From Candidatus Acetothermia bacterium (GTDB lineage Bacteria; Bipolaricaulota; Bipolaricaulia; UBA7950), in the NCBI GenBank assembly GCA_022684035.1, contig JAJHSB010000077.1, positions 1-40,828 on the forward strand: DNA of 40,828 nt. The letters are read 5' to 3'. Shown piece after piece: positions 1 to 40,828 of the stretch (positions are counted from its first letter, which is position 1; the number at the start of each line of letters is the position of its first letter). Below the pieces are notes generated by a model that saw nothing but the letters and a program-made list of their open reading frames with translations, made no database searches and was not told the DNA's origin. Position numbers and translations under genes: made by a program.

Positions 1-69
1 ATTGGGATTTGGTTATTGTTTAGAAATTGAGATTTGGTCATTGGGATTTCCGGCTTGTCCGGGTTAGGA
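1..69 (+). repeat. Dispersed repeat B, copy 1
   Basis: This tract shares its core (GAAATTGAGATTTGGTCATT, then GGATTTCCGGCT-GTCC and GTTAGGA) with 22026-22080 on the same strand and with about 24650-24730 on the opposite strand. The three copies differ at only a few bases. It is non-coding and abuts the transposase remnant that follows. Three copies in 41 kb mark it as a family of interspersed intergenic repeats. Confidence 0.85.
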
Positions 70-133
70 GAGACTGCATGAGTCTCTTGGATACCTGACG
101 CCGCATGAAGTTTATTTCGGGGAAAAATATTAA
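68..133 (+). pseudogene. 3' remnant of an integrase-type transposase gene
   Basis: The reading frame 68-133 encodes about 21 residues ending in a stop. It contains LHESLGYLTPHEVYF, which matches the conserved C-terminal end of rve-type transposases (IS3, IS481 and relatives: RPHxxLGyxTPxEvy). An in-frame stop at 65-67 and repeat sequence lie directly upstream, so only the tail survives. The family assignment rests on this short motif alone. Confidence 0.6.
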
Positions 134-193
134 CCATGATGATGGAGATACCTGCAGGCTAATCCACCAAATACAACCCATTTTTTGTCTTGA

Positions 194-808
194 CAATGGG
201 GAGGGGTTCAGGGGTATACTGAGAAAGTTGACCTTGAAGACCCGAGAGTTCTTTATAAGTTGAGCTCTCCTGAAGTTCAAGAACAATTGATAAATCTCTT
301 TGTAAATGCATTCAGAGATATGACTTTCACTGAAAGAGAACCGAAAAAGAAAGACACGATAAAACTCTCGGATACAAGACCTTTTGTATGGTCAAAACTG
401 GTTTATCCAGCCAATAGATGCATCTTTAACTACGTCCCTTGTGATAATGATTTTGAGGCTGATTTTGCCGCATTCTTGGATCGGGCTGAGGATGTTATGG
501 CTTTCAGTAAAATCGTTTCCAAAATAGGGTTCTTTGTCGAGTATAAAGATTCAAAGGATAACCATAGATGGTATTATCCCGATTTTGTTGTCGCGATTGG
601 GGAGGGAGAACGATTAATCATTGAAACCAAAGGCCTTGAAGATGTTGAGGTGAAATACAAAGACAACAGGATAAAGAAATGGTGCAAGGATGCTACGGGT
701 TTATCGGACAGCAAGTGGAGCTTCATAAGAGTTGACCAAGAACAATTTGAAAAATACAGATTTAAAAGCGTTAAGGAATTGATCTTGAGTATTGAAGGAA
801 TAAAATAA
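194..808 (+). pseudogene. C-terminal nuclease remnant of a type III restriction enzyme (Res)
   Basis: The open frame runs from 194, just after a stop at 191-193, to the stop at 808. A TTG at 260 is the first possible bacterial start, but homology-like sequence (VDLEDPRVLYKL) extends in frame upstream of it, so this is the tail of a larger gene. The end of the fragment has the PD-(D/E)xK layout YYPDFVV, then IIETKG, as in the endonuclease domain that closes type III Res subunits and related helicase-nucleases. Res proteins are normally 900-1000 aa; here about 200 remain. The helicase part and the Mod methyltransferase are absent from the window. Expression of a solitary nuclease domain cannot be excluded, but decay is more likely. 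Confidence 0.7.
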
Positions 809-1478
809 TACCGTCACTTCATATAACAGAGCATATACGCTTACGCTTCAGGCTTATGCCCTTGCCCTTCGGGGCATTCGTACATGCTTGAACCCTTGAA
901 TCCTTTTTAGTAACTAAATTGGAGAAGAACCAAATTAAATAAGGGGAAAGGCCTATATTGCAGGAGCTGACTTTTACCCACACGTAAGACCAAGGCCTTC
1001 TTTTCCGTTATTGCGAGAAACTGTAGTCCCGAATGCAATGAGGGGACAGCGTCGACACAATCCCGTCATGTCCATAGTTTGGATGTCTATCCACATATTT
1101 ACGATTCTGGACGCGACCGTAGGGGTATAATACTCCCAAAATTAGACAGGTATCCGTGGACTAACGGAATGGCTACAAGATTCAATCGCACCGTCAGAGA
1201 AGACGTCTGGACAAAATGTCGTTTTTGTAGTATATTGGCGGTGAGCGGCAAGGTTGATTGAGTGTATTAATCGTTACAATTCTGGACAGTGATTGAACTC
1301 TTTGGTCGACACAGTATCGGCTCAATACTTGAAAGAGCAAAAATTATTATGGAACGTATAGTTATCTAACAGTTTCAGTAGTTACATTAAGGGGAAGAAA
1401 GTCCGGAGCAGTTTACGGTTTGAAGGCGGTGTGTGGTTTATTGTTTAAGGTCAGGAGAGAGGAGAAAAGGGACAGGAG
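809..1478. other. Gene-poor intergenic stretch
   Basis: Apart from the integrase fragment at 1079-1261, no gene is recognisable here. It holds a short repeat at 916-931 (AAATTGGAGAAGAACC) found again at 3330-3345, and a 'cttgaacccttgaatcct' tract similar to one near 8000. The last 100 bases lead into miaB. Confidence 0.6.
1079..1261 (+). pseudogene. Integrase-core (transposase) fragment
   Basis: The 60-residue frame contains PWTNGMATRFNRTVREDVW, which resembles the last catalytic block of rve/IS481-type integrases (P.TNG..ERfNrT.ked), where the Glu of the DDE triad sits in the ERFN segment. Here that Glu is replaced (ATRFN), and there is no room for the rest of a transposase. It is a dead fragment. 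It may belong to the same element class as the fragment at 23607-23784, but the two pieces do not overlap in sequence, so this cannot be tested here. Confidence 0.6.
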
Positions 1479-1502
1479 AACTTGCAAGATAGGGAAATTA
1501 AA

Positions 1503-2810
1503 ATGCGAAAACAACTTTATATCAAAACTTGGGGATGTCAGATGAACTCTCATAAAACAGAGGGAATCGCCGGGTTGTTGGCGCAATTTGGATATGAATT
1601 ATGTGATGAGATCGATAATGCCGACGTGGTGATTTTCAACACTTGTACAGTGCGCGAGAAGGCTGAGCAGAAAGTGTATGGAAAACTCGGAGAGGTTTTG
1701 CAACTTAAACAAGCACGGCGCTTTCTCCTCGGTGTCGGCGGCTGTATGGTGCAGATACAGAAAGAGAGGCTGCTCCGTCGCTATCCAGAGATAGACTTTC
1801 TCTTCGGGACAACTGATATCAATAAACTGCCGCTGCTAATATCCCGCTGTAATGGACAGGTAACGAATAAAAAGGAACGTGTTAGTATCTCCGAGCCGTG
1901 CCAGATCGAAGATCTTCCCTATCAACGACATAGTAATTTCCAGGCGATGGTGACGATTACAGAAGGTTGTTCGCATGGCTGTTCTTTCTGTATTGTGCCC
2001 TATGCAAAAGGATTAATGCGCAGTCGCCCCCCAGCAGAGATAATTGAAGAGATCATGGAACTAATGACGCAAGGGTATAAAGAGGTACTATTACTGGGAC
2101 AGAATGTCGATGCGTATGGTCGCGACAATCCCGCGTACTGCGACTTTGCCGGCCTCCTTGCACAAGTAAGTAAGGTGCCGATTCCACGCATCAGATTTAT
2201 CAGTTCTCATCCCCGTGATATGACAATCAGTGTGCTTAAAGTGATGGCTGAGGCGACGAATATTTGCGAACATCTTCATCTTCCCTGTCAATCGGGTAGC
2301 GATCGAATCTTAACATCTATGAATCGTATGTATACCCGTGCCCAGTTCCTCGCTCTTATTGCAAATGCACGCAAAATGATACCCGGATTGAATATCACCA
2401 CTGATCTGATCGTCGGCTATCCGACTGAGAACGAAGATGATTTTGCTCTCACTCTCTCTTTACTGGACGAAGGGCGCTTTGGTTCAGTCTTTGTTGCTAA
2501 ATATTCTCCTCGCCCCGGAACAGTAAGTGCAAAGCTTCCTGACGATGTGCCGGTAGAAGTAAAAGAGGAGAGGTTACAAAGAGTGCTGTGCCGACAACGG
2601 CAGATTGCGGGAGAGGAGAAAAAGAAGTTATTGGCACAGGAGGTGACAGTCCTTGTTGAAGGAATCAACAGGCAAGAGGGTACTCTATTCGGTCGTATGC
2701 GTGATTATCGAACTCTTTTCTTTCCTGGTGATGAATCCCTTATCGGAAAGATCGTCACAGTAGTAATCGAAGAGAGTTCGACTGAGGCGTTGAGAGGGAA
2801 AATGAGGTGA
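1503..2810 (+). CDS. miaB: tRNA-2-methylthio-N6-dimethylallyladenosine synthase MiaB
   Basis: Radical-SAM methylthiotransferase that adds the 2-methylthio group to i6A37 of tRNAs reading UNN codons. The N-terminal MTTase domain has KTWGCQMN (Cys12), NTCTVREKA (Cys48) and GGCMVQ (Cys81), the three ligands of the auxiliary cluster. The radical-SAM triad is CSHGCSFC (Cys156, 160, 163). A C-terminal TRAM-like region of about 60 residues completes the 435-aa protein, the usual family length. KTWGCQMN and the downstream spacing fit MiaB rather than RimO. I chose the ATG at 1503 because the family normally starts a few residues before this motif; an in-frame TTG at 1482 with AGGAG just upstream would add seven residues. 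The gene stands alone. Confidence 0.95.
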   Translation: MRKQLYIKTWGCQMNSHKTEGIAGLLAQFGYELCDEIDNADVVIFNTCTVREKAEQKVYGKLGEVLQLKQARRFLLGVGGCMVQIQKERLLRRYPEIDFLFGTTDINKLPLLISRCNGQVTNKKERVSISEPCQIEDLPYQRHSNFQAMVTITEGCSHGCSFCIVPYAKGLMRSRPPAEIIEEIMELMTQGYKEVLLLGQNVDAYGRDNPAYCDFAGLLAQVSKVPIPRIRFISSHPRDMTISVLKVMAEATNICEHLHLPCQSGSDRILTSMNRMYTRAQFLALIANARKMIPGLNITTDLIVGYPTENEDDFALTLSLLDEGRFGSVFVAKYSPRPGTVSAKLPDDVPVEVKEERLQRVLCRQRQIAGEEKKKLLAQEVTVLVEGINRQEGTLFGRMRDYRTLFFPGDESLIGKIVTVVIEESSTEALRGKMR

Positions 2811-2851
2811 TGGGTTAAAGAAGGAGAGAAGGGACGAGGGAATATGAATAA

Positions 2852-2870
2852 ACCACAGAGGACACAGAGA
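2852..2870. repeat. Outer arm of the repeat pair around the GIY-YIG gene
   Basis: The motif ACCACAGAGGACACAGAG is partly inverted at 3358-3390, where CTCTGTGTTCTCTGCGTGG and CTCTGCGGT occur. The pair lies outside the palindromes that flank the GIY-YIG gene, so the gene sits inside two nested sets of inverted sequence. Confidence 0.6.
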
Positions 2871-2894
2871 GCGTTGCGAGAGATAAAAAAATAA

Positions 2895-2915
2895 GGATCA
2901 TCTCCCAAAAAGTTG
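2895..2915 (+). repeat. Short dispersed repeat, copy 1
   Basis: GGATCATCTCCCAAAA followed by AGTTG recurs at 7886-7906 with one A fewer, upstream of proS. Both copies are intergenic. Confidence 0.7.
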
Positions 2916-2926
2916 CAGAAATAAGT

Positions 2927-2954
2927 TGTCATTCCCGCGAAGGCGGGAATCCAG
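2927..2954. repeat. REP-like palindrome, left of GIY-YIG gene
   Basis: Perfect 8-bp arms ATTCCCGC and GCGGGAAT close on a GAAG loop, flanked by TGTC and CCAG. The element at 3279-3306 is its inverted near-copy, with a compensating base-pair change in the stem. It ends only 6 bases before the GIY-YIG start codon. Confidence 0.9.
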
Positions 2955-2960
2955 AAAAGC

Positions 2961-3524
2961 ATGAAGACTTATTACGTCTATATGCTTAGCAGTATACGCA
3001 ATGGAACTTTATATATAGGCGTTACTTCGGATATTGTTAAAAGGGTTTACAAGCATAAACATGGCATGGTAGAAGGCTTTACTAAGAAATACAGTATTCA
3101 TAATTTCGTCTGGTATGAAATACATGAGTCCGCAGAATCTGCAATTAATCGTGAAAAGCAGATAAAGAAATGGAAGAGAGCATGGAAATTAAACTTGTCC
3201 TCGAAGAATTTTATCGGGGAACTGATTGAGAAAGAAAATCCTAATTGGATTGATTTGTATGAAAAATATGTAGATAATCTGGATTCCTGCTTTCGCAGGA
3301 ATGACATTCAGGAGTATTTTGTTGCAACGAAATTGGAGAAGAACCGAAAAAATAAGAGCTCTGTGTTCTCTGCGTGGTGCTCTGCGGTAAAAAAGTTTAA
3401 AGCCAAAGTTCGTCATTGCGAAGCAATCTCGTTCCTTAGAGCGGAGAGGCAGATGCTCTTGACTGCTGACTGCCGACTGGTCGTGACTCTCAACCCGCGG
3501 CGCCACTTACGCTCCTTATACTGA
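2961..3524 (+). CDS. GIY-YIG nuclease-domain protein (UPF0213-like) with run-on C-terminus
   Basis: Residues 1-90 form a single GIY-YIG domain of the small UPF0213/YhbQ type. YYVYMLSS is the GIY block and LYIGVTSDIVKRVYKH the YIG block with its conserved Arg. INREKQIKKWKR carries the conserved Glu and the typical helical end. Such proteins are usually 80-105 aa. Here the frame stays open for 187 codons, but residues from about 105 onward are translation of a REP-like palindrome (3279-3306) and further intergenic repeat, so the extra 80 residues are probably run-on and not functional. The start ATG lies 6 bases after the left palindrome. The domain is known from homing endonucleases and repair nucleases; the role of this subfamily is not established. 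Confidence 0.8.
   Translation: MKTYYVYMLSSIRNGTLYIGVTSDIVKRVYKHKHGMVEGFTKKYSIHNFVWYEIHESAESAINREKQIKKWKRAWKLNLSSKNFIGELIEKENPNWIDLYEKYVDNLDSCFRRNDIQEYFVATKLEKNRKNKSSVFSAWCSAVKKFKAKVRHCEAISFLRAERQMLLTADCRLVVTLNPRRHLRSLY
3279..3306. repeat. REP-like palindrome, right of GIY-YIG domain
   Basis: On the minus strand this reads as the left palindrome (2927-2954) with three substitutions. Arms are ATTCCTGC and GCAGGAAT around a GAAA loop. A C-G pair in the left stem is T-A here, so pairing is kept. It lies inside the open frame of the GIY-YIG gene, near codon 107. Confidence 0.9.
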
Positions 3525-3568
3525 CATGGTAATTTGACAATATCAAAGCTAAAGATGGAGGAGTAATT

Positions 3569-4537
3569 ATGATCATCACTGTTACCCCTAACCCAGCGGT
3601 CAATAAGATTTACTGGGTCGATAAACTTAAAGTCGGTAGCAAAACACAAGATGAGTTTCTCACGCGCGCTACTCGCAGTGCTACTTCTGCCAGCGGCAAG
3701 GGAGTGAATATATCGATCTTCCTGGCGGGAATGGGGGTAGAAAATGTTGCAATGGGATTTATCAGCGGTCATGCCGGCCATCTCTTAATAAATGATCTGC
3801 GCGATAAGGGGGTGACGACAAATTTCTGTTGGACTTCGGGAGAGACGTGTACGAACGTCACTATCATTGAGCGAGGCAAGGAGCATATTCCTATCCAGAT
3901 CGATGAGAGTGGTAGTGGCGTCACAACGACTGAGATAGAACGGTTTATTCGGCGGTATAAACGCGCCCTCAGCCGCGCTTCGTGGGTCATCCTCGGCGGC
4001 GATCTTCCACCAGGAGTCGATGATAAGTTCTATTACAGATTGACTGAACTAGCAAAAGAAAAAGGGATTAAGGTTGTGGTGAACGCAACGGGACAACCAC
4101 TTACCCAAGCACTTTCTGCTGCTCCCTATCTCGTCAAACCTGATTTAAGAGAGAGTCGAATATGGGATGAGATGATCCTGGACACAGAGGAACATATCAT
4201 CTCTGCTGGCAAAAGGGTGATTGCAATGGGAGTCGATACGATGCTTATCTCACATAAGGTGGCAGGCGATATCTTAGTCACGGCAGCAGGGGTATGGGAG
4301 GTTAAAGCGCGTGTGGAGATGTCGCAGTTGCATCATCTGATCGGGGCAGATGATGTCTTTCTCGGTGGAATGGTCTACAAACTGCAGGCAGGCGAGAATG
4401 TAGAAGAGGCACTCAAATTCAGCATGGCAGCAGGAACACTCTATGCTAAACATGGCGCCTCGGTATGTCGTGAGCAAGAGAAGATAGAACAAGAGATGTC
4501 GATCATCACACTCGAGCAATTGGAGGGATCACAATGA
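3569..4537 (+). CDS. PfkB-family hexose-phosphate kinase (1-phosphofructokinase/LacC-like)
   Basis: A 322-aa kinase of the FruK/LacC branch of the PfkB family, which phosphorylates sugar phosphates such as fructose 1-phosphate or tagatose 6-phosphate. It opens with TVTPNPAVNK, the family's TxNPAxD block, but Asn replaces the Asp that usually contacts the sugar. The GKGVN glycine motif is present at about residue 49. The C-terminal ATP/catalytic block is GADDVFLGG instead of GAGDxFxxG: the catalytic Asp is kept but the middle Gly of the anion hole is Asp. GGAGG sits 8 bases before the ATG. The stop overlaps the next start (ATGA), so the two genes are translationally coupled. No PTS or aldolase gene is nearby, so the substrate is open. 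Confidence 0.8.
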   Translation: MIITVTPNPAVNKIYWVDKLKVGSKTQDEFLTRATRSATSASGKGVNISIFLAGMGVENVAMGFISGHAGHLLINDLRDKGVTTNFCWTSGETCTNVTIIERGKEHIPIQIDESGSGVTTTEIERFIRRYKRALSRASWVILGGDLPPGVDDKFYYRLTELAKEKGIKVVVNATGQPLTQALSAAPYLVKPDLRESRIWDEMILDTEEHIISAGKRVIAMGVDTMLISHKVAGDILVTAAGVWEVKARVEMSQLHHLIGADDVFLGGMVYKLQAGENVEEALKFSMAAGTLYAKHGASVCREQEKIEQEMSIITLEQLEGSQ

Positions 4538-4968
4538 AAGTGCGGGATATCATGACGAAAGACTTAACATCGATAGAGAAAGAGATGTCGGTCAAAGAAC
4601 TGGTCTTTATCCTGAATAACTCAGGAAAAACGAGTGTGCCAGTCGTCGATGCCGAAGAGAAATTGATCGGATTTATCTCTGAAGCCGATATCATTAAAGC
4701 AGCGCTACCAGGATATTTTGAGCTTCTCAATGGAGTAGGGTTCATTCCTGATATGAACCAATTATCAAAAAAACTGGCTCAGATCGAAGATGATGCAATC
4801 GAAAAATACATGCAACGAGAGGTCGTCTGGGTATATGACGATGATGATGATCTGCAAGTAGCAGATTTGATGATTCGGAAAAATATTCGCACTATCCCAG
4901 TCATCGATCACGAGAGCCATTTAGTCGGAGTAGTCACACGGATCAATCTTGTACGACAGTTACTCTAA
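4534..4968 (+). CDS. CBS-domain pair protein
   Basis: The 144-aa protein consists almost entirely of two CBS motifs (about residues 1-55 and 85-144). The first starts VRDIMTKDLTSIEKEMSV, and the second ends in TIPVIDHESHLVGVVTRINLV. Such Bateman modules bind adenine nucleotides (AMP, ATP, SAM) and usually regulate a partner. A linker (residues 60-85) separates them, and there is no other domain. The 4-base overlap with the upstream sugar kinase suggests it may sense adenylate charge for that pathway; this is inference from context. Confidence 0.85.
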   Translation: MKVRDIMTKDLTSIEKEMSVKELVFILNNSGKTSVPVVDAEEKLIGFISEADIIKAALPGYFELLNGVGFIPDMNQLSKKLAQIEDDAIEKYMQREVVWVYDDDDDLQVADLMIRKNIRTIPVIDHESHLVGVVTRINLVRQLL

Positions 4969-5061
4969 ACCGATCTCGCTTGGCACGTAAGCGTTCAGTA
5001 AACCTGTCATTGCGGGGAGTAAAGTTACCGGCGCAAGCGCTTGGGAAATGAATCGAGTATT

Positions 5062-5081
5062 CGGAGTCGTCCCTGACTCCG
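5062..5081. repeat. Short hairpin in intergenic repeat
   Basis: Arms CGGAGTC and GACTCCG enclose a 6-base loop in the 200-base gap between the CBS gene and the helicase gene. There is no T-run, so it is not a convincing terminator. The surrounding text (TTGTCGGGTT...AGCCCGA) also has partial symmetry, as in other repeats of this window. Confidence 0.5.
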
Positions 5082-5167
5082 CAAAGGTGTATGGTAGACT
5101 TCCTCACTTGTCGGGTTCAGTGGCGAGCCCGACTACAACAAGGAGCAGGGTTGACTGAATATATACC

Positions 5168-7822
5168 TTGGAACGGCAATTGATGTTGCATCACCTTGCT
5201 ATTGACCCCAGTTTACGGGCTGAATTAGATCTATCGCGGTTTGCTGTTTTACATATCGATAGCAGCGGTGATATTAAAGTTGCGTTATTTTCGACCAGTA
5301 ATCCAATTGAAAGTAGACTCGACGACGTGCGCACTGCAATCCAGATTATCCGTGATCATAACGTTGCAGTCGTCCTTATCCATGGCAAAGAGATGGAGCA
5401 TATCTTGTCGCCCGACTGGATGGTCATCGACACTGCGCTGTTAGCGCAGATTCTATCGCCTACTCTGCCTGCATACACCATCTCTTATTTACGGCAGCAT
5501 TATTCTCTTTCCAGCGACATAGACGATGACGCGGTTGCAATCGGTTATATATTCTGCCGACTAATTAAACGGGCACTCTCTCTTCCATCCGTTCTCCTTA
5601 GTGATTTGGCAGATTTCTCAGAATTGCATCTTGCAGTTCTCTTTCGACGTTTGGCAGAGGTGTCCCGGTTAACGAACCAGGCGGTATGCAAAGAGAAAAC
5701 AACCGTAAAATCCAGCCGCAGTTTAAAACCAACTCCTCTTATCAACCCGGATGAGATATTTACATCGAATGGGCCGCTGGCAATGATGATGGACAATTTT
5801 GAACTACGTTTAGAGCAACAACAGATGGCAAAAGCAATTACCGATCTCTTTCGTGACGGAGGGACACTCGTTGTCGAAGCCGGTCCTGGTACGGGTAAGA
5901 CATTCGCTTACTTGATTCCAGCGCTCCAGTTTTTGCGGAATACTTCTGATTCTGACGGAGTAAAAATTGTTGTCTCAACACGCACAAAGAACTTACAAGA
6001 CCAGATATTCTTTGTCGATCTCCCCTTTCTCCTTGCACAGTTTGCGCCGGATATCAACGTTGCTTTGCTTAAAGGACAAGCGAGCTATCTCTGCTTAAAA
6101 CGCTGGGAAGAATTACGTGCGGAGATCACTAGCACATTTGATATTGATGAAGAACGGCAACTCCTATCGTTACTCCTTGTATGGCGGGAAGAGACACAAG
6201 ATGGTGATATCGAAGCATGTGGCGCTTTTCTCGCTGCTCCGCAATCACAACGGCTGTGGTCGCAAATAAATAGTGACCTTCGCCTCTGCCCAGGCAAACG
6301 ATGTCCATTCAACGAAGACTGCTTTCTGGTCAAGGCTCGCCAACAAGCGAAGCGAGCAGATCTGCTCGTTACTAACCATGCCCTTCTTCTCGCCGATAGT
6401 CGGGCTGAACGAGCGATCATCGGCGGATATCAGTATTTGATCATCGATGAAGCTCATGCAATGGAAACGGTAACGCGACAGACATTCACCGAAACGCTCT
6501 CTGTCTGGACGATCTCCCGGTTAGTCGGTGACCTTAGCGGAAAGTATGATCTGCGCAAGTCTGATGCTAAACAGAGATCTTCCTCTGCCGGGTGGTTGAG
6601 TAGACTCTCTCTCTCCTCAGCAGGAGAGGAAGTACAGCGCCGGATCTTTGATAATGTGGCGGCACTCCAACGAATAAACAGAATCTTCTTTGCCGATCTT
6701 GCCGCCTATCTTCCATTGCCCGCTGAGAAGAGAGATGGGAGAGCGGTCACTGTGATGCGATACCAGAGTCCGCTGCCGATTCCCACTGCCAAGATCGAGG
6801 ATCTTACCAGCGTGATTGAGCTGCTCCAACTATCTCTCTTTGATCTCGGTGAGTATCTACCGCCAGATGCAAAACGCGAGCTAGAGATATACCAGACTGA
6901 ATTAGAACATATACGTATTCTGATCGACGCACTCTTCTCTGCGAATGATAAGGAGCGTGTTTATTGGTACAAGCAGCGCAATGATGGAATCGAGTTCTTC
7001 TCTGCTCCAATCAAGATTGCCGACATTTTAAAGGAGAAGATTTACCAATACATCGATGGATTGATTCTTACTTCCGCCACTCTCTCTCATAATGGCGATA
7101 TCGATTATTTAACCGCACAGATCGGGCTTATGGGTGGTCCAGGCGACGAGATACAAACGCTTATCCTTCCCAGTCCCTTTCCTTATCAACAGCGAATGCG
7201 TCTCTATCTGCCGACGTTCCTTCCTCTTCCGGATGACTTTCGGTATACTGAGATGATCTCCGCGCTGCTGGAAAGAGTGATCAACACCACAAAGAGGAAA
7301 GGACTGGCTCTCTTCACCTCCTACCAGTCGTTAAAAGTCGTTGCTGATCAGTTACGAAATAAAGCGCCGCATATATCTCTATTTGTGCAAGCAGACGGCA
7401 TCTCACGGACAAAACTCGTTGCCGCGTTCAAAGGAGCAAATAAGCCGGCGATCCTGCTTGGAACCGACAGTTTCTGGGAAGGCGTTGATTTGCCCGGCCA
7501 TGAGTTAGAAGTGCTCTTCATCACACGCCTTCCATTTCCCGTTCCTACGGAACCGATCATTGCCGCATTAAGCGAACAGATAGACGCAGCGAACCGTGAT
7601 CCGTTCGTGGATCTTTTTCTCCCTGCTGCTACGCTAAAATTGCGCCAGGGGATCGGTCGTCTCATTCGCTCCCGCTTGGACAAAGGAGTGGTGATCATCA
7701 CCGACCAGCGGGTGGTGACGAAGAGTTACGGCGCCCTCTTTCGCAAGTCACTACCCGTGGAGGGGCTGGAAGTTGACGATGAAGAGACTCTTCTCCTTGA
7801 TCTTGTGCAGTGGTTCGATTAA
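5168..7822 (+). CDS. dinG: DinG-family (XPD-like) helicase with degenerate exonuclease domain
   Basis: An 884-aa superfamily 2 helicase. Walker A is AGPGTGKTF (about residues 238-246). Four cysteines sit where the Fe-S cluster of XPD/DinG lies (YLCLKRW near 309, then CPGKRCPFNEDC near 373-385). The DEAH box is IIDEAHAM (about 424), and motif VI QGIGRLIRS lies near 827. Such enzymes unwind 5'-3' at DNA damage or R-loops. Residues 1-190 resemble the DnaQ-type exonuclease of Firmicute DinG, with a recognisable VIDTALLAQILSP block, but the DxE motif reads HIDSSG and the late His-Asp motif is missing, so nuclease activity is doubtful. The TTG start at 5168 has no clear ribosome site; ATG at 5183 is an alternative. 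Confidence 0.85.
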   Translation: MERQLMLHHLAIDPSLRAELDLSRFAVLHIDSSGDIKVALFSTSNPIESRLDDVRTAIQIIRDHNVAVVLIHGKEMEHILSPDWMVIDTALLAQILSPTLPAYTISYLRQHYSLSSDIDDDAVAIGYIFCRLIKRALSLPSVLLSDLADFSELHLAVLFRRLAEVSRLTNQAVCKEKTTVKSSRSLKPTPLINPDEIFTSNGPLAMMMDNFELRLEQQQMAKAITDLFRDGGTLVVEAGPGTGKTFAYLIPALQFLRNTSDSDGVKIVVSTRTKNLQDQIFFVDLPFLLAQFAPDINVALLKGQASYLCLKRWEELRAEITSTFDIDEERQLLSLLLVWREETQDGDIEACGAFLAAPQSQRLWSQINSDLRLCPGKRCPFNEDCFLVKARQQAKRADLLVTNHALLLADSRAERAIIGGYQYLIIDEAHAMETVTRQTFTETLSVWTISRLVGDLSGKYDLRKSDAKQRSSSAGWLSRLSLSSAGEEVQRRIFDNVAALQRINRIFFADLAAYLPLPAEKRDGRAVTVMRYQSPLPIPTAKIEDLTSVIELLQLSLFDLGEYLPPDAKRELEIYQTELEHIRILIDALFSANDKERVYWYKQRNDGIEFFSAPIKIADILKEKIYQYIDGLILTSATLSHNGDIDYLTAQIGLMGGPGDEIQTLILPSPFPYQQRMRLYLPTFLPLPDDFRYTEMISALLERVINTTKRKGLALFTSYQSLKVVADQLRNKAPHISLFVQADGISRTKLVAAFKGANKPAILLGTDSFWEGVDLPGHELEVLFITRLPFPVPTEPIIAALSEQIDAANRDPFVDLFLPAATLKLRQGIGRLIRSRLDKGVVIITDQRVVTKSYGALFRKSLPVEGLEVDDEETLLLDLVQWFD

Positions 7823-8083
7823 GCTAACTGCATCAGGTGTTACCATTACTTGGTAATCATTGGCAAGAAGCCAGTAAGAATATTTGGATCATCTCCCAAA
7901 AGTTGGTAAAATCATGAGGATTTGAGGGGTCAAGCCCTGTATCAAGTACGGGGCAAGGATTCGAAGGCAATGCTTATAAAATCCTTACTAAAAAATAAGC
8001 ACTTGAATCCTTGAATCCTTTCTATATATTACAATCGACGTTTCAGTCAAAGGAGAAAAGGCTCTACCAGCCTACTTAATTAT
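7823..8083. other. Intergenic region with short repeats upstream of proS
   Basis: No gene is visible. It contains the second copy of the GGATCATCTCCCAAAA repeat (7886-7906), a partly symmetric tract around GGGTCAAGCCCTG (7929) and a 'cttgaatccttgaatcct' direct duplication near 8001-8020. AAGGAG at about 8051 lies too far (about 30 bases) from the proS ATG to be its ribosome site. Confidence 0.5.
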
Positions 8084-9805
8084 ATGCGTTGGTCTAAACA
8101 TTACATTCCGACTCGCAAGGAGACTCCGAGTGATGCTGAGCTGATCAGTCACAAACTGATGGTCAGAGCAGGGATGATTCGCAAAGTCGCCGCCGGAATT
8201 TATAATTATCTGCCGCTGGGGATGAAGGTTCTGCGGCGCATCGAGATGATCGTTCGTGAAGAGATGGATCGCCACGGAGGATTGGAGATAAAATTACCGA
8301 TCATCCAACCAGCAGAGTTGTGGCAACGGACTGGTCGGTGGAATGACTTTGGTCCGGAAATGTTCAAATTGACGGATCGCAAAGGGCAGTTGTTTACACT
8401 CGGTCCGACTCACGAAGAGATAATCTCCGACCTGGTGCGGCTTGATATCCGCTCTTATAAAGAGCTCCCTCTCCTCCTCTACCAGATAAATGACAAATAT
8501 CGTGATGAGATCAGGCCGCGTTTCGGTCTGATGCGGTCGCGTGAGTTTCTGATGAAAGACGCCTACTCGTTCCATGCCGATCAGGAATCACTGGAGGAGA
8601 TCTACCAACATATGTACAAATGTTACTGCCGGATATTGACCCGTTGCCGGCTTGATTTTACCGCGGTGGAAGCTCCTACCGGTCTGATGGGAGGGAATCT
8701 TTCCCACGAGTTTATGGCGTTGGCCGATGCAGGAGAAGATGAAGTCGTCTGTTGTCAACAGTGCGGATACGCCGCCAATCTGCAGATTGCTACCTTTCAT
8801 GCTGCGGAGTCTTACGAGGAAGAAAGAGAAGAGCAATTAACCCTCGTTGCCACTCCTGGTAAAGAGACGGCGAGAGAGGTGGCCTCCTTCCTTAAAGTTG
8901 GAGTCGAGCGGATCATCAAGACGTTTATCTACGCCACAGAAAAGGGCCATATCGCCGTCCTTATCCGTGGTAATCACGAGTTGGCTGAAGAGAAACTCCA
9001 TGCTGTACTCGCTGATCCGCATCTTGCTCGTATTGACGATGAGCAGCAAGTGAGAAGACTAACTGGCGCATCGTTTGGATCGTTGGGCCCGATCGGTCTT
9101 AATATGCCGATTATTGCTGATCAATCGCTCGTCAGCTCCCGTAACTTTGTCGTCGGGGGGAATAAAGAGGGGTATCACTACTGCAGTGCCAACTTTGGGC
9201 GCGATGTGAAGATCGATCGATTCATACAGATTCGCCGCGCTGCGCCAGGGGATCACTGTTCTCATTGTTACGGCGAACTGGTCTTCAGGCGCGGCATTGA
9301 AGTAGGACAAATATTCCAGTTAGGAACTAAATACTCGGTTGCGCTGGGAGCGAATTTCTTATCCTCTGACGGTGCGGAGAGACCGTTGATTATGGGCTGT
9401 TATGGAATCGGAGTCAGCCGAATCTTAGGGGCAATCATCGAACAGCATCATGATGAGAAAGGAATCATTTGGCCGACTGAGTTAGCGCCGTTTACCGTTA
9501 TCATTATTCCCCTCTCTGCGATGGGCGAGCAGCTTGCGGTGGCGGAAAAGATCTACATCGCACTTACGCAAGCAGGTATTGATATCCTCCTCGATGATCG
9601 AAACGAGTCAGCCGGAGTCAAATTTCATGATGCGGAACTGTTAGGCATTCCCCTCCAAGTGGTGATCGGCAAACAGAGTCTTGCTACTGAGACGATCGAA
9701 CTCCAACGACGCTCTGATAGCGAGAAGCTATCTGTCTCGCTCGCTAATGGCATCACAGAGGTCGTAGCGCAGATTGCAAAGGAGATTACTAAAACTGAGG
9801 AATGA
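8084..9805 (+). CDS. proS: Prolyl-tRNA synthetase, bacterial type
   Basis: A 573-aa class II aminoacyl-tRNA synthetase that charges tRNA-Pro. The start RWSKHYIPTRKETPSDAE and SHKLMVRAGMIRKVAAGIYNYLPLG are typical of the bacterial long form. Motif 2 is around YRDEIRPRFGLMRSREFLMKDAYSF, and motif 3 is GCYGIGVSRILGAI near residue 445. Between motifs 2 and 3 (about 225-390) lies the INS/YbaK-like editing insertion, which removes mischarged Ala. The C-terminal anticodon-binding domain begins near APFTVIIIPL. Length is standard. The ATG lacks a good Shine-Dalgarno, but the N-terminus aligns exactly with the family. Confidence 0.97.
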   Translation: MRWSKHYIPTRKETPSDAELISHKLMVRAGMIRKVAAGIYNYLPLGMKVLRRIEMIVREEMDRHGGLEIKLPIIQPAELWQRTGRWNDFGPEMFKLTDRKGQLFTLGPTHEEIISDLVRLDIRSYKELPLLLYQINDKYRDEIRPRFGLMRSREFLMKDAYSFHADQESLEEIYQHMYKCYCRILTRCRLDFTAVEAPTGLMGGNLSHEFMALADAGEDEVVCCQQCGYAANLQIATFHAAESYEEEREEQLTLVATPGKETAREVASFLKVGVERIIKTFIYATEKGHIAVLIRGNHELAEEKLHAVLADPHLARIDDEQQVRRLTGASFGSLGPIGLNMPIIADQSLVSSRNFVVGGNKEGYHYCSANFGRDVKIDRFIQIRRAAPGDHCSHCYGELVFRRGIEVGQIFQLGTKYSVALGANFLSSDGAERPLIMGCYGIGVSRILGAIIEQHHDEKGIIWPTELAPFTVIIIPLSAMGEQLAVAEKIYIALTQAGIDILLDDRNESAGVKFHDAELLGIPLQVVIGKQSLATETIELQRRSDSEKLSVSLANGITEVVAQIAKEITKTEE

Positions 9806-9957
9806 TTGAATTAGGCTTAAGTCAACTTGGCTGAGGCAGCAGTGTCAATCTTACAACAGGAGGCTCCTCCCGCCGTACCCTACATGTTAGTTTCCGTTCC
9901 TCCGAACCGTGAACCCTGGAACCTTGAACCTAAAGTAGCTACATTTATCCGTTTGAA

Positions 9958-10404
9958 TCAGCTTTTGGGAAGCGTGGCAATCCGCCAATATTCTTGTACT
10001 GTGGTAATCAGTTTTTCAAAATCCTCCGAGTTGACCGGCTTACTCATATAGCTGGCAGCACCGCTGTCATACGCCCTTACTGCATCCTCTTCGCGTGTTG
10101 ATATCGTAAGGACTATCACAGGAATCCGACGAAGTTGCTGATCCTGTTTAATCTCTTTTAAGACCTCAAAGCCATCAATCTTGGGAAGGTTCAGGTCAAG
10201 GAGAATGAGATCCGGCCGAGGAACAGTGCTAAAATTACCGCGCTGAAAAAGGAAATCCAACGCTGCCTTCCCATCAACAACAAAGAAGAGATCACATTTA
10301 ATCGCGCTGCGCTTCATTGTCCGTTCAATGATCTTTACATCAGTCGGACTATCTTCCACTACTAAAACCTTCATCCTAATCTTCTGAGATAGGCTATTTT
10401 GCAT
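9958..10404 (-). CDS. Single-domain response regulator (Rcp1-like)
   Basis: A stand-alone receiver domain of 148 aa with no output domain. The acidic pair is in VLVVEDSPTD, the phospho-acceptor Asp in LILLDLNLPKIDG, the conserved Thr in VIVLTIST and the Lys in MSKPVN. The insert 'FLFQRGNFSTVPRPD' before the phospho-Asp is typical of Rcp1-type regulators paired with phytochrome-like kinases. The start at 10404 overlaps the kinase gene by 11 bases; a second ATG at 10374 directly before VLVVED is possible. It is almost certainly the partner of the upstream kinase. Phosphate passes to a further protein, or the receiver acts by binding a target not seen here. Confidence 0.9.
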   Translation of the reverse strand: MQNSLSQKIRMKVLVVEDSPTDVKIIERTMKRSAIKCDLFFVVDGKAALDFLFQRGNFSTVPRPDLILLDLNLPKIDGFEVLKEIKQDQQLRRIPVIVLTISTREEDAVRAYDSGAASYMSKPVNSEDFEKLITTVQEYWRIATLPKS

Positions 10405-12244
10405 TTGTCACCACCTTGTTTTTAGCCGCTACTTTTGGAATAGAAAAGTAGAAAGTAGTGCCTTTGCCGACTTCCGACTTTACCCAAATTTCACCTTTAT
10501 GTTCTGTCACGATTCGTTTACTGATGGCAAGACCAGCTCCAGTTCCTTCAAATTCTTTTGGGTTCAATTGCTCGAACATACCAAATATCTTCTCCTGGTA
10601 ACGAGCTTCAATTCCAATACCATTATCCTGGACAAAGAAGGTGTAATGCCCGTTGCCGGTATCTTTCCAGCCCACCCGGATAACCGGCAATGCCTTGTCG
10701 TTAAATTTAACGGCATTGCTGATAAGATTATGAAACAGCTCAGTAATGCGGGTTTTATTTCCCATGACTTGTGGAAAGTGATTCGCTATCTGAAGATTCA
10801 CTCTCCGGTCACGGAGAAGCACCTCTAAATCCTCTTTTGCCTCCTTAAGAACATCTCCCACATTGACTGGTACAAATGATGCGGCATCCAGACGGATACT
10901 GGAGAGAGAACGAAGATTGTCAACTAACTTACGCATCCTATCAGAACAATTCATAATGATCGTCAAATATTCACGCCCTTCTCCGTCCAGTTTTTCTTTA
11001 TAATCTTCCAACAGATAAGAGCAGTAGACAGAGAGGGTGCGCAAAGGTTCTTTGAGGTCGTGTGAGACTACATGTGAAAATTCCTCCAAAGTTTCGTTGC
11101 TTCGCTCGAGACGTTCCGTCTTTTCACGTAATCCCTCTTCCAATCGCTTGATCTCGGTGATGTCGATATAATAATCGATGCGCCCTCCTTGATACTTGTC
11201 AGTTTCAATCGGGATGCTCCGATATTCGAAGATCCGTTTCTTACACCCTGAGTCACAACGTACCCGGCAGATATGTGAGTCGATCCGTTTGTTGTTGGTA
11301 ACAGCATCAGCAACGATCCGGCGAAAATCATCGATCTCTTCCAAGACACCGACATACCGATTGAACGCGACCATCGCATCGATACCGATCAATCTCTCGC
11401 GATCGACCCCGAAAAAGGTTTCGATCGTCTCATTCGCCCATACAACCTCTCGCTTTTTATCAATAATGATAATCGCTGAATTGAGTGTGTCGATACCATC
11501 TTCGATCAAATAACGGTACCTTGCTTCTGTCTCCGCCAGTTGCCGTTCCAGTTCCTCCATCTCGCGTCGATCAACAATCTCCATAATGGCAGACATGTGC
11601 CCTTTAGCGCGTGTTGCCGCTATTTCAACCGGAATGACAACCTTTTTTACCGAAATAAACCGCGCTTTGACATTTTCCACCATGCCTCGTTCAAAGACAC
11701 GAATCAATGCAGATTTTACATTCTCTATATCGTCAGGATGAACATATTCCGCCATACTTAATCTTCGACTTTTCGCATATCCGAGAAGAGCATGCGACTG
11801 CTCATTCCGCCGCAAAATATTTCCATTCTTATCAACAAAATGAATCATATTAATCGAATTTTCAAAGATATCCTCATTAGATAGCTCTTTTACATTCTTT
11901 GTGCGTTGCCATTCTTCTTGTCGCCGAGCACGTCTCTGGTTGAGCCAACCAATGCTTATTCCCAGTAAAAGAGATGCGATCATAAACCCAACTGGAACTA
12001 ATAGACCATCTTCCCATAACAAAGGAAATCCTGCCAGCGCGGTAAAAAATCCCAACGACGCTCCTCCGCGCATTTTACACAGCGCTGAGCCAAAAACTAA
12101 TGGAATGATCAAAGCAATAAATACAATTACGGCGGAGAGATGGTTTTGCATAAAGAGCCGTTGCAAAGAGAGCAACCCAATCACTACGCTGTATATGACG
12201 ATTAATATAATCGTTTTTTCACGTGAAGTTAATTCTCCCATCAC
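10394..12244 (-). CDS. Membrane-bound PAS sensor histidine kinase
   Basis: A 616-aa kinase. Residues 10-95 hold three or four hydrophobic segments, then a basic stretch (NQRRARRQEEW) marking the cytoplasmic side. Two PAS domains follow (about 100-215 and 240-365). The second contains a Cys-rich segment, CRVRCDSGCKKR, that might bind a metal or simply be structural. A short coiled coil leads to HisKA with FSHVVSHDLKEPLRT (phospho-His near 392), then HATPase_c with the N box (ELFHNLISNAVKFN) and G boxes (DNGIGIE, GTGAGLAI). The HDLKEPL form belongs to phytochrome/Rcp1-type kinases. No GAF or PHY chromophore domain is present, so the signal is unknown. It overlaps its regulator gene. Confidence 0.92.
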   Translation of the reverse strand: MMGELTSREKTIILIVIYSVVIGLLSLQRLFMQNHLSAVIVFIALIIPLVFGSALCKMRGGASLGFFTALAGFPLLWEDGLLVPVGFMIASLLLGISIGWLNQRRARRQEEWQRTKNVKELSNEDIFENSINMIHFVDKNGNILRRNEQSHALLGYAKSRRLSMAEYVHPDDIENVKSALIRVFERGMVENVKARFISVKKVVIPVEIAATRAKGHMSAIMEIVDRREMEELERQLAETEARYRYLIEDGIDTLNSAIIIIDKKREVVWANETIETFFGVDRERLIGIDAMVAFNRYVGVLEEIDDFRRIVADAVTNNKRIDSHICRVRCDSGCKKRIFEYRSIPIETDKYQGGRIDYYIDITEIKRLEEGLREKTERLERSNETLEEFSHVVSHDLKEPLRTLSVYCSYLLEDYKEKLDGEGREYLTIIMNCSDRMRKLVDNLRSLSSIRLDAASFVPVNVGDVLKEAKEDLEVLLRDRRVNLQIANHFPQVMGNKTRITELFHNLISNAVKFNDKALPVIRVGWKDTGNGHYTFFVQDNGIGIEARYQEKIFGMFEQLNPKEFEGTGAGLAISKRIVTEHKGEIWVKSEVGKGTTFYFSIPKVAAKNKVVTNAK

Positions 12245-12416
12245 TAAGGATCATCCTTGAAGCGGATTTCGTTAATCTTTAGTGGAGCGTGAACGCCATC
12301 CGTACTACGCGCGCTGCGGCACAACCACTGTTACTATCTTCTGCAAGGATAAAAGAGGAACCGTTTATCCTCAAAGACACTGATCACCTATCTGGTGGTA
12401 TTTTTTCTTTGTAACC

Positions 12417-13091
12417 TTATATAATTACATTACCATCCAAATTCAAAGAGGATGATTCGATCATTCGTAGTAGATGATTCTTATCACAAATTTGGATTTT
12501 ACGGTTTTCAACTGAAATGATGCCGCGTTCTTCGAATTCAGAGAGAGTTCTGATTGCCGTTTTCGAGGATACTCCGGCCATCTCAGATAGCTCAGCGCGG
12601 GAAAGTTCAATTCCACTTTCTCCGAGGCAGAGAATCAAACGCGCTAATCGTTCCTTACTACTGGCATAAGAACGTTCGGCAAGTTTATCCTGAAAGGCTT
12701 TTATCTCTTCTGATAACTTCTTAAACAACCGGAAGATAACCTTGGGATTCCGTTCGAGAAAGTAAAAGAAATCTCCTCGTTCGATGAATCCGACAACAGC
12801 GGCATCAAGTGTTTTAGCGTATGCATTATGACTCCCCTTATCAAAGAGAGTCGTCTCTCCCAAAATCTCTCCTGGACCGATGATTTTTAAGATTTGACTC
12901 TTGCCGCGCAGACTTCGTTTTACAATTTTGATCGCTCCCTGAAAGACAAGGTAGAAGCCGAATGCAGGAGCTCCCTCCATGAAGATGATCTCATCATGTC
13001 CGTAACGAATCTCTTTAATCGTTGAGCGTAGTCTTTCCAGATCCCGTTCTTTCAGATCGGAAAAGACAGCAAAATTTTGTAGTTCAACCAT
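12417..13091 (-). CDS. Crp/Fnr-family transcription regulator
   Basis: A 224-aa regulator. An N-terminal cyclic-nucleotide-binding-type beta barrel (about residues 10-120, with GEILGETTLFD at the family's phosphate-binding-cassette position) precedes a dimer helix and a C-terminal winged helix (LSRAELSEMAGVSSKTAIRTLSEFEERG). The barrel has no N-terminal Cys cluster, so it is not an O2-sensing Fnr. I place the start at 13091 because GAGGAGA lies 7 bases before that ATG; the frame continues upstream to another ATG at 13148, with a sequence unlike the family. It stands alone, 170 bases from the kinase gene. A 14-bp palindrome at 13197-13210 upstream could be its operator. Confidence 0.9.
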   Translation of the reverse strand: MVELQNFAVFSDLKERDLERLRSTIKEIRYGHDEIIFMEGAPAFGFYLVFQGAIKIVKRSLRGKSQILKIIGPGEILGETTLFDKGSHNAYAKTLDAAVVGFIERGDFFYFLERNPKVIFRLFKKLSEEIKAFQDKLAERSYASSKERLARLILCLGESGIELSRAELSEMAGVSSKTAIRTLSEFEERGIISVENRKIQICDKNHLLRMIESSSLNLDGNVII

Positions 13092-13196
13092 AGTGATTCT
13101 CCTCGCGTGACACCTTTTTGCTTGTTGATCGCCTAATTCTATATCCAAAGTACGAATGAGTCAATCCTATCACCACCTTTGCAATAGAATATCATT

Positions 13197-13210
13197 GTAA
13201 TACATATTAC
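13197..13210. promoter_or_regulatory. Candidate operator palindrome between crp-like and btpA-like genes
   Basis: GTAATA-CA-TATTAC is a perfect dyad in the 320-base divergent region, about 105 bases upstream of the Crp/Fnr-type start and about 200 bases upstream of the BtpA-type gene. It does not match the classic Crp (TGTGA-N6-TCACA) or Fnr (TTGAT-N4-ATCAA) boxes, so any link to the neighbouring regulator is a guess. Confidence 0.35.
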
Positions 13211-13412
13211 GCAAAAAAACAACACATAGTCCATAGTCATTGGGATTGACTATTGGTCACTGGGGGAGTATCTTAAGGGTGCGTAGGAAAGATAGTGGGA
13301 AGACGTTTATAAAGCAGCCTCGAAACTCATGACTGATTTTCCGCTGTTGGTAAATTCCTCTCTTTCTACATGAAAATATAAGGATGTTCAACTAGTTAAC
13401 AGTTGCAAAACT

Positions 13413-14213
13413 ATGAAACTACACAGAACTATAAAACTCTTCAGAAGAGAGATGCCTCTGATTGGAATGATCCACCTTCACCCTCTCCCTGGCAGCTATC
13501 GTTACCGAGGCGAGGGGATGACTGCGATCCTCGATGCAGCATTGCGGGATCTTGACTCCTTGGAAGTTGGCGGAGCTGATGCAGCAATTGTGGAGAACTT
13601 TGGTGATGCTCCGTTCGCTAAATTTGCCCCCAGAGAGACGATCGCGATGATGACAGTGATCGTGCAGGAAATTATCCGAACAGCGCATATTCCAGTTGGA
13701 GTAAATGTATTACGAAATGATGGAATGGCAGCGCTTGCGATTGCTGCTGCCGTTGGCGCTGCATTCATTCGTGTTAATGTCTTCTCTGGTGTTGCGTTTA
13801 CCGACCAAGGAGTGATTGAGGGGAACGCACGCACCCTCCTCGAACTACGAAACCGCCTGCACTGTGAGGTAAAGATTCTCGCCGACGTACATGTCAAACA
13901 TGCCGTGCACCTAACGACGATTGAGGAAGCAGCGATCGATATAACAAGGAACTATCCTGATGGGTTGATCATCTCCGGTATTGGTACCGGTAAGCCGGTC
14001 CTGCCGGAGGATCTGCAGCGAGTAAAGCAGGTGACTTCCCTACCAGTCTTTATCGGGAGCGGAGTGAGAACTGATAATCTCTCTACCTACGGTGAAGCAG
14101 ATGGATTTATTGTCGGAACTGCTCTTAAAGAGGGAGAAACCATCGATGCTCCGATCATACCAAAGCTGGTTTATGCACTTGCCGAATCAATTGCCAGGTT
14201 GCGCGCAACTTAA
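13413..14213 (+). CDS. BtpA/SgcQ-family TIM-barrel protein
   Basis: The 266-aa protein has the family hallmarks: PLIGMIHLHPLPGSYRY at the N-terminus, then VENFGDAPF, PVGVNVLRND and FIRVNVFSGVAFTDQG, with a C-terminal phosphate-binding-like segment PVFIGSGVRTDN and GFIVGTALKEG. BtpA was named for a role in photosystem I biogenesis in cyanobacteria. Homologues in non-phototrophs such as SgcQ are thought to be sugar- or nucleotide-phosphate enzymes of unproven reaction. The stop codon touches the start of a PfkB kinase gene, which supports a role on a phosphorylated sugar or nucleoside made by that kinase. The ATG at 13413 has no strong ribosome site. Confidence 0.85.
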   Translation: MKLHRTIKLFRREMPLIGMIHLHPLPGSYRYRGEGMTAILDAALRDLDSLEVGGADAAIVENFGDAPFAKFAPRETIAMMTVIVQEIIRTAHIPVGVNVLRNDGMAALAIAAAVGAAFIRVNVFSGVAFTDQGVIEGNARTLLELRNRLHCEVKILADVHVKHAVHLTTIEEAAIDITRNYPDGLIISGIGTGKPVLPEDLQRVKQVTSLPVFIGSGVRTDNLSTYGEADGFIVGTALKEGETIDAPIIPKLVYALAESIARLRAT

Positions 14214-15104
14214 ATGAATAAAATTATTGTTCTTGGAGACCTCAACCTCGATGTACTCGTCCATCTCCCTGGAATGCTTCCTGCAGACGGAGAGATGCGC
14301 ACTATTGTGTTAACTGCGCCTGGCGGTTCAGCAGGGAATTTCGCTCGTGCCGCTGCCCGCGAAGGGGCAGCAGTAGTCTTTATCGGTTGTGTAGGGGACG
14401 ATCTTGTAGGAGATCTCCTTATTCGCTCCTTGCAGGAAGAGGGAATCGATACGCAAGTTCGACGTGTGGATATTCCTACTGGAACGGTCGTCTCATTGGT
14501 GAACAAGGAAGGAAAGACGATGCTCTGTTCACGCGGAGCAAACGAGGGACTTGATCCTGCTTGGTGCGAGGAGGATCTGTTCGGTGCTGCCGACCACCTT
14601 CACATTTCTGGGTACAGTTTCCTTTCACCTGTTCAATCTAAAGCAGCACAGCGGGCGATCTATCTTGCCCGCTGCTGTGGTATTACAATTTCGATCGACC
14701 CTCCCCCGGCAAATCTGATTGAGTCATTCGGTCTTTCCCGCTTTCTCGCTGAGATTGCTGCAGCAGAGATGATCTTTCCCAACCTTGCCGAAGGGAGAAT
14801 TCTCTCCGGTGAAGCGAAAGCAGAGAAGGTCGTTTCCGGCCTGGCAGAGACTTTTCCGGTGGGCGCGCTCACCTTAGCAGAGCGAGGTTCGCTTGCCTGG
14901 AAAGGTGAGGAACGTGATCATTATCGAGGAAGAATGATCGACGCCTCGGATTCCACCGGCGCTGGAGATGGTTTTGCCGCTGGTTTTGTTGTATCCTATC
15001 TGCACAATAGAGATCTGGCCACAGCAAACCAGCGAGGAAACGAAGTCGCCGTGAGGATACTAAAAGAGAAGGCACGAGTAATAACAGGAGCAAAATTTGA
15101 GTAG
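14214..15104 (+). CDS. Ribokinase-type PfkB sugar/nucleoside kinase
   Basis: A 296-aa kinase of the ribokinase branch. Signature 1 is in APGGSAGNFARAAAREGA (about 38-55), followed by FIGCVGDDLVGD. Signature 2 is DSTGAGDGFAAGF near 242-254, with the catalytic Asp and anion-hole glycines intact. The early NLDVLV segment holds the Asp expected to contact the sugar. The substrate could be ribose, adenosine, pseudouridine or a related compound; the sequence does not decide. The start codon is adjacent to the stop of the BtpA-type gene, and the end overlaps ispG by 8 bases, so these three genes are surely one transcript. Confidence 0.88.
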   Translation: MNKIIVLGDLNLDVLVHLPGMLPADGEMRTIVLTAPGGSAGNFARAAAREGAAVVFIGCVGDDLVGDLLIRSLQEEGIDTQVRRVDIPTGTVVSLVNKEGKTMLCSRGANEGLDPAWCEEDLFGAADHLHISGYSFLSPVQSKAAQRAIYLARCCGITISIDPPPANLIESFGLSRFLAEIAAAEMIFPNLAEGRILSGEAKAEKVVSGLAETFPVGALTLAERGSLAWKGEERDHYRGRMIDASDSTGAGDGFAAGFVVSYLHNRDLATANQRGNEVAVRILKEKARVITGAKFE

Positions 15105-16152
15105 AAAAATCATTAAAATCGGATCAGTAGAGATCGGAGCAGGACGACCGATCGCTGTTCAATCGATGACTAATACCAGTACCGCTGATACGGCGTCCAC
15201 AGTTGCGCAGATTGAACGACTCACTAAGGCCGGCTGTGAGATCGTCCGCGTCGCTGTACCTGATATGGCGGCAGCGATAAACTTGGCAATGATCAAGGAG
15301 CGTATTTCCATCCCGCTTGTCGCTGATATTCAGTTTGATCACCGTCTGGCGTTACGAGCGATCACTGCCGGAGTCGACATGCTCCGCCTCAATCCTGGTA
15401 ATATTACTGACTCGCGAAAGATCGCTGCGGTTGCACATGCAGCCAAACGAGCTGGAATACCGATTCGAGTTGGAGTAAACTCTGGATCGCTCGATCCGTC
15501 TTTCCGTAATCACCGCGGTCAGGTAAGTGCTGAAGGGATGGTAGCATCAGCTCTGAGAGAGGTATCGTTATTGGAGAGAGAGGGATTCACCGATATCGTT
15601 ATCTCAGTTAAGGCGACTGATGTCAAGACGACGATTGATGCCTATCGCCTGGTCGCGCAACGACTCGATTATCCACTTCATATTGGGATTACCGAAGCGG
15701 GGACTGCACTGGAAGGAGCGATTCGCTCTGCCGTGGGACTGGGAATACTCCTATCAGAAGGGATCGGTGATACGATCAGAGTCTCGCTCACCGGCGATCC
15801 AGTACAAGAAGTACACGTTGCCTATGAAATATTGAAAACGCTCGGCCTGCGACAACGAGGAATCACATACCGTATCTGTCCTACCTGTGGGCGGACAAAG
15901 ATAAATCTCGCTCAAATTGCTACCCAGATTCAGCACCAGCTCGCTGACATAACAGAGCCGCTTGTTATCGCGCTGATGGGCTGTGTCGTAAATGGGGTAG
16001 GTGAAGTGCAGGAGGCCGCTATCGGCTTGGTCGGGGGAGATGGTGAAGGAACGATTTACGTTGATGGAAAATGCGTCAAAAGGGCTGTTCCTGAAGAAGC
16101 GCTGGTACGGGAAATAGTAAAGATTACGCGCAGCTACTTGGCAAAATCATAG
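15097..16152 (+). CDS. ispG: 4-hydroxy-3-methylbut-2-enyl diphosphate synthase IspG (GcpE)
   Basis: Penultimate enzyme of the MEP pathway, reducing MEcPP to HMBPP with a [4Fe-4S] cluster. The TIM-barrel part opens with IAVQSMTNTSTADT; LRLNPGNI and RVGVNSGSLD follow. The Fe-S domain has CPTCGR (near 263-268) and MGCVVNGVGE (near 296), with the cluster's Glu ligand. At 351 aa it is the short bacterial form without the plant/Chlamydia insert. TTG is the start, with AGGAG 8 bases upstream, and it overlaps the kinase gene by 8 bases. It is followed after 69 bases by ispH, so the last two pathway steps are side by side. Confidence 0.96.
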   Translation: MSRKIIKIGSVEIGAGRPIAVQSMTNTSTADTASTVAQIERLTKAGCEIVRVAVPDMAAAINLAMIKERISIPLVADIQFDHRLALRAITAGVDMLRLNPGNITDSRKIAAVAHAAKRAGIPIRVGVNSGSLDPSFRNHRGQVSAEGMVASALREVSLLEREGFTDIVISVKATDVKTTIDAYRLVAQRLDYPLHIGITEAGTALEGAIRSAVGLGILLSEGIGDTIRVSLTGDPVQEVHVAYEILKTLGLRQRGITYRICPTCGRTKINLAQIATQIQHQLADITEPLVIALMGCVVNGVGEVQEAAIGLVGGDGEGTIYVDGKCVKRAVPEEALVREIVKITRSYLAKS

Positions 16153-16221
16153 TAATGAGATGATTGGTAATCGACTATATTTTTCGGTATCAGATTTGCT
16201 GTCGATCGCATATGGTGAAGT

Positions 16222-17079
16222 ATGGAAATAGAAAGAGCAAAGGTTCTTGGCTTTTGTTGTGGGGTCAGACGTACAATCAAGATGATCGAAACCGCACTCT
16301 CTGCTGACCAACCCCTGGCTACCTTAGGAGCGATCGTCCATAATACCACGGTCGTTAATGAATTGGCAGCACGTGGCGCACGCCCGGTCTCTGATCTTGC
16401 CGAGGTGACAGAGCGAGTAGTAGCAATCACTGCCCATGGAGCTCCGAGACAAATCTTTTCTCAGATCAAAGCGCGCGGTTTGCAAATTATCAATACTACC
16501 TGTCCGATCGTTCACAAAGCACAGCAGAGAGCAGCGGAGTTAACAGCAGCCGGTTTTACCGTCGTTATCTGTGGCGAGGAGAATCACCCGGAAGTAAAAG
16601 GAATTTTAAGCTGGACCGATGGAACAGGGATCGCTTCTCTATCGGCTGATCTGAAGCTGCCTCCTGTTGATCGAGGAATCGCTCTCATTGCGCAAACAAC
16701 AATAAAAGAAGAATTCTTTGCCGATTTTGCTTGTCAACTTGCTTCTCGCTATAATAAGACGTACAAGATTAAGATCATAAATACAACATGTCCGGAAGCG
16801 AGCTACCGGTACAGCGAAGCGGAAGAATTGGCAAAACGTACTGACGCAATCATCGTAATTGGAAACCGTAATTCGGCCAATACATGCAACTTGACGAAAA
16901 TTGCGGGTGGCAAAGGAATAGCTTACCATATTGAACAAGCCAGTGAAATCGATCCAAGCTGGCTCAAAGGCGTGAAGAGGATGGGAATTACTGCCGGAAC
17001 ATCGACCCCTGACGGATTAATCAACGAAGTGATTAAAACTCTGCAGCGATTGGTAAATTTACAATCTGCTGTATACTGA
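16222..17079 (+). CDS. ispH: 4-hydroxy-3-methylbut-2-enyl diphosphate reductase IspH
   Basis: Final enzyme of the MEP pathway, converting HMBPP to IPP and DMAPP. The three cluster cysteines are in LGFCCGVRR (N-terminus), INTTCPIVHKAQ (near 95) and INTTCPEASYRY (near 191). The substrate-binding motifs HNTTVV, HGAP, EENHPEVKG and GNRNSANT are all present, as is the late TAGTSTPD. At 285 aa it is a single-domain form without an RpsA (S1) fusion. It sits directly after ispG and ahead of yjbQ. Confidence 0.96.
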   Translation: MEIERAKVLGFCCGVRRTIKMIETALSADQPLATLGAIVHNTTVVNELAARGARPVSDLAEVTERVVAITAHGAPRQIFSQIKARGLQIINTTCPIVHKAQQRAAELTAAGFTVVICGEENHPEVKGILSWTDGTGIASLSADLKLPPVDRGIALIAQTTIKEEFFADFACQLASRYNKTYKIKIINTTCPEASYRYSEAEELAKRTDAIIVIGNRNSANTCNLTKIAGGKGIAYHIEQASEIDPSWLKGVKRMGITAGTSTPDGLINEVIKTLQRLVNLQSAVY

Positions 17080-17163
17080 TTGCTAATCGCTAATCATCAA
17101 CATGGCAAGGAGGGTTGGACAAAAATTATGGTGGAAAAGGTACGTATCGATGAGGGAGTGATT

Positions 17164-17607
17164 ATGCTCTCATCACAGAGAGTGATTACAGTAGTGACGG
17201 AGAGGGCGCCGCAGTTCATCGATATCACATCGCAAATAGAGAAGGTATTGGAAGCTACAGGAATCGAACAAGGAATCACTGTTGTCTTCTCCCATCACAC
17301 AACGGCTGCCATACGGATCAATGAAAAAGAACCTCTCCTCCTGCACGATATGGAACGATTTCTGGAACAGATCGCACCGCCGCAAGTTGACTACAAACAT
17401 AATGATTTTACGGTCCGCATTGCTAATATGGGTGAAGACGAGTGTCCAAATGGCCATTCTCATTGTCAGCATCTCTGTCTCGGAACGAGCGAAACGATCC
17501 CTGTCAATCAAGGAAAGCTCATATTGGGGAAATGGCAGCGTATTTTCCTCGTGGAGTTAGATCGCCCGCGCGAACGAGAGATTACGGTACAGATCATCGG
17601 ATACTGA
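17164..17607 (+). CDS. yjbQ: YjbQ/UPF0047 family protein
   Basis: The protein shows the family pattern FSHHTTAAIRINE, LLHDMERFLEQ, DECPNGHSHCQHLCLGTSETIPV and LGKWQRIFLVELDRPRERE. YjbQ proteins have weak thiamine-phosphate-synthase activity in genetic tests, and several conserved His residues suggest a metal or phosphate site; the true role is unclear. Start choice: the ATG at 17164 has GAGGGAG five bases upstream and gives 147 aa, close to the usual 130-140; an ATG at 17128 after AAGGAGG (14 bases away) would add 12 residues. It follows ispH by about 85 bases. Confidence 0.88.
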   Translation: MLSSQRVITVVTERAPQFIDITSQIEKVLEATGIEQGITVVFSHHTTAAIRINEKEPLLLHDMERFLEQIAPPQVDYKHNDFTVRIANMGEDECPNGHSHCQHLCLGTSETIPVNQGKLILGKWQRIFLVELDRPREREITVQIIGY

Positions 17608-17709
17608 ATAATTGAGAAAGTTCACAGTGCGAGGTACCAGGGCTTCAGATACGCTCCGAGCGCTAGTCACCATGCTTAAGGGATATAAGTCAAAGGTTGT
17701 GAGGTAATC

Positions 17710-17925
17710 ATGGAGATTAAAGACCGTCCCAACCATAGAATCTATATTCAAGTGCTGCGCAAAATGTCGCCTGAAAAAAGGTTGCTTAAAGCATTTGAGT
17801 TGTCTGAATTTGTCAATCAGCTTTTCGTTCATGGATTACATAAGAAGTTTCCGAATCTTTCAGATGAAGAGTTCAAGAAAATACTTTTGGCGCGTCGCGA
17901 TAAATGTCACAACAGGAATTATTAA
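17710..17925 (+). CDS. Small protein paired with nucleotidyltransferase (antitoxin candidate)
   Basis: A 71-aa, mostly charged helical protein with the core MSPEKRLLKAFELSEFVNQL, then HKKFPNLSDEEFKKIL. I recognise the pattern (a short 'xxRL..afELsef......hP.lseeEl...l' protein) as one often found just before small nucleotidyltransferase genes, but no function is established. GAGGT precedes the ATG. It overlaps the next gene by 22 bases, a strong sign of co-translation. A toxin-antitoxin pairing is inference from this layout. Confidence 0.7.
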   Translation: MEIKDRPNHRIYIQVLRKMSPEKRLLKAFELSEFVNQLFVHGLHKKFPNLSDEEFKKILLARRDKCHNRNY

Positions 17926-18470
17926 AGAAGGTTATTCAAGTACTTGATCGAGCTGAAATCCAATATATGTTAACAGGTTCTGTCGTTTCAAGCTTACAAG
18001 GTGAACCGAGGTCCACCCATGATATAGATATAGTCGTTGCTATTCAAAACTCGAGGATTCATGAATTACTCGTAGGTTTTCCGCCACCTGATTTTTATTT
18101 AGATAAGAATAGCATACTTGATGCGATTAACCGGCAAAGAATGTTCAATCTAATTGACTTAAAAGGAGGAGGTAAAGTTGACTTTTGGATATTGACCGAC
18201 GAACCATTTGACCAGTCACGTTTTTCACGTAGGTATAGTGAAGAATTTATGGGCGTAAAAATGCAAGTTTCAAGTCCAGAGGATACAATCTTAGCTAAAT
18301 TGAGATGGGCGAAACTTTCGGGTGGAAGTGAAAAACAATCTACCGATGCCCTGCGAATTTATGAGGTACAGTATGGGCAATTAGACATAGATTATCTGAA
18401 AGCTTGGGCAAAGAAATTAGGCGTTGAATCATTGTGGAAATGGCTAACGGATGTGGCGGAAATAGTATAA
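17904..18470 (+). CDS. Nucleotidyltransferase-fold protein (toxin candidate)
   Basis: A 188-aa protein of the polymerase-beta nucleotidyltransferase superfamily. GS at residues 25-26 (LTGSVVSSLQGEPRSTHDID) is followed by the Asp pair Asp40/Asp42 and a likely third carboxylate in GGKVDFWIL. Hence the metal-binding triad looks intact. The C-terminal half (SSPEDTILAKLRWAKLSGGSEKQ, then DIDYLKAWAKKLG) matches AbiEii-like/DUF6036-type proteins, in which a Lys-rich helix closes the active site. Relatives such as MenA/AbiEii toxins transfer nucleotides to tRNA. The small upstream partner fits a two-gene toxin-antitoxin or defence unit. The pair lies between two housekeeping operons. Confidence 0.75.
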   Translation: MSQQELLKKVIQVLDRAEIQYMLTGSVVSSLQGEPRSTHDIDIVVAIQNSRIHELLVGFPPPDFYLDKNSILDAINRQRMFNLIDLKGGGKVDFWILTDEPFDQSRFSRRYSEEFMGVKMQVSSPEDTILAKLRWAKLSGGSEKQSTDALRIYEVQYGQLDIDYLKAWAKKLGVESLWKWLTDVAEIV

Positions 18471-18692
18471 TTGACACGCAACAGCTATCAGCATGTTTAT
18501 AACGCTTAGTTAAATTACTTCGGGGCTGCGTAAAGACGCAGATTGTTATATGCAGTTCATAGAGTTCGTTGGGAGATCCGTAATCCCTGTTGTTAATTCC
18601 TAATCCTTCTGTCATTGCATCCCTTGCAATGACAGACAGAGATCCATCAGGCACTACCTAACCTGAGAATCGTAAGTTACAGGAGTATTATT
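18471..18692. other. Intergenic region with two hairpins
   Basis: No gene is visible. CTGCGT-AAAG-ACGCAG at 18526-18541 forms a 6-bp hairpin. A longer one at 18608-18636 is listed separately. AGGAG at 18681-18685 is the ribosome site of the lipoyl-domain gene. Confidence 0.55.
18608..18636. repeat. REP-like 12-bp hairpin
   Basis: TCTGTCATTGCA and TGCAATGACAGA pair perfectly over a 5-base loop. The TGTCATTGC(A/G) arm is the same as in the repeats near 22120 and 40391-40445, so it belongs to a 'TCATTGCGA' family scattered through the window. There is no T-run on either side, so terminator function is not supported. Confidence 0.75.
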
Positions 18693-18953
18693 GTGGATAA
18701 TAATATCAACACAAAGAGCGAATTAGTCCTTCCGGATCTGGGGGATGTCAAGCGGATACAGGTCATTGAATGGTTGAAGCAGCCAGGCGAGATAGTCGCC
18801 ACTGGCGAGGCAGTGGTCGAAGTGGAGACAGAGAAGACGACCTTTGTTATTGAGGCAGAGCAAGGAGGAGAATTAACCCAGATCCTCGTTCCCGCAGGAA
18901 GCATGGTAAAGAGTGGTGATGTACTTGCAAAAATCACACTCACAACCTCGTAA
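18693..18953 (+). CDS. Stand-alone lipoyl (E2-type) carrier domain protein
   Basis: The 86-aa protein is a single biotinyl/lipoyl domain and nothing else. The lipoylated residue is Lys48 in EVETEKTTFVIEA, with the typical glycine turn GELTQILVPAGSMVKSGDVLAKI downstream. ETEK and the overall pattern fit the lipoyl domain of 2-oxo acid dehydrogenase E2 subunits rather than glycine cleavage H protein (which is about 125 aa). No E1, E2 catalytic or E3 gene is in the window. The GTG start has AGGAG 7 bases upstream. lipB begins inside its last 35 bases, so it heads a lipoylation operon. Whether it works with an E2 elsewhere or as a free carrier is unknown. Confidence 0.88.
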   Translation: MDNNINTKSELVLPDLGDVKRIQVIEWLKQPGEIVATGEAVVEVETEKTTFVIEAEQGGELTQILVPAGSMVKSGDVLAKITLTTS

Positions 18954-19626
18954 AGTAATTCATCTGGCACTTGGCCGGGTTGATTATCACTCTGTGTATG
19001 AGTTGCAACGACGGCTTCATCACCAGCGGGTAGCAGGAGAGATAGAAGATCTTGTCATCTCAGTGGAGCATAATCCGGTCTTTACTATCGGCCGTTTAGG
19101 GTCGCGAAGCAGCATCTTAGCGACGGAAGATGAGCTCGCTTGCGCTGGGATACCTATTTATCACATCGATCGGGGTGGGGATGCCACCTACCACGGTCCG
19201 GGGCAACTCGTTATCTATCCGATCTTCGATCTGCGCAATTACGGCCGGGACATCAGAGAGTACATCAGAAATCTCGAAGAGGTAGTAGTTCGCTATCTCA
19301 CAAAGATAGGGATCGATGCTGAGCAACGGAACGGATTGCCGGGAATATGGGTCGGCAAGCGGAAGATCGGATCGATCGGAGTATCAATTCGCAATTGGGT
19401 GACAATGCATGGGTTGGCACTCAATGTCGCAGTCGATAAAAACCATTGGCGAATGATACACCCATGCGGAATGGATATTGAAATGACATCGATTGCTGAT
19501 CTTATATCTCAAGCGCCGATATTGGCCGATGTTCAACAGGGGATACTCAACGAGTTGGCAGTGATTTTCTCTTTGCAGTTGATCTGTGAAAAAACAGCAC
19601 GGCCTCTCTTTAACAATAAAGGATAG
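18919..19626 (+). CDS. lipB: Octanoyl-[acyl carrier protein]:protein octanoyltransferase LipB
   Basis: Transfers octanoate from ACP to lipoyl domains, the first step of lipoate synthesis. The signature RGGDATYHGPGQLVIYPI is complete. The catalytic pair is the Lys of RKIGSIG and the Cys of HPCGMD. Length (235 aa) is normal. I start at ATG 18919; GTG codons at 18913 and 18916 are possible. The start lies within the upstream lipoyl-domain gene and no separate ribosome site is obvious, which suggests coupled translation. Confidence 0.95.
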   Translation: MYLQKSHSQPRKVIHLALGRVDYHSVYELQRRLHHQRVAGEIEDLVISVEHNPVFTIGRLGSRSSILATEDELACAGIPIYHIDRGGDATYHGPGQLVIYPIFDLRNYGRDIREYIRNLEEVVVRYLTKIGIDAEQRNGLPGIWVGKRKIGSIGVSIRNWVTMHGLALNVAVDKNHWRMIHPCGMDIEMTSIADLISQAPILADVQQGILNELAVIFSLQLICEKTARPLFNNKG

Positions 19627-19630
19627 TCTG

Positions 19631-20479
19631 ATGGAGAGAGAGAGAGTAAAAGTACACGTGCCGGCAAAAGCGCACACCGGCCAAAAGATGCGTTCCATCC
19701 TTAAGGATTATCGCGTAAGGACAGTCTGTCAGGAAGCAGTCTGTCCTAATATTGCTGAATGTTGGGGAGCAATGAGAGCCACGTTTATGCTCCTCGGTGA
19801 TCTCTGCACGCGGTCGTGCCGGTTCTGCGCCGTGAAAAGCGGTAAGAGAGGACGGAAACTCGATCCTAATGAACCGCGCAAGATTGCTGCCCTCGTGCAG
19901 GATCTTGGTCTCTCATACGTTCTTTTGACATCGGTCGATCGCGATGATCTTACTGATGGAGGAGCAGCACACTTTGCTGCTACTGTACGGGAGATCAAGG
20001 AATCTCTACCGAATGTGAGGGTTGAGGTACTTGTCCCTGATTTTTCTGGCAAGGAGGAATCTCTCCGTGTAATTGCCGCTTCTGCTGTTGATGTGATCGG
20101 TCATAATGTGGAGACTGTACGCCGACTAACGCCACTAGTACGGCCGCGATGCGCTGATTATGATCGTTCGCTCTCTGTCTTATCTCGCTTTCATTCTCTT
20201 GCTCCGGCAACGCTGATAAAATCTTCTCTTATCCTCGGATTAGGTGAAGAGCAATCTGAGATTGTGAGCACACTGCATGACCTGCGTGATACCGGAGTAG
20301 ATATTGTGACCTTAGGCCAGTACCTACAACCGACAGCAAAACAAATCCCTGTTACTCGTTATCTTTCTTCAGCCGAGTTTATAGAATTAGAGAGGATAGC
20401 ACGCGCAATCGGCTTTCGCAGCGTAGCTGCCGGTCCATTGGTGCGCAGTTCTTATCATGCTTGCGAGTTGGTAGAGTAG
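19631..20479 (+). CDS. lipA: Lipoyl synthase LipA
   Basis: Radical-SAM enzyme that inserts two sulfurs into the octanoyl group on a lipoyl domain. The auxiliary (sacrificed) cluster is bound by Cys33, Cys38 and Cys44 (CQEAVCPNIAEC). The radical-SAM cluster is bound by Cys59, Cys63 and Cys66 (CTRSCRFC). The auxiliary cluster's Ser ligand is in the closing RSSYHA. Length 282 aa is standard. The ATG at 19631 is preceded by AAGGA at 8 bases; the frame is open further upstream into lipB but that part does not look like LipA. Only 4 bases separate it from lipB. Confidence 0.97.
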   Translation: MERERVKVHVPAKAHTGQKMRSILKDYRVRTVCQEAVCPNIAECWGAMRATFMLLGDLCTRSCRFCAVKSGKRGRKLDPNEPRKIAALVQDLGLSYVLLTSVDRDDLTDGGAAHFAATVREIKESLPNVRVEVLVPDFSGKEESLRVIAASAVDVIGHNVETVRRLTPLVRPRCADYDRSLSVLSRFHSLAPATLIKSSLILGLGEEQSEIVSTLHDLRDTGVDIVTLGQYLQPTAKQIPVTRYLSSAEFIELERIARAIGFRSVAAGPLVRSSYHACELVE

Positions 20480-20481
20480 CG

Positions 20482-21225
20482 ATGCTCCGTATACTCAGTG
20501 ATCTCAAACCACACTGCCCATTATGGAACTTATCAGTGGAAGAGGCGATCTTCACCGGTCTGTCGGCGCAGCTATCTCCCGAGACATTACGAATATGGTG
20601 TAATGATCGCGCAGTGGTAATCGGAAGATCGCAATCAGCACAGAGAGAGGTGTCGCTCGAGCGAGCAATGATGCTCAAAATTCCGATCGTGCGGCGAATC
20701 AGCGGTGGGGGAGCAGTGTACCACTACCCCGGTAATCTCAATTACTCGCTCTTTTTAAAGAGAAGAATGAGCTTGATGGCAGTCAGCGATGGATTCTTAT
20801 TCCTTGGCCAAGCTGTCATTGCGGCAATGAAGCGGCTCGATATCGAGCTGCAGCTGAAAGAAAACAGCCTCTTTGTCGCAGGGAAAAAAATCGCTGGATT
20901 GGCACAGGCCAGACGCAAAGAAGCGCTTCTCATCCATGGTACGCTACTGATACGACCGGATAAGATCGACATGAAGCACCTGTTATTGGCAATGGGGAAT
21001 AATTATCTTCCATCCCGTGTTCCTTCCCATCCTGCTCTGGTTACCTCGTTGATGACGGAGATCACCCCCCTGCCACCGGTTGATTCCATTGCCGAGTTGC
21101 TATGCGAGGAGATTTGCCAACAAATCGGAGTGGCAGCGCAGCATGCACCGCTCTCTGATGGGGAGCTTGCTCGTGCCGAACAATTATTGCGTACTAAATA
21201 TGGAAGTGCAACATGGAACCTGTAA
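20482..21225 (+). CDS. lplA: Lipoate-protein ligase A family protein
   Basis: The protein has the ligase/transferase fold with RRISGGGAVYHYPGNLNYS (lipoyl-AMP binding) and the catalytic Lys region NSLFVAGKKIAGLAQ. It either activates free lipoate with ATP and loads it on carrier domains (LplA) or shuttles octanoyl/lipoyl groups (LipM/LipL type); the 247-aa length without a clear accessory domain leaves both open. The ATG at 20482 is 2 bases after the lipA stop; a TTG at 20461 overlapping lipA is possible. With LipB upstream, the operon carries both the synthesis and the scavenging or transfer branch. Confidence 0.88.
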   Translation: MLRILSDLKPHCPLWNLSVEEAIFTGLSAQLSPETLRIWCNDRAVVIGRSQSAQREVSLERAMMLKIPIVRRISGGGAVYHYPGNLNYSLFLKRRMSLMAVSDGFLFLGQAVIAAMKRLDIELQLKENSLFVAGKKIAGLAQARRKEALLIHGTLLIRPDKIDMKHLLLAMGNNYLPSRVPSHPALVTSLMTEITPLPPVDSIAELLCEEICQQIGVAAQHAPLSDGELARAEQLLRTKYGSATWNL

Positions 21226-21758
21226 CATCAACCGAGAGGTGGATCATCGCCCGTCAAATAGGCCGGGAACCGCGCCATCTATTTGCAATTGCGCTGCGGT
21301 GTTCACACGGCTATCCGCAAGTGACGATTAATTATCCTTTGCGAATCGAGAAGGGAACTCTTATTCCCTTTCCCACCTTATTTTGGCTCACTTGTCCTTA
21401 CCTGCGGTTATCTATCGGCCGACTGGAAGCGGCAGGGCTGATCAGAGAAGCAGAGCAGATGCTACGTGCTACACCCCGCACCATGGAGACCTATCACGCT
21501 GATCATAAAAAGTACATCGCGGAGCGCTGGCAGCTGATAAATGAATCAGACAAAGAACAATTGGTCGCGCAAGGAATGATAAAGAATATGCTGGAACGTG
21601 GCATTGGGGGGCTCACTAATCATCGCAAAATCAAATGTCTTCATCTTCACTATGCACATTATTTAGCGCGGGGAAATATCGTGGGCGAGTTTGTTGACCA
21701 CCTGCTTGCAGAACGCGAATGCCGCGCCTGTCTGTGTGGGGAAAAGAGTAGGGAATAA
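21213..21758 (+). CDS. DUF501 family protein
   Basis: The 181-aa protein matches DUF501: early LRCSHGYPQVTINYPL, then FPTLFWLTCPYLRLSIGRLEAAGLI and a late HRKIKCLHLHYAHYLARG with a Cys/His-rich tail (CRACLC). The conserved Cys-Pro and the CLHLHYAH segment suggest a metal site, but no activity is known to me. It overlaps lplA by 13 bases, so it belongs to the lipoate operon. In other bacteria DUF501 genes are usually met elsewhere (for example near exopolyphosphatase), so this context is unusual. Confidence 0.8.
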   Translation: MEPVTSTERWIIARQIGREPRHLFAIALRCSHGYPQVTINYPLRIEKGTLIPFPTLFWLTCPYLRLSIGRLEAAGLIREAEQMLRATPRTMETYHADHKKYIAERWQLINESDKEQLVAQGMIKNMLERGIGGLTNHRKIKCLHLHYAHYLARGNIVGEFVDHLLAERECRACLCGEKSRE

Positions 21759-21775
21759 GGATTAGGAATTAGATA

Positions 21776-21860
21776 CTAAAATCTGAAGTCTTGCGCAAAC
21801 TTGTCCTCGCGAAGGCGGGGAATGGAAAGGAATTGAAATCACAAATTCCAAGCACCAATA
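21776..21860 (+). repeat. Dispersed repeat A, left copy, with REP-like insertion
   Basis: The first block, 21776-21799, matches the inverse of 24864-24887 at 23 of 24 bases. The second block, 21833-21860, is an exact 28-base inverse of 24825-24852. The spacer is 33 bases here but 11 on the right. The extra 22 bases resemble a worn copy of the GIY-YIG-flanking palindrome (they contain CGCGAAGGCGGGGA). Confidence 0.9.
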
Positions 21861-21903
21861 TCCAAATAAATCAGAAGACAGAAGCCAGAATTCAGGAGTC
21901 AGA

Positions 21904-21999
21904 ATGAAAAGGGAACCAGCCAAGCATTTTCAAGACTTGATTGTTTGGCAAAAGGCTCATCAATTCGTTTTATCCTCTATTCTGGCTTCTGGCTTCTGA
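21904..21999 (+). pseudogene. Truncated four-helix-bundle (23S rRNA IVP-like) gene
   Basis: The 31-codon frame begins MKREPAKHFQDLIVWQKAHQ, which matches the N-terminus of the small four-helix-bundle proteins named after 23S rRNA intervening sequences (typical start 'f.dLiVWQKAh.lv..vY'). After FVL the match stops and the frame runs into repeat sequence (SSILASGF, stop). Intact family members are about 115-125 aa. Inverted 'cagaagccagaa' tracts flank the remnant on both sides, as if it were an internally deleted copy of an element carrying this gene. Confidence 0.75.
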
Positions 22000-22025
22000 C
22001 TTCTAACTCCTGAGTAGTCACGCTC

Positions 22026-22080
22026 ATTGTTTGGAAATTGAGATTTGGTCATTGGGATTTCCGGCTTGTCCGAGTTAGGA
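22026..22080 (+). repeat. Dispersed repeat B, copy 2
   Basis: This is nearly identical to positions 15-69 of the window (same strand), and is the inner left arm facing the inverted copy at about 24650-24730. Confidence 0.88.
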
Positions 22081-22245
22081 ATTAGGAATTAGGGAATGAG
22101 ATTGCTTTGCAGACTCGCAATGACAGAAGGGGGGTAACGTGTTAAGTTTCACCAGTTAGTGGTACAGAAGTACCTGTTAACTAACGAGACGTTCCAGCAT
22201 ATAATCTTAGCTTTCTTCTTGATAAATCATGTTTATCCGGAGCAG

Positions 22246-23181
22246 CTAACCGGATTCAAGCATCCGGTCCACAGCGGCTTTGGCGCGAAGACGAATCTCC
22301 TTGGGAACCTTCACTTCGGGTGCCATCTCCTCGAGGGACCAGAGAATCTTCTCCAGGGTAATTAGCTTCATGTTGGGACAGACAGCCTGTTCCGAGATAG
22401 GGATGAACCGCTTACCCGGATTTTCTTTCTGCAACCGGTGTATTATCCCTATTTCAGTTCCAACAATTAGCTCCTGAACATCATCCCTTCTGGCATAGCG
22501 GCAGATCCCGCTAGTGCTCATGACCTCATCAGCAAGCGCGATCACATCAGGCCGGCATTCCGGATGAACCGCGACTTTTGCTTGTGAATACTCTTTGCGT
22601 AGCTTGATTATGTTTCGAGGTAGAATTCTGACATGGGTCGGGCAATAACCCGGCCAAAGTATCATCTCCCTCCCCGCTCTGGTCATGATATAGTGCCCCA
22701 GGTACTGGTCAGGAACGAAGATGATCTCTCCGGCATCCCTCAGTCCCAACACGATCCTCACCGCGTTGGCCGAGGTGCAGCAAATATCACTCTCCGCCTT
22801 AACCGCCGCGGTGGAGTTAATATAACAGATAACCCTGGCATTAGGATACTTAGTCTTTTGCTGCCGCAGTTGGTCAGCAGTGATCATGTTGGCCATTGGA
22901 CAACCGGCATGGATATCCGGTAGTAAGACCCTCTTCTCCGGGCAAAGGATGGACGCTGTCTCGGCCATAAAATGGACTCCACAAAAGACGATCACCTCGG
23001 CCTCAGTTTTCGCTGCTTTCTGGCTAAGTTCCAGCGAATCCCCCACGAAATCGGCTATATCCTGAACTTCACCCAGTTGGTAATTGTGCGCCAGTATGAT
23101 GGCATTTCGCTTTTTTTTTAGTTCCGAAATCCTGTTGATCAATTGCAAATTCCTATTGTTCTCTAATCGGGTAGAAGCCAT
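22246..23181 (-). CDS. nadA: Quinolinate synthase NadA
   Basis: Fe-S enzyme that condenses iminoaspartate with dihydroxyacetone phosphate to quinolinate in de novo NAD synthesis. The triplicated fold and the three cluster cysteines are visible: VFCGVHFMAE (near 82), DICCTSANAV and SEQAVCPNMKLI (near 270). AHNYQ at the N-terminus and HPECRPDV bind substrate. Length is 311 aa, the normal short form. AGGAAAGG stands just before the ATG. nadB and nadC are not in the window. The gene runs against its neighbours and lies inside a large inverted-repeat bracket, directly downstream of a broken BrnT-like gene. Confidence 0.96.
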   Translation of the reverse strand: MASTRLENNRNLQLINRISELKKKRNAIILAHNYQLGEVQDIADFVGDSLELSQKAAKTEAEVIVFCGVHFMAETASILCPEKRVLLPDIHAGCPMANMITADQLRQQKTKYPNARVICYINSTAAVKAESDICCTSANAVRIVLGLRDAGEIIFVPDQYLGHYIMTRAGREMILWPGYCPTHVRILPRNIIKLRKEYSQAKVAVHPECRPDVIALADEVMSTSGICRYARRDDVQELIVGTEIGIIHRLQKENPGKRFIPISEQAVCPNMKLITLEKILWSLEEMAPEVKVPKEIRLRAKAAVDRMLESG

Positions 23182-23192
23182 TTAAACCTTTC

Positions 23193-23449
23193 CTAATGAG
23201 TTATTTTCCGTGCTGATATTGGCATAACCGCCTCAAATTTGCAAATGGAGAAGACTACTAAATATCGCCTGGCTGAGGTCTGGCTCAATACTGCATACAA
23301 ATTCTCGCCCTTAGCTATACCTTTCTCTACTCTCAGCACATCGGCTTCCCAAAGAGAAGACTCTTGACTTCTTCTTCAGGAGTAACTCCATCTTTATCCT
23401 TCACTTTCTCTGCAAACGGTATTTTCCAAATAACTCCTCTGAATCTCAA
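23193..23449 (-). pseudogene. Frameshifted BrnT-like toxin gene
   Basis: From a TTG at 23449 the minus strand reads RGVIWKIPFAEKVKDKDGVT then PEEEVKSLLFGKP. The frame then slips, and the next frame reads VLRVEKGIAKGENLYAVLSQ then TSARRYLVVFSICKF and MPISARKITH with a stop at 23193-23195. Joined by one inserted base, this gives a protein of about 85 aa with the BrnT/COG2929 layout (kHgv.peEvee..f..p, G.....GrYl.v.f, I.iiSAR.mt). BrnT is an RNase toxin of the RelE type, normally followed by brnA. No brnA remains: nadA starts 12 bases after the stop. The gene is dead unless the shift is a sequencing error. Confidence 0.65.
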
Positions 23450-23606
23450 GGTTTATTCTTCGGGGTTTAACTTTATTACTTTTACAATTTGGCTTTGTCC
23501 CAAGTTTGTATGATTTTAGCTCTTTGACCTATTGAATTAGTAATAACCGGCCTTAGGGGAGCATTGGTAAAACTACGGTACTGGGATGTAAGGAGTCCTT
23601 GCTTGA

Positions 23607-23784
23607 TCATACTTCTTCATCTTGTTGCCAATTCACCGGGACAATCTCCGAAAGATATGGAGCTAATCTCTTTTCACAGATAAAATCGCAAATGACCCAG
23701 ATCTTCCGCAGCGTGATAAAGACTGCTAGGATAGATTCTCCTTTCTGCTTTACCGAGTGTTGTACTGCTTTTTTGAACTGTTGA
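23607..23784 (-). pseudogene. Integrase/transposase N-terminal fragment
   Basis: The minus-strand frame ending at the stop 23607-23609 contains SVKQKGESILAVFITLRKIW then ICDFICEKRLAPYLSEIVPV. This resembles the segment between the helix-turn-helix and the catalytic core of IS481-like integrases (...aL..iW...d..CgkrLap.L.e.ip.l). After VPV the frame decays to a stop. A separate frame nearby reads KKYDQARTPY, like the C-terminal end of the same class. The piece stops where the csoR promoter begins. Confidence 0.55.
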
Positions 23785-23789
23785 AAAAC

Positions 23790-23831
23790 TTGTGAAAAAG
23801 ACTTGAAAAATTTATACTATATGGTAGTATA
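23790..23831 (+). promoter_or_regulatory. csoR promoter with overlapping operator
   Basis: TTGTGA (23790-23795) and TATACT (23813-23818) are spaced by 17 bases, a good sigma-70 promoter. The -10 box is the left half of a dyad, TATACTA-TATGG-TAGTATA (23813-23831), so a bound repressor would block it. Given the CsoR gene 19 bases downstream, autoregulation by copper is likely, although the site lacks the G-tract of many CsoR operators. Confidence 0.65.
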
Positions 23832-23849
23832 TAGGGAGAGAGTGAAGCA

Positions 23850-24152
23850 ATGGACACAACATCTGGGGTGACAAATCGGTACCAATATGCGAGGGAGAAG
23901 CCATCGCTCCTGGCAAGGATGAGGAAAATCGAAGGCCAGGCGAGAGGCGTTCAGCAGATGATCGAGGACGAGCGCTATTGTATTGATATCGTCCAGCAGT
24001 TGACCGCCCTCTCGAGAGCTGTTGACGAGGTCTCGCTCCTTATCCTGGAGAGTCATATTGAAGGCTGCGTCGTTGATGCCATCCGTGACCAGCACAGCGA
24101 AGGTTATATTAGGGAGCTGATGGGAACGATACGAAAAGCCATGAAGTGGTGA
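23850..24152 (+). CDS. csoR: Copper-sensing repressor CsoR (DUF156)
   Basis: A 100-aa all-helical metal regulator. The Cu(I) ligands Cys44 (ERYCIDI), His69 and Cys73 (SHIEGCVV) have the exact spacing of M. tuberculosis CsoR (25 and 4). The family helix LLARMRKIEGQARGVQQMI is intact. Such tetramers leave DNA when they bind Cu(I), relieving repression of copper-export genes. copA lies 0.8 kb downstream, which supports copper over nickel (RcnR) or formaldehyde (FrmR). A good promoter with an operator-like dyad precedes the gene. Confidence 0.93.
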   Translation: MDTTSGVTNRYQYAREKPSLLARMRKIEGQARGVQQMIEDERYCIDIVQQLTALSRAVDEVSLLILESHIEGCVVDAIRDQHSEGYIRELMGTIRKAMKW

Positions 24153-24230
24153 TAACGGTTTTTCGGCTGACGAGCAAAGTGTCATATTTGGGGGATTGCA
24201 GCAGGCACAGATACTATGAGGAGGTAGATT

Positions 24231-24647
24231 ATGAACAAGAACATGAAGATAGCCTTGGTCATCGGGGGTATAGTGGTGGCCATCCTTATCGTGCTACCCC
24301 TGGTATTCGGACCAACCTGGGGATGGCGTGGCGGGAGGTGGGGAATGCCGTGGTGGTGTCCCATGGAAGGATTCGGCTGGGGGTGGCGTGGCGGGAGGTG
24401 GGGAATGCCGTGGTGGGGTCCCATGGAAGGATTCGGCTGGGGGTGGTTTATGCCGGTATTTATGATCCTCTTCGGGGGGCTGGTGATCTGGGGAGTGGTG
24501 GCCATGGTGCGGGGAATGAGCCATCCTAGTAGCCCCACCTCCAGTTCCAACCAACCGGACTCGGCCCTAGAGGTACTGAAGAAGAGGTATGCCCGGGGTG
24601 AGATCAGTAAAGCGGAATACGAGGAGAAGAGGAACGACATCTCCTGA
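24231..24647 (+). CDS. Trp/Gly-rich membrane protein with SHOCT tail and internal duplication
   Basis: The 138-aa protein starts with a hydrophobic segment (about 5-27). A 20-residue unit (RGGRWGMPWWxPMEGFGWG) repeats twice, followed by a second membrane segment (about 72-94). A linker leads to a SHOCT motif, SALEVLKKRYARGEISKAEY, at the C-terminus. SHOCT proteins are common beside copper-export genes and are of unknown function. The first unit has PWWCP, the second PWWGP. The methionines and the Cys could bind copper, but this is inference. AGGAGGT precedes the ATG. It lies between csoR and copA and probably belongs to the copper regulon. Confidence 0.85.
   Translation: MNKNMKIALVIGGIVVAILIVLPLVFGPTWGWRGGRWGMPWWCPMEGFGWGWRGGRWGMPWWGPMEGFGWGWFMPVFMILFGGLVIWGVVAMVRGMSHPSSPTSSSNQPDSALEVLKKRYARGEISKAEYEEKRNDIS
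24324..24443 (+). repeat. 60-bp exact tandem duplication inside the SHOCT gene
   Basis: Units 24324-24383 and 24384-24443 differ at one base (unit position 34, T or G), which changes Cys to Gly. The length is a multiple of three, so the frame is kept. Such near identity implies a recent event or a polymorphic copy number. Confidence 0.95.
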
Positions 24648-24649
24648 AT

Positions 24650-24730
24650 AGGCCTAACCTGGACGAGCCGGAAATCCTAATGACCAAATCTCAATTTCCA
24701 AACAATAACCAAATCCCAATAACCAATCCC
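24650..24730 (-). repeat. Dispersed repeat B, inverted copy 3
   Basis: On the minus strand this reads as repeat B of 1-69 and 22026-22080, with a few substitutions (for example GGCTCGTCC for GGCTTGTCC). It forms the inner right arm of the bracket around nadA-csoR. It is followed by direct 'cgtggttcgtgactcgtggctcgtggg' and 'agtcaccagtcacgagtcac' tracts of low complexity. Confidence 0.88.
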
Positions 24731-24824
24731 TGCCTTCGGCTCGTGGTTCGTGACTCGTGGCTCGTGGGATCTTCCCCTCCAGTTACCAGTCACCAGTCAC
24801 GAGTCACTCTTTCTGGTAGCTAGT

Positions 24825-24887
24825 TATTGGTGCTTGGAATTTGTGATTTCAACTCTTTGCCATTTTGCGCAAGACTTTAGATTTTAG
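24825..24887 (-). repeat. Dispersed repeat A, inverted right copy
   Basis: 24825-24852 is the exact reverse complement of 21833-21860, and 24864-24887 matches 21776-21799 inverted with one mismatch. The spacer is 11 bases and lacks the REP-like insertion seen on the left. Confidence 0.92.
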
Positions 24888-24926
24888 GACCCAAATTGAC
24901 CGGCACCAGCGATGGAGGTGCAATAG

Positions 24927-27413
24927 ATGTTTAACGAAACCAGACAGACAAATAAGATAACCATTCCGATCACGGGCATGACCTGTGCCTCATGTGTCGC
25001 CAGTGTTGAGAAGGCACTAGCGAAGGTGCCAGGGGTGCTATCAGTTAAGGTTAACCCGGCCACGGAGAAGGCAAGCGTAGAGTATCTCAAGGATGAGGCC
25101 GGCATGGCGGACTTCCAGCAGGCGGTGGAATCGGCCGGATATTCGGTGATGGCTGAGAAAGAGAAGGCGATACTGAAGATCGGCGGCATGACCTGTGCTT
25201 CGTGCGCTCAGACGATCGAAAAAGCTCTAACTAAGGCCGAAGGAGTGGTTGAGGCTAACGTTAATCTGGCTACTGAACAAGCCACGGTAGAGTTTGATGC
25301 AGGAGTAACGAATCTTAGCGCATTGGAAAAGGTGATCGAGGGGATTGGCTATCAGGTGATTAAAAAGGAAGCCGGGGGAAAAGAGGCGGAGAAGGTTGAT
25401 GAAGATCTACTAAAAGTCGAAAAGGCAAGAAGACGATTCCTCTCCGCCGTGATTCCTACCGCAGTATTAATGATCTTGATGATACTTGATTTCATGGCCG
25501 TGATGATTCCCGCCCACCACGAGATAATGGCTCTGCTGGGATTTCCGGTAGTATTTCTTTCCGGCTGGTCCACCCATCGGGCTTCCTTTATGGCGATTCG
25601 TGGTGGACGGGCTAATATGGATGTCCTCATCTCACTGGGCTCGGTACCGGCTTACTTAATAGGAGTGGCGGTACTTATCCCGCCGGCCGTTTCTTTCATC
25701 GAGCTGTCCACGATGGTTGTTACTTTTCACCTGCTTGGCAGATACTTGGAGGTACGGGCTAAAGGTCAAGCCTCCCAGGCAATCAAGAAATTACTGCAAT
25801 TGGGAGCTAAAACAGCTCACATCCAGGTGGATGGTGAGGAGAAAGAGATAGCCATCGAAGATGTAAAGATAGGGGATATTATGGTCGTCCGACCGGGCGA
25901 GAAGATCCCCACCGATGGAGTAATCGTGGAGGGGGAGAGTGCGATTGATGAATCTATGGCTACCGGAGAATCGATGCCGGTGCAAAAGCATGCCGGTGAT
26001 GAGGTTATCGGCGCAACTATAAACCAGCAAGGCCTGCTGAAGGTAAAGGCAACCAGGATAGGCAAGGATACTTTCTTATCCCAGATGATCAAAATGGTCG
26101 AGGAATGCCAGGGCTCTAAGGTTCCCATACAGGAGTTTGCCGACAGGGTGACGGGCTATATGGTACCCGCGGTGCTCGCAGTAGCCCTGACAACCGTCGT
26201 TGCCTGGCTCATCTTCCCGGGCTTTTTTATGAACATCATCACCTGGGCTGAGCCGTTTCTTCCCTGGATAAACCCCGATTTGGGGACGGTGACGCTAGCC
26301 CTCTTTGCCGGGATTGCCGTCCTGGTTATCTCTTGTCCTTGTGCGCTCGGTCTAGCTACTCCCACGGCGTTAATGGTGGGTAGCGGTATGGGTGCCGAGC
26401 ATGGGGTCCTGATCCGCCACGGAGAGGCGATTCAGACGATGAAGGATATCCACACGATTGTATTTGACAAGACGGGAACTATCACCCACGGCAAACCAGC
26501 GGTGACCGATATTCTTAGCGGCCGGGAATTTAAGGAAGAGGATATTCTTTATATTGCAGCCAGCCTGGAGCAAGGATCAGAGCATCCGCTGGGGCAGACC
26601 TTGGTCAGAGAAGCCAGAGAACGGGGAAATGGTCTGGGTGAGGTAACCGGTTTCGCAGCTATTCCCGGCAAAGGCGTAAAAGGCGTGGTGGATAGCAGGG
26701 AAGTCCTGGTCGGAAATCAGAAGTTGATGAGCGACTACGGAATAGATTTCAGTCAATTTATGGATAGGTTGGACAGGCTGGAAGACGAAGCCAAGACTGC
26801 TATCCTGGTGGCGATTGATAGCGAGATAGCCGGTATCATTGCCGTGGCCGATACCTTGAAAGAGGACTCCATTCAAGCTATCGCCGAGCTGAAGGAGATG
26901 GGCCTGGAAACGGCGATGATCACCGGGGATAACCGCAGGACCGCTGAGGCAATTGCCAGGAAAGTCGGTATAACCAGGGTGTTGGCCGAAGTTCTGCCCC
27001 AGGATAAGGTAGCCGAGATCCAGCGCCTGCAGGATGCGGTGGGGATGGTGGCGATGGTTGGCGACGGCATTAACGATGCTCCAGCCCTTACTCAGGCCAA
27101 TGTGGGAATAGCGATCGGCACAGGAACCGACATCGCGATTGAATCATCCGACATCATTCTAGTGAGAGGAGACTTAAGCTCCGTAGTTACCACAGTGAAG
27201 CTCTCTCGGGCCACCTTCAGGAAGATCAAGCAGAACTACGTCTGGGCCTGGTTCTACAACGGGCTGGCCATTCCTCTGGCGGCTATCGGGCTGCTACATG
27301 CGATGATCGGGGTGGCTGCGATGGCCATGAGCTCCGTCAACGTGATCACCAACTCCCTGCGGCTGAGGAAGGCAAGGATCAAACCGGGCAGGCGCCAAGG
27401 GGGCAAGGGGTAA
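24927..27413 (+). CDS. copA: Copper-translocating P-type ATPase CopA
   Basis: An 828-aa P1B-type ATPase that exports Cu(I) across the inner membrane. Two N-terminal metal-binding domains each carry MTCASC (near 17-22 and 89-94). Eight membrane segments include the CPC site [17 protein letters not shown] near 473. The phosphorylated Asp is in [16 protein letters not shown] is the nucleotide-domain His motif, and the hinge is [12 protein letters not shown]. The C-terminal membrane pair has the [10 protein letters not shown] and [16 protein letters not shown] motifs of Cu(I) pumps. GGAGGT is 7 bases before the ATG. It forms a copper-resistance group with csoR and the SHOCT protein, though repeats of 280 bases separate it from them. 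Confidence 0.97.
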
Positions 27414-27431
27414 ATAATTTGGCTCCTCCTG

Positions 27432-28163
27432 ATGAAAAGGCAGGCAATGACGGCAAAGCCCAATGCCCAAGCCACCGCTAAGACCCAGGCCCGCTATGAC
27501 CGGATCGCCCCGGTCTATGACCTGATGCAGTGGCTGATGGAGCGTCCGGCCCGAAAGTGGCGGAGACTTCTCTGGGCCCAGGTCGAGGGGGAGAGAGTTT
27601 TAGAAGTCGGAGTGGGCACGGGGAAGAATATGTCCTACTACCCGAGCAGAGCCCGGGTAACCGCGATCGACCTGAGCGCGAAGATGCTCCGGCGGGCGCG
27701 GCGGCGGGTGGAGCGGAAGAAGCGTGAGGTCGATCTCCGCCAGATGGACGCCCAGGCCCTGAATTTTCCCGACCAGTCGTTTGACAGCGCAGTGGCAAGC
27801 TTTGTCTTCTGCTCGGTGCCCGATCCCGAACTGGGACTGAGTGAGCTCGGGCGGGTAACCAAATCCGAGGGAGATATCCTCCTCCTCGAGCATGTGCGCC
27901 CGGAGAACCCCTGCCTGGGAAGGCTCTTCGATCTTTTCAACCCGCTGATCGTCCGCCTCTTCGGGTGCAACATCAACCGGCGCACTCTGCTAAACATCGA
28001 AAGGGTCGGGCTGGAGATCGAGCGAGTGCAGAATCTGGATAAGATCGGCATCGTCAAGTTGATTGTAACTAAACCGTATAACATCAAAGATAAAAAAGTA
28101 TCTCCCCCCTTGATGGTTCAAGACATTCATCCTCTCCATAAGCCTGAGCTCCCTAAAAGATAA
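27432..28163 (+). CDS. Class I SAM-dependent methyltransferase (UbiE/PmtA-like)
   Basis: A 243-aa methyltransferase. Motif I is VLEVGVGTGKNMSYYP, motif II VTAIDLSAKMLRRARRR, then DAQALNFPDQSFDSAVASFV and the post-motif GDILLLEHVRPENP. The N-terminal YDRIAPVYDLMQWLME and the late NINRRTLLNIERVGLEIE fit the UbiE and phosphatidylethanolamine N-methyltransferase (PmtA) branch. The acceptor is not certain. The C-terminal 30 residues beyond VTKPYNI are not conserved. It begins 18 bases after copA with no clear ribosome site and may share its transcript. GC content is high compared with most of the window. Confidence 0.85.
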   Translation: MKRQAMTAKPNAQATAKTQARYDRIAPVYDLMQWLMERPARKWRRLLWAQVEGERVLEVGVGTGKNMSYYPSRARVTAIDLSAKMLRRARRRVERKKREVDLRQMDAQALNFPDQSFDSAVASFVFCSVPDPELGLSELGRVTKSEGDILLLEHVRPENPCLGRLFDLFNPLIVRLFGCNINRRTLLNIERVGLEIERVQNLDKIGIVKLIVTKPYNIKDKKVSPPLMVQDIHPLHKPELPKR

Positions 28164-28211
28164 TTGGCCCGGCTATATTTTTGCCCATTCTCGATGGCTT
28201 AATGCAAAAGC

Positions 28212-28240
28212 TTGACAACCACCATTTCATGTGGTAAGAT
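28212..28240 (+). promoter_or_regulatory. Strong sigma-70 promoter with dyad, upstream of the Rrf2-type gene
   Basis: TTGACA (28212-28217) and TAAGAT (28235-28240) are spaced by exactly 17 bases. Between them ACCAC-N8-GTGGT (28218-28235) forms a dyad where a repressor could sit. It probably drives the Rrf2 gene and possibly the downstream cysteine/CODH genes. The Rrf2 product itself is the obvious candidate repressor. Confidence 0.65.
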
Positions 28241-28246
28241 AATTAT

Positions 28247-28410
28247 CACTGGCTTGATGATATTACTGATATTTGGGTGCATCCGATGAAGCTCTCTAAG
28301 TGAAGTCCTTTGTTGAAGTGAAGATGGCTGATGTCAGTTGGCAGGATTGTTATTACTAGCTTGATGATATTATTCTGATGAGGTACACATTATGAGGCTC
28401 TCTACTAAAG
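28247..28410 (+). repeat. Partial duplication of the rrf2 leader and start
   Basis: Two copies spaced by 106-107 bases share CTTGATGATATTA (from 28253 and 28360) and ATGA(A/G)GCTCTCTA (from 28286 and 28392). The first copy dies after four codons (ATG-AAG-CTC-TCT-AAG-TGA). The second is the true gene start. Hence the leader was duplicated and the first copy decayed, or it is kept as a decoy or leader peptide. Confidence 0.7.
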
Positions 28411-28835
28411 CAGAATATGGCTTAAGGGCGATGCTTGACCTGGCTATCCGCTCAGGCGAGGGCCCGGTTCTGGTAAGAGAGATTGCCAGGAGGCAGGGGT
28501 TCTCGGCGCGCTATCTGGAGCAACTGCTCCTTCCCCTGAAAGCAGCCGGCTTGGTAAGGGCGACCAGGGGGGCTCACGGAGGATTTTCCCTGGCCAGGTC
28601 ACCTTCAGAGATAAACCTCAGTGAGATTATCCAGATTATGGAGGGATCGATGGCTCCAGTGGAGTGTGTCGATGACGCTGGAGTATGCGCCCGCGCCGAT
28701 TTGTGTATCACCCGTGAAATCTGGGGGGAGATGAAAAGAGCCGTGGATGGGGTTTTGGAGTCTACAACATTGCAGGATCTGGCCGACCGGCAGAAAAGGA
28801 AGGAACAGTCTGCTGAGGCGATGTACAACATCTAA
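28392..28835 (+). CDS. Rrf2-family regulator (IscR/CymR-like)
   Basis: A 147-aa winged-helix regulator. The start MRLSTKAEYGLRAMLDLA and the helix-turn-helix (VREIARRQGFSARYLEQLL) with wing TRGAHGGFSLAR are classical. Cys92, Cys99 and Cys105 stand at the position and near spacing of the Fe-S-binding cysteines of IscR (92, 98, 104), so it may carry a cluster. The Firmicute relative CymR controls cysteine synthesis and binds CysK. Here cysK lies 150 bases downstream. I infer control of the cysK-transporter-cooS-cysE group according to Fe-S or cysteine status. Confidence 0.9.
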   Translation: MRLSTKAEYGLRAMLDLAIRSGEGPVLVREIARRQGFSARYLEQLLLPLKAAGLVRATRGAHGGFSLARSPSEINLSEIIQIMEGSMAPVECVDDAGVCARADLCITREIWGEMKRAVDGVLESTTLQDLADRQKRKEQSAEAMYNI

Positions 28836-28986
28836 AACTGCTCAGGTTGTTAGATTCACAGTTACTTACTCATCTTCATCGTTTTCTAACCTTGAACCGC
28901 TGAACTTTGAACCTAAGTAGTCATACATCTATTGTGCGACATAAAAGAAGAAAAGCCACTACTATGATTAAAAGGAGGAGATCAAA

Positions 28987-29985
28987 ATGGCAATGACAGA
29001 GATAATTCAAAAAGTGGAGATGCTTCGATATAAGACAGTAGAGATACCGAAGCTAACCAGAGGCATAGCCCGGGACTCAAGCGAGTTAATCGGGAATACA
29101 CCGCTGGTCAAATTGAATCGAATAACCGAAGGGTTAGAGGCAGAGGTGGTAGCAAAGCTTGAGTCGTTCAATCCCATAGGCAACGTGAAGGACCGGATAG
29201 GGGTAGCGATGATCGTTGATGCCGAGGAGAAGGGGCTTATCAATAGTGATACCGTAATCGTCGAGCCCACCAGCGGCAATACCGGCATTGCTTTGGCCTT
29301 CGTCTGCGCCGCCAGGGGATACAGGCTCATTCTCACCATGCCGGATACCATGTCCTTGGAACGGAGGCAACTTTTGACTGCTTTCGGCGCTGAACTGGTG
29401 CTAACCCCGGGGGCAGAGGGTATGAAGGGTGCGGTAAGGAAAGCGGAGGAGCTGGTAGCAGAGGACCCGAGACGCTTCATGCCGCAACAGTTTAAAAACC
29501 TGGCGAATCCCGAGATACACCGCCTGACCACCGCCGAGGAGATCTGGAGGGATACCAAAGGGAGGGTGGATATTCTGGTCTCCGGGGTGGGGACCGGGGG
29601 GACGATAACTGGAGTCGCCCAAGTAATCAAGCAAAGGAAACCGAAGTTTATCGCGATCGCAGTGGAGCCGGAAAACTCTCCAGTCTTATCTGGAGGGCAA
29701 CCGGGGCCACACAAAATACAGGGTATCGGGGCCGGGTTTGTTCCTGACGTCTTGGATGTGGAGCTGATTGACGAGATTATTACGGTGAGTAACGAAGATG
29801 CCTTTAAGACCACCAGAGACCTGATTCGGAAGGAAGGAATCCTGGCAGGAATTTCCTCCGGCGCTGCGGCCTGGGCTGCCTTGCAGGTGGCGAGAAGGCC
29901 GGAAAACAAAGAGAAACTCATCGTAGTGGTCCTGCCTGACACGGGAGAACGTTACTTAACTACGCAACTATTTCGAGAGGAATAA
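28987..29985 (+). CDS. cysK: Cysteine synthase (O-acetylserine sulfhydrylase)
   Basis: PLP enzyme that makes cysteine from O-acetylserine and sulfide. The PLP Lys68 is in NPIGNVKDR, where Asn stands for the usual Ser two residues before the Lys. [13 protein letters not shown] binds the substrate carboxylate, and [10 protein letters not shown] holds the PLP phosphate. SGAAAWAAL near 298 places the Ser that contacts the PLP pyridine nitrogen. A 25-residue N-terminal extension precedes the fold, giving 332 aa against the usual 305-315. AGGAGG stands 7 bases before the ATG. The next gene follows after 12 bases, so the sulfide-fixing enzyme and the transporter are co-transcribed. Confidence 0.95.
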
Positions 29986-29997
29986 AAGGAGGAAGAA

Positions 29998-31014
29998 ATG
30001 AGAAAGCTCAAGATAATATCCATATTGTTGGCATCCATCTTGTTGGTTGGTCTGGTTAGTATAATGCTTGGCAGATTTGCTGTCGAAGATGAGAAACCAA
30101 CGCTGAAGGTGGGTTACTTGCCAATAACCCATTCCACCCTGCCGCTGATTGTTTATGCCCAGAATCAGGGCAGATTGGAACACTTCAACCTGGAGATGGT
30201 AAGATTCGCAAGCTGGCCCGAGCTGGCTGAAGCAATCAAGACTGGCAGGATCGATGCCGGCGGATCTATCCTTAACACTCTGGCAATCAAGATTAATTAC
30301 AGAGGTGTACCATTCAACACGGTGTTAATGGCCGTGAGGGATGGCAGCGTGTTAATAGTAAGAAAGGATATCAAGGATGTAAGTGAATTGAGGGGGAAAA
30401 CAATAGCCATCCCTTCAAGGTTCTCGCCGCACTTCATCCTGTTACACCAATATCTTACCGATCACGGCCTGGAGCCTGGTGTGGATGTCAAAACAGTTGA
30501 GATGAAGCCGCCGGATATGGTGTCGGCGTTAGCGGCCGGCGCTATCGATGGCTATATCGTTGCGGAGGCTTTCGGTGTTATGGCGGAAAGACTGGCCGTC
30601 GGCAGAGTTCTGATTCTGTCGAAAGATATCGAGATACCCGGGTCGAAGAGTAACGAGTGCGTGATCGCTATCAGAAGTGAATTCATTGATAAATACCCCG
30701 AAGCGGTGCAGGAGTTTGTCAACAAGTTAATTCAGGCCGGTATATGGGCGGAGGAGAATCCCCTGGAATCGGCAAAACTGGTAGCGCCCTTTCTGGGACA
30801 AGAACCGGAGACCATAAGGCGCGCTCTAATGGAGCCGAAAGGCAGAACAAGATTTATCGACTTATACCCCAGGGAGGAAGAATTGGCAGTATTTCAGGAC
30901 CACATGCTAAGGCTCGGGTTGATAGAGAAGGGGATCGATATAAAAGAATTCGTTGATGAAAGGTTTGCCGCAGAAGCTTATAGGAAATTTGGCCTGGAGA
31001 AGCTGGAGTGGTGA
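29998..31014 (+). CDS. ABC transporter substrate-binding protein (SsuA/TauA/NMT1-like)
   Basis: The 338-aa protein has an N-terminal hydrophobic segment (about 4-27) without a lipobox Cys, so it is either secreted or membrane-anchored. The mature part starts LKVGYLPITHSTLPLIVYAQ and has IKTGRIDAGGSILN, ELRGKTIAIPSRFSPHFILL and MVSALAAGAIDGYIVAEAF, the layout of type II binding proteins for nitrate, sulfonates, taurine or thiamine precursors. The ligand cannot be read from the sequence. The location between cysK and cysE/cooS favours a sulfur compound. AGGAGG precedes the ATG. Confidence 0.85.
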   Translation: MRKLKIISILLASILLVGLVSIMLGRFAVEDEKPTLKVGYLPITHSTLPLIVYAQNQGRLEHFNLEMVRFASWPELAEAIKTGRIDAGGSILNTLAIKINYRGVPFNTVLMAVRDGSVLIVRKDIKDVSELRGKTIAIPSRFSPHFILLHQYLTDHGLEPGVDVKTVEMKPPDMVSALAAGAIDGYIVAEAFGVMAERLAVGRVLILSKDIEIPGSKSNECVIAIRSEFIDKYPEAVQEFVNKLIQAGIWAEENPLESAKLVAPFLGQEPETIRRALMEPKGRTRFIDLYPREEELAVFQDHMLRLGLIEKGIDIKEFVDERFAAEAYRKFGLEKLEW

Positions 31015-31812
31015 ATGATGGAAGAGGCACGATCAAGAAGAACTATGCTAGGTAGATTTTCACCTTTTTTCGTCTTTTTGTTACTGCTAGCTATCTGGCA
31101 AATAATAGCGGCCTCAGGATTATTCTTACCCCTGCTATTTCCCTCACCGGTAGCAGTTGTTAGAGCAACTGTAGAACTATGGGAAAAGGGGATTTTAGTC
31201 AGAGATATTACCGCGAGCCTGTCCCGAGTCTTCTCAGGTTTTATTCTGGCAGCGGTATTTGCGATTCCGTTGGGATTATTACTGGGCTGGTATGCCAGAT
31301 TAAAGCACGCCTTTGATCCCCTGGTCCAGATATTAAGACCGATTTCACCGATAGCCTGGATACCCCTGGCCATATTATGGTTTGGCATCGGGAACAGGCC
31401 GGCCATTTTCATCATATTTATAACATCACTCTTCCCTATCTTGCTAGCTTCAATATCTGCGGTTAAGAATATCGACCAGCTAATAATAAAATCGGCCGTT
31501 AATTTTGGCGCTGGAGGCGGAGATATTCTAAGGAAAATAGTGATTCCAGCTTCGTTTCCATATGTGATGGTGGGCCTGAGAATAGCGCTGGGCATAGCAT
31601 GGGTAATTATTGTGGCCGCGGAGATGGTGGGAATGAGATCCGGGCTTGGCTTCATGATACTGGATGCCCGCAATTTCTTGAGAACGGATATGGTGGTAGC
31701 GGGCATGATAATTATCGGAATAATAGGTCTTATCTTAGATAGAATCATGCTATTTTTTGAGAAATCAATAAGGATCCGGTGGGGCTATAGAGACCTGAAA
31801 GGGGAGCGATAG
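31015..31812 (+). CDS. ABC transporter permease (SsuC/TauC-like)
   Basis: The 265-aa protein has six predicted membrane helices and the cytoplasmic EAA loop (KSAVNFGAGGGDILRKIVIPASFPYVMVGLRIALG) that docks to the ATPase. LILDRIMLFFEK near the end is typical of the SsuC/TauC branch. The ATG follows the stop of the binding-protein gene directly, and a second ATG comes next. Confidence 0.92.
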   Translation: MMEEARSRRTMLGRFSPFFVFLLLLAIWQIIAASGLFLPLLFPSPVAVVRATVELWEKGILVRDITASLSRVFSGFILAAVFAIPLGLLLGWYARLKHAFDPLVQILRPISPIAWIPLAILWFGIGNRPAIFIIFITSLFPILLASISAVKNIDQLIIKSAVNFGAGGGDILRKIVIPASFPYVMVGLRIALGIAWVIIVAAEMVGMRSGLGFMILDARNFLRTDMVVAGMIIIGIIGLILDRIMLFFEKSIRIRWGYRDLKGER

Positions 31813-31815
31813 AGC

Positions 31816-32601
31816 ATGTCCAGGAATAAAATAGTCATCGAAAACGTGAGCAAACACTTCACCGTAAACAATGGAAATCAGAGATTGTATGCCTTAGACA
31901 CGATTAACCTTACAATCAATGAGGGGGAGTTCTTCTGTTTGCTCGGCCCGAGTGGATGTGGAAAATCAACCCTGCTCAACATCTTGGCCGGTTTTTTAAA
32001 ACCAACTGAAGGAAGGGTCTTGATCGACGGCGAAGAGGTCACCGCGCCCAATCCCAAATATGTTACCATTTTCCAGGAATATACGCTTTTCCCCTGGAGA
32101 ACGGTATTAGGAAATGTGAAGTTTGGTTTAGAGATCGGCGGCATGGCAAAGCAGCAACAAAACGAAATTGCATCTAGTTTCATCAAACTTGTTCAATTGC
32201 AAGGATTCGAAGACAGGCATCCTTTTGAGCTTTCGGGGGGGATGAAGCAGCGGGTGGCGATTGCTCGAACACTAGCCGTCGATCCGGAGATAATATTCAT
32301 GGATGAACCGTTTGGCTCTTTGGATGCCATTACCAGGATGGAAATGGAAGAAGAGATAACGAGAATATGGCAGGAGGAAAATAAGACTATTGTTTTCGTC
32401 ACTCATGACATCGAGGAAGCTATATACCTCGCTGACCGGATAGCAATCATGAGCCACCAACCAGGCAGGATTGACAACGTAATCAGGGTGAATCTTGGCC
32501 GGCCAAAGGATAGGACGAGCGATGATTTCTTGAGCATCAGGGATAAGATATATGATGAATTTAAGCTGAAAACAAGAAAGCCGTTTGTTTACCAGATCTG
32601 A
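31816..32601 (+). CDS. ABC transporter ATP-binding protein (SsuB/TauB-like)
   Basis: A 261-aa ATPase. Walker A is GPSGCGKST (about 48-56). The Q loop is in IFQEYTLFPW, the signature is LSGGMKQRVAIAR, Walker B is IIFMDEPFGSLD, and the switch His is in VFVTHDIEEA. The FGSLDA and EEAIYLADRI stretches are typical of nitrate/sulfonate/taurine importers. It starts 3 bases after the permease stop; together with the two genes before it, this gives a complete importer. Confidence 0.95.
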   Translation: MSRNKIVIENVSKHFTVNNGNQRLYALDTINLTINEGEFFCLLGPSGCGKSTLLNILAGFLKPTEGRVLIDGEEVTAPNPKYVTIFQEYTLFPWRTVLGNVKFGLEIGGMAKQQQNEIASSFIKLVQLQGFEDRHPFELSGGMKQRVAIARTLAVDPEIIFMDEPFGSLDAITRMEMEEEITRIWQEENKTIVFVTHDIEEAIYLADRIAIMSHQPGRIDNVIRVNLGRPKDRTSDDFLSIRDKIYDEFKLKTRKPFVYQI

Positions 32602-32622
32602 GGGAGACAAGTAGGTGATAAA

Positions 32623-34620
32623 ATGAAATACCGCTACCCAATATTGAATGCCGAAATGCCGGACAAAGAGGATATTAAGAGAATGACTCCCAATAGGGCG
32701 ACCAGGGAAATGCTGGAATGTCTGGAAGGAGAGGGCATTGAAACATCCTTTGATAGATATATAGCTCAACAACCACAGTGTTCCTTTGGCCTGAGAGGCT
32801 TGTGTTGTCGGCGCTGTTTATGGGGCCCGTGCAGATTAGACACCAGGGGTGACAAGGGGAGGGCAAGAGGCATCTGTGGTGCCGATGTGAATCTTGTGGT
32901 AATGGGTAATCTGCTCAGAGGCTTAGCTGCTGGTTGTGCTGCACACGGACAGCATGCAAGGGAAGTCATCGAAACATTGATCCTTACTGCGGAAGGCAAG
33001 ACCAGTTTTGAGATAGTTGAAAAGGGTGTAATCCTGGAATTAGCAAAACGATTTCATTTGGACATCGGAAAGCCATTTGACCAATTAGCTGCAACCGTAG
33101 GAAAGATATTACTGGACGATCTCTCTCGAGTTGAGGAAGTGGAGATGAAAACTCTGTTGGCTTATGCCCCGGAAGAAAGGATAAATACCTGGAGAGAAAT
33201 GGGCATCTTGCCTCGAAGTGCTTTTTATGAAATCGTCGAAGCACTACACAAGACCACTCTGGGTGGCGATTCCGATTGGAAGGATCTCGCCAAGCAGGAG
33301 CTGAGGACTGCCCTGGCATATTGTTTCAGCACTCTGTTTGGTTCCTCCTTGGCAACGGAAGCGCTATTTGGGATCCCCAGGCCGAAAACAGTGGAGCTAA
33401 ACTATGGCATCCTGGAAAATGACTGCGTAAACATTCTTATTCATGGTCATACCCCTACTTTGGTGGAGAAAATAATAGAAAAAATAGAATCCCCGGAGAT
33501 TCAAAAGCTGGCTAAGGATGCTGGCGCGCAAGGGGTTCAGTTGACGGGGGTCTGCTGCACCGGCGCGGAACTCCTGGCTAGACATGGTATTCCTTCCCTG
33601 GGAGGCATCTTAGCTCAGGAGCTTATAATCGGTACAGGGGCAATAGATGCCGTTATCGTAGATATGCAGTGTGTTATCCCGGGTTTAAAGACAGTCGCTG
33701 ATTGCTGGGGAACAGAGATAATTACAACGAGCCAATCCAATCGGATCCCAGATGCCACTCATGTACCGTTCGATCCGATTAAAGCCGACGAGATAGCATT
33801 AGAGATCTCCAGAAGAGCAGTGGAGGCCTACTCCAGACGACACCATTCGAAGACCAATATACCGGATGTGAAATCGAAGGCAATCATCGGTTTTAGCCTG
33901 GAAGCTATCCTGGATATTTTTGGGGGGAGAAGAAACCTGCTGGAATTGCTGGAATCCGGCAAAATAAAGGGAATAGTTACCGTAGTCGGTTGTAATACAC
34001 CCAAGGTGCCCTACGAAAATAGTCATGTTATCATTGCCAGGGAATTGATCAAACACGGAATATTGGTTACTACGAGCGGTTGTTCCTCCCATGCTCTACT
34101 TAATGCTGGGTTGTGCGCACTCGGTGCAGCAGAGCTGGCCGCCGCAGGGCTGAGAGAAGTCTGCCAGGAAAGGGGAATTCCACCTGTTTTGGCAGTAGGT
34201 GCCTGTGTTGATAATACAAGAACAATCAGATTGTTCATCGAGCTGGCCGAAGAAGCGGGGATGCCGATAAACAAGTTGCCCTTCCTTTTCTCCGGGCCTG
34301 AGCCGGGAAATGAAAAGACGATAGGCCAGGGGATGGCATTTCTGGCATTGGGGGTTAGCGTACATCAGGGTTTCCCCGGACCAATCCCGGTGCCAATTCC
34401 TGTCGCTAAGGCGGATTCAGATTTCCTGGATGATTATGACAGAGGTGGAAATGACGTGGCGGATTTTTTTGCCGAAGACATTCATGATTTGCTGGGGGCA
34501 AGGGTCTATAGTGAACCTTACCCTGATCTAGCAGCCAAGCTAATTCAAATGCATATAAGAAGAAAAAGATTGGAATGGGCCAGCGCAGCTTCTACTTGCT
34601 TGATTTCTGGTACAATGTAA
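32623..34620 (+). CDS. cooS: Anaerobic carbon monoxide dehydrogenase catalytic subunit CooS
   Basis: A 665-aa Ni-Fe-S enzyme interconverting CO and CO2. Cys53 and Cys61 would hold the inter-subunit D cluster. Cys62, Cys65, Cys70 and Cys85 hold the B cluster ([19 protein letters not shown]). C-cluster ligands are all visible: the HGH at 274-276, [10 protein letters not shown] near 310, Cys350 (DMQCVIPG), Cys457 (VVGCNTPK), Cys487 (TSGCSSHA) and Cys528 (GACVDNTR). The protein therefore looks catalytic rather than a degenerate hybrid-cluster relative. No CooF ferredoxin, CooC nickel-insertion ATPase, hydrogenase or acetyl-CoA synthase gene is nearby. It follows the ABC importer by 21 bases and precedes cysE by 25, an unusual setting for a CODH. 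Confidence 0.96.
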
Positions 34621-34645
34621 GGGCTCGGGAAGGAATCTGAGGAAC

Positions 34646-35362
34646 ATGTTCAAAACCTTAAGGGAAGACATCCAGACAATTTTTGCCAAAGACCCGGCCG
34701 CCCGGAGCTGGCTGGAGGTTATCCTCTGTTATCCGGGACTGCAGGCCTTGTGGTGGCATCGCGTCGCTCATTTTCTCTGGCGACACCGCCTTTATCTTCT
34801 CGCCCGGCTGCTGTCTCACATTAGCCGCTTTTTCACCGGGATCGAGATTCATCCTGGCGCGAAGATCGGTCGGCGTTTTTTCATCGACCATGGAATGGGG
34901 GTGGTCATCGGGGAGACGGCTGAGATTGGGGATGATGTCTTGCTCTATCAGGGGGTGGTTCTGGGTGGGACAACGCTGGAGAAGAAGAAGCGCCATCCCA
35001 CACTGGGGTCTAACGTAGTCGTCGGCTCGGCGGCGATCTTGCTTGGGCCGATTACCATTGGCGATAGGGCACTGATCGGGGCCAATTCGGTAGTGGTGAA
35101 GTCTGTACCACCCGGCGCAACCGTGGTGGGGGTCCCCGGACGCGTGGTCGGGGACAAGAAAGAGGAGATTGAAAAACTGGAGCATGGGAAGCTACCCGAT
35201 CCTGTGGCTGAGGCGATCGGACTCGTCCTAATGAGACAGGGCAAGCTCGTAAGACGACTGAAGATGCTGGAGATTTCAGCCGGCATAACAGCCGCTAAAG
35301 ATGAACTGGAAGAGCAAATAAGGGAACTTGAGATGACATTCAGTCAGGGAGAGGGGATATGA
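34646..35362 (+). CDS. cysE: Serine O-acetyltransferase CysE
   Basis: Makes O-acetylserine, the substrate of CysK. The N-terminal helical part ([20 protein letters not shown]) leads into a left-handed beta helix of hexapeptide repeats ([53 protein letters not shown]). The catalytic His is in [17 protein letters not shown]. The C-terminus ends in a charged helix of about 70 residues instead of the short Ile-ending tail that binds CysK in E. coli. GAGGAAC is close to the ATG. With cysK at the other end of the group, both steps from serine to cysteine are present. Confidence 0.95.
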
Positions 35363-35600
35363 GGTTGAGTAGAGAAAAAGTAATGAGCGAAGCGAGATAT
35401 TCGAGAATAAACAGGATTATGAGAAATTTCTGACATATATGAAGACTGTAACCCAGCGATGTGGAGCACTTTTTTGATGAGGTATTACTACTTGATTTTC
35501 TGCCGAAATTGTACTATGCTTAGCATCAGAGATCTGAGGACTTATTCCGATAATTCCAAAGGCGATAATAATCAAGTTATCGCAAGGAGAAAAGTTAATT
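35363..35600. other. Intergenic region between cysE and the GntR gene
   Basis: No gene is recognised. A 16-codon frame from ATG 35382 (ending at the TGA near 35432) has no counterpart I know. AAGGAG near 35585 is the ribosome site of the GntR gene. Confidence 0.5.
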
Positions 35601-36389
35601 ATGGCGCGAAAACCTTTGTATAAGATTGTGACCGAGTACCTTTTGCAAGAGGTTGTTTCTGGCCGCTTCAAGGAGGATAATAAGCTCCCTTCAGAAGTCG
35701 AACTCGCTGAGCAATTCAACGTGAGTCGATCCACGCTGCGAGAAGCGCTTGGAGTTTTAGCAAAAGAGGGACTTATCCAAAAGATTCATGGCATTGGCTC
35801 GTTTGTCACACAAACTTCTCGCGGCACGGCAGCAGGAATCGAGTCTTTGGAGAGCTACACCGAAACGATTCGCCGTAGCGGTCACAAAGCCGAAGACGTT
35901 GTACTGAACATCACCCGAGTTGAGCTTGATGATACAATCGCAGCAGCTCTTAACCCCGGGAAAGGTAAAGCCGGTATTCTCATTGAAAGCATTCGTTTGG
36001 CAGATGGAGTTCCTGTGATCTATTGTCGAGACGTTCTCTCTTCGGTACTGATGGATGAGTTTGATCTTGATTTCGTTAAAACCCAGCGTCCACAGTATGA
36101 GTCTCTCCTTGATTTTTTTGAACAGGAATTAAAAGTGATCGTAAATTACGTTACCTTATCTGTGACCGCAGAGGCGGCTACCGAATTAACTTCCCAGCGA
36201 CTCAACGTGAAATTGGGAATGCCGCTGCTCTGTCTGTCAGGGATTGCCTATGATGACTCTTCAGATCACAAGCCGGTATATCATTCTACTAACTATTTTG
36301 TAACAGACCATTACAAGTTTACGTTGATCAGACGAAAACCTCATATTCAGCTACCAACTCATAACGTAGCACTCCCGATTATCGATTAA
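35601..36389 (+). CDS. GntR-family regulator with UTRA domain (HutC-like)
   Basis: A 262-aa regulator. The GntR winged helix covers residues 5-70 (LPSEVELAEQFNVSRSTLREALGVLAKEGLIQKIHGIGSFV). A UTRA-type ligand domain follows (about 90-240), with VIYCRDVLSS and MPLLCLSGIAYDD. HutC-type regulators sense small effectors such as sugars or amino acid derivatives. It lies directly before a decayed oligopeptide importer and a D-aminoacylase gene, so it probably regulated that locus. AAGGAG and a 9-base spacer precede the ATG. Confidence 0.92.
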   Translation: MARKPLYKIVTEYLLQEVVSGRFKEDNKLPSEVELAEQFNVSRSTLREALGVLAKEGLIQKIHGIGSFVTQTSRGTAAGIESLESYTETIRRSGHKAEDVVLNITRVELDDTIAAALNPGKGKAGILIESIRLADGVPVIYCRDVLSSVLMDEFDLDFVKTQRPQYESLLDFFEQELKVIVNYVTLSVTAEAATELTSQRLNVKLGMPLLCLSGIAYDDSSDHKPVYHSTNYFVTDHYKFTLIRRKPHIQLPTHNVALPIID

Positions 36390-36454
36390 GGAAGTGATCA
36401 ATTGGAGTAGTTAAAAAGGAGGTAAGAGGCAAGTAGAGTAGATAGAACAAGCAC

Positions 36455-36784
36455 ATGATGATCACTCATGACTTTGGGGTGATCGCTGAGCTTTGTGAGC
36501 GAGTCGGCGTGATGTATTGCGGGATGATGGTTGAGCTTGCAGATGTTGAAACCTTATTTGAAAAACCAATGCATCCTTACACCCAAGGGTTGCTCGGTTC
36601 CATTCCTATCGGCAGTAACGAGAGACTTGTGACTATCCCAGGAAGTGTCCCCAAACCGATCAACCCTCCCCCAGGATGTCGGTTTCATCATAGATGCGAA
36701 AAAGCAATGGAGATTTGTAAAAAGCAACCACCAATCATTGAGATAGATAAGAATCATTCCGTAGCATGTTATCTTTATGAATAA
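36455..36784 (+). pseudogene. C-terminal fragment of an OppD/DppD-type ATPase
   Basis: Only about the last 110 residues of a 320-330-aa peptide-importer ATPase remain. They open at the switch-His segment (MMITHDFGVIAELCERVGVMYCG) and include the Opp-type Fe-S/regulatory tail: NPPPGCRFHHRCEKAMEICK with HSVACYLYE. Walker A, the signature and Walker B are missing, so it cannot hydrolyse ATP. AAAAGGAGG at about 36415 sits 40 bases upstream, as expected if a deletion joined the old ribosome site to the gene's 3' part. It overlaps the OppF start by 8 bases. Confidence 0.85.
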
Positions 36785-37741
36785 AAAGATTTTAGAAGTA
36801 AAAGGTTTAAAGAAATATTTCCTGTTGAGAGGGTTCTTTTCACGCAAGAGAGGGTTTCTCCATGCAGTTGATAATGTATGTTTTTCCATCACGAGGAGTG
36901 AGACCTTGGGGCTTGTGGGGAGAGCGGCTCGGGGAAGACCACAATCGGTAGAGTAGTCTTACGGCTAATTGAACCCACAGCCGGCGAGATCAACTTAGAT
37001 GGAATCAACCTCGTAAAACTCAACGGCAGGGAAATCCAAAGAACGAGAAGGAAGATGGGAGTAGTCCTCCAAGACCCTAAGGCTTCTCTCAACCCACGAA
37101 TGACTGTCAAGGAGATCCTGCACAGGCCATTGGCGATCCATGATTTTCCGAAGCGAGAAAGATTAGACCGGATACTTGACGTTTTAGAGAGTGTCGGTCT
37201 TGAACCAGGACATCTATGGAGGTATCCCCATGAATTCAGCGGCGATCAACAACAGCGGATAAGTGTTGCTCGAGCAATAATTTTAAATCCAGACCTCATC
37301 GTTTTAGATGAGCCTACCTCCGCATTGGACGTGTCGGTTCAGGCAAAGATCCTTAATTTACTTACCGATCTGCAGAGAGAGTTTAAGCTGACTTATCTTT
37401 TTATCTCTCATAACCTGACTGTTATTCAGTATATTTGCGACTGGGTCGCGGTTATGTATTTAGGCAAAATAGTGGAGTTGACAAAAAATGAGCGGTTCTT
37501 TGAGATTATGAAACATCCTTATACCATTAGCCTGCTATCAGCGGCCCCTATCCCTGACCCTAAAAGAAGGTATGAGGAGAAGATACTCCTGGCAGGTGAG
37601 ATACCAAGCCCAATAAATCCACCTCCCAGATGCAGATTTCACCCAAGATGCTCTCACAGGATGGAAGTATGTAAACGGGAACAACCAGACTTTACTGAGG
37701 TTGAGAAGGATCACTCAGTCGCTTGCTATTTGTATCATTAA
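36777..37741 (+). pseudogene. OppF/DppF-type ATPase gene with one-base frameshift
   Basis: From the ATG at 36777 the frame reads ILEVKGLKKYFLLRG then VDNVCFSITRSETLGLVG and breaks inside Walker A at the G-run 36917-36920. Adding one G gives ESGSGKTTIGRVVLRLIEPT, and the rest continues to 37741: Q loop VVLQDPKASLNPR, signature FSGDQQQRISVARAI (SGDQQ for the usual SGGQ), Walker B LIVLDEPTSALD and the NPPPRCRFHPRC tail. The split parts total about 321 residues, the full family length. The gene is dead if the shift is real; a homopolymer error in the assembly is possible. Confidence 0.88.
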
Positions 37742-37758
37742 AGAATAAGGAGATAAGT

Positions 37759-39357
37759 GTGTTTGATGTAATCTTAAAGAATGCCAAGATAATTGACGGA
37801 AGTGGTAACCCCTGGTTCTGGGGAGATCTCGGGATTGCAAATGGTCGGATCGAGAAGATTGGCAAGATAAAGACGGAAGAGGCAGTGGAATTGAAAGATT
37901 TAAAAGGCCTTGTAGTTTGTCCCGGCTTTATCGATATGCATAGTCACTCCGACCTGCCTATCCTGGTAAACCCAACGGCTGAAAGCAAGGTGATGCAGGG
38001 TGTAACCACTGAGGTGATCGGAAACTGCGGGTTCTCGGCCGTGCCTGTGACTAATAATATAATCGAACATCTGAAGGAGTATGGAGACTCTCTGGCCAAA
38101 AAGCTTGACTGGAACTGGCGGAGTTTGAGAGATTATCTCGATAGACTAAATAAGATCTCCATTAACATCGTTCCCTTAATCGGCCAGGGAACGATCAGGA
38201 TTGCGGTGATGGGGTTTGATTCTAAAGATCCCACCAAAAGAGAACTTGAGAGGATGAAAGGACTTTTGCGTGATGCTTTGGACGAAGGAGCGGTTGGTTT
38301 ATCCACAGGTCTGATCTATCCTCCGGGTTCTTTCACCAAGACAGAGGAACTGATAGAGCTTGTCAAGATTGTAAAGGAATATAATGGGTTGTACTCCACC
38401 CATATCCGTGGTGAGGGAGGCACCTTAGTTGAGGCCTTCAAGGAAGCTATTCGCATCGGTCGTGAGAGCGGCGTACGAGTTGAGGTATCGCATCACAAGG
38501 CAGTCGGCATACAGAATTGGGGTAGAGTTCAAGAGACATTAGAGCTGATAGAAAGAGCAAGGGAAGAGGGGATCGATATAACCTGCGATCAGTATCCTTA
38601 TACCGCCTCGAGCACTTCCTTGAGCGCTTGTCTTCCCCCTTGGGCACATGAAGGAGGAGGTCACCGCCTACTTGAAAGATTAAAAGACCCTTATGAGCGC
38701 AAAAGGATTACAGAGTATATAGAGAGAAGGGAGGACTGGGACAACGTAATTCGACAGAGTAACTGGTCAAGGATCAGGATAGCTACAGTAAATTCAGAGA
38801 AGAACAAAAATCTTGAGGGAAAGACCTTGGAGGAGATCGCTCAGGTCAGAGCCAAAGATCCTTTTAATGTGGTCTTTGACCTTCTATTGGAGGAGAAAGG
38901 TAATGTCTCCATAATTATCTTCGAGATCGATGAAGACGATCTAAGGAGGGTGATGCGCCATCCCTCCACGATGATTGGCTCTGATGGAAGTTGTCTTACG
39001 CCTAAAGGGATCATGGGGCGAGGGAAGCCTCATCCAAGAAACTATGGGACGTATCCCAGGGTTTTGGGTCGGTACGTGAGAGAAGAGAATATTCTAACTT
39101 TAGAAGAGGCCATCAGGAAGATGACCTCATTTCCGGCACAGAAGCTTGGTCTTAAGGATCGCGGTCTGCTTAAAGAGGGCTACTTTGCCGATATTGTTGT
39201 CTTCGATCCTCAAAGGATCAATGATCGGGCAAATTATGAAGACCCACATCAGTTCCCTGAAGGGATAGAATACGTCCTTGTGAGGGGTGAAATTGTAGTT
39301 GAAAAAGGCGAGCATACAGGGAGAACTCCGGGAGATGTCCTGCGGAATGAACTTTAG
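37759..39357 (+). CDS. N-acyl-D-amino-acid deacylase (D-aminoacylase family)
   Basis: A 532-aa amidohydrolase-fold enzyme that frees D-amino acids from N-acyl or N-terminally blocked D-peptides. It starts DVILKNAKIIDGSGNPWFWGDLGI. The metal-binding pair is in GFIDMHSHSDLP. The D-aminoacylase-specific VTTEVIGNCGFSAVP, GLSTGLIYPPG, HIRGEGG, EVSHHKAVG and IGSDG (the catalytic Asp near 413) follow. I start at GTG 37759 because AAGGAG lies 7 bases upstream; TTG 37723 lies in the end of the OppF frame. It looks intact, while the importer genes before it are broken, so it may now act on endogenous substrates such as cell-wall D-peptides. Confidence 0.9.
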   Translation: MFDVILKNAKIIDGSGNPWFWGDLGIANGRIEKIGKIKTEEAVELKDLKGLVVCPGFIDMHSHSDLPILVNPTAESKVMQGVTTEVIGNCGFSAVPVTNNIIEHLKEYGDSLAKKLDWNWRSLRDYLDRLNKISINIVPLIGQGTIRIAVMGFDSKDPTKRELERMKGLLRDALDEGAVGLSTGLIYPPGSFTKTEELIELVKIVKEYNGLYSTHIRGEGGTLVEAFKEAIRIGRESGVRVEVSHHKAVGIQNWGRVQETLELIERAREEGIDITCDQYPYTASSTSLSACLPPWAHEGGGHRLLERLKDPYERKRITEYIERREDWDNVIRQSNWSRIRIATVNSEKNKNLEGKTLEEIAQVRAKDPFNVVFDLLLEEKGNVSIIIFEIDEDDLRRVMRHPSTMIGSDGSCLTPKGIMGRGKPHPRNYGTYPRVLGRYVREENILTLEEAIRKMTSFPAQKLGLKDRGLLKEGYFADIVVFDPQRINDRANYEDPHQFPEGIEYVLVRGEIVVEKGEHTGRTPGDVLRNEL

Positions 39358-39701
39358 ATCTCTTCAGTACTTGCTTATTTGTAGCGCGCTCCCATGTGGC
39401 ATATGGATGCGCGAAATAGCACGCTCTCCCTATTGGCTCTGTTATCTCTCTATCTCTCGCGTTTTCTCTCCAATTATCGAGAGTGAGTCTCTGTCTTACC
39501 GCATCCGGCAGGTCTTTGCGGTGCCCGATCACTACATCTCTCGTTTCTTCTGCTCTTTATCGATTCTTCACGATATGGACTTTGGTCTTTCGCCCATGAC
39601 GACTTAAGTAGGTACCTCTGACCTCAATTACTTGCTGCTATCGTCGCTGTTCAGTGCACAGCGAATGTCGGGTCTTGAGTCTCAATCTCCTATTTTGTCG
39701 A
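39358..39701. other. Intergenic region without clear gene
   Basis: No convincing gene. The minus strand near 39360-39610 reads protein-like stretches (for example HGRKTKVHIVKN, then IGHRKDLPDAVRQRLTLDNW) broken by stops, so it may be another remnant, but I cannot name it. Confidence 0.4.
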
Positions 39702-40394
39702 TTATTCCCGCTTCCATGGCTCCATCAATGGGAAATTATCTCGATTCCATCCCGCCCCAAAAATACGCTGCGGCCGGTCGCTGATTCCATCATTATTCGC
39801 ATCCCTTCCCCGATGCCGGCTCCAAAAATTACCGCGACCTTTTCCATCGTCCCAACGGTTGAAATCATGGTCAACAGCGATTGAGTCGATGAAATTATTG
39901 TAGAAGAACCAGTTTCCACCGTTGCCTAGGCTCCTATCTACAACGATTCCAAGCGAAGCATCAATAAAATCATTCGCGATGATGCGGTTGCGAGACGACT
40001 CGCTGACAAAGTAAATCCCTATGTGGCCGCCGGTGATCGTATTCCGATACATCAAAGTGTCACTGGTATCGATAAGAAAGATGGCAGCAAAGCTGCTGTT
40101 CTTAAGGATATTGCTGTAAATCGTTATTGAGCGTACTTCCAGTAATTGTATTCCGATATGACTGTCGATAATGGTGCAGTCTGCAACGACAACGTGAGAG
40201 AGATCTTTTAAGAAAATCGCCGCTGCACGGGCACCAATGATCATATTCTTTTCAATACGGAAGTATTTGGTCACCCGCTCGATGTGAATTCCAAAGTGAG
40301 CCTCGCTGGCATCGATCTTAAACCCCGCGATGATAAACGGATCATCGCGTATTGGTTTTTTAATGTCAAGTATCTGAAGCAGGATTCGATGTTG
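39702..40394 (-). pseudogene. 5'-truncated right-handed beta-helix (NosD-like) gene
   Basis: The minus-strand frame, open from 40394 to the stop at 39702, has repeated beta-helix turns: IIDSHIGIQLLEVRSITIYS, ILKNSSFAAIFLIDTSDTLM, NTITGGHIGIYFVSESSRNR. A C-terminal NosD/Ca-binding-like end follows: NNFIDSIAVDH, GNFWS, DANNDGISDRP, FPLMEPW. Extracellular or periplasmic parallel beta-helix proteins start with a signal peptide; here the frame begins within the helix and meets a TGA (40395-40397) exactly where a TTGTCATTGCGA repeat starts. A GTG at 40274 is the first plausible start codon. The gene has lost its 5' part. Confidence 0.75.
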
Positions 40395-40612
40395 TCATTG
40401 CGATGTTGTCATTGCGATGCATATCTTCTTTTTGTCATTGCGAGAGTTCGCAGAACTCGTGGCAATCTTGTCATGTCCATGGCATCATTATCCCTGTAGG
40501 GGCAGGCCCCTGTGCCTGTCCCAAAAATGGGCAACCACAGGGGGTTGCCCCTACAACTAGGCTAAAGCAACGGGATTGCTTCACAGACTCCATTAGACTT
40601 TAATAGTTATAT
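40391..40612. repeat. Cluster of palindromic repeats
   Basis: TTGTCATTGCGATG occurs twice in tandem (from 40392 and 40406), then TTGTCATTGCGAGAG (40431 on), and an inverse half AAGCAACGGGATTGCTTCACAGACTC (split; near 40564-40590). A 59-base hairpin (40496-40554) sits within this outer palindrome. Confidence 0.75.
40496..40554. repeat. 59-bp hairpin repeat
   Basis: GTAGGGGCA at the left and TGCCCCTAC at the right pair perfectly. CCCCTGTG and CACAGGGG extend the stem, and the loop is AAAAAT. The whole is a long imperfect hairpin with four or five mismatches. It looks inserted within the TCATTGCGA-type palindrome around it. Confidence 0.85.
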
Positions 40613-40828
40613 AATCAGGCTGTCCAAAAAGTCCGGCGGGGGTGGTAACTGGCGACATGGTATATTAAGGTATAATGTGAGCAAAGGATGCTTCTTCCGG
40701 AGGTAATCGCAAATGAAAATATTCAGGAAATACAGTCAGAATCAGAGGTTCCTGCTTCCCCCCCTTCGCTAGATGAATTTGTGTCCGAGAATCATGAGGC
40801 ATGCATTATCAATGACGTGGTGGATACC
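40613..40828 (+). mobile_element. Left end of an insertion sequence, cut by the window edge
   Basis: The tract CAGGCTGTCCAAAAAGTCC near 40617 resembles the terminal inverted repeat of several IS families, and a transposase-like gene starts about 95 bases inside. The right end is outside the window, so the boundary and family are tentative. Confidence 0.5.
40713..40828 (+). pseudogene. IS1182-like transposase, 5' part, frameshifted
   Basis: From ATG 40713 (GGAGGT 9 bases upstream) the frame reads MKIFRKYSQNQRFLLPP and stops soon at a TAG. In another frame SLDEFVSENHEACIINDVVD continues without a stop. Together they give the N-terminus of IS1182/IS5-type transposases ('f..y...Q..LLPpsl.e.v..nH....i.diVd'). 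The break falls on a run of seven C (40758-40764). It is a mutation, an assembly error, or a slippage site. Confidence 0.7.

Follow-up and report, generated by a model that had tools for sequence, protein, structure and literature searches.

The operon described here places the gene for a nickel-dependent carbon monoxide dehydrogenase (Ni-CODH) among genes of cysteine biosynthesis. Our preferred reading, to which we give a probability of roughly 0.45, treats the locus as a module for sulfur assimilation. In it, the Ni-CODH, a repurposed enzyme of clade B, would free or handle sulfide together with a small-anion importer and the enzymes CysE and CysK. At the level of the pathway, this CODH lineage (group B-4) is very likely a functional part of sulfur and cysteine metabolism, and probably not of ordinary CO metabolism, as argued by the linkage of cooS to cysK in relatives, by SAM riboswitches and PF01053 enzymes at related loci, and by the apparent insertion of the CODH genes into a native cysteine operon. 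On these four lines of evidence the proposal of an earlier note on this DNA, that the CODH serves sulfur metabolism, stands for the pathway, whereas the reaction is left open.

Gene content of the operon

The window is the whole 40,828-nt stretch of Candidatus Acetothermia DNA that was analysed. Its open reading frames include rrf2-cysK-ssuA-ssuC-ssuB-cooS-cysE on one (+) strand, with 151 bp between rrf2 and cysK and gaps of 12, 0, 3, 21 and 25 bp from cysK to cysE, in agreement with the gene set, strand, order and 0-25 bp gaps reported in the note. The product of cysK (28987-29985, + strand) is an O-acetylserine sulfhydrylase that scores 479.6 bits against TIGR01139 (equivalog cut-off 351), and that of cysE (34646-35362, + strand) is a serine O-acetyltransferase that scores 247 bits against TIGR01172 (equivalog cut-off 211) and keeps the C-terminal isoleucine (GEGI) needed for docking into CysK. 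With its canonical CysK and a CysE of this terminus the locus resembles the bacterial cysE-cysK operon, but the pair is split here by an importer-CODH cassette.

CysK-family enzymes can also work as cyanoalanine synthases, an activity on which a different role could be built: a CODH-type site and CysK might together process cyanide, thiocyanate or another cyano compound taken up by the importer, and sulfur would be recovered in the course of this. The small anions carried by NitT/TauT relatives are in line with this role, as is the CODH site that COS, cyanide and CO have in common (PMC6008375). We consider it improbable, since CysK scores as a canonical sulfhydrylase, CysE retains its docking terminus, and the open reading frames of the operon include no nitrilase, cyanase or rhodanese gene.

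Nor do these frames include a cooF, cooC, hydrogenase or acetyl-CoA synthase (ACS) gene. The draft genome (1.56 Mb, 92.6% complete) contains a single CooS-type gene and, on contig C21, a separate clade A CODH/ACS cluster (cdhA, 1078 bits; cdhC), so the window CooS is not the Wood-Ljungdahl enzyme; the partners listed as missing in the note are thus missing from the operon and not all from the genome. Neither siroheme sulfite reductase nor ATP sulfurylase was detected in this draft genome or in three Coriobacteriia hosts, which argues against imported sulfite or sulfate in these four. The lack of a detected sulfite reductase also argues against the idea that CO oxidation supplies low-potential electrons for reducing an imported sulfonate or sulfite, with the sulfide passing to CysK. 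This route would be compatible with the retained D-cluster ligands, with an AsrC-like siroheme protein and a MoeB/ThiF-like protein encoded divergently upstream at the related loci L108 and L111, and with siroheme-reductase matches at nearby places in two related genomes. However, the AsrC-like proteins fall short of their curated cut-off and the operon has no CooF-type partner, and we regard the route as quite unlikely. Siroheme reductases are present in most relatives carrying the operon, which counts against the sulfur-assimilation module that we prefer.

Classification and active site of CooS

The cooS gene (32623-34620, + strand) encodes a protein that scores 557 bits against TIGR01702 (cut-off 478). 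Its alignment with other CODHs bears out the complete set of C-, B- and D-cluster ligands noted earlier, with all the cysteines, the C-cluster histidine and the catalytic histidine and lysine in place. The D-cluster is of type II (C53-X7-C61-C62), which together with the NitT/TauT neighbours points to clade B. In a tree of 92 CooS sequences the window protein and 17 relatives form one clade (support 1.0), and its sister group (support 1.0) consists of 13 sequences in which aspartate replaces the second C-cluster cysteine. This Asp-type group includes R. albus, with a transporter adjacent, and we infer its clade B identity from the aspartate motif and the transporter context. Within clade B, aspartate (or glutamate) at this cysteine defines groups B-1 to B-3, and complete ligands define group B-4 (Inoue et al., PMC6344411). 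Given the ligand motif, the tree and the lack of a His-rich metal-binding extension in its sequence, the window CooS is classified as a clade B Ni-CODH of group B-4, the group for which WP_011393470 serves as reference; the placement in a CODH phylogeny suggested in the note therefore gives a distinct lineage of clade B.

The lineage is further set apart at the fourth residue after the catalytic lysine, in a region that aligns without gaps. This position corresponds to Ile567 of ChCODH-II, which we take to lie beside the open Ni site. It is isoleucine in 61 of 61 other CODHs, glutamine in 16 of 16 members of the window lineage (Gln569 in the window CooS) as well as in the basal L049, and alanine in 12 of 13 members of the Asp-type sister group. 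In addition, a histidine that is invariant in other CODHs (LHMGSC) is Ala524 in the window protein. The B-4 active site is thus remodelled: one fixed position distinguishes it from that of every CODH sampled from other clades. No paper on the role of Ile567 (I567) or on Moth_1972 was found in the open-access literature.

Conservation of the link with cysteine synthase

Relatives were sought in 100 genomes from the phylum of the host itself, in 300 from a Coriobacteriia class and in 399 from the phylum of Thermanaeromonas. Members of the lineage are 47-62% identical to the window CooS and all other full-length CODHs at most about 44-45%; this gap, and the finding of no other CooS of the lineage among the 100 genomes of its own phylum, imply horizontal gain. 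In a count of same-strand genes up to 1.5 kb away, cysK was found beside cooS in 16 of 17 lineage relatives, 2 of 13 members of the Asp-type sister group and none of 64 CODHs of other clades, and an ssu-type gene in 14 of 17, 5 of 13 and none of 64, respectively, the sequences counted not being phylogenetically independent. The usual arrangement in the relatives is cysK-cooS-ssuA-ssuC-ssuB on one strand, so that, of the gene order for which the note proposed a search, the cysK-cooS linkage is widely shared and the exact order seen in the window is unusual.

These counts weigh against the possibility that cooS and the ssu genes joined the cysteine operon by chance and have no functional link with it. 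Clade B CODHs do also occur alone or with a transporter only (this analysis; PMC13056359), but linkage in 16 of 17 relatives spans three distant bacterial groups with differing gene orders and CysK lineages, making mere hitchhiking extremely improbable. The most basal relative (G229, 47% identity) has a cooS with neither cysK nor importer adjacent, and glutamine at the position of His93. Among the broader Asp-type CODHs of one order, cysK is present at 3 of 21 loci; because Asp-type loci mostly lack cysK, the idea that all of clade B shares the link with cysteine was rejected.

Assembly of the operon

The window CysK, the only one found in the draft genome (remaining matches are remote, 27-29% identical), is closest to proteins of its own phylum (80% in G085, then 77, 76 and 72%), and the CysKs beside related CODHs are 62-71% identical to it. 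In a CysK tree it groups with phylum-mates (support 0.90 with the nearest three and 0.95 with seven), and the linked CysKs of Coriobacteriia and of Bacillota type fall in separate places. The same CODH lineage is therefore found beside different CysK lineages, which argues for selection on the link. Phylum-mates without cooS carry rrf2-cysK (L176) or adjacent cysK and cysE (L177, L178 and L183-L187). Read most simply, an ssuACB-cooS cassette has apparently entered between a native cysK and cysE, which would explain why the order in the window departs from the common one. The cassette has a GC content of 45-49%, against 54-56% for cysK and cysE, and the genes 3' of the operon are equally low; the contrast suggests insertion in a supportive way and no more.

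Regulation

A sigma-70-like promoter (28212-28240, + strand; TTGACA-17-TAAGAT, with TG before the -10 element) lies 5' of rrf2. It matches the consensus at 10 of 12 positions, as befits the strong promoter that had been proposed here, but across the region such sites are no more frequent than chance would give. The promoter scan offers no reason to suppose that an internal promoter or terminator isolates cooS. Two copies of a 42-nt direct repeat, 79% identical, are located at 28224-28265 and, just 5' of rrf2, at 28331-28372 (both + strand); the first overlaps the -10 element and is a possible regulator-binding site. An Rfam scan of the window matched no riboswitch or other family.

The rrf2 product (28392-28835, + strand; PF02082) has the cysteine spacing C-X6-C-X5-C, which resembles that of the [2Fe-2S] ligands of IscR. 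This protein, with its three-cysteine motif, scores 133.9 against the CymR model (cut-off 195) and 108.7 against the IscR model (cut-off 207.6); 'CymR/IscR-type', as the protein had been described, is accordingly a resemblance, with both curated cut-offs missed. Regulators with the same spacing are also encoded 5' of cysK in L114 and beside cysK in the phylum-mate L176, and the one 5' of cooS in the Asp-type locus L119 is without it.

RNA elements tie related loci to sulfur amino acids. An S-box SAM riboswitch heads the operon in two relatives, L111 and L118 (87.5 and 85.5 bits). In L111 it is followed by two PF01053 enzymes of cysteine and methionine metabolism, cysK, cooS and ssuACB; the two leading reading frames of L118 start with nearly the same residues as the PF01053 pair of L111, and in L107 two PF01053 genes lie directly 3' of ssuB. 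At L132 and L134 a T-box with the specifier UGC (Cys), read by eye from the alignment, precedes cysE-cysK. It was rejected as proof of cysteine control over the His-rich cooS of these loci because an intrinsic terminator, also read by eye, intervenes between cysK and cooS.

The importer

The three ABC proteins, all encoded on the + strand and recognized by Pfam and NCBIfam models, are a NitT/TauT-type solute-binding protein (NMT1_2; 29998-31014), a permease (31015-31812) and an ATPase (31816-32601). Against the SsuA, SsuB and SsuC models they score 137.7 (cut-off 163.5), 176.7 (395) and 145.4 (347). The 'SsuABC-like' label is therefore not upheld by the curated cut-offs for any of the three, and 'NitT/TauT-type importer' appears the safer name. 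The structure of the binding protein predicted with AF2 (mean pLDDT 90.5) has 3UN6 as its best solved relative, followed at similar scores by binders of taurine, sulfonate, nitrate and bicarbonate. Trp73, His145 and Glu190, invariant in the family, would fit a small-anion site.

The same protein enters into a rather unlikely alternative, related to the milder one of the note, namely that the importer brings in nickel or a metal complex and that CysE and CysK provide cysteine sulfur for maturation of a CODH engaged in CO/CO2 chemistry. Nickel import has been proposed for clade B transporters (Inoue et al., PMC6344411), maturase genes are as a rule absent from clade B operons (PMC13056359), and the Rrf2 protein has the IscR-like cysteine pattern. 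The title of 3UN6 ends in '...with Zin', presumably zinc, and His145, Glu190 and the likewise conserved Cys221 are retained in the binding proteins of the family. On the other hand, the window binding protein is without the nearly invariant His113 and Cys220, and its CODH without the His-rich extension; the 64 CODHs of other clades, with an equal demand for clusters, are never beside cysK; S-box control and partners from cysteine and methionine metabolism point to sulfur metabolism as such; and the fixed glutamine is left unexplained.

Relation to known systems

Clade B CODHs have an established association with transporters of the NitT/TauT class (PMC6344411, PMC13056359). Their function has been described as not deducible from genome context, and the biochemistry of any member is still awaited (eLife 2026, PMC13056359). 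The window resembles the systems of these two reports in CODH clade (by tree and motifs), transporter class and lack of a maturase in the operon, but differs in that its cooS sits with cysK, cysE and rrf2; no mention of cysteine synthase or Rrf2 was found in either text. A cysteine synthase and a transporter adjoining cooS are mentioned for cooS4 of Calderihabitans maritimus KKC1 (PMC7306483), which is similar in gene context but differs in order, cysE and rrf2; the passages on cooS4 contain no analysis of function, conservation, riboswitches or active site. Contexts of cooS with cysteine synthase have also been listed from the human gut, mainly in Megasphaera (PMC11338639), and share with the window a cysK near a cooS. 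These are probably Asp-type, His-rich clade B enzymes as at L132 and L134, two loci that we infer to be from Megasphaera. The linkage of clade B to transporters and the 'cysteine synthase' contexts of C. maritimus and Megasphaera are thus already published; conserved membership in a cysteine operon, the riboswitches, the insertion and the glutamine appear to be new, with no earlier statement found in the open-access literature.

Proposed role and implications

In the sulfur-assimilation module that we prefer, the importer would take up a small anion, as suggested by the nitrate, bicarbonate, taurine and sulfonates taken by relatives of the binding protein; a reduced C1-sulfur anion (thiocyanate, thiocarbonate or thiocarbamate) would be simplest. 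The CODH, with glutamine replacing a hydrophobic residue by the open Ni site, would free or handle sulfide at its C-cluster and exchange electrons through its retained D-cluster, and CysK would trap the sulfide on O-acetylserine supplied by CysE. Expression may respond to the status of cysteine, methionine or Fe-S clusters, through Rrf2 or, in relatives, through S-box RNAs.

That the CODH itself frees sulfide from an imported compound is a tentative step. Sulfide might plausibly come from COS or from a C1-sulfur anion, although COS, being a gas, would need no ABC importer, and environmental sulfide may suffice, which would make a sulfide-releasing step unnecessary. COS is a reversible inhibitor of the CODH of R. 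rubrum (PMC6008375, a secondary statement); this inhibition, the sporadic cysK linkage of the sister group (2/13), the terminator that parts cysK from cooS at L132 and L134, and the basal G229 count against the module. Doubtful, though the boldest form of the idea, is that group B-4 enzymes act in the cell as Ni-Fe-S desulfurases and not as CO dehydrogenases, and that a C-cluster with glutamine by the open Ni site strips sulfide from an imported C1-sulfur anion and passes it to cysteine synthase; if true, strict anaerobes could obtain sulfur by a route in which sulfite reductase has no part.

For the family, the placement in cysteine operons, the S-box leaders, the varied CysK partners and the altered active-site position give one lineage of a clade without a deduced function a specific and testable role in sulfur supply. 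Should sulfide indeed be released, Ni-Fe-S clusters would acquire a new metabolic reaction, and anaerobes that lack sulfite reductase would have a sulfur source not recognized before.

The rrf2 promoter of the rrf2-cysK-ssuA-ssuC-ssuB-cooS-cysE operon is overlapped by a 42-nt direct repeat, a candidate operator, whose two copies in the window (28224-28265 and 28331-28372) share 79% identity. Upstream of the operon, the region at 23850-27413 looks like a copper-homeostasis cluster, judging from genes named by eye from their sequences: one for a small, 100-aa CsoR-like regulator, one at 24231-24647 whose product is rich in Gly and Trp and contains internal repeats, and one at 24927-27413 for a P-ATPase of the copper type. 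Downstream lie two Opp-type ABC ATPase ORFs of 109 and 228 aa (36455-37741), both apparently missing their N-terminal parts; this pair, possibly a decayed or frameshifted dipeptide importer, is followed by an N-acyl-amino-acid deacylase-like ORF.

In two loci of the sister Asp-type clade B, L132 and L134, a T-box leader with specifier UGC (6423-6637 and 6439-6654, respectively) lies 5' of cysE-cysK, and a terminator separates these genes from a downstream cooS with a long, His-rich N-terminus. Within the window CooS lineage, the cysK-cooS operons of loci L108 and L111 adjoin a divergent gene pair encoding an AsrC-like siroheme protein and a MoeB/ThiF-like partner (5997-7711 and 741-2438, respectively), possibly a further sulfur-transfer system. 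The most basal relative of the window CooS (47% identity), from locus L105 of genome G229, has Gln at the His93 position, and its gene is surrounded by GGDEF/EAL proteins (3813-12689). In L177, a locus from the window's own phylum, the end of what looks by eye like a SufB/SufD-type gene precedes cysK-cysE upstream of 7744, hinting that the native cysteine operon is tied to Fe-S assembly.
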